Positions 1 through 64,000 of a stretch of DNA of 64,000 bases are shown in pieces. Each line of letters begins with the position of its first letter. Within the stretch, counting starts at the first letter, position 1. Below the pieces are notes generated by a model, which saw nothing but the letters and a program-made list of their open reading frames with translations, searched no databases and was not told the DNA's origin. The DNA lies in the NCBI RefSeq assembly GCF_003260995.1, contig NZ_CP030040.1, positions 1,781,620 to 1,845,619 of the forward strand, written 5' to 3'. The position numbers and the translations under genes are program-made. This DNA comes from Acetobacterium sp. KB-1 (GTDB lineage Bacteria; Bacillota; Clostridia; Eubacteriales; Eubacteriaceae).

Positions 1-462
1 CAGATTAATGAGTTCTCCATCGACACTTTGAAGACCTTCAATCAGGTTGACCGTAATAGGGAAAAAGCAAACCAGCACCACCACAAATATTTTTGGGGCA
101 ATTCCAAAGCCAAACCACATCGCCAGCAGCGGTGCAATAACGATTATTGGCACCGTTTGCGAGATCACTAAAACCGGATAGATTGCTTTTTTTACCATCG
201 GAAATTGATCCATCGCAACGGCCATAATCAGTGCTAAAAAAACAGCCGCCAGAAGACCGGTCATCCCTTCAAAAAAGGTTACCCCGGTGTGCATCATAAT
301 ATCTGACCCATTGACGATCAGGGCATTGACGATATCCGAGGGTGATGGCAGGGTGTAGCGTTCCACGACACCCAGGTTAACTACCAACTCCCACAAGATC
401 AGAATGGCCAGAATAAAAATAATGGGGATAAGCTTGTCACTGATATTTTGATACTTTCTCAT
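1..462 (-). CDS. ABC transporter permease (partial, 3' end beyond the window)
   Basis: Membrane permease subunit of an ABC importer of the SsuC/TauC/ThiX type; only the first ~154 residues are in the window. Reading from the ATG at 462 gives a short cytoplasmic start, a hydrophobic helix (about residues 13-33), a conserved 'LPSPSDIV' segment, and further hydrophobic stretches near residues 65-85, 95-120 and 130-145. The last part resembles the start of the EAA-loop region that contacts the ATPase. The start lies inside the end of the neighbouring thiamine-binding gene (26-nt overlap), so the two are translationally coupled. The MTH1187 neighbour suggests a thiamine/hydroxymethylpyrimidine substrate, but this is context only. 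The family is clear, the substrate is not. Confidence 0.8.
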   Translation of the reverse strand, partial: MRKYQNISDKLIPIIFILAILILWELVVNLGVVERYTLPSPSDIVNALIVNGSDIMMHTGVTFFEGMTGLLAAVFLALIMAVAMDQFPMVKKAIYPVLVISQTVPIIVIAPLLAMWFGFGIAPKIFVVVLVCFFPITVNLIEGLQSVDGELINL

Positions 463-724
463 CAATTGTGACGCCTTCTTCCTTGTAATCAATTTTCACG
501 ATTGAAACCACCCGCTCGGCACCGTGCTTGATGCAGATCGACTGGGCCCGCTTAACAATATCCAGAAGATCATCGAGCTCACCTTCAATGGATGTCTCAA
601 AGGGACCAACGACATAGTTAAGCCCGGTCTGACTGATCATTTCAATCACCTGGTCCACGACATAATAAATTTCACAATCCGGTACCACCGGTAAAACCTG
701 TAAGCTTAGATTCACTTTTGCCAA
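437..724 (-). CDS. MTH1187-family thiamine-binding protein
   Basis: Small (95 aa) cytosolic ferredoxin-like-fold protein of the MTH1187/YkoF/DUF77 family, known to bind thiamine or its HMP moiety. Recognisable elements are the initial strand 'NLSLQVLPV', the 'VDQVIEMI' helix, the conserved 'VGPFETSIEG' loop and a second helix ending 'HGAERVVSIVKIDY'. A start further upstream is possible, but GGAGG lies 8 nt before the TTG at 724, which gives the usual family length, so TTG is preferred. It is the first gene of an operon with the overlapping ABC permease gene. A perfect 20-bp inverted repeat lies just upstream. No TPP riboswitch consensus was seen in the leader. Confidence 0.85.
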   Translation of the reverse strand: MAKVNLSLQVLPVVPDCEIYYVVDQVIEMISQTGLNYVVGPFETSIEGELDDLLDIVKRAQSICIKHGAERVVSIVKIDYKEEGVTIDEKVSKYQ

Positions 725-744
725 AATTCTCACCTCCATGACAT

Positions 745-790
745 ATTTAAAATACAACGAATCAAAGATCTGATTCGTTGTATTTTAAAT
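745..790. repeat. Perfect 20-bp inverted repeat upstream of the thiamine-binding gene
   Basis: Arms 745-764 (ATTTAAAATACAACGAATCA) and 771-790 are exact reverse complements around the 6-bp spacer AAGATC. The element ends about 20 nt upstream of the TTG start on the minus strand. There is no T-run on either side, so it is not a typical terminator. It could be an operator for a dimeric regulator or a leader hairpin that affects translation. Confidence 0.75.
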
Positions 791-881
791 AAGCACTTTT
801 CGTGCCAACAATTATTATTTTACCACATTTTTTTCTTTACTGGTTTTATTCTTGCTGTCACTTCTTATTTGTCTCACAAAA

Positions 882-917
882 TTTCTCGAAATGAGACATA
901 AATCTCATTTCGAGAAA
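882..917 (-). terminator. Hairpin terminator after butanediol dehydrogenase gene
   Basis: 15-bp perfect stem (882-896 with 903-917, core TTCTCGAAATGAGA) with loop CATAAA, 30 nt downstream of the stop at 947. On the minus strand it is followed only by ATTTTGTG, a weak T-tract. It also separates this gene from the promoter region of the thiamine-binding operon. Confidence 0.55.
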
Positions 918-946
918 AAAATTGTGTTAAAACATGTAAACAGTCA

Positions 947-2005
947 TCAATATGGTTTTACAATGATTTTGACATTCTCATCTTTTCTGTTAACGAGCTC
1001 TTCAAATCCTTTTTCAATAATATCATCAATACCGATTCTTCCTGTCACCAGCGGCGAAATATCAATCCGCCCGTCAGATACTAAATCAATGGCTGTTTTG
1101 AAATCTCCGGCATAAGCTAATGAACCAATTACGGTCTTATCCGTGAATACAATCGTATTAATCTGAAGGCTGGTTTCTCTTTCATAGATCCCACTAAGAA
1201 TAATTTTCCCACCCGTTCTTGCCACTTCAATGGCTGTCGGAGTTACCTTATCGCTTCCGATACATTCAAAAACAACATCTGGGCCGATTCCGTCTGTCAA
1301 TTCCAAAATCCGGGCCTTGATATCGATTTCGGTCGGATCCAGAACTTCGTGAGCGCCCATTTTTGCAGCAAATTCTTTTCTCGCTTTGGCCACTTCCACG
1401 ACATAGATTTTTCCAGCACCGGCGGCTCTAGCAGCAAGAAGTGTACAGAGTCCGATTGTTCCGGCGCCAAAAATTACGACACTTTCCCCTTCAATTAGTG
1501 GACCGGAACGTACGGCATGAATGCCAACAGAAAGTGGTTCGATTAATGCACCTGCTTCAAAAGACATTTCATCCGGCATCTTATATAAGGTATAGTCCGG
1601 AACAACAACATACTCTGCAAAAGCGCCATCCGTCATCAATCCAGTAAACGCCAGTTTTTCACAGACATTGTACTTCCCTAATTTACAGGGGTTGCATTCA
1701 TGACAAACCTGACAGGCATCTGGAGCAACCTTGTCACCAACTTTGAATTTTTTCACATCAGAACCAACCTCAACAATCGTGCCTGAAAATTCATGCCCTA
1801 ACGTAATTGGGGCCGTTCCACCAGTTAGTGGATGAGGTGTCGTCGTTGGTATAAAGATTGGCCCTGCAAGATACTCATGTAAATCAGAACCACATATTCC
1901 ACACCATTCGACTTTAATTTTTACAAAATTTTCTCCCGGTAACTTAGGCTCAGGAACATCCATCACTCTGACATCTTTTTTTCCATACCATACTGCGGCT
2001 TTCAT
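947..2005 (-). CDS. bdhA: Zinc-dependent (R,R)-butanediol dehydrogenase / acetoin reductase
   Basis: Medium-chain zinc alcohol dehydrogenase (352 aa), predicted to interconvert acetoin and 2,3-butanediol with NAD(H) in the cytoplasm. Catalytic zinc residues are seen in 'CGICGSDLHEY' and 'GHEFSG'. The structural zinc loop 'CQVCHECNPCKLGKYNVC' is complete (residues ~96-113). The Rossmann motif 'GAGTIGL' follows near residue 180. The long insert 'PIFIPTTTPHPLTGG' between the first zinc motif and GHE is characteristic of butanediol dehydrogenases rather than of threonine or sorbitol dehydrogenases. The start has AAAGGAG 7 nt upstream. A sigma-54 promoter lies 100 bp upstream, directly after the activator gene, so expression probably needs that activator. 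Exact substrate is inferred from family. Confidence 0.85.
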   Translation of the reverse strand: MKAAVWYGKKDVRVMDVPEPKLPGENFVKIKVEWCGICGSDLHEYLAGPIFIPTTTPHPLTGGTAPITLGHEFSGTIVEVGSDVKKFKVGDKVAPDACQVCHECNPCKLGKYNVCEKLAFTGLMTDGAFAEYVVVPDYTLYKMPDEMSFEAGALIEPLSVGIHAVRSGPLIEGESVVIFGAGTIGLCTLLAARAAGAGKIYVVEVAKARKEFAAKMGAHEVLDPTEIDIKARILELTDGIGPDVVFECIGSDKVTPTAIEVARTGGKIILSGIYERETSLQINTIVFTDKTVIGSLAYAGDFKTAIDLVSDGRIDISPLVTGRIGIDDIIEKGFEELVNRKDENVKIIVKPY

Positions 2006-2106
2006 TATTTTCTCCTTTCAATCTGATCTTTCACATAAATCCAATATCAAAACCTGAATAACCTTAACCTCCAATCGAATTCATTTGATATTGAATCTAT
2101 GTTTAT

Positions 2107-2122
2107 AGCAATTATCATGCCA
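2107..2122 (-). promoter_or_regulatory. Sigma-54 (-24/-12) promoter for the butanediol dehydrogenase gene
   Basis: Minus strand reads TGGCAT-GATAA-TTGCT, matching the RpoN consensus TGGCAC-N5-TTGCA with GG and GC at the invariant positions. It lies 20 bp after the stop of the sigma-54 activator gene and about 100 bp before the dehydrogenase start. Confidence 0.8.
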
Positions 2123-2143
2123 GATCTTAGGATTTAAAAAAGC

Positions 2144-3529
2144 TTAGACACTATGGACATGAATATCATAGGCTTTTATTTTTCGATAGATGGTGGCCTT
2201 ACTGATGCGGAGCTCTTCGGCCGCCTTTACGGCATTTCCTTTATTAAGAAGCAGCGCGTGTTCAATGCTGTTTCTTTCCAAATCTTTTAGCGTTTCGCCT
2301 TCACTCTTATGATAATGATCCTCTTTTTCTTTTGCCAGCGCCTCAATATCGTCAATCTGATCACTCATTGACATATAGTAACCCCGCTGGACAATATTTT
2401 TTAGTTCTCTGACATTTCCTTCCCACTTGTACGCCTGAAGTTTTTTTACAAATTTATCAGTGAAATATTTATTAACCTCACTGTTTTCCTGATTTAACTG
2501 TTCCAGAAAATATTGACCAAGCACCAGAATATCTTCGCGCCTTCTTTTAAGTGGCAACAATCTCAGGTTGATAACATTAAGCCTGAAATACAAATCCTGC
2601 CTAAAGGCATCCTTGGACATTTCATTGAGTAAATTCCGATTGGTTGCCGCAATAATCCGAACATCAAGCTTCCTTTGATAATTTCCGCCAATTCGCATCA
2701 CTTTCTTTTCATCCAAAACGCGTAATAATTTTGGCTGTATTTCCATCGGTATTTCACCGATTTCATCGAGAAACAGCGTTCCGCCATTGGCCAGCTCAAA
2801 TTTTCCTGGCATTCCGCCTTTAATGGCACCGGTAAATGAACCCGTTTCATAGCCAAAAAACTCGCTCTCAACCAGCTCCTTTGGAATGGCCGCACAATTA
2901 ATCGCAATAAAAGGGCCATTTCGGCGTTGGCTTTCGTTATGGATGGATTGAGCAAACAGTTCTTTTCCAGTGCCGCTTTCCCCTTCGATGAGCACCGAAC
3001 AGTCTGTTTTCGAAATTCTCTTGGCGGTGTTGATCAGCTCCAGCATCGTTTTATTTTTGGTAATTATCTTATCAAAGGTATAATTGGCCCGAAAACCCAC
3101 CAATTTATTAATTTCTTTGCGCACCTGTTTTGATTCCCTGATCACAAGCACAGCTCCAATTACTTTTTCGTTAAAAGCGACCGGGGTAATATCCATAAAA
3201 CAATCGATCTTTCTTGATCCGATAATAAGCGTTATATCGGAATACGCGAATTTTCGTTTATTGATAAAAATATTGTCTACCACATCTATATCTTTTAATA
3301 CATGGCTCATGTCCAGCTTAAAGATTTCATCTTCACGCATTTGAAACAGTTCTGAAATTTTGTGATTGAACTTTTTTACTCTCAAATCAGTATCAATGAT
3401 TATCAAACCGTTAAGGATCGAATCCCATGCCACATCAATTAATTTATAAGACTCCAAAATCTCATATCGCATTTCTCGCGTGAGTGTATCGCCGTTTTTT
3501 AATTTTTCCATCAACATCTTTATATCCAT
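2144..3529 (-). CDS. PAS-domain sigma-54-dependent transcriptional activator
   Basis: Enhancer-binding protein (461 aa) that opens sigma-54 promoters by ATP hydrolysis. An N-terminal PAS-like sensor spans about residues 30-135. The AAA+ domain (about 150-385) has Walker A GESGTGKE (183-190), the sigma-54 contact loop as GSFTGA (230-235, Ser instead of Ala) and Walker [10 protein letters not shown] Fis-type helix-turn-helix closes the protein ('[19 protein letters not shown]'). No receiver domain is present, so it probably senses a small molecule through PAS. The sigma-54 promoter just after its stop makes the butanediol dehydrogenase its likely target. GGAGG 7 nt upstream supports the ATG at 3529. 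Confidence 0.9.
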
Positions 3530-3663
3530 GAATTTACCTCCACATGAATCACCAGTTCAACTAAAAACGCCACATTATAACTGAAACAAACGTTTTTCGG
3601 ACTGACACCTGTTGCTTTTTACATGGCCCAAACACTTTTTTGATGGAATGCGGCGCTCTGATG

Positions 3664-5178
3664 CTACCCGATCGTTTCGGCCATGGTTTTTGTTAGCTTA
3701 ACCCGTAATTCGCCATTATAGGAACCGCTGGGTAAGAGTTCGGTGCGGCCATTAAATATTTGCTGAGCAGCCACCGCATAAGAGCGGGAAATACTGGCAA
3801 AGGATCCTTCTTTGATGGTTGGATTGATGTTTTTGGTGACAATCGAAATCGTTTCATCTCTGTTTTTGAGGATTTCGAAGGTTCGAAAATTCTGTGGAAA
3901 GTCCCGCAGGGAAGCCGTTTCGACCACCCAAAAACCGCGTTCCGGCTGATTAGTATCTGGGGATATTACCGGAGTAATGGTATTGCGATGACGATGCCCA
4001 GAGACCCAGAGGATCAAATTGGGATAGGCGTGGAGCATTTTTATCAGTTCCTGTTCTGACACCGGTGAAATCGTGCTCCAGGACATAAACGGCTTCGTTA
4101 AGGGTTCCTGGTATTCCACTGCAATGGGGATATGGGCGGCGATTATCATCAGCTTTCCCTCACGCTGACCCGTCTCAAGTTCGCCCATCAACCAATCAAA
4201 ACGCTCCTGATCCAGGGAGCCATGGGCATAGCCTTTAACGTTGGGATCGTCATCCCGTTGGGTGTTATCCAGCACAATAACCTTGATGGGAACCCCTTCT
4301 TGGGGCTCAAAACTATAGCAGGCAAAACCGGTTTTTAGATTCTCGGCTTTAAACCCATGACCAATCGGTGTCGTTTCAGTGTTAAAAAATTCCTGCATCC
4401 ATTCGGTTCGGGACAGAAACCGTCGACTGGGATCATCAGTCAGGGCTTCTTTAGGTTTATCCGGCCAGATATGATCATGATTACCAATAATCTGATACCA
4501 GGGAATCTGCCGATTCAGACCGACAGCCATAAAATCGTCGTAGAAATCCCTCCGCGGACCAATCCGGGGATTGGGATTAATCCCAAAGTCCAGATTTATT
4601 TCTTTACCGTCAAAAATGTCTATCGACCACCGCAGTTCGTTAAAAATGGCATTGTTGGTATTATCACCCATCGATAAACCAAAATTAAAGGGATTTTGAT
4701 GGTGGATGGCATTAACTGAATGAATGGCCCCATCCAGGACGTGGGTGGTATAGTGCAGCATTTCTGAATATACCGACACGATTCCGCCGCCGTGTTTTGA
4801 ATAGATGCCGTGGGCCGGAAGCTCAGCATCGGTGATGTGAATATCGGTTATGGCAAAAAAATGGAGCAACTGTTTCGCTTGGTTTTGAGCCGGGTACTGA
4901 TTGTCAGCCGACATCAGATCCAGCCGCATCTCCGGTTCCTGATTCGACTCTGCAATCCATCCCCCATAGCCATCTTTTGCGTGCCTGAGGATTTTAGCGT
5001 CTTCCACCTGGGGCATGGTGGCAAGCACCGGGTCCAGGAAAAAGGTGTAGGTTTCCTTTTCGGAGAAGAAATTCATTTGACACTCAGATACTGGTACCGC
5101 AACCGGACTGATTTGTTGTTGTATTTCTTTTAATTGCTTTTCTAAGCGATTTGATTTTTTTGATCGTTTATTTCCCAT
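3664..5178 (-). CDS. TIGR03768-type metallophosphoesterase
   Basis: Calcineurin-fold metallophosphoesterase (504 aa) with the dinuclear metal motifs in order: 'FAITDIHITD' (D-x-H), 'GDNTNNA', 'GNHDHIW', 'AAHIPIA' and 'GHRHRN'. It fits the large PPA1498/TIGR03768 family of uncharacterised phosphoesterases. No signal peptide is evident, as the N-terminus is a Lys/Arg-rich stretch. The gene starts 9 nt after the radical SAM gene stops, and its GAGG ribosome binding site overlaps that stop, so the two are translationally coupled. Substrate unknown. Confidence 0.8.
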   Translation of the reverse strand: MGNKRSKKSNRLEKQLKEIQQQISPVAVPVSECQMNFFSEKETYTFFLDPVLATMPQVEDAKILRHAKDGYGGWIAESNQEPEMRLDLMSADNQYPAQNQAKQLLHFFAITDIHITDAELPAHGIYSKHGGGIVSVYSEMLHYTTHVLDGAIHSVNAIHHQNPFNFGLSMGDNTNNAIFNELRWSIDIFDGKEINLDFGINPNPRIGPRRDFYDDFMAVGLNRQIPWYQIIGNHDHIWPDKPKEALTDDPSRRFLSRTEWMQEFFNTETTPIGHGFKAENLKTGFACYSFEPQEGVPIKVIVLDNTQRDDDPNVKGYAHGSLDQERFDWLMGELETGQREGKLMIIAAHIPIAVEYQEPLTKPFMSWSTISPVSEQELIKMLHAYPNLILWVSGHRHRNTITPVISPDTNQPERGFWVVETASLRDFPQNFRTFEILKNRDETISIVTKNINPTIKEGSFASISRSYAVAAQQIFNGRTELLPSGSYNGELRVKLTKTMAETIG

Positions 5179-5187
5179 TGGCTTGCC

Positions 5188-6018
5188 TCAACAATTTCCA
5201 GCATAAACAAATTCCAACGATTCTCTGGCAATATCAGCCAGATGATAAATCCTGGAAATATCGGTGGCGTTCCGATCCAACATTTCATATTGTGGAAAAA
5301 AACGGGACAAATGCAAGGGAATACCTCGCCCCACCGAAGCCAGCCACTGGGATAATGCCCGGATTTCGTCGTCACTGTCGTTTTCTCCGGGGACAATTAG
5401 CGTGGTCACCTCGACATGCGTGGTTTGACTGGCTAATTTGATGGTTTTTTTGACCGTTTCCAGATCGCCGCTGATCTTTTTATAAAACGTTTCATTGAAT
5501 GCTTTTAGATCAATGTTCACCGCATCGATATCCGGGAGGATTTCCCGAAGAATTTCTTTGCAAAAGTAGCCATTTGTTACCACCACATTTTTTAACCCGT
5601 TCTTTCTTGTCTCCTGGGTGCAATCTCGTACAAATTCATAACCCACCAGGGGTTCATTATAGGTATAAGCCAGCCCGATATTCCCTTCGCCCACCAATCT
5701 GAGAGCATTGGCTACCAGGCCTTGTGGACTCATTTTACGGCCATGGGCTTCTCCCAATCCGGCCATCGAAATTTCGTAGTTTTGACAAAATGAACACCTT
5801 AAATTACAGCCAAAACTCCCCACCGACAAAATTTTTGATCCCGGATAAAAATGGCGTAATGGTTTTTTTTCAATGGGATCCAAGGCGATGGCTGTAACCA
5901 CACCGTAATTCAGATCCTCAATGACCTTAGACCGATTAATCCGGGCCCGGCAGAACCCAATCTCACCCTCATCCAGTTTACAATGATGGGGACAAAGCCG
6001 ACATGCTATTTTACTCAC
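5188..6018 (-). CDS. AmmeMemoRadiSam-system radical SAM enzyme (short C-terminus)
   Basis: Radical SAM protein (276 aa) related to pyruvate-formate-lyase-activating enzymes. An N-terminal Cys-rich segment ('CRLCPHHCKLDEGEIGFC') precedes the [4Fe-4S] motif CNLRCSFC. 'YTYNEPLVGYEFVRD' and 'VVTNGYFCKE' are typical of the AmmeMemoRadiSam family. Start is GTG with GGGTGG 7 nt upstream. The protein ends at 'FVYAGNC', whereas relatives usually continue some 30-40 residues with a further Cys-containing tail. No continuation was found in other frames, so this is a naturally short version or an old truncation. Co-transcribed with the metallophosphoesterase gene. Confidence 0.85.
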   Translation of the reverse strand: MSKIACRLCPHHCKLDEGEIGFCRARINRSKVIEDLNYGVVTAIALDPIEKKPLRHFYPGSKILSVGSFGCNLRCSFCQNYEISMAGLGEAHGRKMSPQGLVANALRLVGEGNIGLAYTYNEPLVGYEFVRDCTQETRKNGLKNVVVTNGYFCKEILREILPDIDAVNIDLKAFNETFYKKISGDLETVKKTIKLASQTTHVEVTTLIVPGENDSDDEIRALSQWLASVGRGIPLHLSRFFPQYEMLDRNATDISRIYHLADIARESLEFVYAGNC

Positions 6019-6085
6019 AGTTTTTCCACCCTTCGTTTAATTGCACGATACTAATCCTCGCCTTAAATAATTGTTTCTAACCCAA

Positions 6086-6120
6086 TAAAAAAGGAAAACG
6101 CCTGATGTCTTCCTTCTTTT
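6086..6120 (-). terminator. Possible terminator of the nad operon
   Basis: Stem AAGGAA (6091-6096) / TTCCTT (6110-6115) extended by A/T pairs and followed on the minus strand by TTTTTTATT, about 45 nt after the niaR stop. The stem is short. Confidence 0.45.
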
Positions 6121-6160
6121 TCACGCTATTTGTTTCATACCCAAATCCCGGCTTTAAGAA

Positions 6161-6673
6161 TCACTGTCCGGCGATTAAATATCCTTTTTCCTGCAAACTT
6201 TTCTCAACTGCTAAGAGAATCCCCTCTGAGGCTGCTTCCACGGTATGAAAGTGAACCTTACCAGTGAGCTTCATCAGCGGGCTGGTCTTTTTTTCTTCGA
6301 GACCGGTTACAAATTTGTCCACATCCGCCCGGGTGGCCAGCAGTAAATTAACCTGAATTTTTCCATAGAGATCATGAATAATAAAAACATCCTTCACAAA
6401 ACCACCGGCATCAATTATTGTGTAAAGCTCATCACCAATTTCTTCGTGGCTGTGATACACTTTAAACACTTTTTCTTTTGGCGGTGGATCGACAATGACG
6501 TAACCTTTATTCGTGGAAATAATATTATAGTGAGCCGCTTTCAGGAGCGCAATATCCGAAACTATGCTTTGTCGACTAACCTTGAAAATTTCGGACAAGG
6601 CGGTTCCTGAAACGGGTTCCCGGGACGAGCGGAGTGTTTTGATGATATCGTTCTGTCTTTGTTTTTTTTTCAT
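6161..6673 (-). CDS. niaR: NiaR, niacin-responsive repressor of NAD biosynthesis
   Basis: DNA-binding repressor (170 aa) with an N-terminal HTH_11 winged helix (residues ~5-60, 'SGTALSEIFKVSRQSIVSDIALLKAA') and a C-terminal 3H domain carrying the conserved histidines ('YHSHEEIGDELY', 'IIHDLYGKIQV', 'VHFHTVEA'). In Gram-positive bacteria this family binds niacin and represses nad genes. It is the last gene of the nadA-nadB-nadC-niaR unit, consistent with autoregulation. A GTG three codons upstream is possible, but GAGGAG sits 8 nt before the ATG at 6673, so ATG is chosen. Confidence 0.92.
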   Translation of the reverse strand: MKKKQRQNDIIKTLRSSREPVSGTALSEIFKVSRQSIVSDIALLKAAHYNIISTNKGYVIVDPPPKEKVFKVYHSHEEIGDELYTIIDAGGFVKDVFIIHDLYGKIQVNLLLATRADVDKFVTGLEEKKTSPLMKLTGKVHFHTVEAASEGILLAVEKSLQEKGYLIAGQ

Positions 6674-6699
6674 GGCTGACACTCCTCTTTTTTTAAGGC

Positions 6700-7548
6700 T
6701 TATAAAAGCTGCAAATTTTTCATCGATAAATCAAGAATCGGTGAGGAATGGGTCAGGGCACCGCAGGAAATAAAGTCTACCTCAATATCGCTAAGCTCCT
6801 TTAACCGCGTTTCGGTGACATTCCCGGAACATTCACTTAGTGCTCTACCAGCCATGATTTTAATGGCTGCTTTCATGGTATCGATCGCCATGTTGTCCAG
6901 CATGATGATGTCGGCTCCTGCTTCCAGGGCTTCCTCCAACATCGTTAAATTTTCCACTTCCACCTCAATCTTGCGGACAAAGGGGGCCTGTTTTTTAGTG
7001 GCGGCAATGGCTTCTTTTACACCACCAGCGGCATTGATATGATTATCTTTAATGAGAATGCCATCAGACAGGTTATAGCGGTGGTTATACCCGCCCCCAA
7101 CCGTGACAGCATATTTTTCAAAAATCCGCATATTCGGCGTGGTTTTCCTGGTGTCCAGCAATCGGGTTTTGGACCCACTTAAATAGTCTGCCAGCTTCCG
7201 GGTATGGGTGGCGATGCCGCTCATCCGTTGCAGATAATTAAGGGCGGTGCGCTCACCGGAGAGCAAGGTTCGGGCATCAGCTTTCACCACCCCCACAAGA
7301 TCCCCGGGTCTAACGGTATCGCCGTCACTAAAAAAAGTTTCTATTGTTGCGCTTCCATCCAGAAGCTCAAATACCCGCTGATAAACAGCCAAACCGGCGA
7401 TGATACCGGTTTCTTTGGCAATTAACTCCACTTGAGCTCTGACCCCCGCTTTAATAACGGCGTTGGTGGTGATGTCCTCACTGGTAATATCCTCCTTAAG
7501 TGCCGCTAAAATAAGCGGATCAATGTTAAGCTTTATCAATTCGTTCAA
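6700..7548 (-). CDS. nadC: Nicotinate-nucleotide pyrophosphorylase (quinolinate phosphoribosyltransferase)
   Basis: Converts quinolinate and PRPP to nicotinate mononucleotide, third step of de novo NAD synthesis (282 aa). Typical motifs include 'LNYLQRMSGIATHTR', 'DTRKTTPNMRIFEKYAVTVGGGYNHRYNLSDGILIKDNH' split over the substrate-binding region, and 'IEVEVENLTMLEEAL' with 'IMLDNM'. It begins with TTG (AGGAG 8 nt upstream) and overlaps the end of nadB by 23 nt. Confidence 0.95.
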   Translation of the reverse strand: MNELIKLNIDPLILAALKEDITSEDITTNAVIKAGVRAQVELIAKETGIIAGLAVYQRVFELLDGSATIETFFSDGDTVRPGDLVGVVKADARTLLSGERTALNYLQRMSGIATHTRKLADYLSGSKTRLLDTRKTTPNMRIFEKYAVTVGGGYNHRYNLSDGILIKDNHINAAGGVKEAIAATKKQAPFVRKIEVEVENLTMLEEALEAGADIIMLDNMAIDTMKAAIKIMAGRALSECSGNVTETRLKELSDIEVDFISCGALTHSSPILDLSMKNLQLL

Positions 7549-8824
7549 TGACCTTACTCCTTTCGATTTCGTCCAGGATGATTTTTTTATAGTCGCTTTT
7601 TAACTGTTCCAGATCTTTGTAGTCATCCAACTGTAGCGCTTTTTTTAGCACCGCACTGGTGTTGTAATGATTATGGGTGTCAATAGCCGCTCTTTTGGCA
7701 AAGACCAGGCTCTCCAGAAGCGAATTGCTGGCCAGCCGATTGGCACCGTGAACGCGATTGCAACTGACTTCACCGATGGCATAAAGATGAGCCATTGATG
7801 TTCTGCTCTCCAGATCCACTTTTATGCCACCCATAAAATAATGCTGCGCCGGGGTCACCGGGATACACTCTCTGGTAATATCGTAACCTTCGTCCAAACA
7901 ATGTTTAAAGATATTGGGAAAGCGATTTTTAATCACTTCCGGGCCCATATCCTGCATTGACAACCAGACAAAATCACTTTCGTCCTGTTCCATTTGCTCA
8001 TGAATGGCTTTGGTCAGCAGGTCTCGGGGTAGGAGCTCATCGACAAAACGCTGCATTTTTCGGTTATAGAGTACCGCTCCTTCGCCCCGGACCGATTCAG
8101 AAATCAAAAAACGTCGCCCCGGCTTCCGGGTATACAAGGTGGTGGGATGGATTTGAATATAGCTGATATTTTCCACTTCAATCTGGTGTTTTAAGGCAAT
8201 GGCAATGGCATCTCCGGTAAGGTGTGCTAAATTGGTGGAACGATCAAACAGGCCACCCAGTCCCCCGGTGGCTAAAACCACATAGTCGGATTGGTACATG
8301 TGAATTGCACCCGTCCCATCACTGGCCACAACCCCGTTACAGCAGTTGTCCTGACACATCAGATCCACCATCGCCATGTTTTCAATGATGGTAATATTGG
8401 GTCGTTTTTTGACCTGGGCCAATAACTTGCTGGTGATTTCTCTTCCGGTGAGGTCTTCATGGTAGAGAATCCGGGCTCGGGAATGGGCCCCTTCTCTGGT
8501 ATAGAGCAGTTCCCCGTTTTCCTTTTCAAATGTCACACCCAGATCGATCAGATCTTTAATGATTTCCGGGGAGCTGCGAATCATCACAGCCACCGAAGCG
8601 CGATCATTTTCATAGTGTCCGGCTTTTAGCGTGTCCTCGAAAAAACTGTCGTAGTCATCCGCATCCCTTAAGACACAGATCCCACCTTGGGCCAGATAAG
8701 AATCACTTTCATCCACCGCCCTTTTAGTGATCATCAGGACCTGTTTGTTTGGCGGAGTATTCAGGGCATAAAATAAACCTGAGGCACCGGTTCCAACGAC
8801 AATGATATCAGTTTTCCCGTTCAT
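7526..8824 (-). CDS. nadB: L-aspartate oxidase
   Basis: FAD enzyme oxidising L-aspartate to iminoaspartate, which NadA uses. The FAD motif 'VVGTGASGLFYA' is at the N-terminus, followed by 'ESDSYLAQGGI', the active-site region 'THPTTLY'-like 'QIHPTTLYTRKPGRRFLISESVRGEGA', and 'GEVSCNRVHGANRLASNSLLE'. At 432 aa it is shorter than the ~530-aa enterobacterial form, lacking most of the C-terminal helical domain. The ATG at 8824 places the FAD motif normally; an upstream in-frame extension would run into nadA and was rejected. Confidence 0.94.
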   Translation of the reverse strand: MNGKTDIIVVGTGASGLFYALNTPPNKQVLMITKRAVDESDSYLAQGGICVLRDADDYDSFFEDTLKAGHYENDRASVAVMIRSSPEIIKDLIDLGVTFEKENGELLYTREGAHSRARILYHEDLTGREITSKLLAQVKKRPNITIIENMAMVDLMCQDNCCNGVVASDGTGAIHMYQSDYVVLATGGLGGLFDRSTNLAHLTGDAIAIALKHQIEVENISYIQIHPTTLYTRKPGRRFLISESVRGEGAVLYNRKMQRFVDELLPRDLLTKAIHEQMEQDESDFVWLSMQDMGPEVIKNRFPNIFKHCLDEGYDITRECIPVTPAQHYFMGGIKVDLESRTSMAHLYAIGEVSCNRVHGANRLASNSLLESLVFAKRAAIDTHNHYNTSAVLKKALQLDDYKDLEQLKSDYKKIILDEIERSKVIERIDKA

Positions 8825-8837
8825 AGCATATGCTCGC

Positions 8838-9746
8838 TCATTGGGCCAGTTCCAGCATTTTTTCCAGGGCCATAACTGCCTTTGTTCGGGTTTGTTCATC
8901 AACGTTTATCTGGTTGATGCCGTTTTCCAGGGCATGAGCTACCTTATGCAAGCTGATTTTTTTCATGTTGGGGCAGATCTGATTCTGATTGATCGGATAG
9001 AACTTTTTATCGGGATTATTTTTCTCCAGTTGATAAAAAATACCAATTTCTGTCCCGATGATAAATTCATCGGCGTCACTGGCAGTGGCGTAATCAATGA
9101 TCCCTGAGGTACTTCCGACATAATCGGCGGCACCAATCACTGTCAGCGTACATTCGGGATGGACGAGCACCTCTGCGTTGGGATGAGCAGCTTTGGCTTC
9201 TTCTAGCTCATCGATCATGATTTCATCATGGACGTGGCAATAGCCATCATTGAAGATAAAATTCTTATCCGGAAGCTGGCTGGCAATGTATCGGCCGAGG
9301 TTTTCATCCGGCACAAAATAGATGTTTTGCTGGGGTAATGCCCTGACTATTTTTAGCGCATTAGATGAGGTCACACAGACATCCACGAATTTTTTTATTT
9401 CGGCGGTTGAATTGATATAGCAAACCACTGCCAGATCCTCATAGTATTCCCGAACTTCCTTAATTTTCTCAATTGCAGCCATATGGGCCATCGGACAGTC
9501 AGCACGGGCTTCCGGCATGATCACCGTTTTTTGAGGACTGAGAATTTTAGCGCTTTCGCCCATAAAGGTAACCCCGCAAAAGACAATCACTTTTTGAGGC
9601 AGCTCGACAGCAATTTTGCTGAGATAATAGGAATCACCGACATAGTCAGCAATTTCCTGAATTTCATCACTGACATAGTAATGGGCTAAAATAACCGCAT
9701 CTTTTTCTTTTTTTAATTTTTCTATTTTTAACAAGATCTCTTTCAA
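8838..9746 (-). CDS. nadA: Quinolinate synthase A
   Basis: [4Fe-4S] enzyme (302 aa) condensing iminoaspartate with dihydroxyacetone phosphate. The three cluster cysteines are visible in 'VDVCVTSSNA', 'VHPECTL' and 'QICPNMKKI'. The N-terminal 'VILAHYYVSDEIQEIADYVGDS' motif is typical. Start is TTG, with GGTGGAGG 9 nt upstream. First gene of the nad operon, downstream of a promoter flanked by a likely NiaR operator. Confidence 0.95.
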   Translation of the reverse strand: MKEILLKIEKLKKEKDAVILAHYYVSDEIQEIADYVGDSYYLSKIAVELPQKVIVFCGVTFMGESAKILSPQKTVIMPEARADCPMAHMAAIEKIKEVREYYEDLAVVCYINSTAEIKKFVDVCVTSSNALKIVRALPQQNIYFVPDENLGRYIASQLPDKNFIFNDGYCHVHDEIMIDELEEAKAAHPNAEVLVHPECTLTVIGAADYVGSTSGIIDYATASDADEFIIGTEIGIFYQLEKNNPDKKFYPINQNQICPNMKKISLHKVAHALENGINQINVDEQTRTKAVMALEKMLELAQ

Positions 9747-9788
9747 TTTTTTATGCCTCCACCTTTTAATCGGTTTTTTATGATTAAA

Positions 9789-9830
9789 AGTATAGCACTT
9801 ATCTTTACACCTGACAAGCTGACTGTAAAG
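9789..9830 (-). promoter_or_regulatory. nadABC promoter with candidate NiaR operator
   Basis: Minus strand has -35 TTGTCA (9812-9817) and -10 TATACT (9789-9794) with 17-bp spacing. An inverted repeat CTTTACA (9803-9809) / TGTAAAG (9824-9830) straddles the -35 box, the position expected for a repressor site. NiaR is encoded at the end of the operon. Promoter is directly visible; operator assignment is inference. Confidence 0.7.
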
Positions 9831-9867
9831 TTTATTTCAGATATTTAATGGTTATCGTTGAAATACT

Positions 9868-9908
9868 GTACCGACTGATCGTTAATCTGTTGCGACAATT
9901 GTCGGTAC
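9868..9908. repeat. Short copy of a palindromic repeat (GTACCGAC...GTCGGTAC)
   Basis: 41-bp element bounded by GTACCGAC and GTCGGTAC. Its left part, GTACCGACTGATCGTTAATC followed by TGTTG, matches one end of the 181-bp element at 59235-59415, and its right part ACAATTGTCGGTAC matches the other end. It therefore looks like the same family with the centre deleted. It lies in the nadA/CHAD intergenic gap. Confidence 0.7.
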
Positions 9909-9936
9909 TGCTTTCTCTTTTTGTCTAACGTTTTAC

Positions 9937-10896
9937 TTAATTTATCAATTTTTTAATCTTTCGGTTCCCTTCCATCATTTGCCCGCCGATGATGATGCCA
10001 GCCTGATAGTGGAGCGTAACGTCGTTGCTTTCTGAAGTGAGCTGTTCGAGTAAGTGCTGGTTGGCGAAAACGTCGTGGAAATAGCCCAGATCGTCCTGAA
10101 TTTTTTCAAACGCGTCCATTGATTTGCGGGTTTTCCGATCAAGAATGGAAGACAGTGCTTCGATGGCATAGCGGAGTTTTTTACTTTTAATGCGAACCCG
10201 GTGAACGGCTTGCTGATTTTTTACATCGAGACTTTTCATGCTTTTTTTGATTTTTTTGCGCCAATTGCCAATTTGTTTTTTTGTATAATCTTTAAGTGAC
10301 ACTAAAAGCAGTGGCGTGTCTTCATCCCAGGGATCATTGAGCTCCCATACCCAAAGGTCTAGTAGATCAAGGGCAAAGGCATCGGTTTTTAGATCGGCTA
10401 ATAAGTGTTCAAAGGCGATGGCCCGCTTATTCAGAAGATGGGCTTCCAGCTTTCCGAAGTCGCTAATTTCCTGGTTAGTGTTTTTTCTTACTTTTAAAAG
10501 ATCTTCCAGCAAAACATCCAGTTGTCGTACTTCGCCAAACTGCTGCCCCATTTTCCTCAAGGTATCCTGTTGTCGCTGATAACTTTCACCTTTGAATAAT
10601 GGCTTAAAAAAAGCCAGCATCGCCCTGAACTTCCTAATTCTAACCCGAACCTGATGAACCCCTTCCGGATCACTATAATCTGCAAAAAAACCATCATAGG
10701 CATTTATGATTTCATTAAAGCCATTCTTCATGATAATCTCCACCGATGCGCCCACCTTTTTTTTTGCTTTTATATTCAAGCTTGATTGATTAACAATTTT
10801 TACTGATTTTATTGGCGGTATCTGGGGAAGTAACAACCCCTTTTCATATCGTCCCTGGTTTTCTAATAATAGGGCTGACATCTTTTCCATCATCAT
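9937..10896 (-). CDS. CHAD domain protein
   Basis: 319-aa protein with a CHAD domain (conserved histidine alpha-helical domain) over about residues 70-310, all-helical and rich in Lys/Arg. Conserved pieces are 'GVHQVRVRIRKFRAMLAFFKPLF', with a second half-repeat 'AVHRVRIKSKKLRYAIEALSSIL'. CHAD domains bind inorganic polyphosphate in characterised cases; a role with polyphosphate here is inference. No CYTH or phosphatase domain is fused. AGGAAGG 9 nt before the ATG at 10896 supports that start over an ATG 7 codons upstream. Confidence 0.85.
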   Translation of the reverse strand: MMMEKMSALLLENQGRYEKGLLLPQIPPIKSVKIVNQSSLNIKAKKKVGASVEIIMKNGFNEIINAYDGFFADYSDPEGVHQVRVRIRKFRAMLAFFKPLFKGESYQRQQDTLRKMGQQFGEVRQLDVLLEDLLKVRKNTNQEISDFGKLEAHLLNKRAIAFEHLLADLKTDAFALDLLDLWVWELNDPWDEDTPLLLVSLKDYTKKQIGNWRKKIKKSMKSLDVKNQQAVHRVRIKSKKLRYAIEALSSILDRKTRKSMDAFEKIQDDLGYFHDVFANQHLLEQLTSESNDVTLHYQAGIIIGGQMMEGNRKIKKLIN

Positions 10897-10990
10897 CGCT
10901 ATTTTCCTTCCTTTCATATTAATTATTTTTAGCGCTTTTATTTATATACCCATTGGTGCCTAAAACCCATAATCTAATTGATTGTTTTTA

Positions 10991-11035
10991 TCGAAAATAA
11001 AAACAGGAAATCAACAAAGGCTGACTTCCTGTTTT
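10991..11035 (-). terminator. Terminator of modABC
   Basis: Stem AAAACAGGAA (11000-11009) / TTCCTGTTTT (11026-11035), followed on the minus strand by TTTTTATTTT, 24 nt after the modC stop. Confidence 0.75.
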
Positions 11036-11058
11036 AAATTATGAGCGGGCCGTTAAAT

Positions 11059-12132
11059 TCAGTGAACCACAAAGAACACATATTCCGGGTTGATATAAAT
11101 GACAAAGGGTTCGCAAAGATTATCTAAGCGATTGCGTTCTTCCCGGCTGATTTCACACTGAATATGAAAATCATCCCGACTATTGGGGCAGCAACCTATT
11201 TTTAAATAAAGTGATGTCCGAAAGGGCCCATCACTTTCATCGGCAATCCAAACCAGAAAACTGTTTTGCTGCTGGCCCTCCTGCTTGTCCACCAGTTTAA
11301 CCTGATTAGCCCGGATTCCTAAATAACCGGACGCCGCTGTTATTTTTTTTTCCGTAGCAAGTGAAATATCCCACTGCGGTACATATAGCCGATTTTCGGA
11401 AAGCCGGGTTGCGGCCACGATGTTTTTACAACCGGTGATTTTTGCCGTCTCCAACGATGCTGGCCATTTAAAGATATCATCTTTTTGTCCATAGATTTCG
11501 ACCTTTCCGGTGTTAAAAACTGCGATATAGTCAGACAGGCGGTAAGCCTCCTCGCGATTATGGGTGACAAAGAGAGTCATTCCCTGAAAATCTTTTAACA
11601 ACTCCGCCATTTCACGCATCATATGATTTCTGAGATGCACATCCAATGCCGAAAATGGCTCATCTAATAACAGAATATCCGGTTCAACCGCCACCGCCCT
11701 GGCCAGGGCTACCCGTTGTTGCTGTCCCCCGGATATTTGGGAAGGGTAACGTTTTCCAATATCACCTAAATGATATTTTTCCATTAAAGCACTGACCCGA
11801 TTCTTTATTTCGATCTTAGACAGCTTATCAAGACCGAAGGCAATATTTTCCTCAATGGTCATATTAGGAAAAAGCGCGTAGTTCTGAAACAGGAAGCCTA
11901 CCTTTCTTTCTCCCATGGAAAGATTGATTCTTTTTTCTGAATCAAAGAAAGTTTTGCCATTGATAATAATCTGTCCCTGATCTGGTTTAACCAATCCGGC
12001 AATGCAGCGCAACAGCATACTTTTTCCCGAACCGGAAGCCCCTAAAATACCAATAACCTCTTCTTTTGACTGTAGTTTAACATCAAGCTGGAAGCCGTAG
12101 AGTTTCTTTTTTATATCAACTAAAAATTCCAT
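11059..12132 (-). CDS. modC: Molybdate ABC transporter ATP-binding protein
   Basis: ATPase of the molybdate (or tungstate) importer, 357 aa. Walker A GASGSGKS, signature '[15 protein letters not shown]', Walker B 'ILLLDEPFSALD' and the switch His in 'LFVTHNREEA' are intact. The C-terminal ~120 residues form a TOBE-like region as in ModC. GGAGG 8 nt before the ATG overlaps the stop of modB, so translation is coupled. Acetogens need Mo or W for formate dehydrogenase. Confidence 0.93.
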   Translation of the reverse strand: MEFLVDIKKKLYGFQLDVKLQSKEEVIGILGASGSGKSMLLRCIAGLVKPDQGQIIINGKTFFDSEKRINLSMGERKVGFLFQNYALFPNMTIEENIAFGLDKLSKIEIKNRVSALMEKYHLGDIGKRYPSQISGGQQQRVALARAVAVEPDILLLDEPFSALDVHLRNHMMREMAELLKDFQGMTLFVTHNREEAYRLSDYIAVFNTGKVEIYGQKDDIFKWPASLETAKITGCKNIVAATRLSENRLYVPQWDISLATEKKITAASGYLGIRANQVKLVDKQEGQQQNSFLVWIADESDGPFRTSLYLKIGCCPNSRDDFHIQCEISREERNRLDNLCEPFVIYINPEYVFFVVH

Positions 12133-12136
12133 TAAA

Positions 12137-12829
12137 TCACCCTCCCAAGCCCCGCTGCTGATTCTTTTTGTAGCTTTCCCAGTAATTATTAATCACGAGA
12201 ACGGTCAGTGAAATGGCGAAGATAATCATCACCCAGATCAGAGCAATCTTCATTTCGCCACTCTGAGTGGCAAAATAAATAGCGACCGGAATGGTTTCTG
12301 TTTTTCCTGGAATACTGCCGGCCACCATCAGGGTTGCCCCAAATTCGCCGAGACATCGCGCAAATGTCAATGCCGTAGCGGCTGCAATCCCGGGCCTGGC
12401 AACCGGAACGGCTACCCGCCAAAAGACCTTTCTTTCCGATGCCCCAAGGGTTCTGGCGGCACTAAGGATATTGGGATCGATTTGTTCAAATGCACCCATC
12501 GTCGTTTTATACATCAGTGGAAAAGCCACAACAATGGCAGCTATCACAGCCGCATACCAGGAAAAGATAATATTTACCCCAAATATTGATAAGAAATTAC
12601 CAATTGGACCGTTTTTCCCGATCAAAAGAAGGATGGCAAATCCTGCAACTGTTGGCGGTAAGACCAGTGGAAGCGTTAAAATACCATCAATCAAACCTCT
12701 CCATTTTCCTTTATAATTGGTCATCAGCCATGCAACACTAATCCCCAGAAAAAAATTAATGGTTGTCGCTGTTAGCGTAACTTTGATTGAAATCCAAGCT
12801 GGTGAAAAATCGAAATTGATACACCTCAC
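12137..12829 (-). CDS. modB: Molybdate ABC transporter permease
   Basis: Inner-membrane permease (230 aa) with about five to six hydrophobic helices and the EAA-type motif 'AARTLGASERKVFWRVAVPVARPGIAAATAL'. 'CLGEFGATLMVAGSIPGKTETIPVAIY' is the ModB hallmark. The GTG at 12829 has a Shine-Dalgarno-like stretch too close to it, so the exact start is uncertain by a few codons. Middle gene of modA-modB-modC. Confidence 0.93.
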   Translation of the reverse strand: MRCINFDFSPAWISIKVTLTATTINFFLGISVAWLMTNYKGKWRGLIDGILTLPLVLPPTVAGFAILLLIGKNGPIGNFLSIFGVNIIFSWYAAVIAAIVVAFPLMYKTTMGAFEQIDPNILSAARTLGASERKVFWRVAVPVARPGIAAATALTFARCLGEFGATLMVAGSIPGKTETIPVAIYFATQSGEMKIALIWVMIIFAISLTVLVINNYWESYKKNQQRGLGG

Positions 12830-12936
12830 TCCCTTCTACACTTCTTAATTAACCTGAATTTTATACCGATGTCATTACTTTTAGCTGCAGTTTATAAAAG
12901 CAATCTGGCTTAAATCCTCTGTTTTAACGCTGAAAT

Positions 12937-13731
12937 TTAGAGTGTTTTAAATCCATATTTAACAAAAACATCTTTAGCTGCGTCCGTACTTAAAAAATCG
13001 ATGAATGCTTGTGCTGGTTCTGAATTTTTACTGGTTTTAATCACCGCTGTTGGGTAAATAATTGCTTTATGTGATTCATCCGAAGCGACCGCAATTGTCT
13101 TAACTGAATCAGACACCTTTGCATCGGTTGAATAAACAACGCCGGCATCAACATTTCCCGTTTCAACCCAGGTTAATACTTCTTTAACATCTTTACCATA
13201 TACTAATTTATCGGTTATTTGATCCATTACATTATAGTGATTAAAAACATCAACTGCATATTGACCAGCTGGCACAGTTGAAGGTTCTCCAATAGCGACT
13301 TTTTTAATCGAAGGATCAACTACTTGCGCAAAATCCGTAATGGTGGCGGTAGAATCTTTAGGTACGATCAAAACAACATCATTGCCAAGCAGCTCTTTGA
13401 TGGTATCATTACTTAACAATTCAGCATCTTTTAAATTGTTCATATACTTCGTGGATGCAGACAAGAAGACATCGACATCAGCGCCTTGTTGAATTTGTTC
13501 GGCAAGTGAACCAGAACTTCCAAACGTAATTGCCAGCGTTACATCGGGTTCCTCCTTGGCATATAAATCCTGAATTTCTGTCATGGCATCTTTTAAACTG
13601 GCAGCGGCTGAGATAGTCATTGATACCGGTTCCGAATTACCTTCCTCCTTGGCTGCTGACTGACAACCTGCCAGTGCAAAAACCATTGATACCAATGCGA
13701 TCAGTACAATTCCTCTTTTCAACGCTTTCAT
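12937..13731 (-). CDS. modA: Molybdate-binding lipoprotein
   Basis: Substrate-binding protein (264 aa). Lipoprotein signal 'ALAGC' with Cys at ~residue 23 follows a basic start and hydrophobic core. 'ISAAASLKDAMTEI', 'ITFGSSGSLAEQIQQGADVDVFLSAS' and 'VPAGQYA' are ModA ligand-loop motifs. A strong promoter lies upstream, divergent from the ModE-like gene. 107 nt separate it from modB, with no clear terminator. Confidence 0.95.
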   Translation of the reverse strand: MKALKRGIVLIALVSMVFALAGCQSAAKEEGNSEPVSMTISAAASLKDAMTEIQDLYAKEEPDVTLAITFGSSGSLAEQIQQGADVDVFLSASTKYMNNLKDAELLSNDTIKELLGNDVVLIVPKDSTATITDFAQVVDPSIKKVAIGEPSTVPAGQYAVDVFNHYNVMDQITDKLVYGKDVKEVLTWVETGNVDAGVVYSTDAKVSDSVKTIAVASDESHKAIIYPTAVIKTSKNSEPAQAFIDFLSTDAAKDVFVKYGFKTL

Positions 13732-13753
13732 CTCTCTTCTCCTTTTTCGTGTT

Positions 13754-13815
13754 TTTATTATGTTTTGTTATGTTTCGATTCTTTTTATTATACAAAACAC
13801 CAGGTTCAAAGTCAA
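13754..13815 (-). promoter_or_regulatory. modA promoter and candidate regulator site
   Basis: -35 TTGACT (13810-13815) and -10 TATAAT (13787-13792) at 17-bp spacing on the minus strand. Just downstream, 13754-13776 carries the direct repeat ACATAACAAA / ACATAATAAA with an ~11-bp period, a plausible site for the divergently encoded HTH-TOBE protein. Operator role is inferred. Confidence 0.65.
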
Positions 13816-13942
13816 TTCATTCCATGTTTTTATTTAAAACACGTTATCAACACTATCCGATATCAAGAACCTTGTTTTATTTCTTTTATATTCATCGATT
13901 CTTGTATATAATAGAAAGATAATCAAAGAGGAGGCGATCATA

Positions 13943-14464
13943 GTGAATGATGAACTTTTATACACCCCAGAAGAAATCAGCAAAAAACTTAAAATAACTA
14001 AAAACACGGTTTACGAAATGATCAAACGGGGCGATCTTGATGCCCATCGTTTAGGTAAGCATCTGCGCATTTCCCAGTCCCAGTTCGAAAATTATTTATT
14101 AAAATCGAAGGGTTCATCCAATCAGTATCAGGGAACGGTGTTTATGGAAGCGGATGAACAATTTGTCAAAGTTGATGATATCACGATCCATGTTCATACC
14201 GAATTAACTGGAGAGGTGAAACTTTCTATCCGACCGGAGGATATCATTCTCAGTCTGGAACCATTTACCAGCAGTGCCCGAAATATTTTTAAAGGGGTTG
14301 TTGTTGATTTAATCGAAAACAATGATGGCGTTAAGGTTGTTCTGGACATTGGCATTCCTTTGATGTCACTTATCACCAGAAAATCCATGAATAATATGCA
14401 TATTACCAAAGGCTGTGACCTATATGCGATTTTTAAAACCATGTCCATTAGTGTCTATAAATAA
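13943..14464 (+). CDS. ModE-like regulator: excisionase-type HTH fused to TOBE (molybdopterin-binding-like) domain
   Basis: 173-aa protein. Residues ~5-50 are a MerR/excisionase-type helix-turn-helix ('LYTPEEISKKLKITKNTVYEMIKRGDLDAHRLGKHLRIS' split by its wing). Residues ~100-170 form a TOBE/Mop-like domain ('SARNIFKGVVVDLIENNDGVKVVLDIG'), the fold that binds molybdate in ModE and Mop. Divergent from modABC, so a molybdate-responsive repressor of modA is likely. Start is GTG with GAGGAGG 8 nt upstream. It differs from E. coli ModE in its DNA-binding domain. Confidence 0.85.
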   Translation: MNDELLYTPEEISKKLKITKNTVYEMIKRGDLDAHRLGKHLRISQSQFENYLLKSKGSSNQYQGTVFMEADEQFVKVDDITIHVHTELTGEVKLSIRPEDIILSLEPFTSSARNIFKGVVVDLIENNDGVKVVLDIGIPLMSLITRKSMNNMHITKGCDLYAIFKTMSISVYK

Positions 14465-14502
14465 CGGTTTAGGTCGTTATATGCATTTTTTTAGTTAACA
14501 AA

Positions 14503-16425
14503 TCATCTAAACCTAAAGCGGCTTACGCCGTTTTTTTTTTCTACTATTTTAGCGATCTCAGTTGCAATCTGCCCAGGTAAAAACCCGCAACAGTCATACA
14601 ACGAAGTCAGATCGCCCTGTTCCATTAAAGGGTTTTCAATCGCACGAATCCGCAATTTGCCAGGATTTATTTGCTCATCCTGGGCAATCGCAGCGGCCAG
14701 CTTTTCTCCGATGCCACCACTTTTGACGCCTTCTTCCAGAATATAGACAAGCTCTGGCTGTTGTAGCAGTGGCAGCAATTCGCTTAAATCCAGGGGGTAA
14801 ACCTTGACCAGCTTGATCAGACGGATGGAATACGTTGCCCTTAACAGGGCAATGGCATCATAGGCATTTTCTGTTATCCTGCCATAGGTTACCATCACAA
14901 TTTCTGGTTTAACGGTTTGATGGCCAGCTCTATTGACATCCTGATTGAAAAAATCCTGATAACTCAAACCCTTAAGCTTTATAAACCCACTGCGGTCATA
15001 TTTTTTCTCGGCACCTTTGGGATAACGAATCACTGCCAGGCTTTTATTTTCAAAACAGGTTGCAAAGCTCATTTTCATTTCATCATAGGTTTCCGGGCTA
15101 TAAATCTTTATTCCCGGGATGGAGCAGAGGTAGGAACAGTCGTAGATGCCCTGATGGGTAATCCCGTCTCCGGGCACCAGTCCACACCGATCCAGAGCCA
15201 TAATCAAGGGCAGTTTTTGAATGGCCGCATCATGAATCAGTTGATCATAAACCCGTTGGACGAAGGTTGAATAAATGGCACAAACCGGGGTTTTTCCGTT
15301 GGCCGAAAGACCGGCTGCAAAGGTGACGGCATGTTCTTCGGCAATCCCCACATCATAAAAGCGCTGGGGATGAGCCTGAGAAAATTTATCCAGGCCGGTG
15401 CCGCCGGTCATCGCGGCGGTAATCGCACAGATGGAAGCGTTGGTGTTCGCTGCAGCTACCATGATCTTTCCGAAAACGGCCGAAAAAGTATCTCCCGAGG
15501 GTTTCGCTTCAATTCCTTTGGACAGATCAAAGGGGCCTGAAGAATGATACCTTTCCGGATGATCCTCGGCATGCTGATAACCCTTCCCTTTTACCGTGTG
15601 GACATGAACCAGGCAGCAATTTTGTTTGCTTTTTGCTTCACTAAGCACCGATTCCAACTTTTTCAGATCACCACCATCAACCGGTCCCAGGTAATCCAGA
15701 CCCAAATGTTCAAAAAAGTTCTCGGCTACCACCCGTTTTTTTATCTGCTTTTTAAATTTTCGGGTGCCTTTAATCAGGCCCTCCCCGACTAAGGGAATCC
15801 TATGCAAAACAGACTGGGTATGATGTTTTAAATTAAAATAATTCTGACTGTTTCTGATTTTTGATAAATAATTAGATAGGCCACCGACATTTTCCGAGAT
15901 GGACATTTCATTGTCATTGAGGATAATGATTAATCTCAGATTTTTTTTATTGCAATTATTTAGGGCTTCATAAATCATCCCGTTTGTGAATGATCCATCC
16001 CCCACTACAGCAACAACATAATGCTGCTTGCCATCTAACTGATTGGCCATGGCCAGACCCAGGGCCGCCGATACGGAAGTACCACTATGCCCGGCCCCAA
16101 AAGCATCACACTCGTTCCGATTGGTAAAACCAGAGATACCCTGCCACTGACGCAGGGTATTAAACTGCTGCTGCCGTCCGGTTAACAATTTATGAGCGTA
16201 GCATTGGTGACCTACATCAAAAACAATTTGATCATCGGGGTCGTCAAAAACAAGGTGGATAGCCAGGGTGGTTTCAACAATACCCAGATTGGAAGCCAGA
16301 TGTCCACCATTTTTTGATACCGTTTCTAAAATTCTACTCCGTAGTTCTCCGGCCAGATTATCAAGGTCTGTACGGGACAGATTCTTTAAATCCTGGGGGG
16401 ATAAAATATCATTTAATATCGTCAA
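14503..16425 (-). CDS. dxs: 1-deoxy-D-xylulose-5-phosphate synthase
   Basis: Thiamine-diphosphate enzyme (640 aa) making DXP from pyruvate and glyceraldehyde-3-phosphate for isoprenoid, thiamine and pyridoxal synthesis. The sequence shows 'GGHLASNLGIVE', 'FDVGHQCYAHKLLTGR', the ThDP/Mg motif GDGSFTNGMIYEALNN, the transketolase pyrimidine domain 'YDVGIAEEHAVTFAAGL' and 'DRCGLVPGDGITHQGIYD'. AAGGA 6 nt before the TTG at 16425 yields the normal family N-terminus; a GTG 5 codons upstream is the alternative. It stands alone, without other isoprenoid genes. Confidence 0.94.
   Translation of the reverse strand: MTILNDILSPQDLKNLSRTDLDNLAGELRSRILETVSKNGGHLASNLGIVETTLAIHLVFDDPDDQIVFDVGHQCYAHKLLTGRQQQFNTLRQWQGISGFTNRNECDAFGAGHSGTSVSAALGLAMANQLDGKQHYVVAVVGDGSFTNGMIYEALNNCNKKNLRLIIILNDNEMSISENVGGLSNYLSKIRNSQNYFNLKHHTQSVLHRIPLVGEGLIKGTRKFKKQIKKRVVAENFFEHLGLDYLGPVDGGDLKKLESVLSEAKSKQNCCLVHVHTVKGKGYQHAEDHPERYHSSGPFDLSKGIEAKPSGDTFSAVFGKIMVAAANTNASICAITAAMTGGTGLDKFSQAHPQRFYDVGIAEEHAVTFAAGLSANGKTPVCAIYSTFVQRVYDQLIHDAAIQKLPLIMALDRCGLVPGDGITHQGIYDCSYLCSIPGIKIYSPETYDEMKMSFATCFENKSLAVIRYPKGAEKKYDRSGFIKLKGLSYQDFFNQDVNRAGHQTVKPEIVMVTYGRITENAYDAIALLRATYSIRLIKLVKVYPLDLSELLPLLQQPELVYILEEGVKSGGIGEKLAAAIAQDEQINPGKLRIRAIENPLMEQGDLTSLYDCCGFLPGQIATEIAKIVEKKNGVSRFRFR
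14515..14540 (+). terminator. Terminator of the ModE-like gene
   Basis: Stem AAAGCGGC / GCCGTTTT with loop TTAC, followed by ten Ts on the plus strand. It overlaps the last codons of the convergent dxs gene. Confidence 0.75.
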
Positions 16426-16580
16426 TTTGAATCCTTTCACTGTTTCTTCCCCACACCGCCAGGGATCATCGAAACAATTGCCATCAATCGCAGCATTATT
16501 TTGATCGTTTTTTGTTTTGACAGATTCTTATTTGAATCCGACTGAAGCCGCAATCATATCACAGGAAAAATAATTTTTCT

Positions 16581-19309
16581 TTAATCCTCTTTACCTGAAA
16601 TTTTTTCTGAAACCTTCTCTGTTATCAGCTTTTCAAAGTCATCGACTGATAGGGGTTTATGAAAATAATAGCCTTGAACTTCATCACAACCATTTTCTTT
16701 CATAAACTCAAATTGTTCAATCGTCTCAACCCCTTCAGCAATGACCTTCAAATCCATTTGTTTTGCCAGGTTCAAGATGGCTTTGGCAATCTTTCCATTA
16801 TCATTTGCCGGGTAATCCTTAATAAATTCCCGATCAATTTTCAGACGGTCAAAATTGAAATTTCGCAGGTATTTTAAAGATGAATAACCGGTCCCGAAAT
16901 CATCAATGGCCACTTTAACACCCAGGGCTTTGATTTTCTCCAGTTGACTTCTGGCCCCTTCCATATTTTCAACTAGAATCCCTTCGGTAATTTCAACTTC
17001 CAGCAATTCTGCCGGCATTTCATATTTTTTTAGAAGCGTCTCAATAATTTGCGGAAGATCTGATTTTTTAAATTGAATCGGCGATAAGTTCACCGCCACC
17101 ACATTTTTTTTGTTTGTTCGATCCAGCCACTTTTTGTTTTGTTTAATCGCTTCTTCCAAAACCCAATTGCCGATAGGAATAATTAATTCGGTGCTTTCTG
17201 CCACCGGAATAAACTGATCTGGACTGATTTGCCCGAGATTCCCGTTATGCCATCGCAACAGGGCCTCGCTGGCAAAGATTGCCCTGGTTCCGACTTGCAC
17301 CTGGGGCTGATAGACTAAACTGAGTTCGTTCTTTTCAAGCGCACACCGCAGCTCGGTTTCTAACTTTAAATTGTTAAAATAATTTTCTTTAATCTCTTTT
17401 TCATAAAAAACATAGGTGTTATCACCCGTTTGAAGGGCGTAGTTTTTAGCGATGTTTCCATATTCAATGAGCTTTTCCAGATCAGCACTATCCTCCTGAA
17501 AAACAGCGATGCCAATCGACACGTTTAGGTAAACCTTCTCGTCACCAATGTCGATAGGTTCTTTTAAATAGATCATCATCTTATTCATCAGATGATCCAT
17601 TGCCAATCTATCAACACAATTAACCCGAGAAATGACGAACTCGTCTTTACGGAGAAGTCCCAGGAGATCCCCACTGTTTAAGAATGTCTGAATCCGCCGG
17701 GATGCCTCTCTCATGAAAATGTTCCTGACTTCTTTTCCTAAATTATCACGCAGCCGATTAAAATTTGTAATCTGGATAACAATGATCGCCAGATGATCAA
17801 CCTGCTTAATAAATTCCCGGGTTTTAATCTCAAAAAGCGCCTGAGTTGGCAGTCCGGTATTTTCATCATAATGTTTAATTTATTGATGGCCTCTTGAGTA
17901 ATCTTTATTTCGGTTAAATCTTCAATGACCTCCAGATAATTACTTAAGGTCTCACTTTTGCTGTCCAACATTCTCGAGATGGTCATATATTTGGAATATC
18001 TGGTGCCATCTTTTTTTTCATCGACAATTTCTCCCTGCCAGTTGCCTTCCTCCTTGACCGTTTTCCAGATCTCGCGGTAAACCGCATGTAAATTCTCCTC
18101 TGCTTTGAAATCGATCGGTTTTCTGCCCATGATCTCGTCTTCCGAATAGCCAGTAATGGCTGAAAACGCCTTGTTAATATAGACAACCCGCATCTCGGCA
18201 TCCATAATGATAATCCCTTCTTTGGAATTTTTAAAAATACTGTCGGTGATTTTCTCCCGGGAGCTGGCTTCCTTTTTCTGTATCAGCAACCGGGCAACAA
18301 TCAGGCTGACAATGCCTAAAACAAGAATCAGCAAAGCGGCGATAAGCATCATGTTCCGGTTATTTTCATTTATAAAAACGCCTAAGGTGTCTAGAGGAGC
18401 CGCACCAACTAAGATCCACCGCAGATTTTGATAGCCTTCTAATGGATAAATGGGCGTATAAAAATAGAGATCCTTGCCATCATCGAAATAGCCATTGCCG
18501 TTGTTCAAAATGGCCTGCCAAATTTCCGGATTTTCCTCGCTGAATGTGCCTTCCTCGTGATTGCTGTACATAAACGAAAAGTCTTTGTCGCTGTTCTCAC
18601 TTAACAGATAATAACCTTCATCATTTAATAGCAAAACCTTCATATCCATATTGCTTTGTGAATCATTTTCGATTTGATCCAACATATTTTTAGCCAGATA
18701 GTCTAAAACCAGGATTCCCTGTCGTTCACCTTCATCATTAAAAACCGGTATCGTCAGTCGCATTACCGGTTTCACCGGCATTTCGACTTCTCCCCCCTCT
18801 TTACTCAAATCCATCGGTGAAATATAAATTTCACCGGAATTCAGCTTCATTGCCTCCAAAAAATAGGTCTGATCATCCTTATTTTCCAAGGCGCTGTCCG
18901 CAACCGCTGTGGGGCCATTTTCAGTATCATTCACGCGCACCTTTTCAGCCCCATCAATGCCGACAAACCGGATTGAATCATAGATTTTTTTATTTGTCAT
19001 CATATTGGAAAGCATTCGTTTTAACTCACCTTGATTATTAACATCCGCCGTGTTATTAATATAGTCCTTCATTTCGCCCGAGTGCAGAATAATGTTACCA
19101 TCTGAATTGATATCTTCAAAAATCAAATTGACGTTGACGCTGACAATCTCACCGCTATTTTGTTGTCTGATTTTTATGATGTTCTTTTCATTTTCAATAT
19201 TGATATTAATAAAAAGACCTGCCAAAGCCACCACAATCAGCAATCCTGCTACAAAGATCATTAAAAAATTCTTTAGCATCTGTTTTATGCGCGTATTTTT
19301 AGTCTCCAT
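16581..19309 (-). pseudogene. dCache-PAS-GGDEF-EAL cyclic-di-GMP protein, frameshifted
   Basis: One gene is read in two frames. The upstream frame (19309 to about 17880) encodes an N-terminal transmembrane helix, an extracytoplasmic Cache sensor (~residues 45-310), a second transmembrane helix, and a PAS domain ('DSIFKNSKEGIIIMDAEMRVVYINKAFSAITGYSEDEI' region). Near 17875 homology jumps to another frame, which restores the GGDEF start 'YDENTGLPTQALFEI' and continues to 16581. The GGDEF motif is degenerate (RKDEF). The EAL domain keeps 'ASEALLRWHN', 'DDFGTGYSSLKYL' and 'AEGVETIEQ', so phosphodiesterase activity is possible. A one-base loss in the run around 17875-17882 explains the break; a sequencing error is equally possible. 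Start: third ATG at 19309, AAAGGA 8 nt upstream. Confidence 0.85.
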
Positions 19310-19400
19310 CATCATTGTCCTTTCGATCAAATTTCTTATGACCATTATACTCGACTGACCACAGTGATGCAATTAAATCCATGCCCGAGTAAAAATCAAC

Positions 19401-19433
19401 AAAAAGCCACACATCTTAGATGCATAGCTTTTT
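19401..19433 (-). terminator. Terminator after the APC permease gene
   Basis: Nearly continuous 16-bp stem (left arm 19401-19416, right arm 19418-19433, several G-U pairs) bounded by AAAAAGC and GCTTTTT, with T-runs on both sides. It may work in both directions, serving also the preceding region. Confidence 0.7.
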
Positions 19434-19497
19434 TTGTGCTTTTTACTTGGGTTTTAAATCCTTATTTGACCGATACTTGGCATTTTTGTTGAGAGCA

Positions 19498-20922
19498 TTA
19501 GCCGATACTTGGTTCAATAACCGCTTTCGGTTCGATGACTACTACTGGTGCCTCACTTTTTAGATTAAGTGCATGCACATCCGGGGTGTGAAACAGAGGC
19601 ATTTTTTTGATGATCTTTACCCACACCACCGAATAGGTGACAAGCAGCGCCAGTAAGATAAAGAAGATCTTATAGATCAGCGTTCGGGCTTCCCCCTCAG
19701 CAATGTTCCAGATCATAAAAAGATTACCGGCGATACATAAAAATTGTGGAATTCCAAATAAGGTCAACTTCTTATTTCGACCCGGCATATCCGGATATTT
19801 TTTTCGCAGGACCAACACCGAAATATTCACCAGAATATAAGAGGTTAACCAGAAACAAGATGCCGCCAATAAGATATTGGAAAGACCTGATGATTGGGTA
19901 AACCCTGTTGCCAGCAAAACAAAATTACCGCCAAAAATGAGAATCAGACCGCCAATCGGCACCTTGTTTTTGTTCTTTTTGGCAAATATTTTGGGCATAC
20001 ACTCATCCTGAGCCATCCCGGAGAGAATTTTACCGACGCTGCCAAGTACGGTATTAACCGTGCTGACACCTGCTAAAAGGGTAACAATCCCCATCCAGTA
20101 GACTCCAAATTGTCCCAATAAATTCTCTGCAAAGATCATATGCGGCAATGCCTCGCTTCCCAATTCTGCCAGGGTGACATAATTGGTCATCCCAACACCC
20201 AACATGGCCTGGACAACAAATAGCATCACAATCCCCAGAATCATGGACAGGGGCACATCGCGCTTGGGGTTCTTTAAATCTTTAGCCAGGGGAATCACAA
20301 ATTCGATACCAATAAACAACCAGAATGCCACGGCTGCCAGTGAGACATAGCCACTGAGCCCAACGACCGGAGCTGCGGTCTGTTGGGCTGCCGTTATTAC
20401 CGGTCCAACCCCCAGCTTAAAGAAACTAATAATGCCCATCACGGTCATCGATCCGATTAGCAAAACAACTACGATGCTTTGAACCCTGGCAAAAAGGTTG
20501 ACGCCCTTGTAATTAATAAAGAATAAGATGGACAGGATGGCCACACTAAGAACTGGTGCGGGAATCATTGGTAAAAAGTACGCATTAATGACCATCCCAC
20601 ACATGGCCATCTCCACCGAGGCGGCCAGAATGCTGGTAATCACATAGGCTGACAGATTTGAGATAATCGACGCCACCGGCCCCAGACCAGCCAGGGTATA
20701 TTGTCCCAGTCCACCTTCCACGTTCGGCATAATTGCATAAAGCTCACCAAAGGTAATCGATAGCATGATATTTAAAATCAGCACCACAAACAACGACACA
20801 ATAAATCCGGTTCCGGCCAGGCCCATTCCACGACCCAGGGTCAGCAGACAGCTGGTGGCCACAATGAGTCCCACGCATACCGACACGGCGCTTCCCAATC
20901 CCAGTTTTTTCTTTTTTTCCAT
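19498..20922 (-). CDS. APC-superfamily amino acid permease
   Basis: 474-aa integral membrane protein with about 12 hydrophobic helices and the N-terminal APC pattern 'GLGSAVSVCVGLIVATSCLLTLGRGMGLAGTG' region. 'VAFWLFIGIEFVIPLAKDLKNPKRDVP' is the conserved helix-6/loop-7 motif. AAGGAG 7 nt before the ATG supports the start. Amino acid or amine uptake is predicted, substrate unknown. It is downstream of the AraC gene at the end of the catabolic island but separated by a strong terminator, so it may be independently or conditionally expressed. Confidence 0.85.
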   Translation of the reverse strand: MEKKKKLGLGSAVSVCVGLIVATSCLLTLGRGMGLAGTGFIVSLFVVLILNIMLSITFGELYAIMPNVEGGLGQYTLAGLGPVASIISNLSAYVITSILAASVEMAMCGMVINAYFLPMIPAPVLSVAILSILFFINYKGVNLFARVQSIVVVLLIGSMTVMGIISFFKLGVGPVITAAQQTAAPVVGLSGYVSLAAVAFWLFIGIEFVIPLAKDLKNPKRDVPLSMILGIVMLFVVQAMLGVGMTNYVTLAELGSEALPHMIFAENLLGQFGVYWMGIVTLLAGVSTVNTVLGSVGKILSGMAQDECMPKIFAKKNKNKVPIGGLILIFGGNFVLLATGFTQSSGLSNILLAASCFWLTSYILVNISVLVLRKKYPDMPGRNKKLTLFGIPQFLCIAGNLFMIWNIAEGEARTLIYKIFFILLALLVTYSVVWVKIIKKMPLFHTPDVHALNLKSEAPVVVIEPKAVIEPSIG

Positions 20923-20976
20923 AATCGTCTCCTTATAATTAAATTCTCATCATAAAATTTTTACTTGTGAAGCCAT

Positions 20977-21017
20977 AAAAAAAGATGCCCGGACACCTGC
21001 TAACAGATATCCGAGCA
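20977..21017 (-). terminator. Strong terminator between the AraC and permease genes
   Basis: On the minus strand, GCTCGGATATCTG pairs fully (with G-U pairs) with CAGGTGTCCGGGC around loop TTAG, followed by seven Ts (20977-20983). The G-U pairs form only in minus-strand RNA, fixing the direction. It stops transcription before the permease or acts as an attenuator in its leader. Confidence 0.75.
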
Positions 21018-21167
21018 CCCTTGCTCTTGTTTATTTTTTATTCTATATACGTTTGATTAAAGATTTTGCCGATTGATACATGTAATTGTGCAGGCGATTA
21101 ATAATCGCCCCTACACTTATGTTAATTCGACTTATAATAACAATAATTTCTAAATCATAATTTATCT

Positions 21168-22010
21168 TTAAATCACGATTAATCGCTTGTTATATTCTAT
21201 TTCCTTTAAAGAATGAACATACTTTCCCGGTGTCGTATTGGTGAGTTCATAAAAATCCCGGATCATGTGGGATTGGTCATAGTACCCCAACTCGATGGAA
21301 AGCTGTGCCAGATTGGCATCAAAAATGTTTTTATCAAAATTATTGAGATTGCTCAACAAATGTTGAAACCGGATCAGTTTACAAAAGATCTTCGGCGGCA
21401 AGCCAAATTCCCGGGAAAACACCTTATTAATGGTGCGCACCGAATAACCAGCGGTTTCGGCCAATTCACTGACCTTGATCTGGCCAGCGGTAGCGCTTAT
21501 TTTTTTAAGCAGAAACTGCTTTAAATTTCTGTTTTTATCCTCTGCCTGAGACTGCTGATAGAGGGGGATATACATTTTTAAAAACGCCTGGATCTGATTA
21601 TTAAAATCTCGGCTGGTGGTGATCGTATCAAACAATTCCTTATTTTTAATCACTTCCAGAAAGGGAATTTGATTTTCCACAAAATCGGACATCGCCACAT
21701 GATTAAAGTTAAAGGACAAACCGGGCATAAAACGAATGCCAAAAAAATAGCTGCGTTTATTATTCACGATCCGGGGCTGTAACACCGTTCCGCAAATATT
21801 GGCATAAGGCTGTTTGTCATCGCAGCAAAAGAGCATATCAATGCATCCGTCGGGCACGGCAATAACTTCATTGCCGATGACATCATTATTAAAACTATAA
21901 AAATGAGAAATGCCATAATCCATCACCACCGCCTTGTAATAACGCGAGGTTGCCATCACAAAATAAGGCTGCTTGGGACTGACAATTATTTTATTCTGAT
22001 CACCAATCAT
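21168..22010 (-). CDS. AraC-family transcriptional regulator
   Basis: 280-aa regulator. The N-terminal ~160 residues form a DUF6597-like ligand domain ('VPDGCIDMLFCCDD', 'GIRFMPGLSFNF'). The C-terminal ~100 residues form two AraC helix-turn-helix units ('IKVSELAETAGYSVRTINKVFSREFGLPPKIFCKLIRFQHLL' region, then 'LAQLSIELGYYDQSHMIRDFYELTNTTPGKY'). GGAGGAGG right before the ATG at 22010 rules out the longer in-frame start. Between RidA and the permease, it may regulate the dehydrogenase genes or the permease. Confidence 0.88.
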   Translation of the reverse strand: MIGDQNKIIVSPKQPYFVMATSRYYKAVVMDYGISHFYSFNNDVIGNEVIAVPDGCIDMLFCCDDKQPYANICGTVLQPRIVNNKRSYFFGIRFMPGLSFNFNHVAMSDFVENQIPFLEVIKNKELFDTITTSRDFNNQIQAFLKMYIPLYQQSQAEDKNRNLKQFLLKKISATAGQIKVSELAETAGYSVRTINKVFSREFGLPPKIFCKLIRFQHLLSNLNNFDKNIFDANLAQLSIELGYYDQSHMIRDFYELTNTTPGKYVHSLKEIEYNKRLIVI

Positions 22011-22129
22011 TGGCCTCCTCCGTCCTGTTATTTTTACCACTTTGGCATACATACATTATAACATACGAATATTCTATTATTATAGCCATCCTTTGAGCAT
22101 TTATCGCCGCTTTTAAGCTGAATAAATGA

Positions 22130-22540
22130 TTACTCAGCCACTAAGGTGGCACCAATCACTGCATCGGTTTCAATTTCCACCAATTGAGTAGGACGATTCA
22201 GCATGGTCGTACCCACGATGGTAAATAGTGGTTTAACCGGTTTGAAAATTTCGGAATAAGCTTTGCCAATTTCCGGCGCATATTTCATATCGGTGGTATA
22301 GACTTTTATCCGGATCACATCTTCTTTTTTTGCTCCGGCTCTGACCAATAAATCGACATGCTTTTCCAGCACATATCGCGTTTGCGCATAGGGATCATCT
22401 TCCCCATAAACCGAGCCATCCGGCAAAACCGAGGTGGTACCGCCAATATAGATAAAGGGACTGACCTTGACCATCCGGGAGTATCCAGCTTTTTCTTCCA
22501 GCGGTGCGCCGGACGAATAATTGGTTCGTAATAATTCCAT
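22130..22540 (-). CDS. RidA/YjgF-family imine deaminase
   Basis: 136-aa Rid-family protein; the family hydrolyses reactive enamine/imine intermediates to keto acids and ammonia. 'YSSGAPLEEKAGYSRMVKVSPFIYIGGTTS' matches the family start, and 'NRPTQLVEIETDAVI' carries the conserved Arg and the Glu of the active site. AAGGAG 6 nt before the ATG at 22540 excludes the longer reading. The gene begins 10 nt after the FAD oxidoreductase stop, which fits removal of the imino acid produced by that enzyme. Confidence 0.88.
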   Translation of the reverse strand: MELLRTNYSSGAPLEEKAGYSRMVKVSPFIYIGGTTSVLPDGSVYGEDDPYAQTRYVLEKHVDLLVRAGAKKEDVIRIKVYTTDMKYAPEIGKAYSEIFKPVKPLFTIVGTTMLNRPTQLVEIETDAVIGATLVAE

Positions 22541-22550
22541 TTGTTGCTCC

Positions 22551-23678
22551 TTAAATTTTCGCTTTAAAGCGGTCGTATCGAAACGCACTCAGATCCAGGG
22601 TTGTTGTTTCTGCTGTTGCCAGTTCGGATAAAAGTAACCCTACCGTGGGCGCGATGCCAAAGCCATGGCCGGAAAAGGCGGCGGCAATAATCAGTCCCGG
22701 CACCTCTTCCACCGGGCTGATGACCGGTACCATGTCGGCACAGACATCCATCCAACCCGCCCAGGTTCTAACAATCTTGACATCCTCCAGCATCGGAAAG
22801 TACTTCATAATTCCCCGACAAATACAGGAAGCGGTAATACTGGCAGTCGTGGGTGTGCCATTGTCCCGGTTCACCCCTTCAAACCCCGATGATCCCCCAA
22901 AAACAAAGGAACCGTGGGTGCTCTGGTGCCCGTAAAAATCGGCAGCGGCAGTTCCCAGCATCTGGTAGAACATCGGCGGCTGGGCTTCGGTGACCAATAC
23001 CTCCAGCAAAGCCTGAGTCATGGGGATATCAATTCCTAATTGGGAGGCCAGTTCCCGGCTTTCGTAACCGGCGGCCAGAATAATCGTCGCCCCTTCATAA
23101 ACAGCGTTTTGGGTCACCACCTGCCTGGCCTTACCCCGGATCTTACGGATCTCCTGGACTCCTTCGCCGGTGATAAAGCGAACCCCCAACTGTCGGGCTT
23201 TCCGATAATAAGCCAGGGTTGTCAGCATCGGGTTGGCATGACCATCAGTGGGACACCAACTGGCACCGGTAACCTCTTGCGAAAGATAAGGACAGATCGC
23301 TCGGGCTTCTTCACCGCCAATCATCCGGACCTCCAAGCCGCCAGCGGCAGCGTCTTTGGTCAATCCGCTCAAAATATCAAGGTGCGCTTCAGTTTTACCC
23401 AAACGCAAATTCCCTTGCTGATAATATTCCACGTCCATATCAAGTTCCTCGGACAGAGTCGGCCAGATGTTTTTAATACCATACATGGCCAGCGGCAATT
23501 CCCGTTTGTCCCGGCCGGACTGGCGAACACCGCCGCCATTTCGGGACGATCCGCCATTCCCGATGCTCTCGCTTTTTTCCAGGACAATAACAGAACAGCC
23601 TTTTTTAGCCAGATAATAGGCGGCTGCATTGCCAATGACGCCGCTGCCAATAATAATGATGTCTGCATTGTTTTTCAT
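22551..23678 (-). CDS. FAD-dependent amino-acid oxidoreductase (DAO family, HcnC/SoxB-like)
   Basis: 375-aa D-amino-acid-oxidase-fold protein. FAD motif 'IIIGSGVIGNAAAYYLAKKGCSVIVLEK' is at residues 6-33 and the C-terminus has 'AAAFSGHGFGIAPTVGLLLSELA', the FAD-binding end of sarcosine oxidase beta, HcnC and hydroxyproline dehydrogenase. It is likely the catalytic subunit that oxidises an amino or N-methylamino acid to an imine. The neighbouring BFD-like, NAD/FAD-ferredoxin and [2Fe-2S] proteins complete a heteromeric dehydrogenase like HcnABC. Substrate unknown. Confidence 0.88.
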   Translation of the reverse strand: MKNNADIIIIGSGVIGNAAAYYLAKKGCSVIVLEKSESIGNGGSSRNGGGVRQSGRDKRELPLAMYGIKNIWPTLSEELDMDVEYYQQGNLRLGKTEAHLDILSGLTKDAAAGGLEVRMIGGEEARAICPYLSQEVTGASWCPTDGHANPMLTTLAYYRKARQLGVRFITGEGVQEIRKIRGKARQVVTQNAVYEGATIILAAGYESRELASQLGIDIPMTQALLEVLVTEAQPPMFYQMLGTAAADFYGHQSTHGSFVFGGSSGFEGVNRDNGTPTTASITASCICRGIMKYFPMLEDVKIVRTWAGWMDVCADMVPVISPVEEVPGLIIAAAFSGHGFGIAPTVGLLLSELATAETTTLDLSAFRYDRFKAKI

Positions 23679-23704
23679 GTTATTTCCCTCATCTAATTTC
23701 TCTT

Positions 23705-24022
23705 CTATTTTTCATTTCCTAAAACCTTCATTTCAAGCGGCCGCATCGGTGCCCGGGAAACCGCCGGTTCCAGATCCAGGGGGGATACCCCAAGTTCCCG
23801 GGCTACAATCCCCTTGATCAAGCGGCCGCAGGTTTGCCCCTGACAGAGACCCATACCGGTTCTTAAATAGCGTCTGATTTCTGTTAATGTGAACATCCCA
23901 TCGTGAACCGCTTTTCTGATTTCGCCTTTGGTGATTTCTTCACAGCGGCAGATGATCATGGCGTCATCTGCCGCGGGGAGATAGTCGCCCAGATTTCGTG
24001 ATCGATCCTTGTTATTTTGCAT
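23705..24022 (-). CDS. BFD-like [2Fe-2S] protein
   Basis: 105-aa protein with the C-x-C-x32-C-x4-C pattern of the bacterioferritin-associated-ferredoxin fold: Cys25, Cys27, Cys60, Cys65. In HcnABC-like and hydroxyproline dehydrogenases this domain is usually fused to the end of the NAD-binding subunit; here it is a free protein encoded 3 nt after that gene. GGAGG 8 nt upstream supports the start. Predicted electron transfer between flavins. Confidence 0.88.
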   Translation of the reverse strand: MQNNKDRSRNLGDYLPAADDAMIICRCEEITKGEIRKAVHDGMFTLTEIRRYLRTGMGLCQGQTCGRLIKGIVARELGVSPLDLEPAVSRAPMRPLEMKVLGNEK

Positions 24023-24025
24023 CGT

Positions 24026-25612
24026 CTACACCTCCTGTGCCGCTTTAAAAAAGCGGGCCTTCATGGCCATGCTAAGCGGCACCTTCATGGTTACTAAACT
24101 GGTTTTGTCAAAAGCCGGAAGACTTTTGACTTCCGTAATTTCCGCCCCACAGATTTCTTGGCCACTACGATCCAGGGCCATTCCCTGGCATCCTTTTTCC
24201 GGCAGCGGGTAAAACTCATAGGGGATGGTCACCATTGCTGTGCCCGCTTCTTCGTCCTCTTTGACTAAGAAGATCGACTGTCCGGAACAGGCCGCCACGC
24301 AGAGGCCGCAACCCGAACACTGAGCATCGGCCCTGACTACGGGCAGGGAGGTGATTTTTTCACCGATGCTGATACACTTTTTCGGACAGGCATCCTGACA
24401 GGGGTTACAGGGAATATTTTGGGAACATTCGATAACGGGACGAATCCCTTTTGCTTTTGTGACGCCCGGATAGCTTAAAACTTCTTCGTTGGTGAGATAG
24501 CCTCGTGTCAACAAACTCTGGGAAACCTCATAGCCTTCCTCGGTGTGTTTGACTTCCCGGCCCTTGTTTTCGGGGCTAAACATCCCCGCTCTTAGAGCCA
24601 GCAACGCCTCTTCCAACTCCCGGACCTTATCGGTTAGTTCTTCGCTGTCAATAAAACCTAACCGGGCAGCCGCCGCCACACCGGCGATACGGCCCTCAAT
24701 CATGGCTGAGCTGGCCTCTTCAATTCCGGAAACATCACCCGCCACAAAGATTCCCGCTATCGAAGTTTCGCCATAAGAATTACCCATTGGCACATAACCA
24801 CCCTTGGCGGGATTTTCTTCCATCGCACAACCAGCCATTTTAAGTAACTGGGACATCGGCGATAAACCGACCGCCAGACAGATAGTATCGACCTCAAAAT
24901 CTTTTTGTGATCCCGGGATCACCTGCCATTTTGAATCCACCTCAGCGATGCTCACTCCGGTAACATAGTCATTACCATGGGCCTTGATAATGGTGTGGGA
25001 CAAATAAAAGGGCACCCCGCAGCGGGCCAGCTTGGCAGCATGAACTCCATAGCCGCCAATTCTGGGAGCGGCATCCACCAAGGCCACCACCTCACAGCCA
25101 GCCTGCAGTAATTGATAGCTGACCACCAGCCCGACGTTACCAGTTCCCAGCATCAGCACTTTTTTCCCCGGTCGGATGCGGTGGAGATTCATCATCGTCT
25201 GAGCCGCTCCGGCACCAATAACGCCAGGTAAGGTCCAACCATCAAAGGTGATCATATTTTCGGAGGCACCGGTTGCTACGATAATGGCATCCCCTTTGTA
25301 ATGGATCACCTCATCAGCTTGGGAAACCAGCACTTCCTTATCCAGATAGAGCCCAGCCACTACAGCATTCAGGACCACCTCGACCCCAGCAGTTTGAGCT
25401 TCTTTTAATAAATCTTCGCCAATTTTAAAGCCACGGATTTTAGCCTTATGTTCTTTTGATCCAAAAAACTTATGGATCTGTTTAAATAATTGTCCGCCGG
25501 GTCTGGCATTTTCGTCAAAAACAATGACCCGCAGTCCTCTTTTGGCCGCCTCAATGGCGGCGGATAGCCCGGCCGGACCGGCACCGACGACTATTACATC
25601 ATATCTTTTCAT
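24026..25612 (-). CDS. NAD(P)/FAD oxidoreductase with C-terminal ferredoxin domain (HcnB-like)
   Basis: 528-aa flavoprotein. FAD motif 'VVGAGPAGLSAAIEAAKRG' opens the protein and a second dinucleotide motif 'MLGTGNVGLVVSYQLLQAGC' lies near residue 155. 'IFVAGDVSGIEEASSAMIEGRIAG' is the closing FAD site. After residue ~395 comes a Cys-rich part with 'CNPCQDACPKKC' and 'CSGCGLCVAAC', predicted to hold two [4Fe-4S] clusters. This ferredoxin extension is unusual for HcnB/SoxA-like subunits and suggests electrons leave to ferredoxin or NAD rather than oxygen, as an anaerobe needs. Confidence 0.87.
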   Translation of the reverse strand: MKRYDVIVVGAGPAGLSAAIEAAKRGLRVIVFDENARPGGQLFKQIHKFFGSKEHKAKIRGFKIGEDLLKEAQTAGVEVVLNAVVAGLYLDKEVLVSQADEVIHYKGDAIIVATGASENMITFDGWTLPGVIGAGAAQTMMNLHRIRPGKKVLMLGTGNVGLVVSYQLLQAGCEVVALVDAAPRIGGYGVHAAKLARCGVPFYLSHTIIKAHGNDYVTGVSIAEVDSKWQVIPGSQKDFEVDTICLAVGLSPMSQLLKMAGCAMEENPAKGGYVPMGNSYGETSIAGIFVAGDVSGIEEASSAMIEGRIAGVAAAARLGFIDSEELTDKVRELEEALLALRAGMFSPENKGREVKHTEEGYEVSQSLLTRGYLTNEEVLSYPGVTKAKGIRPVIECSQNIPCNPCQDACPKKCISIGEKITSLPVVRADAQCSGCGLCVAACSGQSIFLVKEDEEAGTAMVTIPYEFYPLPEKGCQGMALDRSGQEICGAEITEVKSLPAFDKTSLVTMKVPLSMAMKARFFKAAQEV

Positions 25613-25654
25613 AACCCACCTATTCCTTTTTCTTGTCCTTAACCCAGGTTGTTT

Positions 25655-25963
25655 TTACTTTTTTGCACCCACCCCGTATTGGGTTAAAACAGTCATTCCT
25701 GCCACCAGCGGGGTGACACAGGTTCGTACATTTGGTTTGCCATCCACAACCATAACACAATCGGTACAGCGTCCAATGGCACAAAAGATGCCTCTTGGGG
25801 TATTTTCTTTGTGCGTGTGGCGTAAAGCCATCACCCCAGCCGCCCGTAGCGCCATGGCAATGGGTTCGGCTTCGTAACCTTCTATCGGTTTTCCATCAAA
25901 GTAAAAGGTGACCAAGCGGCCTTTATTGCTTTCACCCAAAATCGGGTGTTCTGTGATTCTCAT
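25655..25963 (-). CDS. [2Fe-2S] subunit of amino-acid dehydrogenase (HcnA-like)
   Basis: 102-aa plant-type ferredoxin-like protein. Cluster ligands Cys61, Cys66, Cys69 and Cys82 are in 'GIFCAIGRCTDCVMVVDG' and 'VRTCVTP'. This matches HcnA and the N-terminal part of sarcosine oxidase alpha. AAAGGAG 6-7 nt upstream of ATG. Lies 27 nt after the ornithine-cyclodeaminase-family gene and 42 nt before the HcnB-like gene. Confidence 0.88.
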   Translation of the reverse strand: MRITEHPILGESNKGRLVTFYFDGKPIEGYEAEPIAMALRAAGVMALRHTHKENTPRGIFCAIGRCTDCVMVVDGKPNVRTCVTPLVAGMTVLTQYGVGAKK

Positions 25964-25990
25964 TTTGATGCTCCTTTCAGTGATAACGAT

Positions 25991-27124
25991 TTATGCCAGA
26001 TAGGGTTCGTCCCAGAGGTTCAGCTTGGTTCCGATCCCTTTTTCAAGGGCCTTGCGATAAAGTCTTGTACCCCAGGCAATGTCTTCCACCGGCATGCCGC
26101 CGACGGTGTAAAGAATGATCTCATCCTCTGATTGCCGGGCCGGTGTTCTGCCGGCAATAATGTTACCCAGATCGCTGACATCCTCGGGTTTCATGATTCC
26201 TTTTTCAATCAGATCCATGTAGTGAACAGCTAATAATCCGACAATTTCATAGCGCGGTGCGGGTAATTCTTCACTCCAGGCTTCGTAGAGTTTGAAATTA
26301 TCAACCACATTTCTAGCCCGATTTAAGATAAAATCGTCATCAAACCGAACATTTGCCGGCATACAGAATAAGGTGCCGGGTTTAATCCATTCTTCTTTAA
26401 TATAGGGATAGGACTCAGAACCCACCGATCCCGATGTTGCCACACTGACAATATCAGATCCTCTGACCGCTGCTTCCATGGTATCCACAATTTCAATGGT
26501 TTTAATCTGCGGAAATTCTCTTTTAACATAGTCCGCATAGGCTTCGGCAGTGGCCCTGCGGCGGCCATTTATTTTTATGGTATCGATCGTTGGACAGGTC
26601 ACCATAAACGACGCCAAAGCAGTTTTATTCATGACCCCAGGGCCAATGATCCCCACCACCCGTGAATTTTTTCGGGCCAGATATTTGGCACCGACTCCGG
26701 GAATCGCGCCGGTGCGAATGGCACTTAAGATATTCGCCGACATCAATGCCATCGGAGCCCCCGTCTCTTTGTCATTTAACATCACCGTCAGAATCGACCG
26801 CGGCAGACCTTTTTCCTTATTACTGGTATTCGACCCATACCACTTCATTCCGGCCATATCAAATTCACCACCTAAATAGGCTGGCATAGCCATATAGCGT
26901 CGATCCGGTCCATCAAGGGGCATATTGGGAAAGGGTGAGCTTTCCGGAAAGGACAGCATAATGCCGTGGGAGTTCCGGTTTGCTCCGCCCATAATATAAT
27001 CGCCATCGCTCATCAGTTTAAACATTTCAATCATCGTGTCCACACAGCCGGCCATATCCAAAACCCCGGCTCTTATCATATCCGGTTCATTTAAGTATAA
27101 AAAATCAATTTTAGTTTCCATCAT
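25991..27124 (-). CDS. Ornithine cyclodeaminase / mu-crystallin family protein
   Basis: 377-aa NAD(P)-binding protein. The family includes ornithine cyclodeaminase, alanine dehydrogenase and pyrroline-2-carboxylate (ketimine) reductases. Seen: 'RRYMAMPAYLGGEFDMAGMKWYGSN', the catalytic Lys in 'AGMKWY', 'LMSANILSAIRTGAIPGVGAKYLA', and the dinucleotide motif 'VVGIIGPGVMNKTAL' (less usual GPGVM). It resembles proteins annotated as tyramine oxidase subunit B. Next to an imine-forming dehydrogenase, a ketimine reductase or cyclodeaminase role is reasonable but unproven. GAGGAG precedes the double ATG. Confidence 0.82.
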   Translation of the reverse strand: MMETKIDFLYLNEPDMIRAGVLDMAGCVDTMIEMFKLMSDGDYIMGGANRNSHGIMLSFPESSPFPNMPLDGPDRRYMAMPAYLGGEFDMAGMKWYGSNTSNKEKGLPRSILTVMLNDKETGAPMALMSANILSAIRTGAIPGVGAKYLARKNSRVVGIIGPGVMNKTALASFMVTCPTIDTIKINGRRRATAEAYADYVKREFPQIKTIEIVDTMEAAVRGSDIVSVATSGSVGSESYPYIKEEWIKPGTLFCMPANVRFDDDFILNRARNVVDNFKLYEAWSEELPAPRYEIVGLLAVHYMDLIEKGIMKPEDVSDLGNIIAGRTPARQSEDEIILYTVGGMPVEDIAWGTRLYRKALEKGIGTKLNLWDEPYLA

Positions 27125-27378
27125 TATTTCTCCTCATCTTTTATTTGAAATACAACTAAGTGTTTCTCATAATTTTTAAAAAAATCATCGCCTACACAAG
27201 CAGATCATTTTCTTCTAAATCATTTTCTTCAAAAATAAAAAAAGACAATGCGCTTACTTCCCTTGGGAAATCAGACCGCTTTGTCTTTCTGTCTATACTT
27301 TACGCTATTTTTAATGGATCTTATTGTAAAAATCGGAACTTTTTTTAAATTTTTGACAATTATTACTCGCGCATACTT

Positions 27379-27906
27379 TTATGTGATGGGGACGGTGATC
27401 TCGGTAATCTCGTTTTTCCCTCTGACAAAGGTGACGGTGAGGGTTTTACTGTCTGTTTCCAGCGCATAGGCAATGCTTGCCGAACAGCTTCCGCCAATCG
27501 GGGTCTCCTGAATCATCCGGTTGGGGTCTTTAATATTATAGGCCTCAAGGTTATTCCCTTTGTCATCGACCACCACAAAGTCACCCTGGGCCAGAAAAAA
27601 ATCCATGTCATATTTTTTCTGATAGCTGATATTGTTGTATGTGTAATCAAGAAAAATAACCTGTTTAGGATTGACATCGGTATCCGCACTTCTTTTTGCA
27701 GTTTTTCTAGCTCCGTTAATTGCGACACTGTAATCGCCAATGACAGTGGTTACTAAAAAGGGCTCATTTATCACCATTTCCGGTAGTTTTTTGGCCTGGG
27801 TACTGGCTGAATCTGTTTGAAGGTTAAAAATATTTTCCAATCCACAGCCGGTAAGCCCAAAAACAATTAAAACCCCCAGCATCAGAAAGATACTCTTATT
27901 TTTCAT
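27379..27906 (-). CDS. Secreted lipoprotein with Ig-like (DUF4352/DUF5067-type) domain
   Basis: 175-aa protein with a clear lipoprotein signal (basic start, hydrophobic core, 'LTGCG' with Cys21). The rest is predicted beta-rich, resembling the telokin-like domains found in Firmicute lipoproteins; family assignment is tentative. GGAGG 7 nt upstream of ATG. It interrupts the methyltransferase and dehydrogenase genes on the same strand, so it may be a surface accessory of the system or an unrelated insertion. The 254-nt gap after it (27125-27378) is AT-rich and shows no confident element. Confidence 0.7.
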   Translation of the reverse strand: MKNKSIFLMLGVLIVFGLTGCGLENIFNLQTDSASTQAKKLPEMVINEPFLVTTVIGDYSVAINGARKTAKRSADTDVNPKQVIFLDYTYNNISYQKKYDMDFFLAQGDFVVVDDKGNNLEAYNIKDPNRMIQETPIGGSCSASIAYALETDSKTLTVTFVRGKNEITEITVPIT

Positions 27907-28026
27907 AACCCACCTCCGTATGCTTAAATTATAGCCTCACTGAAAGAGGAAGGCAAGGAGAATTGCTGATCCTTGTGATCTCAATCGTTAATTTTCCTGA
28001 TTGACTAAATACTGCGTTTATAATTT

Positions 28027-28833
28027 TTACTTTGTCAGCGGCCCAATTTTTCCGGCCCGGTATGCTTTGCTGTATTTGCGGCAATGTTTATCCCGACCCA
28101 ACAAGGCCTCGGTGGCAAAAATTGTCCCCATCATATCGCGGTTCATCGGGTCCATCACTGCCGAGTCCATCCCGGCCTGAATGGCATAGGCTAAAGCATT
28201 TTTATTAATCAACGACCGAAGCGGCAGGCCAAAAGAAATGTTGCTGATCGCACCGGTTACATGAATGGTTGGATATAGTGCTTTGATGGCTTTAATTTCT
28301 TTTACAAAATTCAACAAGGACTGATTGTCCGTTGACAATGCCATCACACAGGGATCAATATGCATACGTTCCGGAGCGATGCCATATTTGGCCGCCTTTT
28401 TCACCATCGTTGTGGTAATGTCAAGCTTTGTCTGTAAATCAGTGGGGATACCGTTGTTATCGCAGGTAAGTCCGACTACCTCCCAGCTATTGCCTTCCAT
28501 TAGGGGCAGCAAGACCCCGCACTTGTCGCCTTCTTCCGAGATCGAATTGAGCATCCCCGGTTTGTTGGCATATTTTAAAACGGCCTCAATCACCCGGGGG
28601 TTGGGGCTATCAATGCATAAGGGTGTATCGGTAACATCCTGAACTACTTCAATCAACCATTTCAGGGTTTCAATTTCGTATTCCGGGGCGGTGCTGGCAC
28701 ATACATCGATAAAATCGGCTCCGGCTTCAGTCTGTTTCACTGCCCGATTGGCAATAAAAACCGCATCTCTTTTTTCGATCGCTTCTTTCACTGCGGGAAT
28801 GGTACCATTAATCTTTTCTCCAATGATAATCAT
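28027..28833 (-). CDS. Methyltetrahydrofolate:corrinoid methyltransferase (copy 1)
   Basis: 268-aa TIM-barrel pterin-binding protein of the MtgA/MtqA/AcsE family, transferring methyl groups between a methyl-corrinoid protein and tetrahydrofolate. 'MIIIGEKINGTIPAVKEAI' opens the barrel; 'GADFIDVCAS', 'LCIDSPNPRVIEAVL', 'DPCVMALSTDN' and 'VTGAISNISFGLPLRSLINKNAL' are pterin-site motifs. AGGAG 6 nt before the ATG at 28833 excludes the track-length start 8 codons upstream. A 23-bp hairpin separates it from copy 2, its closest neighbour. Confidence 0.9.
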   Translation of the reverse strand: MIIIGEKINGTIPAVKEAIEKRDAVFIANRAVKQTEAGADFIDVCASTAPEYEIETLKWLIEVVQDVTDTPLCIDSPNPRVIEAVLKYANKPGMLNSISEEGDKCGVLLPLMEGNSWEVVGLTCDNNGIPTDLQTKLDITTTMVKKAAKYGIAPERMHIDPCVMALSTDNQSLLNFVKEIKAIKALYPTIHVTGAISNISFGLPLRSLINKNALAYAIQAGMDSAVMDPMNRDMMGTIFATEALLGRDKHCRKYSKAYRAGKIGPLTK

Positions 28834-28871
28834 CTCTATCTCCTGTTTTTTTGTCATTCACAAATTCTAAA

Positions 28872-28894
28872 AGGCACTCTTAAACGGAGTGCCT
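28872..28894 (-). terminator. Intercistronic hairpin between the two methyl-THF methyltransferase genes
   Basis: AGGCACTC (28872-28879) pairs with GAGTGCCT (28887-28894) and the minus strand continues TTTTAG. The T-run is short, so partial termination or mRNA processing is more likely than full termination. Confidence 0.5.
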
Positions 28895-28972
28895 GAAACA
28901 AACATGCATTTTTATCGCAAACGCTCTATCACTACAAATATAGCGAGATCTTTGTTATCAAGTTAAGTCAGA

Positions 28973-29770
28973 TCAAACTTCCAGTTTTTTCTTCCGATAG
29001 GCCTTCAGGTATTTTACATTAAAGTCATCTCGTCCCACCAGGGTTTCGGCCGCGCAAATGCTCGACATCATTTTTTTGTCTAGGGGATCGATTAGGAGTC
29101 CGTCCAGTCCTTTGGCGATCGCCATTACCGCGAAATTTCGATTGAGGAATTTGCGTTCCGGCAACCCATAGGAAATGTTTGATAACCCACAGATCGTATG
29201 AATTCCTTCGTAGTTTTTCATAACTTCGGAAACTGAATCAATAAAACCCATGCCAAAGGTTTTATCGGTAGAAATCGGCTGTACCAGGGGGTCAACAAAG
29301 ATGTTTTCCAGCTTAACATTGTTTTGAACTAGTTTATTAATCAGAACATCTGCAATTTTTAGCCGTTGTTCCATGGTTTCCGGCATTTTTTCGTCATCCA
29401 TACAGAGCGCCACAATTTTATAAGAGGTTCCGGCAACAAGCGGTAAAATGGCATCGAGCCGATCTTTTTCAAGCGAAATGGAGTTAATCATCACATCATC
29501 TCCGCTGAGTTTTAGTCCCTGTTCGATCACTTTCGGATCGGGACTGTCGACTGAGCAGGGAAGCGTAGTGACGGCTTTTATATTGTTGATCAGCCACTCC
29601 ATGTAGTGGCCTTCTTTGCCGACAAATATACCGGCATTCACATCGATATAAGTCGCTCCGGCTTCGGCTTGATCGAGCGCCAGTTTCTTTATAAAGCCGT
29701 GATCTTCACGCTTAATGGCATCGCCAACCGCCTGGCGGCTGGCATTAATTAGTTCTCCGACGATAATCAT
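28973..29770 (-). CDS. Methyltetrahydrofolate:corrinoid methyltransferase (copy 2)
   Basis: 265-aa paralogue of copy 1 with the same motif order: 'MIIVGELINASRQAV', 'AGATYIDVNAG', 'CSVDSPDPKVIEQGL', 'DPLVQPISTDK', 'ICGLSNISYGLPERKFLNRNF'. GGAG upstream of the ATG. It begins 12 nt after the corrinoid protein gene, the usual pairing of MtqC with MtqA, so it is the likely dedicated partner in moving methyl groups to THF. The presence of two such enzymes for one corrinoid protein suggests different roles or two substrates. Confidence 0.91.
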   Translation of the reverse strand: MIIVGELINASRQAVGDAIKREDHGFIKKLALDQAEAGATYIDVNAGIFVGKEGHYMEWLINNIKAVTTLPCSVDSPDPKVIEQGLKLSGDDVMINSISLEKDRLDAILPLVAGTSYKIVALCMDDEKMPETMEQRLKIADVLINKLVQNNVKLENIFVDPLVQPISTDKTFGMGFIDSVSEVMKNYEGIHTICGLSNISYGLPERKFLNRNFAVMAIAKGLDGLLIDPLDKKMMSSICAAETLVGRDDFNVKYLKAYRKKKLEV

Positions 29771-29782
29771 TGGGCGCTCCGT

Positions 29783-30406
29783 TTATGACGCCATCAGGTT
29801 TCTGCCCAGCATTACCGCTTCACCGGCATCCGGGGCATAGCCATCGGCACCAATATCGTTGGCAAAATCCTGACCTACCGGAGCGCCGCCGACCATTGTT
29901 TTAACCGGTAAACCAGAGCTTTTAATGGCGGAAACGGTTTCTCCCATGGCTGCCATGGTGGTTGTTAAGAGTGCCGACAGACAAATCAGATTGGCACTTT
30001 TTTCTTTTGCGGCATCAATAAATTTTTCAGCTGGAACATCAATACCCAGATCGATCACTTCAAAACCAGCCCCTTCCATCATCATCGAGACGAGGTTTTT
30101 GCCGATATCGTGTCGATCTCCGGCAACCGTACCAATAATCACAATCCCTCTGCCGCTGTTATCACCTTTTAATAGTGGCTTGATCATATCTAATCCGATT
30201 TTCATAACGTTGGCGGCCATCAGCATTTCCGGCACAAAAAGAGTTCCTGCCGAGAACAACCGCCCCACCTCGTCCATTGCACCAATGAGCCCTTCATTTA
30301 AAATCACACTGGTATCAACCTCATCATCAATGGCTTCCTGCACAGCTGTCACTACTTCATCATCATCTAATTCTAAAATGGCATCATATATCTTTTGTAC
30401 ACTCAT
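29783..30406 (-). CDS. Corrinoid (methyl-carrier) protein, MtqC/MtgC-like
   Basis: 207-aa methyl carrier. The N-terminal helical cap (residues ~1-85) is followed by a Rossmann-type cobalamin domain with the D-x-H-x-x-G motif (Asp97, His99, Gly102), His99 being the lower cobalt ligand. 'LSALLTTTMAAMGETV' and 'MVGGAPV' are further cobalamin-site motifs. AAGGAG 7 nt upstream of the ATG. It accepts methyl groups from the MttB-type proteins encoded across the divergent promoter and passes them to methyl-THF methyltransferase. No RamA-type reductive activator is in the window. Confidence 0.93.
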   Translation of the reverse strand: MSVQKIYDAILELDDDEVVTAVQEAIDDEVDTSVILNEGLIGAMDEVGRLFSAGTLFVPEMLMAANVMKIGLDMIKPLLKGDNSGRGIVIIGTVAGDRHDIGKNLVSMMMEGAGFEVIDLGIDVPAEKFIDAAKEKSANLICLSALLTTTMAAMGETVSAIKSSGLPVKTMVGGAPVGQDFANDIGADGYAPDAGEAVMLGRNLMAS

Positions 30407-30456
30407 TTTTTTCTCCTTAATCTTTGTTTAATTTCAAATCGATCTTAAATCCGTTT

Positions 30457-31314
30457 TTATTTAACTTCAGCTAATTGCTTTTCCAGTTCAGCGGCTTCTT
30501 CATCGGCAATGACGTAGGTATGTACCGCATCATCAGGAAAGGCACCATTGCGCACTTCATCACAAAAAGCGGTAAAACCCTTTAGTAACTCAGCACCCAC
30601 ATTGGCATATTTTTTCACAAATTTAGGGGTAAAATCATCGTAGTAGCCGACCATATCAGCATAAATTAATAATTGACCGTCAGTATGCGAACCAGCACCA
30701 ATTCCCAGCACCGGAATACTCAGGCGCTCGGTAATGGCCTTACCAACCACTGCCGGTACCCCTTCAACCAGAATAAAGGAAGCCCCTGCCGCTTCAATGG
30801 CCAGTGCCTGTCGCAACAATTCCATCGCCGCGCCAGCACTTTTTCCCTGGGCCTTGTAACCGCCCATTTGGGCCGCAAATTGGGGGGTTAAACCAATATG
30901 GCCCATTACCAGAATACCGACATCGGAGATCGCTTTGATCCGTTGGCACACCGAATCGGTGCCGCCTTCCAGTTTAATCGCATCCACCAGCGATTCTTTC
31001 GTGAATCGCCCGGCATTAAAAACCGCTTCCTCGTTGGAGATCTGATAGGACATGTAGGGCATATCGCCAACAATAAAGGTATTCGGGGCACCCCGGCGGA
31101 CCGCCGATGAATGGGCAATCATGTCATCCATGGTCACTGGAAACGTCGTTTCATAACCTAATGTGACCATTCCCAGCGAATCCCCCACCAGTATCATATC
31201 TACGCCAGCCCGTTCTTCATATTTTGCGGTTAAATAATCATACCCGGTGATGTAAACTATCTTTTCTTTTCTTTCGGCCATTTCTCTAAAATTAATAATA
31301 CTTTTTTTCATCAT
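30457..31314 (-). CDS. panB: 3-methyl-2-oxobutanoate hydroxymethyltransferase (PanB)
   Basis: 285-aa TIM-barrel enzyme that transfers the C1 unit of methylene-THF to alpha-ketoisovalerate to give ketopantoate; the reaction is reversible. Metal and catalytic residues are retained: Asp45 (VGDSLG), Asp84 (VGDMPY), Lys114 (IKLEGG) and Glu184 (LVEGVP). AAGGAG precedes the ATG pair. PanC and PanD are not nearby; instead it sits between a corrinoid protein and an opine-dehydrogenase-like gene in a catabolic cluster. Either a stray pantothenate gene or, more interestingly, a C1-handling enzyme of the pathway, possibly run in reverse. Confidence 0.9.
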   Translation of the reverse strand: MMKKSIINFREMAERKEKIVYITGYDYLTAKYEERAGVDMILVGDSLGMVTLGYETTFPVTMDDMIAHSSAVRRGAPNTFIVGDMPYMSYQISNEEAVFNAGRFTKESLVDAIKLEGGTDSVCQRIKAISDVGILVMGHIGLTPQFAAQMGGYKAQGKSAGAAMELLRQALAIEAAGASFILVEGVPAVVGKAITERLSIPVLGIGAGSHTDGQLLIYADMVGYYDDFTPKFVKKYANVGAELLKGFTAFCDEVRNGAFPDDAVHTYVIADEEAAELEKQLAEVK

Positions 31315-31335
31315 AAGCTCCTTATTATTTTAATC

Positions 31336-31408
31336 AACCTCAAGTCAGTTTCCCTATTTGTCAAACCGCCCTGCCATCTGCTGATAAAGCCGATGGCAGC
31401 TTGAGGTT
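31336..31408 (-). ncRNA. Two-stem RNA structure between panB and the opine-dehydrogenase-like gene
   Basis: Outer stem AACCTCAAG (31336-31344) / CTTGAGGTT (31400-31408) encloses an inner stem CTGCCATC (31371-31378) / GATGGCAG (31392-31399), which stacks directly on the outer stem. No T-run follows, so it is not a normal terminator; an mRNA stability or processing element is suggested. It does not match a riboswitch class I recognise. Confidence 0.5.
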
Positions 31409-31445
31409 CTTTATGCTTGTTTCCGGATCAGCACAAATGCTCTTT

Positions 31446-32663
31446 TTATTTCGTTTTTCCGGTTCTTAAATAATCGTTAAGCTCTTCCTTGGTCATCTTG
31501 TCAATGCCAATATATTCTAAGGTATAGCCATTGGCGATTAAATCTCTGCCCAGAATTGCCGATGCCAGACTGATCATTGAATCGACTACTGGTGTGTTAA
31601 CGCCATAGGTATCGCCCAACTGTTGATAGACAAAGCATCCCACCGGGATATCTTCAGTGATATAGCGGTTTTCCATCGTAAATGGTCCGGTGCCGTATTG
31701 GATTGGATCTTGTTTATCAAACGTTATTAAATAGTCAAACCCCATATATTCCTGACCCAGGACATTCTCCCGGGAGAAGAAGTGTTCTTTTTCATAGGGT
31801 TGAATCCCCACCCCAATGGTGTCAGCCAGGGCACATTCTTCCTGATAAAAGGTATATTGAACCTGGGAAATAGAAGGGCAATACGCGTGGGAATAAATTG
31901 AGAATTTGAATTTATCTTCACCAAAAATCGTTCCAAAGTTTTCCATCGTCGATACCCCCAGAATCGCTCCCGGGCAATGAAGAACCGGATTAACATTGGA
32001 AAACCCGGTATCTAAAACGGTATCCCCAGCTACGGCACCGTCACCTTCTGTCACGGCATCCATTGACGGCAGGTATTTAGAGCTTTCGATAAAGGCTTTG
32101 GTATCCGTTGCGGGCATTGCTGCACCCCGGAGTGTAATGGCCCGATAGTAAACCCGGATCTTATGGGTAATGACGCCTCCTGGCATTTCGACCCGGCTAC
32201 CATAGGTCGAACTTGACCATCCACCGACAATCACATTTTTTGTACAGCCCGCTTCGCGCATCATTTTACGGAGGATCAGACTGCCAAAATTATCGGGAAA
32301 AATATGAATAACCTGACCATCTTCGAGACAGGGAATCAGTTTTTCAAAAAAAGGTTTGTGTCCAAAGGTTGGCGTAGCGATCACAATAATGCCAGCACCC
32401 TTAACTGCTTCTGCCACATCGGTGGTGACCTTGTCCATTTTGGCAAAACCTTCACGCTCAAAACCATAAAGATTGACTTGTTCGCCGAAGAATTTAATCC
32501 CAACTTTTTCCACATTCTTGAGTGTTTTTTCGGCAAAAGGCTCAAAATCGCAAATTCTTACCTTGGCTCCCCCTAAGGCACAGTCTCCGGCAATTGCCTT
32601 TCCGACTGCACCGGCACCTAACACTGCAATTGGTTTTTCACTTAAATAACTCATGTCTGCCAT
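31446..32663 (-). CDS. Opine/octopine dehydrogenase-family NAD(P)-dependent dehydrogenase
   Basis: 405-aa protein. N-terminal Rossmann domain with 'IAVLGAGAVGKAIAGDCALGGAKVRICD' (residues ~12-39) and a helical C-terminal domain of the NAD/NADP octopine/nopaline dehydrogenase family, which shares its fold with ketopantoate reductase (PanE). Opine dehydrogenases reversibly join an amino acid to a keto acid by reductive amination. The order transporter - this gene - panB on one strand suggests a joint pathway with PanB: oxidising an opine, or oxidising pantoate-like hydroxy acids as PanE in reverse. Substrate unknown. AAAGGAG 7-8 nt upstream. Confidence 0.8.
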   Translation of the reverse strand: MADMSYLSEKPIAVLGAGAVGKAIAGDCALGGAKVRICDFEPFAEKTLKNVEKVGIKFFGEQVNLYGFEREGFAKMDKVTTDVAEAVKGAGIIVIATPTFGHKPFFEKLIPCLEDGQVIHIFPDNFGSLILRKMMREAGCTKNVIVGGWSSSTYGSRVEMPGGVITHKIRVYYRAITLRGAAMPATDTKAFIESSKYLPSMDAVTEGDGAVAGDTVLDTGFSNVNPVLHCPGAILGVSTMENFGTIFGEDKFKFSIYSHAYCPSISQVQYTFYQEECALADTIGVGIQPYEKEHFFSRENVLGQEYMGFDYLITFDKQDPIQYGTGPFTMENRYITEDIPVGCFVYQQLGDTYGVNTPVVDSMISLASAILGRDLIANGYTLEYIGIDKMTKEELNDYLRTGKTK

Positions 32664-32745
32664 ATTTTTCTCCTTTTATCATCTCTATTATTTATTGCTT
32701 AATCGTTTTCTTAACGCTAATGAACAAGCAAGGTTTGTGCCAAGA

Positions 32746-34386
32746 TTACTTTTTCGTTTGTTTATCCAAATTGAACCATTTTTTATGAATTTTCAGATCC
32801 GCCAGCTCCGCAGCGGCTTCATCAGCAGCGGCGGCTGCCTCCTGTTCCATAAAATCAGCATACTCTATTTCGTCTCGTTTGAGCTTACCTGAGAACAAAT
32901 GGTAGAGGAATCCCAGAATCATTGCCAATTCGATAAAGAGGATCGGGAAACCGGCAATCGTCTTAACGATTTTGATCCCGTCGATACCGCCACTGATTAC
33001 AAATACCAGCGAAATCAAACCGATGAAAATCCCCCAGAATACTTTGATTGGCAGGGGCGCTTCTTTTACACCTTTGGATTGTTTTAATGACATGGTCGAA
33101 ATTGTCGATGTCATCGAATCCGCCAGGGTAATAAATGATAAACCGATAGTGACCAGCATGATAATGCGAATTAATTCAGTAAAAGGCAAGAATTCAAAGA
33201 TATACATCATAAACGCCTGGGCACCATTGTCGGCCAGGAATCCCGACATATCAGCAATACCTCGGAGTTCCAGGTCTAATGCCAATCCGCCAAATACACT
33301 AAACCAGAGAATCCCGAACATTGCCGGCAGAATAACATTGACCGTAATAAACTGTCTGATGGTTCGGCCATAGGATAATTTAACCAGGAACAAACCAACA
33401 ATTGGTCCAAAAGATAACCAGTCAACCATCCAGTACATATCCCACCATTGCGGCCATAAATCACTGTCAATTATTGGTTGGGTAAATAAGCTTAGATCAA
33501 CAAAGTTATTAATAAAATATCCCAATGACTGCGTAAACAGATTGAATATATAAGCCGTTGGTCCGGTAATCAAAACAAAGATCATCAAAGCAATAAAAAT
33601 CCAGGCATTCTTATCACTGAGCCAGGAAATTCCACGGTCTAAGCCAGTTGCACTTGAAATCGTATAGGATGCAATAATGACACAGGCAATGACGGCCCAT
33701 ACCGCCGGACCTGGTTCGATCCCAAACACGAAATTGAGTCCACTGCCAATTTGCAGCAGCCCATATCCCAGCGATCCAGCCACACCGCCACAAATGGCGA
33801 ATAGGATAATACCGTCAATAACTGTATTGATTTTTGAATTGAGTTCTTTACCATCATTTAAATAAACAAGACCGGCACTGGCGGTGTAGCTTTTGTTCAT
33901 ATTATAGTAAGCATAGCCAATGGCAATTCCCGCTACCGCATAGATCGCGTAAGGTGAAAACGACCAGTGCAAAAAGGATTTACTCATCCCCCAGATAACG
34001 GCGTCCAGACTTCCGGCTTCGAGGCCAACCGATGGCGGTGGTGCGAAAGTATGCATCAGCGGCTCGGTGGCTCCCCAGAAAACGATCCCGGTTCCAATCC
34101 CCGCACAAAGCGAAATCGCCCACCAGATCCAGGTTCGATATTTTGGTTTTGCATTTGCGCCCCCAAATTTAATACTGCCAAAGGGATGGACAAATAATAA
34201 CACCATACAGCCAACAAAAATCAATACCCCCAGAGAAACCATCCACCCGGCATTTGCCATTAACGCGATAAAGAAATCAGTCATTCTGGTTGTAAACTCA
34301 TCCGGCGAAACAAAGCCGATAATAAGGATTATTCCCATTAATACAATTGGAATCGCAACGGGTACAATACGTATTCTTTTTAACAT
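32746..34386 (-). CDS. BCCT-family betaine/carnitine/choline transporter
   Basis: 546-aa integral membrane protein with 12 predicted helices. The signature 'WWAISLCAGIGTGIVFWGATEPLMHTF' (helix 3-4 region) contains the Gly-rich unwound segment and the Trp/aromatic residues that form the quaternary-ammonium site in the family, followed by 'LHWSFSPYAIYAVAGIAIGYAYYN'. A charged Ala/Glu-rich cytoplasmic tail ends the protein. First gene of the leftward unit, behind a sigma-54 promoter. Predicted to import a trimethylammonium or N-methylated amino acid for catabolism rather than osmoprotection, because of its neighbours. Confidence 0.92.
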   Translation of the reverse strand: MLKRIRIVPVAIPIVLMGIILIIGFVSPDEFTTRMTDFFIALMANAGWMVSLGVLIFVGCMVLLFVHPFGSIKFGGANAKPKYRTWIWWAISLCAGIGTGIVFWGATEPLMHTFAPPPSVGLEAGSLDAVIWGMSKSFLHWSFSPYAIYAVAGIAIGYAYYNMNKSYTASAGLVYLNDGKELNSKINTVIDGIILFAICGGVAGSLGYGLLQIGSGLNFVFGIEPGPAVWAVIACVIIASYTISSATGLDRGISWLSDKNAWIFIALMIFVLITGPTAYIFNLFTQSLGYFINNFVDLSLFTQPIIDSDLWPQWWDMYWMVDWLSFGPIVGLFLVKLSYGRTIRQFITVNVILPAMFGILWFSVFGGLALDLELRGIADMSGFLADNGAQAFMMYIFEFLPFTELIRIIMLVTIGLSFITLADSMTSTISTMSLKQSKGVKEAPLPIKVFWGIFIGLISLVFVISGGIDGIKIVKTIAGFPILFIELAMILGFLYHLFSGKLKRDEIEYADFMEQEAAAAADEAAAELADLKIHKKWFNLDKQTKK

Positions 34387-34539
34387 AAACTCTCTCCTTC
34401 TGATTCTTAAACTTTTTCTGATCTTTCTGACCTGGTTGTCGTGAATTCAATCAAACTAACCCCACACATCTTACCTTAACCCTATAATCAACACCTCCCC
34501 AGCTTAATTTCACACATCGTTACGATATCAATAATTTAT

Positions 34540-34555
34540 AGCAAGCTTTATGCCA
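34540..34555 (-). promoter_or_regulatory. Sigma-54 promoter of the leftward (BCCT) unit
   Basis: Minus strand TGGCAT-AAAGC-TTGCT, with the invariant GG and GC of -24/-12 elements. About 150 bp before the BCCT start. The surrounding ATTGGCATAAA-G-CTTGCTA is identical to the rightward promoter apart from one base. Confidence 0.85.
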
Positions 34556-34998
34556 ATTCGTAAAATTATCAAATTTCGAAAATAACGCGAAATTAAGGGC
34601 TATTGGGGATGTATGTTCTTGGGATGGAAGAATAGGCTGCAAAATATTATGCAGGTAATCTAACGTTTCTTTGTAAACCTTTGCACGAAACCCTTTATTT
34701 GCCTTCTTCTGGTTGATATTGTAATGCTATTTTGCATGTCATCATTTTTTGCAGGCGTTTTTTGCTATTTCTAAGGCTATTTTAACTATTTACGTGAAAT
34801 TTAATTACAATTCCGACTTTTTTGAGTCCTCCATCACCATTTTATTCCTTTTCTTATTATAGCGTAGCTCCTTCAGATCTGCACTTTTTTGATTATTTTA
34901 GAGGTCATCGGCGGCATCTCAATCAGTGTTTTTTCGTAAATTTTCATCGATTGATGTTTCTTGGGCACTTAACCATCTTTTTGTACGGGAGCATAAAT
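34556..34998. promoter_or_regulatory. Divergent control region with candidate activator sites
   Basis: 443-bp AT-rich gene-free stretch between the two sigma-54 promoters. Contains an inverted repeat AATTTCG (34572-34578) / CGAAATT (34588-34594). A related sequence recurs: TAACGCGAAATTAA (34583-34596) and TTACGTGAAATTTA (34790-34803), fitting TWACGYGAAATTWA. These are plausible upstream activating sites for the activator encoded at 38926. A smaller CTGCA-N8-TGCAG palindrome lies near 34635-34652. No credible ORF. Confidence 0.5.
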
Positions 34999-35014
34999 TG
35001 GCATAAACCTTGCT
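34999..35014 (+). promoter_or_regulatory. Sigma-54 promoter of the rightward (racemase-MttB) unit
   Basis: TGGCAT-AAACC-TTGCT, a good match to TGGCAC-N5-TTGCA, 56 bp before the start of the racemase-like gene. Confidence 0.85.
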
Positions 35015-35069
35015 AGTATAAATGGCAACTCGCACTAATTTAAACATCCCAAATTTTTAGGAGGAAGAA

Positions 35070-35849
35070 ATGCAAAGAGATTTAAAAATTAATTACATGA
35101 CAACCCGAAAAAACCATACCTGCTATGGTATGGGTATTGGTATCATGGTATTAGATGATGCCTATCCCGGTTTTCCTGGTGATGTCCGCAATGCCAGTGC
35201 CTGGGGTTTTCCGATTCAATATGAAATCGCCAGGGGCGTCGATAATTATACCCTGGTCTGGGAACAGGATAAAAGCCCCTGCCGGGAACCCATTATCCAG
35301 GCCGCAAAAAACCTGGAGCAGATGGGCTGTCGTGCGATTGCCGCTGAATGCGGCTATTTTGCCTATTTCCAGCAAGATGTGGCCGCGGCTGTCGATATTC
35401 CTGTTTTTATGTCCAGTTTGCTGCAAGTCCCCTTTATTCAGCAATTGATTGGACCCACCAACGCGGTTGGGATCATCTGTGCCCAAAAACGTTTTTTGAC
35501 CAATACGCATCTGGAAAAAGTCGGGATTGATCTCAATAGCAACTTCTACATTGCCGGCGCCCAGGATGAATATGGTTGTCCGCAGTTTGACACGCTATGG
35601 GATCATGAAAAACGTCCTGTAATACCAGAAAGTTACTATGACGAATCAGAACAGGATATGATTCGGATCACCAAAGAATTTACTGCCAAACACCCGGATA
35701 TTAAGGCAATCATGTTAGAATGTACCGGCATGCAGCCCTTTGCCAGAGCGATTCAACGCGCTGTTGATTTGCCTGTATTTAGTTGGGGAACCTTGCTTGA
35801 TTACGCTTATTCCTGCGTTTCTCACCGGGATTATTACGGTCATATCTAA
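35070..35849 (+). CDS. Asp/Glu/hydantoin racemase-superfamily protein
   Basis: 259-aa protein. The superfamily contains aspartate/glutamate racemase, hydantoin racemase, maleate isomerase and arylmalonate decarboxylase, which use paired cysteines. Both cysteines are visible: 'AIAAECGYFAYF' and 'AIMLECTGMQPF'. AGGAGG precedes the ATG. First gene of the MttB unit, under the sigma-54 promoter, so it probably epimerises or isomerises the substrate or the demethylated product. The exact reaction cannot be told. Confidence 0.82.
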   Translation: MQRDLKINYMTTRKNHTCYGMGIGIMVLDDAYPGFPGDVRNASAWGFPIQYEIARGVDNYTLVWEQDKSPCREPIIQAAKNLEQMGCRAIAAECGYFAYFQQDVAAAVDIPVFMSSLLQVPFIQQLIGPTNAVGIICAQKRFLTNTHLEKVGIDLNSNFYIAGAQDEYGCPQFDTLWDHEKRPVIPESYYDESEQDMIRITKEFTAKHPDIKAIMLECTGMQPFARAIQRAVDLPVFSWGTLLDYAYSCVSHRDYYGHI

Positions 35850-35907
35850 ATCTTTTATAATAGACTTTAGTGATCAGTACTCACTACTAAGAAAAGGAAG
35901 TAAAATC

Positions 35908-37338
35908 ATGAAACCTTATGAAAAATATGTGTCAAAATCCGATCTGCAGGTTATTCACGAGGAATCACTGCGGATCCTCAGCGAAGTTGGGATAAAATTT
36001 GAACACCCGGAAATTCTGGATATTTTTAAATCTCACGGTGCCCGCATTGATGGGAACACCGTCTTTCTTGATGAAAAAATGATCATGGCCGCGATTTCAA
36101 CCATTCCCGAAACCTTTACCATTGAAAACTCCAAAGGAAATCATACGCTTGGCGGCGGGAGCCTGATTCTGATGCCTGGCATCGGCAATATTTTCCGTCT
36201 GGAGCAAGGTCATTTACATAAAATGACCAATGATGATACGGTCGATCAGTTCAAACTCTCCGATACCAGTGATGTCATTAACTGTAACTATTTTAATATT
36301 TTTCTCGATGACAAGAGCCTGACCCAGGATGAAAGGGTATTTAGTCCGATCGCGATGATCTTAAAGTATTCCAATAAAACGGCCTTACATTTAATGGCTA
36401 ATACCTTTCCGTTAAAATCCGGGGTCCGGGAGTCGTTTAAACAGGGTCTGGAACTGATTGAAAAATTCGAAGGCCGCAGCGGTGTTTATAATAATATCAT
36501 CCATATTAATTCGCTATCGCCCTTATGCTTTGACCATGATCCGCTCGATAAGTTCCTGGTTGCTGCTGAAATGAATCAGCCGGTCTGGTTTTCCCCTTGT
36601 GCAATGCCCGTGCTGACCGGTCCGCCATCAGTTGCCGGACTAATTGCGATGACAAATGCTGAAGTTCTAGCCGGTATGGTCATGTCCCAATTGGTTAAAC
36701 CTGGGCTGCCGGTGGTTTACGGACAGACCTCAGCCTCTACCAACCTGCGAACGGTTCAACTCAGCATCGGTGCCCCCGAAACCGCCTTGATTGCTTATGC
36801 CACCCGGGGGCTCGCCGATTTTTATAAGCTTCCCTGCCGTACCGGCGGCGGCTTAAGTGATGCCAAGGATTTTGATATCCAGGCCGGGATTGAATCCGAT
36901 ATGATGATTCGCTCAACCCTCGAAGCTGCTCCAGATCTGGTGCTCCATTCGTGTGGAATCATGGGCAGTTTTAATATCCTGAGCTTTGAAAAATTCCTAA
37001 TTGATGAAGACACCTACCGAATGAATCGTCGGCTTCTGAGCGGAATCAAAACTGAGGAAAGCTATCTCTGTCATGATCTCATTACCAAAATCGGCCCGCG
37101 CGGTAACTTCCTTCAGGGTCGAACCCCGAAAATGTTTAAAGAGGAATTTTTTGTTCCCAAATACTTCAACAAAGAAGACCCCAACCAATGGCAGGAACAT
37201 GGCAGTAAACCGGTTCTCAGAGATGTCCAGGCCGCAGTTAAAGAGCGCTTGGCCAGCTATACGCCACCGGATATTACCTGCGAACAGGCTGATCTTTTAA
37301 ACGACTACATTCCCACCTGTTACCGGGAGCGCATCTAA
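35908..37338 (+). CDS. MttB-family (non-pyrrolysine) amine methyltransferase, copy 1
   Basis: 476-aa TIM-barrel methyltransferase of the trimethylamine methyltransferase superfamily (COG5598). Characterised non-Pyl members demethylate glycine betaine (MtgB), proline betaine (MtpB), carnitine (MtcB) and gamma-butyrobetaine (MtyB), handing the methyl to a corrinoid protein. Typical parts: 'LQVIHEESLRILSEVGIKFEHPEILDIFKSHGARIDGNTVF' region at the N-terminus and 'AEVLAGMVMSQLVKPGLPVVYGQTSASTN'. The frame is open without an in-frame TAG, so pyrrolysine is not used. AAGGAAG 7 nt before ATG 35908; a longer upstream reading overlapping the racemase was rejected. Confidence 0.92.
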   Translation: MKPYEKYVSKSDLQVIHEESLRILSEVGIKFEHPEILDIFKSHGARIDGNTVFLDEKMIMAAISTIPETFTIENSKGNHTLGGGSLILMPGIGNIFRLEQGHLHKMTNDDTVDQFKLSDTSDVINCNYFNIFLDDKSLTQDERVFSPIAMILKYSNKTALHLMANTFPLKSGVRESFKQGLELIEKFEGRSGVYNNIIHINSLSPLCFDHDPLDKFLVAAEMNQPVWFSPCAMPVLTGPPSVAGLIAMTNAEVLAGMVMSQLVKPGLPVVYGQTSASTNLRTVQLSIGAPETALIAYATRGLADFYKLPCRTGGGLSDAKDFDIQAGIESDMMIRSTLEAAPDLVLHSCGIMGSFNILSFEKFLIDEDTYRMNRRLLSGIKTEESYLCHDLITKIGPRGNFLQGRTPKMFKEEFFVPKYFNKEDPNQWQEHGSKPVLRDVQAAVKERLASYTPPDITCEQADLLNDYIPTCYRERI

Positions 37339-37380
37339 ATAAAATCGGATCTAAACAAAATAAAATTTTAGGAGATTACA

Positions 37381-38796
37381 ATGGAAACAACACAAAGAAA
37401 TATTGAATTTAATGTTTTGAATCAGACCAAAATTGAAATGATTCACGAAAAGAGCATGGATCTGCTGGAAAATTTTGGCATGCAGGTTACTGGTGAGCGA
37501 ACCATTGACTGTTTAAAAAAATACGGCTGTACGGTTGACGGTGATCTGGTCAAATTCCCCAAAGCTGTTATCGATAAAGCGCTTGCCACCATTCCCAAAG
37601 AAATAACCCTTTACAACCGCGATGGCCAAAAAAGCATGGTCATCAACAGCCAAAATAACGTCTATTTTGGAACGCACTCCGATCAATTAGAAATTCTGGA
37701 TTATAAAACAAACACCGCCCGTCCCTTTGTTAAATCAGATATTAAGGACATGTGTAAAATTGCCAGTGCCTTATCCAATATCAGTTTCGTCCTATCGGTG
37801 GGCATGTGTGCCGATGTCGATCCCAAGGTTCAATCACAGATAACTTTCATCGAAACCTTAAAAAACTTTGATAAAACGATTAACTTTTCTACCAATGATA
37901 TTGGTTCACTACAAGAGATCATTGATATTGCCGCAATTGTCGCTGGCGGACACAAAGAGCTGGCTGAAAAACCCTTTATCTTTAATTACTGTGAGCCGAT
38001 TCCACCGCTGACCCATCCGGTCGAAAGCACCGAAAAATTATTTATCAGTGCAACCAATAAGATTCCCGTTGTTTATATGCCTTATTCGATGATGGGCGGA
38101 ACTGCTCCCCTTTCGATTGCCGCGGCTTTAACTCAAAACAATGCCGAAATCCTGGCTGGCGTCGTCATTACTCAGGCTGTCAATGAGGGCGCACCAATGA
38201 TCTACGGTTCGATGCCAACAATTTTTGATATGCAGACCACGATTGGCTCCTATGGTGCCCCTGAATTCCATAAATCGATCGCTGCAGCCTCTGAACTGGC
38301 TAACTACTATAACCTGCCATTTTATGGAACCGCTGGATGCAGTGATGCTAAAACCATTGATCCCCAGTCAGTCGCTGAAGTCCAAATGGAACTCTTCTCG
38401 ACCATCTTAAGCAAGGCTAATCTGATTCACGATGTCGGCGTCTTAGATCATTGTAACTCGGTGGCTCCGGCAATGGTAGTATTAGCCAATGAAATGATTG
38501 ATCAGCTGTCGGCTTATTCCAGGGGTGTTGAGGTCACCGAAAAAACCCTGGCCATGGATGTTATTAAAGGGGTCGGCCAGGGCGGCCATTATCTAAACGA
38601 AAAACACACCCTTAAAAATTTCAGAAGTATCTGGTATCCGGAATTCTTTTCCCGACGCATGGTCAATCCCGATCAGTCCGATGTGATGGAAATGGTGAAT
38701 GCCAAAATTGATGCAATTCTTAAGTCCCACGTCGTTCCCACTTTAGATCCGACCATTCTTGCTGAAATTGAAAAAATCGAACAAAAATATTTATAA
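37381..38796 (+). CDS. MttB-family (non-pyrrolysine) amine methyltransferase, copy 2
   Basis: 471-aa paralogue of the preceding gene, clearly diverged from it. N-terminal 'IHEKSMDLLENFGMQVTG' and 'AEILAGVVITQAVNEGAPMIYGSMPT' align with copy 1, but the predicted active-site segments differ ('MMGGTAPLSIAAALTQNN' against 'VLTGPPSVAGLIAMTNA'), which suggests different substrates or successive demethylation steps. No in-frame TAG. 42 nt after copy 1; a terminator follows. Confidence 0.92.
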   Translation: METTQRNIEFNVLNQTKIEMIHEKSMDLLENFGMQVTGERTIDCLKKYGCTVDGDLVKFPKAVIDKALATIPKEITLYNRDGQKSMVINSQNNVYFGTHSDQLEILDYKTNTARPFVKSDIKDMCKIASALSNISFVLSVGMCADVDPKVQSQITFIETLKNFDKTINFSTNDIGSLQEIIDIAAIVAGGHKELAEKPFIFNYCEPIPPLTHPVESTEKLFISATNKIPVVYMPYSMMGGTAPLSIAAALTQNNAEILAGVVITQAVNEGAPMIYGSMPTIFDMQTTIGSYGAPEFHKSIAAASELANYYNLPFYGTAGCSDAKTIDPQSVAEVQMELFSTILSKANLIHDVGVLDHCNSVAPAMVVLANEMIDQLSAYSRGVEVTEKTLAMDVIKGVGQGGHYLNEKHTLKNFRSIWYPEFFSRRMVNPDQSDVMEMVNAKIDAILKSHVVPTLDPTILAEIEKIEQKYL

Positions 38797-38829
38797 ATTC
38801 AGTCATTTTAGTCTTTTTTATAAATAAAC

Positions 38830-38868
38830 AGGCAACCTCGGGATAGAGGTTGCCTCTATAATTTTTTT
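38830..38868 (+). terminator. Terminator after the MttB genes
   Basis: Stem AGGCAACCTC / GAGGTTGCCT (38830-38839, 38846-38855) with loop GGGATA and a following TATAATTTTTTT. It separates the structural genes from the regulator gene. Confidence 0.85.
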
Positions 38869-38925
38869 GGAATTCGTGTTATTATACTGTCAAAGTCAGC
38901 AAACCCCGAAATGGAGGGCCGTGAA

Positions 38926-40380
38926 ATGAACTCAGAAAAAGAAGCGATTATGACGACAAGCCAAACGTTTTTCCCCATTCAGGATGTCGAGCGGATTGAA
39001 GATGTCTGTATCCATGTAGTTGACAGTGACGGAAAAATTGTCTGCTATTCAAAAGGCTGTGAACTGATCGAAAATATGAAACGTGAAGATGTCATCGGCA
39101 AAAATATGTCTGACATCTATGATTATCTTGAAAATGAATCGATGGAATCCCTGGTCTTAAAAACCGGGGAAAAAGTCCAGGATGTGCATGTTAAATATAC
39201 CTCCCCATCGGGAAAAGTTGCCGATGTGATCAGTAGTACTTATCCGATTTTTTCAAGAAAAGACCCCAAAAAAGTTTCTGCTGCGATTTGTATTTATCGG
39301 GATATTTCGGCCTACATCCATATGTCGAGCACGATTAAGAAGCTACAAAATGATTTGAATACCCAGCAAATTAAAAACAATGGCACCCAATTTAGTTTCA
39401 AAGACATCATCGGAACAAGTCCCAATCTTTTAGAATGCATTCACCATGCCAAGATTGCAGCTCAGAATGCGGCGCCGATTCTGATTGCCGGACCTACTGG
39501 CACTGGCAAGGAAGTTTTTGCCCAAAGCATTCATAACGCCAGTGCTCAGGTTAACAAGCCTTTTGTAGCGATCAATTGTTGTGCCATTCCCGAACATTTA
39601 CTGGAAAGCTCACTTTTTGGAACGGTTAAGGGCTCTTTCACCGGTGCCATTGATACTATTGGTCTTTTGGAAGCAGCTGAAGGTGGCACCATCTTTCTAG
39701 ACGAAATCAATTCCATGAATTTAGAACTTCAATCAAAACTGCTTCGGGTTCTGGAAACCGGAAAATACCGAAAGGTGGGGGGCCATAAAGAAATAACCGC
39801 TAATATCCGGCTATTGAGTGCCCTTAATCAGGACCCCTTAAAAGCGATCGAAGAAAATCGACTTCGTGCTGACTTGTTTTATCGGCTGGCCGTTTTTTCG
39901 ATTCATTTACCGGCCCTCAAAGATCGGAAACAGGATATCATCAGTCTTACCCGGACCTTTTTAACCACTGAAGCGGCTGCCATGGGAAAACAGCTCTTCA
40001 CCATTTCGTTATCCGCTCAGGAGATTCTTCTTTACCATGACTGGCCGGGAAATATCCGCGAATTAAAACACGCCATTACTCATGCCATCTATTTATCCCA
40101 ATACCAGGATACCATCCTGACCCCGGATCTGTTGCCTTCCTATTTACGAAAGAAGATCACTGATAAAAAGATCTATGAAAAGTATCTGGCCGCCAGTAGC
40201 AATGATAAAAACCTCAAGAACACCCTCAACAAAATTGAAAAACAAATGATAATCGAGGTGTTACAAGAAAATGATCGAAACATTTCAAAAAGCGCCAAAG
40301 AACTGGGCATTTCTCGTCAAAATCTGCAGTATAAGATCCGCTTGCATGGTATTAAAGAATCCGCTGATGATGTATTTTAA
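38926..40380 (+). CDS. PAS-AAA+-Fis sigma-54 activator of the methyltransferase island
   Basis: 484-aa enhancer-binding protein of the RocR/TyrR-like type. PAS sensor at ~25-130. AAA+ domain has Walker A GPTGTGKE (189-196), GSFTGA loop (236-241) and Walker B GGTIFLDE (253-260). Fis-type HTH at the end ('[20 protein letters not shown]'). GGAGG lies 8 nt before ATG 38926, preferred over an ATG 5 codons earlier. No receiver domain, so it likely senses the substrate or an intermediate through PAS. Location and the two sigma-54 promoters nearby make it the probable activator of both units. Confidence 0.9.
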
Positions 40381-40407
40381 AAAAGATCGGTTGCAAAAGA
40401 TATGCTC

Positions 40408-40445
40408 AGGTTTCCGCCGGGATGTTGGCGGAAACCTTTTTTTAA
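40408..40445 (+). terminator. Terminator of the sigma-54 activator gene
   Basis: 11-bp stem AGGTTTCCGCC / GGCGGAAACCT (40408-40418, 40427-40437) followed by eight or more Ts. Confidence 0.9.
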
Positions 40446-40492
40446 CTTAATCTGTACGGAGAACGTTATCTCCGTCGCTTAATTACCTTAAC

Positions 40493-41416
40493 TCAACGCT
40501 CTAGCTTTTTTCTGATAAATTGACAAACCTCTTCAAGGGCTTCGGATGCTTCTGGAAACATCGGTGCCAGCAGCGGAAAGCAATGAAACATTCCTTTCCA
40601 GATTTTAAACTGAATGTCAACACCTGATTCTTTGGCTTTTTTTGCATAACAGGTTGAATCGTCTCTTAGTGTTTCATTATTTCCAACTTGAATGATAATC
40701 GGTGGTAAACCGGTTAAGTCTCCAAACAGCGGGGACGCATAAGGGTGCCTGGGGTTGCCATCACCCACATAATAGCCAGTATAGGTCTCATTTGCTCCTT
40801 TGGGAGTACAGGGATCTGATTTTTCCCGGGTTTTATGAGACTCTCCAGAAATCGTCATATCGGTACACGGTGAAAACACCGCACAGACCCCCGGCAAGGG
40901 AATGCCATCATCCCTACATTTTAGCAGGGTGGCTAACGCAATGCCGCCGCCAGCCGAATCACCTGCAAAAGCAATATTTTCTGGTTTAAATCCCCGTTCA
41001 AGCAGCCAACAGTAAATAGCTGCTGAATCATTGACTGCGGCTGGAGCCGGATGTTCCGGAGCCAGCCGATAGTCAAAAACAAGGGCTTTGATGCCCAAAT
41101 GTTTTACAAAATTCCCCACAATATTTCTGTGCGATCTGGCATTGCCCATCACAAATCCACCGCCATGAAAGTACAAGACTGCCTTTTCTTCAGGGGCGTT
41201 TTCTATTTCAACCCATTCTGCATAAAATTCCCGATAGTCACTGGCTTTAAAGCTGATTCCCTTGATTGGTTTAAAAAAACGTTCAGCCGTTTCATCACAG
41301 TCTTGTCGCTGCTTTTCAATTGAGGTGTTCTTATCAATCACTTCCGGAAGCAACTGCCCTTTAAAAAGATGCCGGTATTTTATGGTGATGTACATCATTT
41401 TTGCTTTTATACTCAT
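40493..41416 (-). CDS. Alpha/beta hydrolase, hormone-sensitive-lipase-type esterase
   Basis: 307-aa esterase. Oxyanion motif HGGG (84-87) in 'LYFHGGGFVMGN' and nucleophile motif GDSAGG (152-157, Ser154). The acid is likely in 'QVGNNETLRDDS' and the His in 'GMFHCFPLL'. No signal peptide, so cytosolic. Downstream of DUF2087 and TetR genes with 6 nt spacing, forming one unit controlled by the TetR protein. Substrate unknown. Confidence 0.88.
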   Translation of the reverse strand: MSIKAKMMYITIKYRHLFKGQLLPEVIDKNTSIEKQRQDCDETAERFFKPIKGISFKASDYREFYAEWVEIENAPEEKAVLYFHGGGFVMGNARSHRNIVGNFVKHLGIKALVFDYRLAPEHPAPAAVNDSAAIYCWLLERGFKPENIAFAGDSAGGGIALATLLKCRDDGIPLPGVCAVFSPCTDMTISGESHKTREKSDPCTPKGANETYTGYYVGDGNPRHPYASPLFGDLTGLPPIIIQVGNNETLRDDSTCYAKKAKESGVDIQFKIWKGMFHCFPLLAPMFPEASEALEEVCQFIRKKLER

Positions 41417-41422
41417 GTAACT

Positions 41423-41692
41423 TTATTCCTTTTCTTTATTTCTCCAATACTTACTGCCATCTGATAGGCGGCATAAAAATCCGGTTTCCACTAATCCGCG
41501 TCTTAAAAAAACACAATCCCCAAAGGTATGCCATGAATTAATTAACTGGTTGACAGACTTTTCACAATATTCCTGATCGTCATCAAACTTTTTTGCGAGG
41601 TATTCGTATACCAGCAATTTTTTTGATTGCTTCGCAGGAATCTGTGTAATTTTCCCTTCTTCATTTAAAAACGGTTTGATTTTTTGGATCAT
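41423..41692 (-). CDS. DUF2087 protein
   Basis: 89-aa protein with a DUF2087 domain covering almost its full length ('IKPFLNEEGKITQIPAKQSKKLLVYEYLAKKF', split by a short helix, then 'LRRGLVETGFLCRLSDGSKYWRN'). The fold is winged-helix-like and often fused to transcription factors; function unknown. GAGGAAG precedes the ATG at 41692, which lies inside the end of the TetR gene (32-nt overlap). Confidence 0.8.
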   Translation of the reverse strand: MIQKIKPFLNEEGKITQIPAKQSKKLLVYEYLAKKFDDDQEYCEKSVNQLINSWHTFGDCVFLRRGLVETGFLCRLSDGSKYWRNKEKE

Positions 41693-42320
41693 TTTCTTCC
41701 TCAACTTCCCTTTGATTTTTAACCAAAAACATTGATGCAATCACCCGATAATCCAGTTTTACCTCCCGATTATTATTGGTGGAATAATATATAGCCAGGC
41801 CATTAATACTGGTCCAGAAAAAAATTGACAACATTTTAGGATCGCCCGCGACGATGGTTCCTTGTTTTTGTCCCGCTTCCATAATGGTTTCGATGACCTG
41901 ATAGGGGATGTTCCTTTTTTGCTGAATAAGATCCTGAGCCTGCTTGGGAATGGCAGTCGAATTGGTTGCCTGCGTAATCAACCGGCAGGTGTCTAGAAAA
42001 GCCTGACTGTGCTCAATGGTCTCAACAAGTCGCTCCAGTGCAAACCGAATTTTTTCACCTGGCTCGGTATCCATATCTCGTACCATATAGGACGCTTCAA
42101 TGGTCTTATCCAGAGCGTCATTAATGAGATCCACAAAAATTTCGTCTTTTGATGAATAGTAATGATATAAAAGTCCCTGGGCGATTCCGGCGCAAGCAGC
42201 AATATCCTGGATCCGAGTGGCAAACAGCCCCTGTTTAACAAATTGTAATAGTGCCGCGTTGCGAATCTTTTCTTTGCGCGTTTCGCGCATTTTCTCGTTT
42301 TGTTCCTTTGATCGTGCCAT
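41661..42320 (-). CDS. TetR/AcrR-family transcriptional regulator
   Basis: 219-aa regulator with N-terminal TetR HTH (residues ~15-60, 'IRNAALLQFVKQGLFATRIQDIAACAGIAQGLLYHYYSSKDEIF' region) and a ligand-binding helical C-terminal domain. GGGAGGG 3-4 nt before the ATG at 42320 fixes the start. A 20-bp-arm palindrome covers its own -10 box and Shine-Dalgarno sequence, indicating tight autorepression of the TetR-DUF2087-esterase unit. Confidence 0.92.
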   Translation of the reverse strand: MARSKEQNEKMRETRKEKIRNAALLQFVKQGLFATRIQDIAACAGIAQGLLYHYYSSKDEIFVDLINDALDKTIEASYMVRDMDTEPGEKIRFALERLVETIEHSQAFLDTCRLITQATNSTAIPKQAQDLIQQKRNIPYQVIETIMEAGQKQGTIVAGDPKMLSIFFWTSINGLAIYYSTNNNREVKLDYRVIASMFLVKNQREVEEENDPKNQTVFK

Positions 42321-42326
42321 ATTCCC

Positions 42327-42383
42327 TCCCAGATGATATATTGAATACGCATTCAATATATCATCTGGGACAATTTTTGTCAA
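42327..42383 (-). promoter_or_regulatory. TetR promoter covered by a 44-bp perfect palindrome
   Basis: -35 TTGACA (42378-42383) and -10 TATATT (42355-42360), 17-bp spacing, minus strand. Arms 42327-42346 (TCCCAGATGATATATTGAAT) and 42351-42370 are exact complements around ACGC. The core ATTGAATACGCATTCAAT is TetR-operator-like. The distal arm ends in the GGGA of the ribosome binding site. Confidence 0.88.
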
Positions 42384-42495
42384 TACACAAGTCTGATTTT
42401 TGATCAAAGTCCGTTCCAGATCCTACTGGAGTTTACTTAGAAAATGTGTCTAATTTCTGGTTTTTCTTAAGGAATCGTTTAATTAAGGGTTTCTG

Positions 42496-42504
42496 TGGTA
42501 TAAT
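42496..42504 (+). promoter_or_regulatory. Extended -10 promoter of the DUF1611 gene
   Basis: TGGTATAAT, an extended -10 element (TG-N-TATAAT), 120 bp upstream of the DUF1611 start. No good -35 box was seen at 17 bp, which extended -10 promoters tolerate. Confidence 0.5.
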
Positions 42505-42623
42505 TAAAGCAGTGAATATTGAACTGCCTTTATATTATCAAACATTCTTTATCGTTCCTCTTTAATACAATCGTTTGCATTGTAAAGCTCCTGTTCGTGA
42601 TCACGCGAAAGGACTACTCGTCT

Positions 42624-43700
42624 ATGAAAGAAAAAGCTATACTCTATTGTGAAGGTCAATTTGGTGAATCCGATGGAAAAACCGCTAATGGTTTAATCCG
42701 TCGTTCTCAAAAATATCAGATCACATGTGTGATAGACAGCACCAAAACAGGCATGGATGCCGGAAAAGTACTCGAGGGGTTTGACAATGGTATCCCTATC
42801 TATCGGGATCTTACCGAAGCCATGGATCAATTAACCGAAGTACCTAAATATTTCATTTATGGCATCGCTCCCAAAGACGCCATCTTATCGATCAAAGAAC
42901 GACGTATTTTTCTCAACGCGATGTCTTTGGGAATGGATATTGTTAATGGTCTCCATGAATTTATTTCTGAAGATGCCGAATTTAAGCAACAGGCCAAAAA
43001 ATATCGGGTTAAACTTTATGATATCCGAAAGCCCCTTGCCAATCGCTACCTGCACCTCTTTACTGGCGATATTCTAAATGTGAAAACACCGAAGATCGCT
43101 ATTCTTGGCACCGATTGCGCCGTCGGTAAACGAACCACCGCCATGAAACTCATTACCGCCCTGAAAGAACGGGGACTTCGGGCCAGCTTTATCGGGACTG
43201 GTCAAACCTCCTTGATTCAGGGTGAAAAATACGGCATTGCTCTGGACGCCATTCCCTCTGAGTTTATGACCGGTGAACTGGAAAATGCGGTTGTCGAAGC
43301 CAATATCCATGAAAAACCGGACGTCATTATTCTAGAAGGTCAGGGTGCCCTCAGTCATCCCGCTTTTATCAGCTCCTGTGCCATCATCCGCGGCGGAAAA
43401 CCAGACGGCATCATTGTTCAGCATCCACCCAAGCGAATAAACCGGGTCGATTTTGATTATCTGACAATGCCCACCCTCGCCAGTGAAATTGAACTGATTG
43501 AACGCTTCTCACAGTCTAAGGTCATTGCCATCACAATTAATCACGATGATATGAACGAGAACGAAGTAGCAGATACTATTAAAGCTTATGAACAGGACTA
43601 TCGGCTACCCACAACTGACACCTTAATCCATGGCTGCAACAAGCTGGTTAAGGCCGTTCTTGATGCCTTTCCGGAGTTAAAAGAAAAAACCACCAACTAA
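42624..43700 (+). CDS. DUF1611-family P-loop protein (DgcN-like)
   Basis: 358-aa protein with an N-terminal Rossmann-like part and a C-terminal P-loop NTPase part, P-loop at 162-171 ('LGTDCAVGKRTT'). Other family blocks are 'FIGTGQTSLIQG', 'ILEGQGALSHPAF' and 'HPPKR'. A DUF1611 member, DgcN, has been described as a D-glutamate N-acetyltransferase in D-amino-acid catabolism; its usual partner, an enolase-family epimerase, is not adjacent here. Start chosen at ATG 42624 (AAAGGA upstream), because the preceding in-frame part is non-homologous. Monocistronic. Confidence 0.82.
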   Translation: MKEKAILYCEGQFGESDGKTANGLIRRSQKYQITCVIDSTKTGMDAGKVLEGFDNGIPIYRDLTEAMDQLTEVPKYFIYGIAPKDAILSIKERRIFLNAMSLGMDIVNGLHEFISEDAEFKQQAKKYRVKLYDIRKPLANRYLHLFTGDILNVKTPKIAILGTDCAVGKRTTAMKLITALKERGLRASFIGTGQTSLIQGEKYGIALDAIPSEFMTGELENAVVEANIHEKPDVIILEGQGALSHPAFISSCAIIRGGKPDGIIVQHPPKRINRVDFDYLTMPTLASEIELIERFSQSKVIAITINHDDMNENEVADTIKAYEQDYRLPTTDTLIHGCNKLVKAVLDAFPELKEKTTN

Positions 43701-43760
43701 AAAACGGGATGATGGGCGATCTCATCAGAAAAACGAACCCGATAAATTTCTTGTAATGGC

Positions 43761-43791
43761 GACGAACAGTTTTAACTGTTCGTCTTTTTTT
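43761..43791 (+). terminator. Terminator of the DUF1611 gene
   Basis: Stem GACGAACAGT / ACTGTTCGTC (43761-43770, 43775-43784), loop TTTA, followed by seven Ts. Confidence 0.9.
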
Positions 43792-43830
43792 GACGCTGTT
43801 TTCAAAATGGGAGCGCCATCCCATTGGAAA

Positions 43831-43859
43831 TTGATACAAACAATTCTTTGTGTTATCAT
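43831..43859 (+). promoter_or_regulatory. Promoter of the two-component/ABC transporter unit
   Basis: -35 TTGATA (43831-43836) and -10 TATCAT (43854-43859) at 17-bp spacing, 45 bp before the response regulator gene. Confidence 0.6.
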
Positions 43860-43904
43860 TATCACACTTATTAAATGAGGTGTAATTGGAGGTTATAAAA
43901 ATAG

Positions 43905-44588
43905 ATGAAGCAACTACTAATTATCGAAGATGACCGTCATCTCAGCCGTGGCTTATGCCTGGCTTTGAAAGATCCTAAGCTTCAAATTGTGACATGTTTT
44001 GATTTAAAATCAGCGCAGGAACAACTTGCCTGCGGTATGACCGACTTGGTTTTACTCGATATCAATCTTCCTGATGGCAATGGACTGGATTTGCTTCGGC
44101 AAATTAAAACGGGGGGCAAAGCCGTTCCGGTGATTCTTTTAACCGCCAACGACACCGAAGCCGATGTGGTAATGGGGCTGGAGGATGGTGCCGATGATTA
44201 CATCACCAAACCCTTTAGCCTGGCAATCCTCCGGGCTCGCGTAAAAGCACAACTGCGACGTCTGGTCACCAGTGAGCTAAAACCGATTATAATTGACCGT
44301 TATCAATTTGATTTTGCGCAAATGGATTTTTATCACGGAACCACTGCCGTGGAGTTAAGCAAGACAGAACAAAAGCTGCTTCGTTTGCTGGTCGAAAACC
44401 GGGGGCAAACCCTCAGTCGGACGGTTTTGATGGATCGTATTTGGGCGGACGGCAGCGATTTTGTCGATGAAAATGCACTTTCTGTCACGGTTAAACGTCT
44501 CCGGGACAAGCTGGATGCGACCGCGTTTATTAAAACCGTTTACGGTTTAGGTTATGTATGGGTGGTGAAACCGGATGAATCCGTTTAG
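43905..44588 (+). CDS. OmpR-family response regulator
   Basis: 227-aa regulator. Receiver domain with acidic pocket 'IIEDD', phospho-acceptor Asp in 'VLLDINLPDG', and the Lys in 'DDYITKPF'. C-terminal winged helix ends 'VDENALSVTVKRLRDKLDATAFIKTVYGLGYVW'. Overlaps the histidine kinase gene by 14 nt. Likely controls the ABC transporter genes that follow. Confidence 0.93.
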   Translation: MKQLLIIEDDRHLSRGLCLALKDPKLQIVTCFDLKSAQEQLACGMTDLVLLDINLPDGNGLDLLRQIKTGGKAVPVILLTANDTEADVVMGLEDGADDYITKPFSLAILRARVKAQLRRLVTSELKPIIIDRYQFDFAQMDFYHGTTAVELSKTEQKLLRLLVENRGQTLSRTVLMDRIWADGSDFVDENALSVTVKRLRDKLDATAFIKTVYGLGYVWVVKPDESV

Positions 44589-45492
44589 CCTAATCCTGCT
44601 GGTCGTTGCGATGGCAACCCTGTTATTGAGCCTGATGATTGTACGACTGCAACGCCATAAAACCCGCAAAATCATGAAAACCCTTAACCACATGCTGGAT
44701 CGCGCCCTGGATGGCAGCTTTACCGAAGCTCATTTCGATGAAAGCCTGCTCTCTTCGGTTGAAAGCCGACTTTACCAGTATTTAACCGCTTCTTTGGTAT
44801 CGGCCCGCAATGTCTCCGCTGAAAAAGAAAAAATCAAGCAATTGTTGGCCGATATCTCGCATCAGACCAAAACCCCGATTGCCAATATTATGCTCTATTC
44901 ACAGCTACTGGCAGAACAGGAACTGCCGGAAGAAAGTAAAGCTTGTTTAACGCCATTGCAGGGCCAAACCGAGAAGCTGAACTTCTTGATTACCGCTTTA
45001 ATCAAATTATCGCGGCTGGAAACCGGCGTTTTTACCGTTTTTCCGACTTGTGCAGCGATCGCCCCAATGCTTTCGGAAGTGACTCAACAAGCAGCTCCGA
45101 AAGCCGCCCAAAAAGAAATTGAATTGACCGTAACTGTTACCGATGGCGATGCCGTGTTTGACTACAAATGGACCCTTGAAGCCCTCTGCAATGTCGTCGA
45201 TAATGCCATAAAGTATACCCCTCCAGGTGGCAAGATCCAAATTTTGGTCACGGAGTATGAGATGTTTTGCCGCATTGATATCAGTGATACCGGCATGGGT
45301 ATCGCTGAAACCGATCAGGCTAAAATTTTTACGCGCTTTTACCGTTCCCCCGCACTCAGCGAACAGGATGGTCTGGGAATTGGTCTGTATTTAACCCGCC
45401 AGATTTTAATCCGCCAGGGCGGTTACATTAAAGTCGCTTCATCACTGGGGGACGGCTCCGTTTTCTCGGTTTTTTTACCCCGGACGGTTTAA
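44575..45492 (+). CDS. Sensor histidine kinase
   Basis: 305-aa kinase with a single N-terminal transmembrane helix (residues ~4-23) and practically no extracytoplasmic sensor, like intramembrane-sensing kinases paired with ABC transporters. H-box 'LLADISHQTKTPIANIMLYSQLL', N-box 'ALCNVVDNAIKYTPPG', and G-boxes 'DTGMGI' and 'DGLGIGLYLTR' are complete. Confidence 0.92.
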   Translation: MNPFSLILLVVAMATLLLSLMIVRLQRHKTRKIMKTLNHMLDRALDGSFTEAHFDESLLSSVESRLYQYLTASLVSARNVSAEKEKIKQLLADISHQTKTPIANIMLYSQLLAEQELPEESKACLTPLQGQTEKLNFLITALIKLSRLETGVFTVFPTCAAIAPMLSEVTQQAAPKAAQKEIELTVTVTDGDAVFDYKWTLEALCNVVDNAIKYTPPGGKIQILVTEYEMFCRIDISDTGMGIAETDQAKIFTRFYRSPALSEQDGLGIGLYLTRQILIRQGGYIKVASSLGDGSVFSVFLPRTV

Positions 45493-45606
45493 ATTCTTAC
45501 AAAACTGTTAGAATTACTTCCAAGCGGGAAAGATTCTGGAAAGAAACCCATGATAAAGTTTATGCGTTGAAGGATTCAATGTTTTATTTTATTTTTGGAG
45601 GTATTT

Positions 45607-46272
45607 ATGATTTTAGAGACAACTGATTTAAAAAAAATTTACGGTGCTGGCGAAAGTACCGTAAACGCTCTGGCCGGCGTCAATCTGGCCGTTGAAAAAG
45701 GCGAATTTATCGCCATTGTCGGAACTTCCGGCAGCGGCAAATCCACCCTTTTACATATGCTCGGCGGACTGGACCGCCCTACCAGTGGCAGCGTCACAGT
45801 CGACGGGCAGGCTATCTTTTCATTAAAGGATGAAGCGCTGACGATCTTTCGCCGTCGCAAGATCGGCTTTGTGTTCCAGAATTACAACTTAGTTCCGGTG
45901 CTTAACGTCTATGAAAACATCATCTTGCCAATTCAATTAGACGGTAACCGACCCGATGCGGCTTATGTTGAGCGCATCATCGATACCCTGGGCCTTAAAT
46001 CCAAGCTCCAGAACCTGCCCAATAACCTCTCCGGCGGGCAGCAGCAGCGGGTTGCCATTGCCCGGGCACTCGCCGCAAAACCAGCCATTATTTTGGCTGA
46101 CGAACCCACCGGCAATCTGGATTCCAAAACCAGTCTGGACGTTCTGGGGCTACTAAAGATTACCAATCAGAAATTTATCCAAACCGTTGTCATGATTACC
46201 CACAACGAGGAAATTGCCCAAATGGCTGATCGCATCGTCCGCATCGAAGACGGCTTGATCGTCGCGCGTTAA
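45607..46272 (+). CDS. ABC transporter ATP-binding protein (MacB/LolD/BceA type)
   Basis: 221-aa ATPase with Walker A GTSGSGKS, signature '[15 protein letters not shown]', Walker B '[12 protein letters not shown]' and 'MITHNEEIA'. The '[12 protein letters not shown]' form is typical of the MacB/LolD group. GGAGG 5 nt before ATG 45607 excludes an earlier in-frame start. The 114-bp gap before it (45493-45606) contains an imperfect inverted repeat TTCTTAC / GTTAGAA, possibly the response regulator site. Confidence 0.92.
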
Positions 46273-46285
46273 GAAGGTGTAACTA

Positions 46286-48943
46286 ATGAATATCGCCAAC
46301 AAAAAAACCATTCGGACACTGAGTATTAAAAGCATGAAAGCCGCGCGAATAAGAAACCTCATCGCTATTCTGGCCATTGCTTTAACCACCATTCTGTTTA
46401 CTTCGCTGTTTACCGTATCCTTGTCGATTAACCATTCCGTCCAGGAGGCAAACTTCCGTCAGGGCGGCGGCTGGAATCATGGTACCTTCAAATACATGAC
46501 CCAAGCGCAGTTTGATGAAATTAAAACCGATCCCCTGATCAAAGACTATGGGCTTCGTCGCTTTGTGGGAATACCAGAAACGGCACCTTTTCTTAAATCC
46601 CATGTGGAGGTTGGTTACAGTGATGCAAATCAGGCCCACTGGATGTATTGTGACCCAATCGCTGGCCATTTACCACTTGAGGGCACAGACGAAGCCGCCA
46701 CCGACACCCGGGTGTTAGAACTTCTCGGCGTCGAACCGGTTTTGGGAAACTCCTTTACCCTGACCTTTGATGTGGATGGTATCGCGGTAACCGAGACCTT
46801 TACCCTGAGTGGCTGGTGGGAATATGATGAGGCCATCGCCGCCAACCATGTCCTCATTCCCCTCAGCCGGACCCAGGCGATCTACGATCAAGTCGGGCTT
46901 GGCAATAGGATTGGGGCCGATGGCATCACCGGTTCATGGAATATGGATGTCATGCTTGACCGTTCGCAAAATATTGAACAGCATCTCAACGAAATCCTAA
47001 AAAATAACGGTTATCAAAATGAAAACCGCTCGCAGGGGGATAATTTTATTTCAACCGGTGTGAACTGGGGTTACACCAGTTCGCAACTTGCCGACAGTCT
47101 GGACCCCATCACCGTCCTTGCCATCGTGGGTCTGCTGCTCATTATTATTTTAACCGGCTATCTGATTATTTATAATATCTTTTCGATCTCGGTGTCAAAC
47201 GATATTCGCTTTTACGGCCTGCTTAAAACCATCGGTACCACCGGGCCACAGCTCCGGCGGATCATCCGCCAACAGGCCCTGCTACTGTCTGTGATTGGCA
47301 TTCCTCTGGGCTTACTGGTTGGCTATGGAATCGGGATCAAACTGACTCCGGTGATCTTGTCCCAACTCAATGGGGTCGTCAAGGATTCGGTATCAGCCAG
47401 TCCCCTTATTTTTTTAGGCTCAGCACTTTTTGCCTTCATCACGGTGGTGATCTCCTGTCATCGGCCGGGGCGGTTGGCGGCCAGTGTGTCCCCTGTGGAG
47501 GCCGTTCGCTATACCGAAGGCACAACGACTAAAAAAACGATCCGTAAGGGCCAGTCCGGACCATCGCTACTCAAAATGGCATGGGCAAACCTCGGTCGCA
47601 GCCCCGGCAAGACCGCTATCACAATGACTTCTCTTGCACTCGCGGTGTTGCTGCTCAATCTGACCGTTACCTTTACTAACGGATTTGATATGGACAAGTA
47701 CCTGGTGAATATGGTTTCTGATTTTATTGTGGCTGATGCCGGTTACTTTCAGGTTGGGAATTACTGGGATGGCGATCATGCACTACCCGAAGATGTTATT
47801 GTTAGTCTGGAGAACCAGCCTGGCATAGTAGCTGGGGGCCGGGTTTATGGCAAAACCAGTGCGGTGGAAGAATTTGTTACCGCAGACCATATTCGTGACA
47901 AAAACAGCCCATGGAATGACGCCAAAACACTGGATCATATGGTTACCTTTATGGAAAAAAATGAGGCCGGCTTACTGGCTGACCGCGCTCAGCTTTACGG
48001 CATGGAGCCTTACGCACTTGATAAACTGACCCTCCTGCAAGGCGATTTGTCAAAACTTCACGAACCAGGCGGACGTTATCTCGCCGCTGTTTATAACACC
48101 GACGACTATGGCAACACCAAAATGGATTCCCATTGGGCCAAGCTTGGCGATACGGTTACCCTACGCTATGTGGAGACGTACGAATATTATAACCCCAACA
48201 CGGGTGCCATTTTAGACCCTGATCAGCCTCCCGATGATCAGCCTTATCGGTATCGGGCGAAAACCTATCAGGATATTGACTACGAGGTGGCGGCACTGAT
48301 CACTTTACCAAAATCACTCAATTATCGCTATTATAGTGCTGATGAATTTATCCTAAACGATCAGACCTTTATTTCGGACAGTGGCACCGACAAGGTCATG
48401 TACTACGCTTGTGATGTTAGCGATGGGGACACTACTGCGATGGAGGCTTACCTGAGTGATCTGACCAATGTACAGTTAACCCAGTTCGACTATGAGAGTA
48501 AAGCGTCTTACGCGGCAGAGTTTAACACACTCCAAAAAATGTTTCTAATCTTGGGAGGCGTGCTGAGCTTGATCATCGGATTAATCGGAGTGCTCAACTT
48601 TCTCAATGCCATTTTAACTGGCATTCTGACTCGCCGTCATGAGCTGGCCATGCTCCAATCAATCGGTATGACGGGTCATCAGCTTAAAGCGATGTTAATT
48701 TGGGAGGGCTTGTTTTATTCCTTAGGTGCGGTAGTCGTATCACTGTTACTCAGTATTGCTGCCGGCCCCTTGCTGGCTAATGTGCTGTCTAATCTATTCT
48801 GGTTTTTTACCTATCGTTTTACCGTTTTACCGATCCTCCTGGTGGCCCCAATCTTTACCGTACTCGGCATTGCCGTACCGTTGATTGTATACCATGTGGT
48901 TTCCCGACGCTCCATTGTTGAGCGTTTAAGAGAAACGGAGTAA
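46286..48943 (+). CDS. FtsX-domain ABC transporter permease
   Basis: 885-aa membrane protein with two FtsX-like permease domains. N-terminal helix (~25-45), then a large extracytoplasmic region, three helices (~275-395) including 'NDIRFYGLLKTIGTTGPQLRRIIRQQ', a second extracytoplasmic part, and three C-terminal helices with 'RRHELAMLQSIGMTGHQLKAMLIWEG'. With the preceding ATPase, kinase and regulator it resembles antimicrobial-peptide-responsive or MacB-like mechanotransmission transporters. Substrate unknown. Confidence 0.9.
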   Translation: MNIANKKTIRTLSIKSMKAARIRNLIAILAIALTTILFTSLFTVSLSINHSVQEANFRQGGGWNHGTFKYMTQAQFDEIKTDPLIKDYGLRRFVGIPETAPFLKSHVEVGYSDANQAHWMYCDPIAGHLPLEGTDEAATDTRVLELLGVEPVLGNSFTLTFDVDGIAVTETFTLSGWWEYDEAIAANHVLIPLSRTQAIYDQVGLGNRIGADGITGSWNMDVMLDRSQNIEQHLNEILKNNGYQNENRSQGDNFISTGVNWGYTSSQLADSLDPITVLAIVGLLLIIILTGYLIIYNIFSISVSNDIRFYGLLKTIGTTGPQLRRIIRQQALLLSVIGIPLGLLVGYGIGIKLTPVILSQLNGVVKDSVSASPLIFLGSALFAFITVVISCHRPGRLAASVSPVEAVRYTEGTTTKKTIRKGQSGPSLLKMAWANLGRSPGKTAITMTSLALAVLLLNLTVTFTNGFDMDKYLVNMVSDFIVADAGYFQVGNYWDGDHALPEDVIVSLENQPGIVAGGRVYGKTSAVEEFVTADHIRDKNSPWNDAKTLDHMVTFMEKNEAGLLADRAQLYGMEPYALDKLTLLQGDLSKLHEPGGRYLAAVYNTDDYGNTKMDSHWAKLGDTVTLRYVETYEYYNPNTGAILDPDQPPDDQPYRYRAKTYQDIDYEVAALITLPKSLNYRYYSADEFILNDQTFISDSGTDKVMYYACDVSDGDTTAMEAYLSDLTNVQLTQFDYESKASYAAEFNTLQKMFLILGGVLSLIIGLIGVLNFLNAILTGILTRRHELAMLQSIGMTGHQLKAMLIWEGLFYSLGAVVVSLLLSIAAGPLLANVLSNLFWFFTYRFTVLPILLVAPIFTVLGIAVPLIVYHVVSRRSIVERLRETE

Positions 48944-48944
48944 C

Positions 48945-48975
48945 AAAAAGCCCCTGCTGTTTGCAGGGGCTTTTT
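48945..48975. terminator. Bidirectional terminator
   Basis: AAAAAGCCCCTGC (48945-48957) pairs with GCAGGGGCTTTTT (48963-48975), loop TGTTT. It lies between the convergent permease and rubredoxin genes, with A/T runs suited to both directions. Confidence 0.92.
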
Positions 48976-48980
48976 AATTT

Positions 48981-49718
48981 CTATCGGTTAGCGTGATAAT
49001 AGGCGTAGGTCATCGGTTCCTCTTTACTGAATCCGTCCCCATCAACAATCTTGCCAATAAACATGTAATGGGTTCCCAGATCGATGGTCTGCTCTACTTC
49101 ACATTCAATAAAGCACAATGTTTCTAGTAAGCCGGGGCATCCGGTTTTGCCGGTAATATAGCTGAGCGTCTTAAACTTGTCCACGTCTCGACCACTCTGG
49201 TAACCAAAGTGTTTAATCAGATCAAAATTGTCTTTCCCCAAAATTGAAGCGCCAAATACGCCCGATTCTTTGACATATTCTGCCGTCAAGGTTCCTTTTC
49301 CCAAGCACACACTGGCTTTTAAGGGAGTGCTGGTGACCTGGATAAAGGTATTGGAAACCATGCCATTGAGTTTCTCATCTTTAACAGAAGAAACAATATA
49401 TAAACCATAACTGACATTAAATAATAAGGTTTGGAGGGCATCTCTTTTTTTGTCGGTTAAACCATCCTCGACTTCTTCTACCAGCACAAATTTTTCCGGG
49501 CCCACGCCGCAAACCGGGCAGACATCGGGAGGGGTTTCACCCACATGGATATAATTACAAACAGTACAGCGCCATTTTTTTTCTTTAGCAGACTCAACGG
49601 CTTCTGACTCTTCGATTAAGACAAACTTATCCGGTCCTACTCCGCAAATCGGACATTTATCCGGTGGAGTATCACCTTCGTGTACATAGTTGCATACTGT
49701 GCATCGCCATTTTTTCAT
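48981..49718 (-). CDS. Tandem rubredoxin-flavin reductase fusion (high-molecular-weight rubredoxin type)
   Basis: 245-aa redox protein. Two nearly identical rubredoxin-like domains (residues 4-36 and 49-81), each with C-x2-C and CP-x-CG metal sites ('WRCTVCNY' and 'CPICGVGP' / 'CPVCGVGP'), followed by a flavin-reductase-like FMN domain (~88-243, 'NVSYGLYIVSSVKDEKLNGMVSNTF'). In acetogens, Hrb proteins pass electrons from NADH to diiron flavoproteins against O2/NO stress. There the rubredoxin is usually single and C-terminal; here it is doubled and N-terminal. Monocistronic. Confidence 0.88.
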   Translation of the reverse strand: MKKWRCTVCNYVHEGDTPPDKCPICGVGPDKFVLIEESEAVESAKEKKWRCTVCNYIHVGETPPDVCPVCGVGPEKFVLVEEVEDGLTDKKRDALQTLLFNVSYGLYIVSSVKDEKLNGMVSNTFIQVTSTPLKASVCLGKGTLTAEYVKESGVFGASILGKDNFDLIKHFGYQSGRDVDKFKTLSYITGKTGCPGLLETLCFIECEVEQTIDLGTHYMFIGKIVDGDGFSKEEPMTYAYYHANR

Positions 49719-49937
49719 TTAGTTCACCACTTTCTTAGAATTACTTTCTGCTTTACAATGATTATAATTTATAAGCAAATTGACGTACCGGGATAATCGA
49801 TGTACTGGTTTTCATTATAACCTTTTTTTGATGAGATTTATATAATAATCGCATATTTTTGTGAAAAAACGACGCATATCAGGTTATAATAATTTATCAT
49901 CGCAATTTATTATCGCCAAGCAAAGATAGGATGGAAC

Positions 49938-51653
49938 ATGAAAAAATATCAGGAAGAACTTAAAAATAATATTGCCGTGGCTAATGGTTTTGAAAAAGCC
50001 GATCTGGTTTTGAAAAATGCCCGAATTCTCAACGTATTTTCCGAGGAAATCTGTTTGCAGGATCTGGCCATTAATCATGATACCATTGTGGGGATCGGTT
50101 CTTATGAAGGCGTAAAAGAAGTGGATCTGGGCGGAAAATATCTTGTCCCCGGATTCATTGATGCCCATATGCACATTGAATCCAGCATGGTCACGCCCTT
50201 TGAGCTGGCCCGGGCGATAGTTCCTAGCGGGACCACGACGATTATTGCCGACCCCCATGAGCTTGTCAATGTCGCCGGTAAAACTGGTCTTGATTATCTT
50301 TTAGACGTCACCAAAGCGATACCCTTAAACGTTTTTTTAATGCTTCCCTCTTCGGTGCCCGCCACACCCTTTGAAACAAACGGTGCCGGACCTTTTGGGG
50401 CTGCTGATATGCAACCCTACCTGGATCATCCCCAAATTCTGGGGCTGGGAGAAGTGATGTGTTTCCCCGATGTCCTGGCCGGTAATTCTGAGATTCTTGA
50501 TAAACTGACCCTGTGTCGACACTTAATTTCAGATGGCCACGCCCCCGGTCTTACAGGAAAACTGCTCCAGGCCTACGCCTGCGCCGGCATCCACAGTGAA
50601 CACGAATCCACTACCTTTGCCGAGGCCCTGGAAAAACTGCGGGCCGGTTTTTATATTCTGGTCCGGGAAGGTTCCGCAGCCAAAAACCTGCATGCCATCA
50701 TTAGCGGCTTATTAAAAACGGAGTTACCGATCGATCGGTTCCTCTTCTGTACCGATGACAAACATTTAGAAGACATCCATCGGGACGGACATATCCGTTT
50801 TAATATCAAACGGGCCATTGATCTGGGGCTGTGCCCGATCAAGGCGATCAAAATGGCCACTTTTAACACCGCCCAGGCTTATGGGCTAAAAAAACTGGGG
50901 GCTATTGCTCCCGGTTACCGGGCCGATCTGGTCATCTTATCCGATCTGGGCACCATGAATGTGGAGCAGGTCTATTGGAATGGCCGCCTGGTGGATGACT
51001 GCCTCTGGGAACATAGACCCCAGTATGAGATTGATCCCCGGCTCCTTGATTCGGTTCATATCCCGACCCTCACCCCGGAAAAACTGCAGCTCCCCATTGG
51101 CGAAAAAGATCATGTCATTGAAATTGTCAAAGATCAGATTGAAACCCGGCATCTGATTGAATCGCTGCCGGGGAAAGACGGCTTTTTTACCCCCAACGCA
51201 ACCTATAATAAGCTTTGCGTCATTGAACGACATGGTCATACCGGCAATGTTGGCGTCGCCCCCATCAAGGGCTTTGGGATAAAGAACGGGGCCATTGCCA
51301 CCACCGTCGCCCATGACTCCCACAATATTATTGTGGTGGGCGATAATGATCAGGATATCCTGCTGGCAGTCAATCACCTCACCGAAATTGGTGGCGGTTA
51401 TGTGGTCGCAGCTGGTCACAGCATCATCGGTGCAGTCCCCCTGATTCTGGCTGGCCTGATCAGTCTTGAAACTGGCGAGGTGGTTCAGGAAAAGGTGGCA
51501 TCACTGATTTCACACGCCCATAAATTAGGGGTTCCCTCCGGGGTTGACCCCTTTATCACCCTTTCCTTTATGGCCCTGCCGGTGATCCCCGCCCTGCGCC
51601 TGACCGATCTGGGGCTTTTTGATGTCGATGCGTATCAATTGATATTCGAGTGA
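49938..51653 (+). CDS. ade: Adenine deaminase
   Basis: 571-aa amidohydrolase converting adenine to hypoxanthine and ammonia. Metal motif 'PGFIDAHMHIESSM' near residue 75, 'PSGTTTIIADPHELVNV', 'HAPGLTGKLLQAYACAGIHSEHEST', and the 'FCTDDKHLEDIHRDGHI' motif with the conserved Asp pair. C-terminal adenine-deaminase domain 'IATTVAHDSHNIIVVGDNDQDILLAVNHL'. AGGATGG precedes the ATG. Monocistronic; no purine riboswitch seen upstream. Confidence 0.95.
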   Translation: MKKYQEELKNNIAVANGFEKADLVLKNARILNVFSEEICLQDLAINHDTIVGIGSYEGVKEVDLGGKYLVPGFIDAHMHIESSMVTPFELARAIVPSGTTTIIADPHELVNVAGKTGLDYLLDVTKAIPLNVFLMLPSSVPATPFETNGAGPFGAADMQPYLDHPQILGLGEVMCFPDVLAGNSEILDKLTLCRHLISDGHAPGLTGKLLQAYACAGIHSEHESTTFAEALEKLRAGFYILVREGSAAKNLHAIISGLLKTELPIDRFLFCTDDKHLEDIHRDGHIRFNIKRAIDLGLCPIKAIKMATFNTAQAYGLKKLGAIAPGYRADLVILSDLGTMNVEQVYWNGRLVDDCLWEHRPQYEIDPRLLDSVHIPTLTPEKLQLPIGEKDHVIEIVKDQIETRHLIESLPGKDGFFTPNATYNKLCVIERHGHTGNVGVAPIKGFGIKNGAIATTVAHDSHNIIVVGDNDQDILLAVNHLTEIGGGYVVAAGHSIIGAVPLILAGLISLETGEVVQEKVASLISHAHKLGVPSGVDPFITLSFMALPVIPALRLTDLGLFDVDAYQLIFE

Positions 51654-51720
51654 TTTAGTTTCTCAGTTGAACTATTCACGACCATTTCTAATCCACATCT
51701 TAGCTTCATTTACGTCAACC

Positions 51721-52947
51721 CTAGATCAGCCCAATCGGGATAATCAGATTCTCACTGTCAAAGGCACCGAGTTTTTCGGCCATGCAAAGTACCGCACCAG
51801 TTCCGCGCTGAAAGGGCGACTTATTAATGACCGAAAAATTCTGTGTCAGTTTTTTTAATGGCGTGGCAGTTTTTTTAATTTCGATCGGATAGAGTTTGCC
51901 ATCACCTTCCATAATCAGATCGATTTCTTTGGCATCTTTGTCGCGATAATAATATAAAAATGATTCCCGCCCCTCATTTTGAAAACTCTTCTGAATTTCG
52001 CTAACGGCATAGTTTTCCAGGAGAGCGCCATTACTCGCACCATTCATAGCCGTTTCGGCACTGCTCCATTTTGTCAGATAACAGACTAAACCGGTATCAT
52101 AAAAATACAGTTTTGGCGTTTTAACCGTTCGTTTTAAAACATTATTTGAATAAGGGTGCAGATAAAAAATAATCCCCAGGGTTTCTAAGATCCGTAGCCA
52201 GTTTTTTGCCGTTATCTGGTCAATGTCACAATCATCAGAAATCCCCTTGTAATTCACCATTTGAGAGGTGCGGGCTGCCACTGCGGTAATAAATCTCAGA
52301 AATTTAAGCGAATCGATGGAACCTGATAAATCTCTTACGTCCCTTTCCAGATAGGTATTGATGTAGCTGGAATAAAAAATATTGCGATCCTCATATCGCT
52401 TACTGACCAGGGCCGGCATCCCGCCGCGAAATATCCGGTTAAAAATTTGCGGCGTACTGACTGAGCCGATACGCTTCTGCCGTTCATACAAAACCTCAAA
52501 ATCCAGGGTAAACGCCCCTTCTGGCTGATGATAAATTTCCTGTTGCGAAAGAGTTGAAAGATGAAGCAGCGCCACCCGCCCTGCCAAGGATTCTTGGAGC
52601 CCACTCATCAGCTTAAAAAGCTGGGAGCCCGTCATCCAAAAATCACCGGCCTTATGATTTTGATCAATACTCATTTTTATATAGGTGAAAAGCTCTGGCG
52701 CATACTGAACCTCATCAATGAAAACAGGCGGTTTGTGAAGTTGAAAGAACATCGCCGGATCTGACTTGGCCAATGATCTTTCATTAAGATCATCCAATGA
52801 GACATAATGTCTGCTTCGACCTTCAATCTTCATGAGTTCTTGCAGCATGGTTGTTTTTCCAACCTGACGGGGACCGGTAATCAAAATGGCCGGATATTGC
52901 TGATTTAATGAGAGAAACACATGCTCCATATTTCTTTTAATATACAT
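51721..52947 (-). CDS. AAA-type ATPase with DUF4143 domain
   Basis: 408-aa P-loop protein of the AAA_14-DUF4143 architecture. Walker A 'ITGPRQVGKTT' (~residue 25), Walker B 'PPVFIDEVQYAPEL', and 'DFWMTGSQLFKLM' at the sensor position. The DUF4143 part follows from ~200 ('TYLERDVRDL', 'LYFYDTGLVCYLTKW', 'ESFLYYYRDKDAKEIDLIMEGDGKLYPIEIKKT', the last resembling a PD-(D/E)XK-like end). Function unknown, often mobile and variably present between strains. A 14-bp inverted repeat over its promoter suggests specific repression. Confidence 0.85.
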   Translation of the reverse strand: MYIKRNMEHVFLSLNQQYPAILITGPRQVGKTTMLQELMKIEGRSRHYVSLDDLNERSLAKSDPAMFFQLHKPPVFIDEVQYAPELFTYIKMSIDQNHKAGDFWMTGSQLFKLMSGLQESLAGRVALLHLSTLSQQEIYHQPEGAFTLDFEVLYERQKRIGSVSTPQIFNRIFRGGMPALVSKRYEDRNIFYSSYINTYLERDVRDLSGSIDSLKFLRFITAVAARTSQMVNYKGISDDCDIDQITAKNWLRILETLGIIFYLHPYSNNVLKRTVKTPKLYFYDTGLVCYLTKWSSAETAMNGASNGALLENYAVSEIQKSFQNEGRESFLYYYRDKDAKEIDLIMEGDGKLYPIEIKKTATPLKKLTQNFSVINKSPFQRGTGAVLCMAEKLGAFDSENLIIPIGLI

Positions 52948-52961
52948 TGCTACATTACTCC

Positions 52962-53000
52962 TTTCGGCTAAAATATATCACACTCCTATTTTAGCCGAAA
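52962..53000 (-). promoter_or_regulatory. Inverted-repeat operator at the AAA/DUF4143 promoter
   Basis: Perfect arms TTTCGGCTAAAATA (52962-52975) and TATTTTAGCCGAAA (52987-53000) with an 11-bp spacer. On the minus strand, TTGATT and the TAAAAT in the first arm form a -35/-10 pair at 17 bp, so a bound regulator would block the promoter. The second arm ends next to the ribosome binding site. Confidence 0.65.
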
Positions 53001-53058
53001 CGCTGGCAATAATCAAGCATGCATGCAAACTCTTATTATGTATTGATACGGTCTTTAA

Positions 53059-53092
53059 AAACGGCTGAACCAAAATGATGGTTCAGCCGTTT
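53059..53092 (-). terminator. Terminator of metH
   Basis: Stem AAACGGCTGAACC (53059-53071) / GGTTCAGCCGTTT (53080-53092) with minus-strand TTTTTAAAG following, just after the metH stop. Confidence 0.88.
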
Positions 53093-53095
53093 ATT

Positions 53096-55462
53096 TCATT
53101 CAAATACTATTTTGGCAATGCTGGCGCCTTCCCGGGCATCTTTGCCATAATAATCGGCACCGATGGTCTTGGCATATTCGGGGTTTAAAACTGCCCCGCC
53201 CACCATAATCGTGGTGGCCGGGCAGCTGGCCTTGATTTCTTTGATGATTTTTTCCATATTTTTAACGGTAGTTGTCATCAGGGCACTAAGACCCACCAGT
53301 TTAATGTCTTCAGCTTGAATGGCCTGGATAATGGTTTCGGCCTTGACATCCTTGCCGATATCGAGAATCGCGTAGCCGTAGTTCTCTAAGATAACCTTGA
53401 GAATATTTTTCCCAATATCGTGGACATCCCCCTCAACGGTGGCTAACACAATCTTTCCTTTGACCACCTGAGCCTGACCGTCCCTGGCCATGGTTTCTTT
53501 GATGACTTCAAAGGCCTTTTGAGCCGTCTCCGCCGCAAAAATCAGATGAGGCAGGAAGCATTCACCGGTTTCGAAAGCATCCCCCACCGCATCAAGGGCG
53601 GGAACGATTTCGTTGTTGACAATATCCAGCGGTTCTCGGGTTTTTAGCAGAATGGCGGTGGCTTCTGCCGCCTGATCGGTAAGTCCCTGTTCAATGATCT
53701 CTTTTAAGCCCAGGGCGGCTCGCTCCGTTTCAGATTTGGCTTCGCCAAAGCTGCTATCTTTATAGGCGTTGGCATAAGCGATGCATTGACCATCCAACCC
53801 CCAGAGCGCCCGAAATGCTTTAATGGTGTCCATCATTTCTTTATTACTGGGGTTCATTATCGGGGTGGTCAGTCCCGCTTCCAGCGCCATGGATAAAAAA
53901 GTCCGATTTAAAAGTTCGCGGTTAGGCAGCCCGAAAGAAATATTAGAAACCCCCAGCACTGTTGGCACTCCCAGCTCAGCCCGCAGTTTTTCCAAGGTTT
54001 TGATGGTTTCCCGGACTTCCTTCTGTTGCGCCGAAGCGGTTAACACCAGGGCATCAATAAGAATATTTTTTTTACTGATGCCGTAAGATTCGGCCGTTTT
54101 GATGATCTTCTTGGCAATGGCAAAACGATCGGCTGCCAGACTGGGAATACCGGTTTCATCCATGGTCAGTCCCAGAACAAGGGCACCATATTTCTTAGCA
54201 ATTGGGAAAATCTTATCCATCGATGATTTTTTGCCATTCACCGAATTAATAATCGCTTTGCCGGGATAGCTTCGCAGTACCGCTTCAATGACTTCCGGAT
54301 TGGAGGAATCAATCTGCAGCGGACAATCCACGAGTCGGCTGATCGTATCGACTGCCTCCTGCATCATTGTTAACTCATCAATATCCGGTAAACCTAAATT
54401 AATATCCAAAATACCCGCCCCGTCTTTTTTTTGATCAACGGCCAATTGGGTTACGACTGCGAGTTCACCCTGACGCAGGGACGCCTTAAGCACCGGGCTC
54501 GTGGTGGGATTAATGCATTCGCCAATAATATCGATATCCTCGCCTAAGATAATGGTCTTCGTGCTTGAGGATACGGCGGTAAAACTTTTTTGTGTTACCG
54601 CATAAAGGGGAAGATCTTTCGTGGCCTGCTTCATTTTTTTGATATAGTCTGGCGTTGTGCCACAGCAGCCCCCCAGAATTACGGCGCCCATCTCCGCAAT
54701 TTGGGTCATATAATCGGTAAACTGATCGATGGTGATGTCATAGACGGTTTTGCCGTTTTTCATGTGCGGCAACCCGGCGTTGGGTTCCACCATAATCGGT
54801 ACCGAGGCATAATAAACCAGATCTTTAATAATCGGCAGCATCGCATCTGGTCCAGTCGAACAATTAATGCCGATGACGTCGGCGCCAAGTCCTTCCAGGA
54901 TGGCAACTACTGTTAAGGCATCGCTACCGGTTAAGGTTCGGCTATTTTCCTCATAGGTCATCGATACAATTACCGGCAGATCCGACACTTCTTTAGCAGC
55001 TATCAGGGCCGCCCGGGCCTCGCAGATATCGGTCATGGTCTCAATAACAATCAGGTCCGCACCGGCCTTATCACCGGCCGCAACCACCTCTTTGAAATAG
55101 TCTACAGCCTGGTCAAAAGACATTTCACCCAAAGCCCCGATCAGGGTTCCCAGAGGACCCACATCCAGGGCGGTAAAATCCGGATTCAGGGATTTGGCAT
55201 TTTTTACCCCAACCGTAACCAGTTGCTCCACCGAGTAGCCGCTCCCCTTAAGTTTATAACCGTTAACCCCAAAGGTATTAGAAAGAATAATATTGGCACC
55301 AGCATCAATGTATAATTGGTGAATTTCTTTAATTAGTTCAGGATGGGTCAGGTTCAGGGCTTCCGGCACCGGACCGATTACATCTAACTGGTTCTGAAGC
55401 AAACTTCCCATGGCGCCATCGAGATAAAGCCGTTTCTTTTTGAGTATTTCTTTTATATTCAA
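53096..55462 (-). CDS. metH: Cobalamin-dependent methionine synthase (three-domain, no reactivation domain)
   Basis: 788-aa enzyme that methylates homocysteine with methyl-THF through cobalamin. Homocysteine domain (~1-300) with zinc cysteines in 'GINCSTGPD' and 'LGGCCGTTPDYI'. Pterin-binding domain (~305-560, 'DIIGECINPT', 'LQIDSSNPEVIEAVL', 'ISFGLPNRELLNRTF'). Cobalamin domain (~580-788) with D-x-H-x-x-G in 'EGDVHDIGKN'. The C-terminal AdoMet-binding reactivation domain of E. coli MetH is absent, as in other anaerobic Firmicutes, so a separate activator is needed. TTG start with AGGAGG 8 nt upstream. A SAM-I riboswitch controls it. Confidence 0.94.
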   Translation of the reverse strand: MNIKEILKKKRLYLDGAMGSLLQNQLDVIGPVPEALNLTHPELIKEIHQLYIDAGANIILSNTFGVNGYKLKGSGYSVEQLVTVGVKNAKSLNPDFTALDVGPLGTLIGALGEMSFDQAVDYFKEVVAAGDKAGADLIVIETMTDICEARAALIAAKEVSDLPVIVSMTYEENSRTLTGSDALTVVAILEGLGADVIGINCSTGPDAMLPIIKDLVYYASVPIMVEPNAGLPHMKNGKTVYDITIDQFTDYMTQIAEMGAVILGGCCGTTPDYIKKMKQATKDLPLYAVTQKSFTAVSSSTKTIILGEDIDIIGECINPTTSPVLKASLRQGELAVVTQLAVDQKKDGAGILDINLGLPDIDELTMMQEAVDTISRLVDCPLQIDSSNPEVIEAVLRSYPGKAIINSVNGKKSSMDKIFPIAKKYGALVLGLTMDETGIPSLAADRFAIAKKIIKTAESYGISKKNILIDALVLTASAQQKEVRETIKTLEKLRAELGVPTVLGVSNISFGLPNRELLNRTFLSMALEAGLTTPIMNPSNKEMMDTIKAFRALWGLDGQCIAYANAYKDSSFGEAKSETERAALGLKEIIEQGLTDQAAEATAILLKTREPLDIVNNEIVPALDAVGDAFETGECFLPHLIFAAETAQKAFEVIKETMARDGQAQVVKGKIVLATVEGDVHDIGKNILKVILENYGYAILDIGKDVKAETIIQAIQAEDIKLVGLSALMTTTVKNMEKIIKEIKASCPATTIMVGGAVLNPEYAKTIGADYYGKDAREGASIAKIVFE

Positions 55463-55533
55463 CGATCTGTCCTCCTTTTTAAGAATCTTACTAACTTACT
55501 TACCCATTAAACCCCAATATCCTCTCGATTTTA

Positions 55534-55675
55534 AAACAAAGAAAACCTCGTCGGTGACGAGGTTAATGTTCTGCATTAAAATCCCATCATGGCAAAATAA
55601 ACTGCCGGTATTGGCACCGTGCTTTCGCTGGTTGCCGGGTTTCATAGGGCCTGTCCCTCCACCTCTCTGGATAGG
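55534..55675 (-). promoter_or_regulatory. SAM-I (S-box) riboswitch with terminator
   Basis: Minus-strand aptamer 55675-55583. P1 CCTATC/GATGGG closes it. S-box landmarks in order are AGAGAGGTGGAGGGAC, GGCCCTATGAAACCCGGCAA and CGGTGCCAATACCGGCAG. Expression platform: hairpin AACCTCGTC / GACGAGGTT (55544-55552, 55556-55564) followed by a broken T-run. High SAM should terminate transcription before metH. It sits 70 nt upstream of the metH start. Confidence 0.95.
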
Positions 55676-55739
55676 TAAACTATTGAGTTACTTTTTTTAG
55701 AATAATACCCTTAATTCTTTTCTTTGTCAAGCACTAAAT

Positions 55740-56468
55740 TCAGCACAACTCAATCTCTCCCCAGGCACCCAGTTGATCTTCAATGACAATAAGAACGCCT
55801 GCAATTTCGGGAATACCTTTGACCCAGGCGATTCCATGTGCAACATCAGCTGGTTTTTTAATGCGGTTGCACAGCGCCGTCGCCACAGCATCAGCCAGGG
55901 GAATGTCGGAACTGATGACGGTAACCGCATCAGCCTTCCCAAAGCTCAAGGAATGACCCATGATCCCGGATGAAGTGCAAATCCCCAGCGGGTTTTCGCG
56001 GGGTTTTATTTTTATACCCAAATCCGCAAAGTGAAGATTTCCGGTATGAAGAGCAATTCGCCGTTCTTTTTTTGTCTGAATAAACAGATCTCCGCCGTTC
56101 TCCACCACAATCTCGGCTGAATAGGATTTTAGCATCCTGCCGATATATTTTGAGACAGCACCGGCCACGGCTGCCATCGGTCCTACTCCGGCTCTTTTCC
56201 CGGCTGTTAACATATCCGAAACAATCGGGCTTGCACAGGGATTTAATGTCAGCGGTGTCAGTGACGGTATAAAATCCGGTTCGTCATTATTGTAGCTAGC
56301 AATGTTTTGGCGCAGCCTGTGAAGCTCAGTTTTTACGGCTGCGGTTAGTTGAGGGGTCACACTGCCATGATCTACCCCAATAAAAAGGTCGGATTCAAAT
56401 TCGAGGACCTGGAAATAATCCAGATCCTCGGCTTTCATCACATTTCGATAGGTTCGCGGTTCAAACAT
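55740..56468 (-). CDS. UPF0280 protein (homocysteine-biosynthesis-associated)
   Basis: 242-aa ApbE-like-fold protein of the UPF0280 family ('FEPRTYRNVMKAEDLDYFQVLEFESDLFI' start region, 'GPMAAVAGAVSKYIGRML', 'VENGGDLFIQ'). The methanogen relative MA1715 is encoded with the DUF39 and NIL-ferredoxin proteins of the aspartate-semialdehyde route to homocysteine, as here. Starts 2 nt after the ferredoxin gene stop (coupled). A longer in-frame start inside the ferredoxin gene was rejected because it lacks homology. Confidence 0.85.
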   Translation of the reverse strand: MFEPRTYRNVMKAEDLDYFQVLEFESDLFIGVDHGSVTPQLTAAVKTELHRLRQNIASYNNDEPDFIPSLTPLTLNPCASPIVSDMLTAGKRAGVGPMAAVAGAVSKYIGRMLKSYSAEIVVENGGDLFIQTKKERRIALHTGNLHFADLGIKIKPRENPLGICTSSGIMGHSLSFGKADAVTVISSDIPLADAVATALCNRIKKPADVAHGIAWVKGIPEIAGVLIVIEDQLGAWGEIELC

Positions 56469-56470
56469 CC

Positions 56471-56875
56471 TCAGATCAGGGCGTGTATGGCCCGCATTGG
56501 ACAGGCTTTTACGCATAGCAGACATTCCAGACACTTGTCATCGTGATGGACTAGCGACCAGTCCTCGGTCATTTCAAGTGCTCCGACCGCACAGACCGCG
56601 GTGCAAGCGCCACAGGCAACACATTTGTCCGGATCAACCTCGACCACTGACTCGATGTCTCTGACACCAATCTGGTGTTCTCTTAAATAGATAATCCCAG
56701 CTTCTATATCCGCCTCTTCGCCTTTTATTTCGAGTAGCAAGGTTCCTTTGATATTATCGTCAATAAAGGCTTTCAGGATATTAAAATCGAGATTATAGGT
56801 TTTAATCAGCTCCATCGCCATCGGCTGACCGGCAGACTTTTGTGGGAAAGACAACAGTATTTTTTTTGTCATCAT
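56471..56875 (-). CDS. NIL-domain ferredoxin of homocysteine synthesis (MA1822-like)
   Basis: 134-aa protein with an N-terminal NIL (ACT-like) domain (~5-78) and two [4Fe-4S] motifs: Cys85-88-91-95 and Cys115-118-121-125. In Methanosarcina the homologue works with the DUF39 protein as the reductase partner in sulfur transfer to aspartate semialdehyde. Its ATG overlaps the stop of the DUF39 gene in an ATGA arrangement. Confidence 0.88.
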   Translation of the reverse strand: MMTKKILLSFPQKSAGQPMAMELIKTYNLDFNILKAFIDDNIKGTLLLEIKGEEADIEAGIIYLREHQIGVRDIESVVEVDPDKCVACGACTAVCAVGALEMTEDWSLVHHDDKCLECLLCVKACPMRAIHALI

Positions 56876-58038
56876 CGGGATTCTCCTTCCTTGATCAAAA
56901 GCCCCTTAATGGTATTTTCCATGGGAAAGCTCAAAATCGGTTCCTGAAGAAAAAACTCACCTTTTTTAATCCAGTTGCCCAGTTCTGCGGCGATTTCTCT
57001 GGCCATTTTCAGACTGGAAAGCGGTGAAGTCTTGATGATCTTACCATTAATATCCACTGATCCGCTCCTCAGCTCAGCATAGCTTACTTTTTTTAGATTC
57101 GGTTTCGCTTTTTTGGGGACACTATAGTCAATCACATTGGTATAAAGGTCTTTATTTTCCACCGCAACATAGGACATCATTTCCTCATTGAGAATCGGAA
57201 TCGGGATGCCTACGCCGACAAACATCGAGGTGCCATAGCCTTCATAAACCGCACCCCGAATATATTTGGGATTCATTTCTTTCATGTTGCCGATTAAGGC
57301 CAGGGTCGCACCGGGAGTTTGGGGATAGCCCTTTTCGTCTCGCGGACAAGCAGTGTTAAATTGAGTCCCCATCCAGGATACATGGCCCTGAGCGCCGCCA
57401 AAAAAGATCCGGGTTCCCATACCGATGGTCTTAAGCAGGGGATCATTGAGGAGGGGACTTAATTCCCCCGCAGTGCTATAGGTGATGTTTCCCATATTCG
57501 GTTGTAAAATACCCATATAGGTATAAATCCTCCGGCTGGAGCCATTAATCGCGGCATTATAATTCTGATAAACATTTCTGGGATTAAACAGATAGGCTTC
57601 ATTCAAATCTTCCAGTTTCACCCAGGTATCCAGTTCTTTTCTGGGATAACAATCTGTTCCTTGAGACTTTGCCACCAGGTGAACTTCTTTTCCGGCGATT
57701 AGGTCATGAATCACATGAGCACCACCATATTCAATGCCTTTATCCCGGGACGGTTGGGTTGCCCCCAGATAGGTATCCACTGCGGCCAAACCGCCGTATG
57801 CTTCAACCCCATTAATTTCTATCTCACCCATCCGAATAGGCGGATCCGAGTGACCAAAATTAAGAAAAGCCCCAGATGAGCACATCGGACCGAAGGTGGC
57901 AGTTGTGACCACATCCACATAATCGGCCGCTTCTTTGATGCCCCGTTCTTTGACAATTTCAATGACTTCTTCTGCCGTGACAACCACAGCCTCGCCACTG
58001 GCGATTTTTTTATTTATTTCCTGATAGCTCTTTGCCAT
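56872..58038 (-). CDS. DUF39/HcyBio L-aspartate-semialdehyde sulfurtransferase
   Basis: 388-aa protein matching MA1821-type proteins, which convert aspartate semialdehyde and a sulfur source to homocysteine. Family blocks: 'TATFGPMCSSGAFLNFGHSDPPIRM' (conserved Cys), 'GTDCYPRKELDTWV', 'MGTRIFFGGAQGHVSWMGTQFN' and 'GIPIPILNEEM'. GGAGGGG next to ATG 58038; an upstream TTG was rejected. Operon order DUF39 - NIL ferredoxin - UPF0280, followed by metH, gives homocysteine and then methionine. Confidence 0.9.
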   Translation of the reverse strand: MAKSYQEINKKIASGEAVVVTAEEVIEIVKERGIKEAADYVDVVTTATFGPMCSSGAFLNFGHSDPPIRMGEIEINGVEAYGGLAAVDTYLGATQPSRDKGIEYGGAHVIHDLIAGKEVHLVAKSQGTDCYPRKELDTWVKLEDLNEAYLFNPRNVYQNYNAAINGSSRRIYTYMGILQPNMGNITYSTAGELSPLLNDPLLKTIGMGTRIFFGGAQGHVSWMGTQFNTACPRDEKGYPQTPGATLALIGNMKEMNPKYIRGAVYEGYGTSMFVGVGIPIPILNEEMMSYVAVENKDLYTNVIDYSVPKKAKPNLKKVSYAELRSGSVDINGKIIKTSPLSSLKMAREIAAELGNWIKKGEFFLQEPILSFPMENTIKGLLIKEGESR

Positions 58039-58067
58039 TTTCCCCTCCAACAATTCTTCTAAACTTG

Positions 58068-59160
58068 TTATATCATCGTGTTCAGATAAGCGTTCATAAA
58101 GCCGTCCAAATCGCCGTCCATAACGCTACCGACATTGCCTACTTCGACATTGGTGCGATGATCTTTGACCATATTGTAAGGATGGAACACATAAGAACGA
58201 ATTTGACTGCCCCAGGCAATCTGACTGTAGTCACCCTTGATGTCATCGATGTGATCCATCTTTTCCTGTTCCATGACTTCTACCAGCTTACCTTTTAGCA
58301 TGTTCATGGCGACCTCTTTATTCTGATGCTGAGACCGTTCATTTTGACACTGAACCACAATTCCGGTTTTCAAATGCGTTATCCGAATGGCGGAATCCGT
58401 GGTGTTAACGTGCTGCCCGCCGGCGCCACTGGAGCGGAAGGTGTCAATCCGGATATCTTCCGGCAATATTTCAATTTCCACCGATTCATCCACCTCAGGC
58501 ATCACATCCAGCGATGCAAAGGAAGTATGGCGGCGGCCGGATGAATCAAAGGGTGAGATTCGTACCAGTCGATGCACGCCCCGTTCGGTTTTTAGATAGC
58601 CATAGGCGTTAATTCCTTCAATCAGTAGGGTAACGCTTTTAATCCCAGCGACATCACCAGGTTGAAGATCCAGGGTTTTAACCTTGAATTTTTTCTTCTC
58701 TGCCCATCTTGTATACATTCGCAAGAGCATTTCGGCCCAATCTTGAGACTCGGTTCCACCAGCCCCGGGATGTAGCGAAATGATTGCATTGTTACTGTCA
58801 AATTCACCAGAAAGCAGGGTCTCAGTCCGAAAATTGTCGAGATTCTCGTCAAGTTCCCGGATTGATGCACTAAACCCTTCCAGCAACTCCCCATCTTCTG
58901 CCAGCTCCAGCATGACCATAATATCATCCAGCGTTTCAGCCAGCTCATTATAATGATCGACCTTTAATTTAATCAGCTTCTGCTCTTTTAAAACAATTTG
59001 CGCACTTTTTTGATCATTCCAGAATTCGGGATTCTCAGTTTTCTTCTCTAATGCTTCCAATTCTTTAACAAGCCGTGGCAAGTCAAAGTGAATTCCCCAT
59101 TTCCTTAAGTTTTATCGCCATTGCATTGATGATTTGTTTTTCTTCATACAAATCCATCAT
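58068..59160 (-). CDS. prfB: Peptide chain release factor 2 with programmed +1 frameshift
   Basis: RF2 recognises UGA/UAA stop codons. The zero frame starts at ATG 59160 (AAGGGG 10 nt upstream), reads 'MMDLYEEKQIINAMAIKLK', and meets an in-frame TGA at 59083-59085 in the slippery CTT-TGA-C. A +1 shift continues with 'DLPRLVKELEALEKK'. An AAGGAAATGGGG stretch upstream of the slip site provides the internal Shine-Dalgarno-like signal. The main frame has the anticodon-like 'SPFDSSGRR' region and the GGQ motif in 'SSGAGGQHVN'. Coordinates include both frames. Confidence 0.94.
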
Positions 59161-59234
59161 CACGATCACACCCCTTCGTTTTTATTGTTAGCTTATTATG
59201 AAAATTATTTAAGATCGTCAAAAAAGATAACCCA

Positions 59235-59415
59235 GTACCGACAATTGTTACATCATGTTGTACGCATCGGAGCGGACACGGCAAAGCCTGCGTGGAGGCA
59301 ACGAGCCAAGTACAAGCTTGCTTGTAGTTGGCGACTGCCCGCGACTAATAAGAAATATTATTTCTTATTAGTGTCCGATTCCGCGGCGAACAACAGATTA
59401 ACAATTGGTCGGTAC
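59235..59415. repeat. 181-bp structured palindromic repeat (MITE-like), long copy
   Basis: Bounded by GTACCGACAATTGTTA (59235-59250) and TAACAATTGGTCGGTAC (59399-59415), inverted with one extra base. Inside, TGTTGTACGC...CGGAGCGGACAC near the left pairs imperfectly with GTGTCCGATTCCGCGGCGAA near the right. Further hairpins are GCCAAGTACAAG / CTTGTAGTTGGC and ACTAATAAGAAAT / ATTTCTTATTAGT. No ORF. A short relative lies at 9868-9908. Gap between secA and prfB. Confidence 0.7.
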
Positions 59416-59443
59416 GGTAGTTTATCGTCAACCTCAATTATTT

Positions 59444-61954
59444 TTATGCGCCACAGCATTTCTTGTATTTTTTTCCACTGCCACAGGGACAGGGATCATT
59501 TCGGCCAACCTTATTTCCCGCACTGGCCGGTCCTGTTGGTTTTCCCTCGATTTCATTTTCATTGGTTTTCAGTTGACTAAAATCCACCGCTTTGGTCGGG
59601 GACTCCTCTGGTGTCGCTACCTGGATATTTAGATTAAACAGGTATTTTACCGTATCTTCCTGAATTCGCATGATCATGTCATCAAACATGTCAAAACCCT
59701 CTTTGGTGTATTCCTTAACGGGGTCGTTCTGTCCATAGGCGCGCAGTCCGATTCCCTGTTTTAGCTGTTCCATATTGTCGATATGTTCCATCCAGGCACC
59801 ATCGACGCTTCTTAACAGAATCATCCGTTCAATGTTCTGAAGCTGTTCTTCGCCCAGTTGTTCTCTTTTATCAGATAAAACCTGATGACAACTTGCCAGG
59901 ATGGATTCCACCAAAACTTCCTGACTGTCGGGTTTTTCCGGAAGATTGACCAGTTCTTTTGGCAATACATTGGCTTCTAGATGTTTATGAAGCCCTTCCA
60001 GATCCCACTCATCATAATATTGGCCATCGCCAGTATACATGCCGACATAAGCGTTAATCAACGTTTCTGTCATACTCCAGATTTCATTTTCCATGTCTTT
60101 TCCGTCAATTACCTGTTGTCGCTGTTCATAAATCAGCTCACGCTGGCGGTTCATAACATTATCATATTGAAGCACGTGCTTACGAATATCAAAGTTACGA
60201 CCTTCCACCCGTTTCTGGGAGTTTTCAATCCCTCTGGTAAGCATTTTATTTTCAATCGGGGTTTCTTCATCAAGACCAATCGATTCAACCAGGCCCTGGA
60301 TTTTTTCCGAGCCAAAGACCCGCATCAGATCATCTTCCAGTGAGACAAAAAATTGCGATGAACCGGGATCGCCCTGACGACCTGCCCGACCACGGAGCTG
60401 ATTATCGATCCGGCGACTCTCATGACGCTCGGTCCCGAGAATATGAAGGCCACCCAATTCGATGACACCTTCGCCCAGAACAATATCAGTCCCACGACCA
60501 GCCATGTTGGTGGAAATGGTCACCGCATCTTTTTGACCGGCGTTAGCGACAATTTCAGCTTCTTTTTCTAAGAATTTGGCATTTAAGACATTATGCTTAA
60601 CCCCGGAACGTTTGAGATAGGTGCTGAGCAGCTCTGACTTTTCAATCGAAATCGTCCCGATCAGAATCGGCTGACCAGTGGCATGGCGGCGTTTTACCTC
60701 TTCGGTCACGGCCAGATACTTCCCTTGCTCACTTTTATAAATTAAGTCATTAAGATCTTCTCGAATCAGCGGCTTATTGGTCGGAATGGTTAAAACATTA
60801 AGATTGTAGATAGTCTGGAACTCATCTTCTTCCGTTTTGGCAGTCCCGGTCATCCCCGAAAGCTTATTAAACATTCTAAAATAGTTCTGAAAGGTAACGG
60901 TTGCCAGGGTTTTGGATTCCCGGTTAACCTTGACATTTTCCTTGGCTTCAATCGCCTGGTGCAAACCATTCGAATAGCGGCGTCCCGGCATTAACCGTCC
61001 GGTGAACTCATCGACAATGATGATTTCGCCATCCTTCACCACATAATCCCGATCTTTAAACATCAGGGTATTGGCATGAAGAGCCTGGTTGATATGGTGG
61101 GAAATTTCCATATTTTCCATATCCGCCAGATTCGTCAGGTTAAAGTATTTTTCTGCTTTGATGACACCTTCATCTGAGAGCATCACTGATTTAGCTTTTT
61201 CATCCTTGATATAGTCATCAGCCTTCAGGTTTTTGGCAAAGCTATTAGCTAACGCATAAAGCTTGGTGCTTTTATCCCCACTACCAGAAATAATCAGTGG
61301 TGTTCTGGCTTCATCCACCAACACGCTATCCACTTCATCGATAATCGCATAATTAAGTTCCCGTTGGACCTGCTGAGCCTTGACTGAGGCCATATTATCT
61401 CTTAAGTAATCAAATCCAAATTCGTTGTTGGTTCCATAGGTTATATCACAAGCGTAGGCGTGCTGCTTTTCCGCAAATGATAAGCCATGAACAACCAGAC
61501 CCACTTCAAGTCCTAGAAACTCATGAATTTGACCCATCCACTCACTGTCACGCTTAGCCAGATAATCGTTGACGGTGACAATATAAACACCTCGACCACC
61601 CAGAGCGTTCAGGTAAGCGGGCAGCGTTGACACCAGGGTTTTACCTTCCCCAGTTTTCATCTCAGCGATATTGCCTTCGTGAAGGGCCATCCCCCCCAGC
61701 AGTTGAACTGGAAAATGTTTCATACCCAATACTCGGGCACCGGTTTCACGAACGGTGGCAAAAGCATCCACCAATAAATCATCAAGCGTCTCACCCTGAG
61801 CCAGTCGTTCTTTAAGTATTGATGTTTGACCTTTTAACTGCTCGTCACTCATCGCCGCGAAACGGCTGTCCAGCTCCAGAATCTGATCCACCTTTTTTTG
61901 CATGCGCTTTAGTTCTTTTTTATTGCTATCAAATATTTGATCTAAAATTCCCAA
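59444..61954 (-). CDS. secA: Preprotein translocase ATPase SecA
   Basis: 836-aa motor of protein export. Walker A '[10 protein letters not shown]', DEAD-like '[22 protein letters not shown]', preprotein-binding region, '[11 protein letters not shown]', '[11 protein letters not shown]', and the C-terminal zinc-binding tail '[17 protein letters not shown]'. The TTG at 61954 (GGAG 8 nt upstream) gives the usual N-terminus; a GTG three codons earlier is overlapped by the ribosome binding site. Confidence 0.96.
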
Positions 61955-62043
61955 TCCATTCACTCCTTTGTCACTTTACTTACTATAATTATACACTAAA
62001 TTTTATTATAGCATACTCTCTTTAATGAAACTTTATATAATTT

Positions 62044-62076
62044 AAAAGGAACTGTATTTTTTATACAGTTCCTTTT
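62044..62076 (-). terminator. Terminator of the DUF5317 gene
   Basis: AAAAGGAACTGTAT (62044-62057) pairs with ATACAGTTCCTTTT (62063-62076), loop TTTTT, minus-strand TTTTAAATT following. A plus-strand T-run also exists. Confidence 0.85.
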
Positions 62077-62096
62077 GTTTTATTTATGATCATCGC

Positions 62097-63794
62097 TTAT
62101 TTTTTCTTTCGCCAGAAGGCCACATCTTTGCCGTCAAGCTTTAGTTCAACCAGTTCATAGCCCGCTCGTTTTCGTTCATCGACGGTTTGCTGAAAATCTT
62201 TTCGTTCATCATCATCCATGTCGGCCAGCATTTTTTCCTTGTCTTCATCGGTGCTTTCATAGACCCGTCCGACCACCGGCTCGGTAACTTCTTCAATCTC
62301 CTTCAAGGGAATACCGACCTCATCTCTGGGTGTTCCGTTGATCAATATTTCGGCTTCCTTGCTGGTTTCTTTCATCAGTTGTTTGCGTCGTGCGACTTTT
62401 CGTTTTTCATCTTCCAGATTCAGTCGCTGCCAGACGTTTAGCATTTCATCTTCAGAAAATTCCAGATCTTCCTCGTCTTTTCCTCTTACGCCACTATCAT
62501 AGGTACTGTTTTCACTGCGCAAAACAAAGGGTTGGTCAAGATCGGTCAGTTTAAAACTCTCAACAATTCTCAAGTCCGATTCCGGTACCGGATGCGGTTC
62601 ACCATCGGGATCACTCAGCGATTTTGCTACCTTATTGAGCTCAATTTCGCGCATTTGCAGAATCAGTCGTTCTTTTTCAACGGCCAGTTTTTCTTCGTAA
62701 TATTTTTTTGTGAAGAATCCCGCATCATCACTATTAAGAATTTCTTCCATATCAGCGGCTTCAAGTTCTTTATCACCCTTGACATAGGTTCCAACTTCCT
62801 GGATATTGCTGATAATCTTGGTGCTGCCGTCATCCACCGGTTCCATAACCCGGGTTTCCTGGACATCACTATTACTGATAACAATTTCTTCGGTTTCGGT
62901 TCCAATTCCTGAATCCACCCCATCCAAATCGGCTGGAATCAGTCTGGTTTGCTCATCGCCGTTTATTTCTGCCGTTTGGCCGGAATTAAAACCTTCTGTT
63001 GGTATAACCGTGGTGGCATGTTCATCCCGATCCCCACGAATACCGCCGGTTGCGGCCATATCCCGGTAGTAATAATCGTCCTCATCTTGCACATCTTCCG
63101 GTTCATCATAACCTTCCTGAAAATGGTCTTGAGTGGATACCCGATCGATTCCGTTGTCTTCGTCATCGCCAAAAATGCCCTCATCTTCACCATGATCATT
63201 TCGTTCATCGTGCATGATTGAGGCTTTTTTGTTCATCACATACTGAATAAATCCAATTAATCCGATGACCGTTACAATTGTACCAACCGTAATTCCGGCT
63301 ACTGAGCCATAAAGACTCATCACCAGTGGCACATAGGGTATTGGAAAAGGCAGGTTGATACCCAAAAACCATAACAGGGTATTGGGCTGAATCAATGAGT
63401 ATATGGGACTCAGTCCCTGGGTGATCTGTTCCCCAAAAGCAGCCGGTAGAATATCAATAACGCCTTGCGAAACAGGCATGTGTCCGCCATTAATAAAAAT
63501 CACCACAAAATTGGCGGTAATCCCCACTGCCATTAAAATTACCCAGAAGTCATCCAGATTAAATACCAGCATAACCAGGATTAGAATATAACTGGCAAAA
63601 TTGACAATCTCAAGATAGGGTTCAACCAGTGCGATACCTCCGGTGTAGATGTAAAGATGCAAGGCAATTTGCAACACCAACCCTAAAATTCCAACTGGCA
63701 ACAAGGAAATTTTTCTGACTTTGAAACCATGGAGGCTTCCCCGTCGAATTTTTCCAATTAAAAAACCTAACATAATCGCAATTAGTATTAACAT
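62097..63794 (-). CDS. DUF5317 membrane protein with long acidic cytoplasmic tail
   Basis: 565-aa protein. Residues ~1-210 hold about six hydrophobic helices of the DUF5317 family ('IMLGFLIGKIRRGSL', 'FINGGHMPVSQGVIDILPAAFG'). From ~215 to the end the sequence is hydrophilic, low-complexity and very rich in Asp/Glu, with a coiled-coil-like Glu/Lys segment near 365-395. Most DUF5317 proteins end after the membrane part, so the ~350-residue tail is unusual. Upstream of secA with its own promoter; function unknown. Confidence 0.75.
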   Translation of the reverse strand: MLILIAIMLGFLIGKIRRGSLHGFKVRKISLLPVGILGLVLQIALHLYIYTGGIALVEPYLEIVNFASYILILVMLVFNLDDFWVILMAVGITANFVVIFINGGHMPVSQGVIDILPAAFGEQITQGLSPIYSLIQPNTLLWFLGINLPFPIPYVPLVMSLYGSVAGITVGTIVTVIGLIGFIQYVMNKKASIMHDERNDHGEDEGIFGDDEDNGIDRVSTQDHFQEGYDEPEDVQDEDDYYYRDMAATGGIRGDRDEHATTVIPTEGFNSGQTAEINGDEQTRLIPADLDGVDSGIGTETEEIVISNSDVQETRVMEPVDDGSTKIISNIQEVGTYVKGDKELEAADMEEILNSDDAGFFTKKYYEEKLAVEKERLILQMREIELNKVAKSLSDPDGEPHPVPESDLRIVESFKLTDLDQPFVLRSENSTYDSGVRGKDEEDLEFSEDEMLNVWQRLNLEDEKRKVARRKQLMKETSKEAEILINGTPRDEVGIPLKEIEEVTEPVVGRVYESTDEDKEKMLADMDDDERKDFQQTVDERKRAGYELVELKLDGKDVAFWRKKK

Positions 63795-63881
63795 ATTAGT
63801 TTTAACCCCACTATTTATTTATAATCATTTCTTAGGTATTCTTATCTATATAAATGCTTAGATAATAATGCATATAGATCT

Positions 63882-63910
63882 ATTTTAAAACAAAAGAAAA
63901 GTTCTGTCAA
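63882..63910 (-). promoter_or_regulatory. Promoter of the DUF5317 gene
   Basis: -35 TTGACA (63905-63910) and -10 TAAAAT (63882-63887) at 17-bp spacing, minus strand, ~90 bp before the start. The remaining 63911-64000 is AT-rich with no gene seen. Confidence 0.7.
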
Positions 63911-64000
63911 AACTTTATGCCTAAATAATGTATAAATTTGAAAATAAATTGAATTTATAAAATAACATCATCAAAAACACCCCTTAAAACAATTTTTCAA

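Follow-up and report, generated by a model that had tools for sequence, protein, structure and literature searches.

Within the window (the whole 64-kb stretch of DNA that was analysed), a gene of the PanB family was found beside a gene for an opine-dehydrogenase-like oxidoreductase (ODH), among genes of a corrinoid methyl-transfer system and sigma-54-type promoter elements. Features are given with the matches used to assign them.

28027-28857, minus strand: methyl-THF:corrinoid methyltransferase homologue 2 (PF00809; NF005719, 352 bits).
28973-29770, minus strand: methyl-THF:corrinoid methyltransferase homologue 1 (PF00809; NF005719, 320 bits).
29783-30406, minus strand: MtgC/MtbC-type corrinoid protein (PF02310, PF02607; NCBIfam matches under their cut-offs).
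30457-31314, minus strand: PanB of a PanC-free clade, proposed to perform retro-aldol hydroxymethyl transfer to THF (285 aa; PF02548, trees, residues).
31446-32663, minus strand: ODH, proposed keto-acid-forming step (405 aa; PF02317, relative of 1bg6, alignment).
32728-32742, minus strand: sigma-54-type -24/-12 element TGGCACAAACCTTGC upstream of ODH-PanB (motif search).
32746-34386, minus strand: BCCT betaine/carnitine/choline-type transporter (PF02028, 411 bits).
34541-34555, minus strand: sigma-54-type element upstream of BCCT (motif search).
34999-35013, plus strand: sigma-54-type element upstream of the racemase-MttB operon (motif search).
35070-35849, plus strand: Asp/Glu-racemase-superfamily protein, AGE (PF01177, 33 bits; PRK07475, 283 bits).
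35908-37338, plus strand: MttB-family methyltransferase 1, in-frame TAG absent (PF06253, 284 bits).
37381-38796, plus strand: MttB-family methyltransferase 2, in-frame TAG absent (PF06253, 275 bits).
38911-40380, plus strand: PAS/sigma-54 activator, proposed substrate-responsive regulator (PF00158, PF13426, PF02954).

The TAG-free MttBs, the corrinoid protein and the methyl-THF transferases are the parts of an MttB system, with predicted quaternary-amine demethylation; MttB enzymes are known to take just the first methyl off a quaternary amine. The start of MttB 1 was picked to match 476-aa relatives, and MttB 2 is of the type commonest alongside ODH. Cysteines 94 and 218 of AGE presumably represent the catalytic pattern of the racemase family. 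In most of the family relatives inspected, the gene after PanB and the corrinoid protein encodes an EamA exporter. The element TGGCACAAACCTTGC was the sole exact TGGCAC-N5-TTGC in the window, and sigma-54-type sites lay upstream of ODH in 25 of 41 close-ODH loci vs. 1 of 38 distant-ODH loci (loci from the best 80 of 91 ODH matches). With -24/-12 elements and an enhancer-binding activator both present at sequence level, the cluster is a predicted sigma-54 regulon.

The window PanB scored 346 bits against PF02548 (curated cut-off 28.7) and 311 bits against the TIGR00222 panB equivalog (cut-off 207.55). The preliminary description had placed it, with an opine-dehydrogenase-like neighbour, inside a corrinoid methyl-transfer cluster, with its catalytic residues intact and neither panC nor panD beside it, and all of this was borne out: the three elements were found, neither gene adjoins, and D45, D84, K114 (E. 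coli K112 by alignment) and E184 (E. coli E181) are in place, in addition to E116, H139, Y25 and S46. All of E. coli D45, D84, K112, E114, H136 and E181, which we take to have catalytic or metal roles, are therefore kept.

ODH matched the Octopine_DH alpha-helical domain (PF02317) with 103 bits and NAD_Gly3P_dh_N with 31 bits, and its closest solved sequence was 1bg6, N-(1-D-carboxylethyl)-L-norvaline dehydrogenase (CENDH; E 7e-24). It has PF02317 and an aligned His/Asp pair (H229, D338) in common with the opine dehydrogenases 1bg6 and 3c7a (octopine dehydrogenase), but its likeness to the solved enzymes amounts to just 88 bits by sequence, and a search of NCBIfam gave zero model matches. H229 and D338 were kept in 15/15 aligned sequences, as was an acidic residue (D or E) at position 39, here read as NAD-type. 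The earlier assignment of ODH to the PanE superfamily stands loosely, in that the folds are related; identity with PanE was rejected, since no ApbA/PanE model of Pfam or NCBIfam matched ODH at E≤1e-5, in contrast to the 285 bits scored by a PanE-type protein at locus L183. As an opine-dehydrogenase relative with an acidic position 39, and not a PanE, ODH is the less likely to oxidise pantoate, and an N-substituted amino acid is its more likely substrate.

To describe the linkage of the two genes, ODH loci were collected with two peptide patterns (best 80 of 91 matches, 79 distinct). PanB adjoined ODH in all 16 family genomes carrying window-type PanB, the window's own included. Among contigs of unequal length from three phyla, PanB lay within 10 kb of an ODH-subfamily gene in 34 of 42 loci, as against 0 of 37 where the ODH was more distant (under 60% identity), and in 27 of the 29 loci with at least 6 kb of flank on each side; the 42/37 split differs from the 41/38 split above by one locus, identities having been rounded before the 60% cut in the former. 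A chance neighbourhood was ruled out on the 34/42 vs. 0/37 comparison. Gene order around the pair varies between Bacillota, deltaproteobacterial and Synergistota records; at L222 the two genes are on opposite strands, and L228 has a 57% ODH with an MttB, PanB being absent.

PanB is regarded as an enzyme of vitamin B5 synthesis alone, and predictions of pantothenate synthesis draw on finding it. The preliminary description had held a catabolic role incompatible with a sole panB needed only for pantothenate, and this case was ruled out, because the same genome has another panB approximately 20 kb beyond the window; its product is 48% identical to the window PanB, and the gene is flanked by one for a DUF2520 Rossmann protein on one side and by panC-panD on the other. 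PanC was not detected in 14 of 32 genomes with window-type PanB (several incomplete or of unstated completeness), nor in 8 of 16 such genomes of the window's family; its absence is weak evidence in several of these, because they are metagenome-assembled. PanB outside the window's clade was present in 17 of the 18 genomes with PanC, while none of the 14 without PanC had a close one (Fisher P 3e-8, relatedness uncorrected). The exception, G027, has a partial PanC, and G425, which is without PanC, has a single divergent PF02548 match of 149 bits. A PanC-free clade would break the rule that PanB presence implies pantothenate synthesis.

When compared phylogenetically with housekeeping PanBs, as had been proposed, the window PanB fell in a separate clade of 53 of 79 rows (SH-aLRT 99) that held 0 of 15 PanC-linked rows, and still 0 of 15 after enlargement to 73 rows; these were quick searches with SH-aLRT alone, the E. 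coli PanB branch is very long and the root unsure, and L164 and L202 are one protein entered twice. ODH-linked PanBs do not form one clade (9 label changes on the tree); by these labels, PanB types have moved between cassettes. Seven catalytic residues were kept in 53/53 clade rows and in 73/73 after enlargement. Pocket positions, defined by alignment to E. coli PanB and from PMC7610986, were switched in the clade: V152 to A and V179 to L (each 53/53, PanC-linked V 15/15), I212 to L (52/53, PanC-linked V or I 15/15) and V214 to I (52/53, PanC-linked V 15/15). V was retained at 214 in 7 of 73 rows of the enlarged clade and at 212 in 6 of the 20 added rows, and the loop at E. coli 143-145 is also altered in the clade. 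Positions 212 and 214 belong to the active site, because I212A broadens the keto-acid range of E. coli PanB and V214G improves the use of a bulky aldehyde rather than of the keto acid (PMC7610986). Bulkier residues there might weakly suggest a smaller aldol, but I to L adds no bulk relative to E. coli, V152 to A loses bulk, and some rows keep V. Since the clade pocket differs from that of PanC-linked PanBs, the substrate could be something other than ketopantoate. The window PanB thus has family, length and all compared catalytic and metal residues in common with ketopantoate hydroxymethyltransferase (EC 2.1.2.11, PF02548), from which it differs in its separate clade, lack of a PanC link, switched pocket and degradation-type neighbours.

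Neighbours were counted within 5 kb for rows with at least 4 kb on each side (58/68 clade and 9/9 other PanB rows, shorter ones excluded); many gene names at these loci come from BLAST likeness or N-terminal letters, those named from Pfam or NCBIfam being profile-tested. PanC was found in 0/58 clade rows. A recognised keto-acid-forming enzyme was present in 41/58, a count biased by the many loci found through ODH, and none was recognised in 17/58 (L202 counted twice among them) or in 10 of the 20 loci sought by PanB alone. Such neighbours included aminotransferases (L184, L187, L234, L237) and amino-acid dehydrogenases (L189, L233), and in the PanB-sought set of 20 loci, 10 had LarA or an FAD hydroxy-acid oxidase, in 9 cases together with a TRAP importer; GD_AH dehydratases were beside clade PanBs at L279 and L285 (Pfam) and L282 (by likeness). 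One-carbon genes were seen as PanB-Fhs-FolD at L195, where PanB is frameshift-split; FTCD_C-FolD-formate channel-ODH at L141, a short contig with no PanB; a formate channel with FolD at L086/L272; Fhs adjoining PanB at L288; and FTCD_C by PanB at L290 (weak match, other strand). Their enrichment was not established, because strict counts were rare (2/58 clade vs. 1/9 other PanB rows).

From these data, the window PanB is probably a catabolic paralogue working in the retro-aldol direction within a predicted sigma-54-controlled quaternary-amine cluster, not a pantothenate enzyme; direction, THF dependence and step order are read from genomes. BCCT would import a quaternary amine, MttB with the corrinoid protein and methyl-THF transferases would strip methyl groups, AGE may adjust stereochemistry, and ODH would act oxidatively on the leftover N-methylated amino acid, yielding a 2-oxo acid plus an amine. 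In reverse, PanB would then convert a 4-hydroxy-2-oxo acid and THF to a 2-oxo acid and 5,10-methylene-THF. That the aldol equilibrium generally favours addition counts against this direction. Neighbours at other loci hint at keto-acid formation upstream and, in a few cases, C1-folate handling downstream, which is what a retro-aldol role predicts. The proposal of a reversed PanB coupled to a dehydrogenase was thus retained in part: the second panB, the PanC-free genomes and the keto-acid and few C1 neighbours agree with it, but ODH as a pantoate oxidiser and ketopantoate as the substrate are both doubtful.

As PanB substrate, 4-hydroxy-2-oxobutanoate (HOB) appears to fit better than ketopantoate. 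Homoserine betaine, the likeliest starting compound, is the most speculative part and less likely than not to be correct; ODH would turn it into HOB, from which PanB would pass methylene-THF to the Wood-Ljungdahl pathway and leave pyruvate. Valine betaine was set aside, since ODH would yield 2-oxoisovalerate with nothing left for PanB to release, and so was the head group of DGTA, which as a beta-amino acid would give no 2-oxo acid after ODH. Locus L184 has, together, two MttBs, a BCCT, a methionine-gamma-lyase-type PLP enzyme (under its model cut-off), glycerol kinase (above its own), PanB and an aminotransferase, a set that would fit glyceryl-homoserine betaine. More tentatively, the clade may be a widespread catabolic one in anaerobes that moves the hydroxymethyl group of 4-hydroxy-2-oxo acids (chiefly HOB) to THF, several degradation routes meeting there: MttB and ODH would feed in homoserine-type betaines, transaminases or dehydrogenases would feed in amino acids, and LarA, FAD oxidases or dehydratases would feed in C4 hydroxy acids. 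At the window, the acetogen might so gain N-methyl and hydroxymethyl carbon from one betaine.

A retro-aldol reaction on ketopantoate itself, with ODH oxidising pantoate and PanB releasing methylene-THF and 2-oxoisovalerate, shares its direction with the preferred reading, so that the probabilities of the two overlap. It would account for PanB family membership and the conserved catalytic residues, PanE-type proteins occur by three PanC-free PanBs outside the clade (L183, L199, L242), and a hydroxy acid, pantoate for instance, would match the LarA plus hydroxy-acid oxidase cassettes of the clade. It is nevertheless unlikely, as ODH is akin to opine dehydrogenases, the pocket is unlike that of PanC-linked PanBs, and MttB, BCCT and the racemase are left unexplained because pantoate is without N-methyl groups. 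Rather improbable is a forward PanB, in which methylene-THF hydroxymethylates a 2-oxo acid for biosynthesis or as a C1/electron sink: degradation is indicated by the importers, by regulators of the sigma-54 or IclR kind and by the oxidative enzymes, as well as by the formate-leading folate genes of some loci, although these could also run towards methylene-THF. The PanB reaction is reversible and acetogens are rich in methylene-THF, which count in its favour together with the EamA exporter noted above. That PanB is a THF-independent lyase freeing formaldehyde, or another C-C lyase, overlaps with the preferred direction and was judged quite improbable; the altered 143-145 loop and the reported THF-free aldolase activity of KPHMT (PMC7610986) speak for it, and folate enzymes by PanB or ODH at L195, L288 and L141 against it. 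An ordinary extra panB for pantothenate synthesis, though the TIGR00222 cut-off is exceeded, is very improbable and largely contradicted by the panB-panC-panD set elsewhere in the genome, the 14 genomes that retain window-type PanB with no detected PanC, and the PanC-free neighbourhoods.

The MttB set, corrinoid protein, methyl-THF transferase and BCCT are shared with described MttB-superfamily demethylation clusters (MtgB, MtpB, MtcB, MtyB, MthB), and the strain DCMF glycine betaine cluster has BCCT-type OpuD genes (PMC9768040); the window cluster adds ODH, the racemase-like protein and PanB. The words opine, racemase and ketopantoate are absent from PMC9768040, as are panB and opine from the main text of a paper describing choline use by E. 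limosum (PMC12155760). Among the titles and abstract openings listed from open-licence literature, there was no catabolic PanB, no PanB with MttB or ODH, and no anaerobic homoserine betaine degradation. The 4-hydroxy-2-oxobutanoate aldolase RhmA, used with formaldehyde in biocatalysis, interconverts HOB with pyruvate and C1, the carbon chemistry proposed here, but such aldolases use free formaldehyde and are folate-free, unlike the proposed PanB reaction (PMC7610986). Homoserine betaine is a real osmolyte of Trichodesmium (PMC6753628). If PanB runs in reverse, acetogens and other anaerobes would have a new way for carbon to enter their folate pool, one that could account for oxygen-free breakdown of betaines such as the homoserine betaine of Trichodesmium, or of betaine-lipid head groups. 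A hydroxyproline-type route, which has no releasable hydroxymethyl group, was set aside; it is hinted at by AcnX, found beside ODH in L079, L222, L084 and L059.

The window is part of a single chromosome of 3,988,268 bases. PanB and its opine-dehydrogenase-like neighbour (ODH) were found where the preliminary description had placed them, both on the minus strand with 131 bases between them, and a second PanB was located elsewhere in the genome.

30457-31314, minus strand: PanB
31446-32663, minus strand: ODH
22130-27124, minus strand: operon beside the module, with RidA-like, DAO/soxB-like, BFD-like, soxA-like, 2Fe-2S-type and ornithine-cyclodeaminase-like (PRK06199) genes
Outside the window, same genome: second PanB, between a DUF2520 Rossmann protein and PanC-PanD

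PanB scored over the curated cut-offs of both Pfam and TIGR00222, and alignment bore out that its catalytic residues are intact. The ODH was an opine-dehydrogenase relative as described, but none of the family models tried identified it as a PanE. Named records with a near-identical ODH were from Acetobacterium and Eubacterium species (ODH-alignment search, best 80 of 91 matches). The amine/opine-oxidase-like operon at 22130-27124 also adjoined the module in L054 and was absent beside the other family loci read. The segment at 27990-30410 varies among relatives. Several encode an EamA exporter, a CobW protein and a UroD/MtaA-like-thioredoxin protein here, together with a corrinoid protein that resembles the window's at only 45-48%; the window, like L070, has another corrinoid protein and one methyl-THF transferase more.

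In a phylogeny against housekeeping PanB, the window PanB fell in a clade of 53 of 79 different rows (SH-aLRT 99) with none of the 15 PanC-linked sequences; the clade took in all ODH-, MttB- (quaternary-amine methyltransferase), aminotransferase-, amino-acid-dehydrogenase- and LarA-linked PanBs of the set. With 20 sequences added from a PanB-only search it grew to 73 of 99 rows (SH-aLRT 99), still without PanC-linked rows. The seven catalytic residues compared were the same in clade and PanC-linked PanBs. Pocket residues differed (E. coli numbering): V152 became A (68/73), V179 L (73/73), I212 L (64/73) and V214 I (66/73), against V, V, V or I, and V at these positions in 15/15 PanC-linked PanBs. 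In PMC7610986, I202A and I212A broaden the keto-acid range of E. coli PanB and V214G aids use of a bulky aldehyde, which places 212 and 214 in the active site. Bulkier residues there in most clade members might suit a smaller aldol, a weak suggestion from alignment because 7/73 rows retain V at 214 and the change at V152 is a loss of bulk.

The window PanB is not the sole panB of the genome, as it might have been: the second, 48% identical, stands beside panC, and the adjoining DUF2520 protein presumably belongs to the PanG-type ketopantoate reductases. Window-type PanB (76-100% identity) occurred in 16 of 40 family genomes and ODH (88-100%) in the identical 16, adjacent every time; PanC was present in 8 of these and a second PanB in 7, the odd PanC-bearing genome (G027) having a partial PanC. 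In another set of 16 genomes carrying the ODH-PanB pair, each of the 10 with PanC also had an out-of-clade PanB, and a close one was found in none of the 6 lacking PanC; G425, where no PanC was found, gave one divergent PanB match of 149 bits. From these counts in both sets, ordinary PanB accompanies PanC and window-type PanB does not. The lack of PanC is secure in family genomes that are 100% complete (e.g. G004, G017, G022-G025), less so in metagenome-assembled genomes. An A. woodii medium recipe without yeast extract includes pantothenate (PMC7242416), which fits a missing PanC. The window PanB is very probably not the vitamin enzyme.

The best 80 of 91 matches of the ODH-alignment search represented 79 distinct loci, split at 60% ODH identity. 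Within 10 kb of the 42 ODHs at or above this threshold were PanB in 34, MttB in 32 and a racemase-like protein in 27, versus 0, 1 and 4 of the 37 distant loci; PanC was within 10 kb in 0/42 and 0/37. With at least 6 kb on both flanks, PanB was present in 27 of 29 loci of the closer group, the exceptions being L099 and L143. Gene order varied among lineages, as did the importer (BCCT, Liv-type ABC or TRAP), so the linkage is not merely one inherited stretch. ODH-linked PanBs were scattered within the clade (9 label changes, 79-row tree), therefore PanB types have moved between cassettes. At class level, window-type PanB was detected (E<=1e-95) in 12 of 391 genomes, and ODH (E<=1e-150) in 13 of 185 genomes of the phylum of the Synergistales genome. 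Four of these 13 ODHs were at least 79% identical, with PanB close by in three (on the opposite strand in L222) and the fourth on a 7-kb contig; around the nine of 56-59%, no PanB was seen in the sequence read, which was short in some cases. Among these nine, one ODH (57%; L228:9813-13228) adjoins a corrinoid protein, an MttB-like protein and a TRAP importer, and the locus would be a related degradation cluster minus the proposed C1-release step. The large ODH subfamily below 60% (L101-L145) includes many from gut bacteria. An aconitase-X-type dehydratase stands beside ODH at L059:9719-12223, L079:4738-7226, L222:11857-13152 and the left end of L084, in most cases accompanied by a racemase-like protein of a second type, which suggests another feed into the ODH step.

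Four TGGCAY-N5-TTGC matches were present in the window, three preceding ODH, the BCCT transporter and the Asp/Glu-racemase-superfamily protein (AGE), and a PAS/sigma-54 activator is the last gene of the MttB operon; joint induction of PanB and ODH with the demethylation genes is therefore probable, as judged from sequence. Of 41 loci, 25 had such an element 15-350 bases ahead of ODH, versus 1 of 38 distant loci (best 80 of 91 matches); in the two Desulfosporosinus loci that begin with PanB, it lies ahead of PanB.

Elsewhere, clade PanBs often, not always, stood beside a step forming a 2-oxo acid. Eight PF02548 matches were found in 'Candidatus Formimonas warabiya': one PanB adjoins an aminotransferase (L187; likewise L234, L237), and another has an amino-acid dehydrogenase, two MttBs and a BCCT nearby (L189). 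A third (L184:3210-11008) lies among two MttBs, a BCCT, a methionine-gamma-lyase-type enzyme, a glycerol kinase over cut-off and an aminotransferase, an arrangement seen in one genome only that would suit glyceryl-homoserine betaine, a betaine-lipid head group; as sole query this PanB had matches (E<=1e-98) in 36 of 398 genomes of its phylum. Among 20 loci sought by PanB, 10 had LarA or an FAD hydroxy-acid oxidase near PanB (nine with a TRAP importer) and in the other 10 neither was seen within 5 kb, or along as much of the contig as was read, some having PanB amid unrelated housekeeping genes. GD_AH dehydratases were confirmed by Pfam in two loci (L279, L285), as were FAD-oxidase and Fe-S subunits in L284 and, again in L285, a PdxA homologue and a kinase of SBD_N/NBD_C type. 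On a putative C4 aldonate a GD_AH dehydratase would give 2-keto-3-deoxytetronate, i.e. 4-hydroxy-2-oxobutanoate.

The oxidative enzymes, importers and inducible regulators that accompany PanB speak for a catabolic role. Folate genes might serve either direction: formate-THF ligase and FolD follow a frameshifted PanB by ~85 bases in L195 (Synergistales), an FTCD_C (cyclohydrolase-type) protein, FolD and a formate channel lie upstream of ODH in L141, a formate channel separates PanB from ODH in L086/L272 with FolD after the MttB genes, and PanB adjoins formate-THF ligase in L288 and a weak FTCD_C protein in L290. Strictly counted, C1 genes lay within 5 kb of 2/58 clade PanBs versus 1/9 others, so these neighbours are only suggestive of direction.

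We consider it fairly likely that the window PanB works catabolically, by retro-aldol cleavage of a 4-hydroxy-2-oxo acid. The substrate would be imported, at least one N-methyl group passed to the corrinoid protein and THF, and stereochemistry adjusted by AGE; ODH would then oxidise the product to an amine and the 4-hydroxy-2-oxo acid, from which PanB would release a 2-oxo acid and methylene-THF. Homoserine betaine, described as the compatible solute of Trichodesmium (PMC6753628, citing Pade et al. 2016), is a tentative candidate, whose methyl and hydroxymethyl carbons would enter the folate pool and leave pyruvate. These likelihoods overlap and do not sum to one, because cleavage of ketopantoate itself, as first proposed, and a THF-independent lyase share the retro-aldol direction. 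The component families are already known; no description of catabolic PanB/ODH-MttB use was found among the matches listed in open-licence literature, and the use proposed here would be new.

The Synergistales module PanB is split over two frames (L195:8205-9064); ~70 kb away lies an intact one from the same clade (L194). PanBs of the window's subclade (69-70% identical) lie near a DHDPS-family protein in L188 (by Pfam) and L233 (by likeness), in L188 also with a glycyl-radical enzyme and a glutamine-synthetase-family protein. Outside the clade, PanB adjoins a PanE-type protein without PanC at L183:8290-10088 (also with an aminotransferase and FAD oxidase), L242:8839-10657 and L199:8907-10771, possibly a pantoate-related route.
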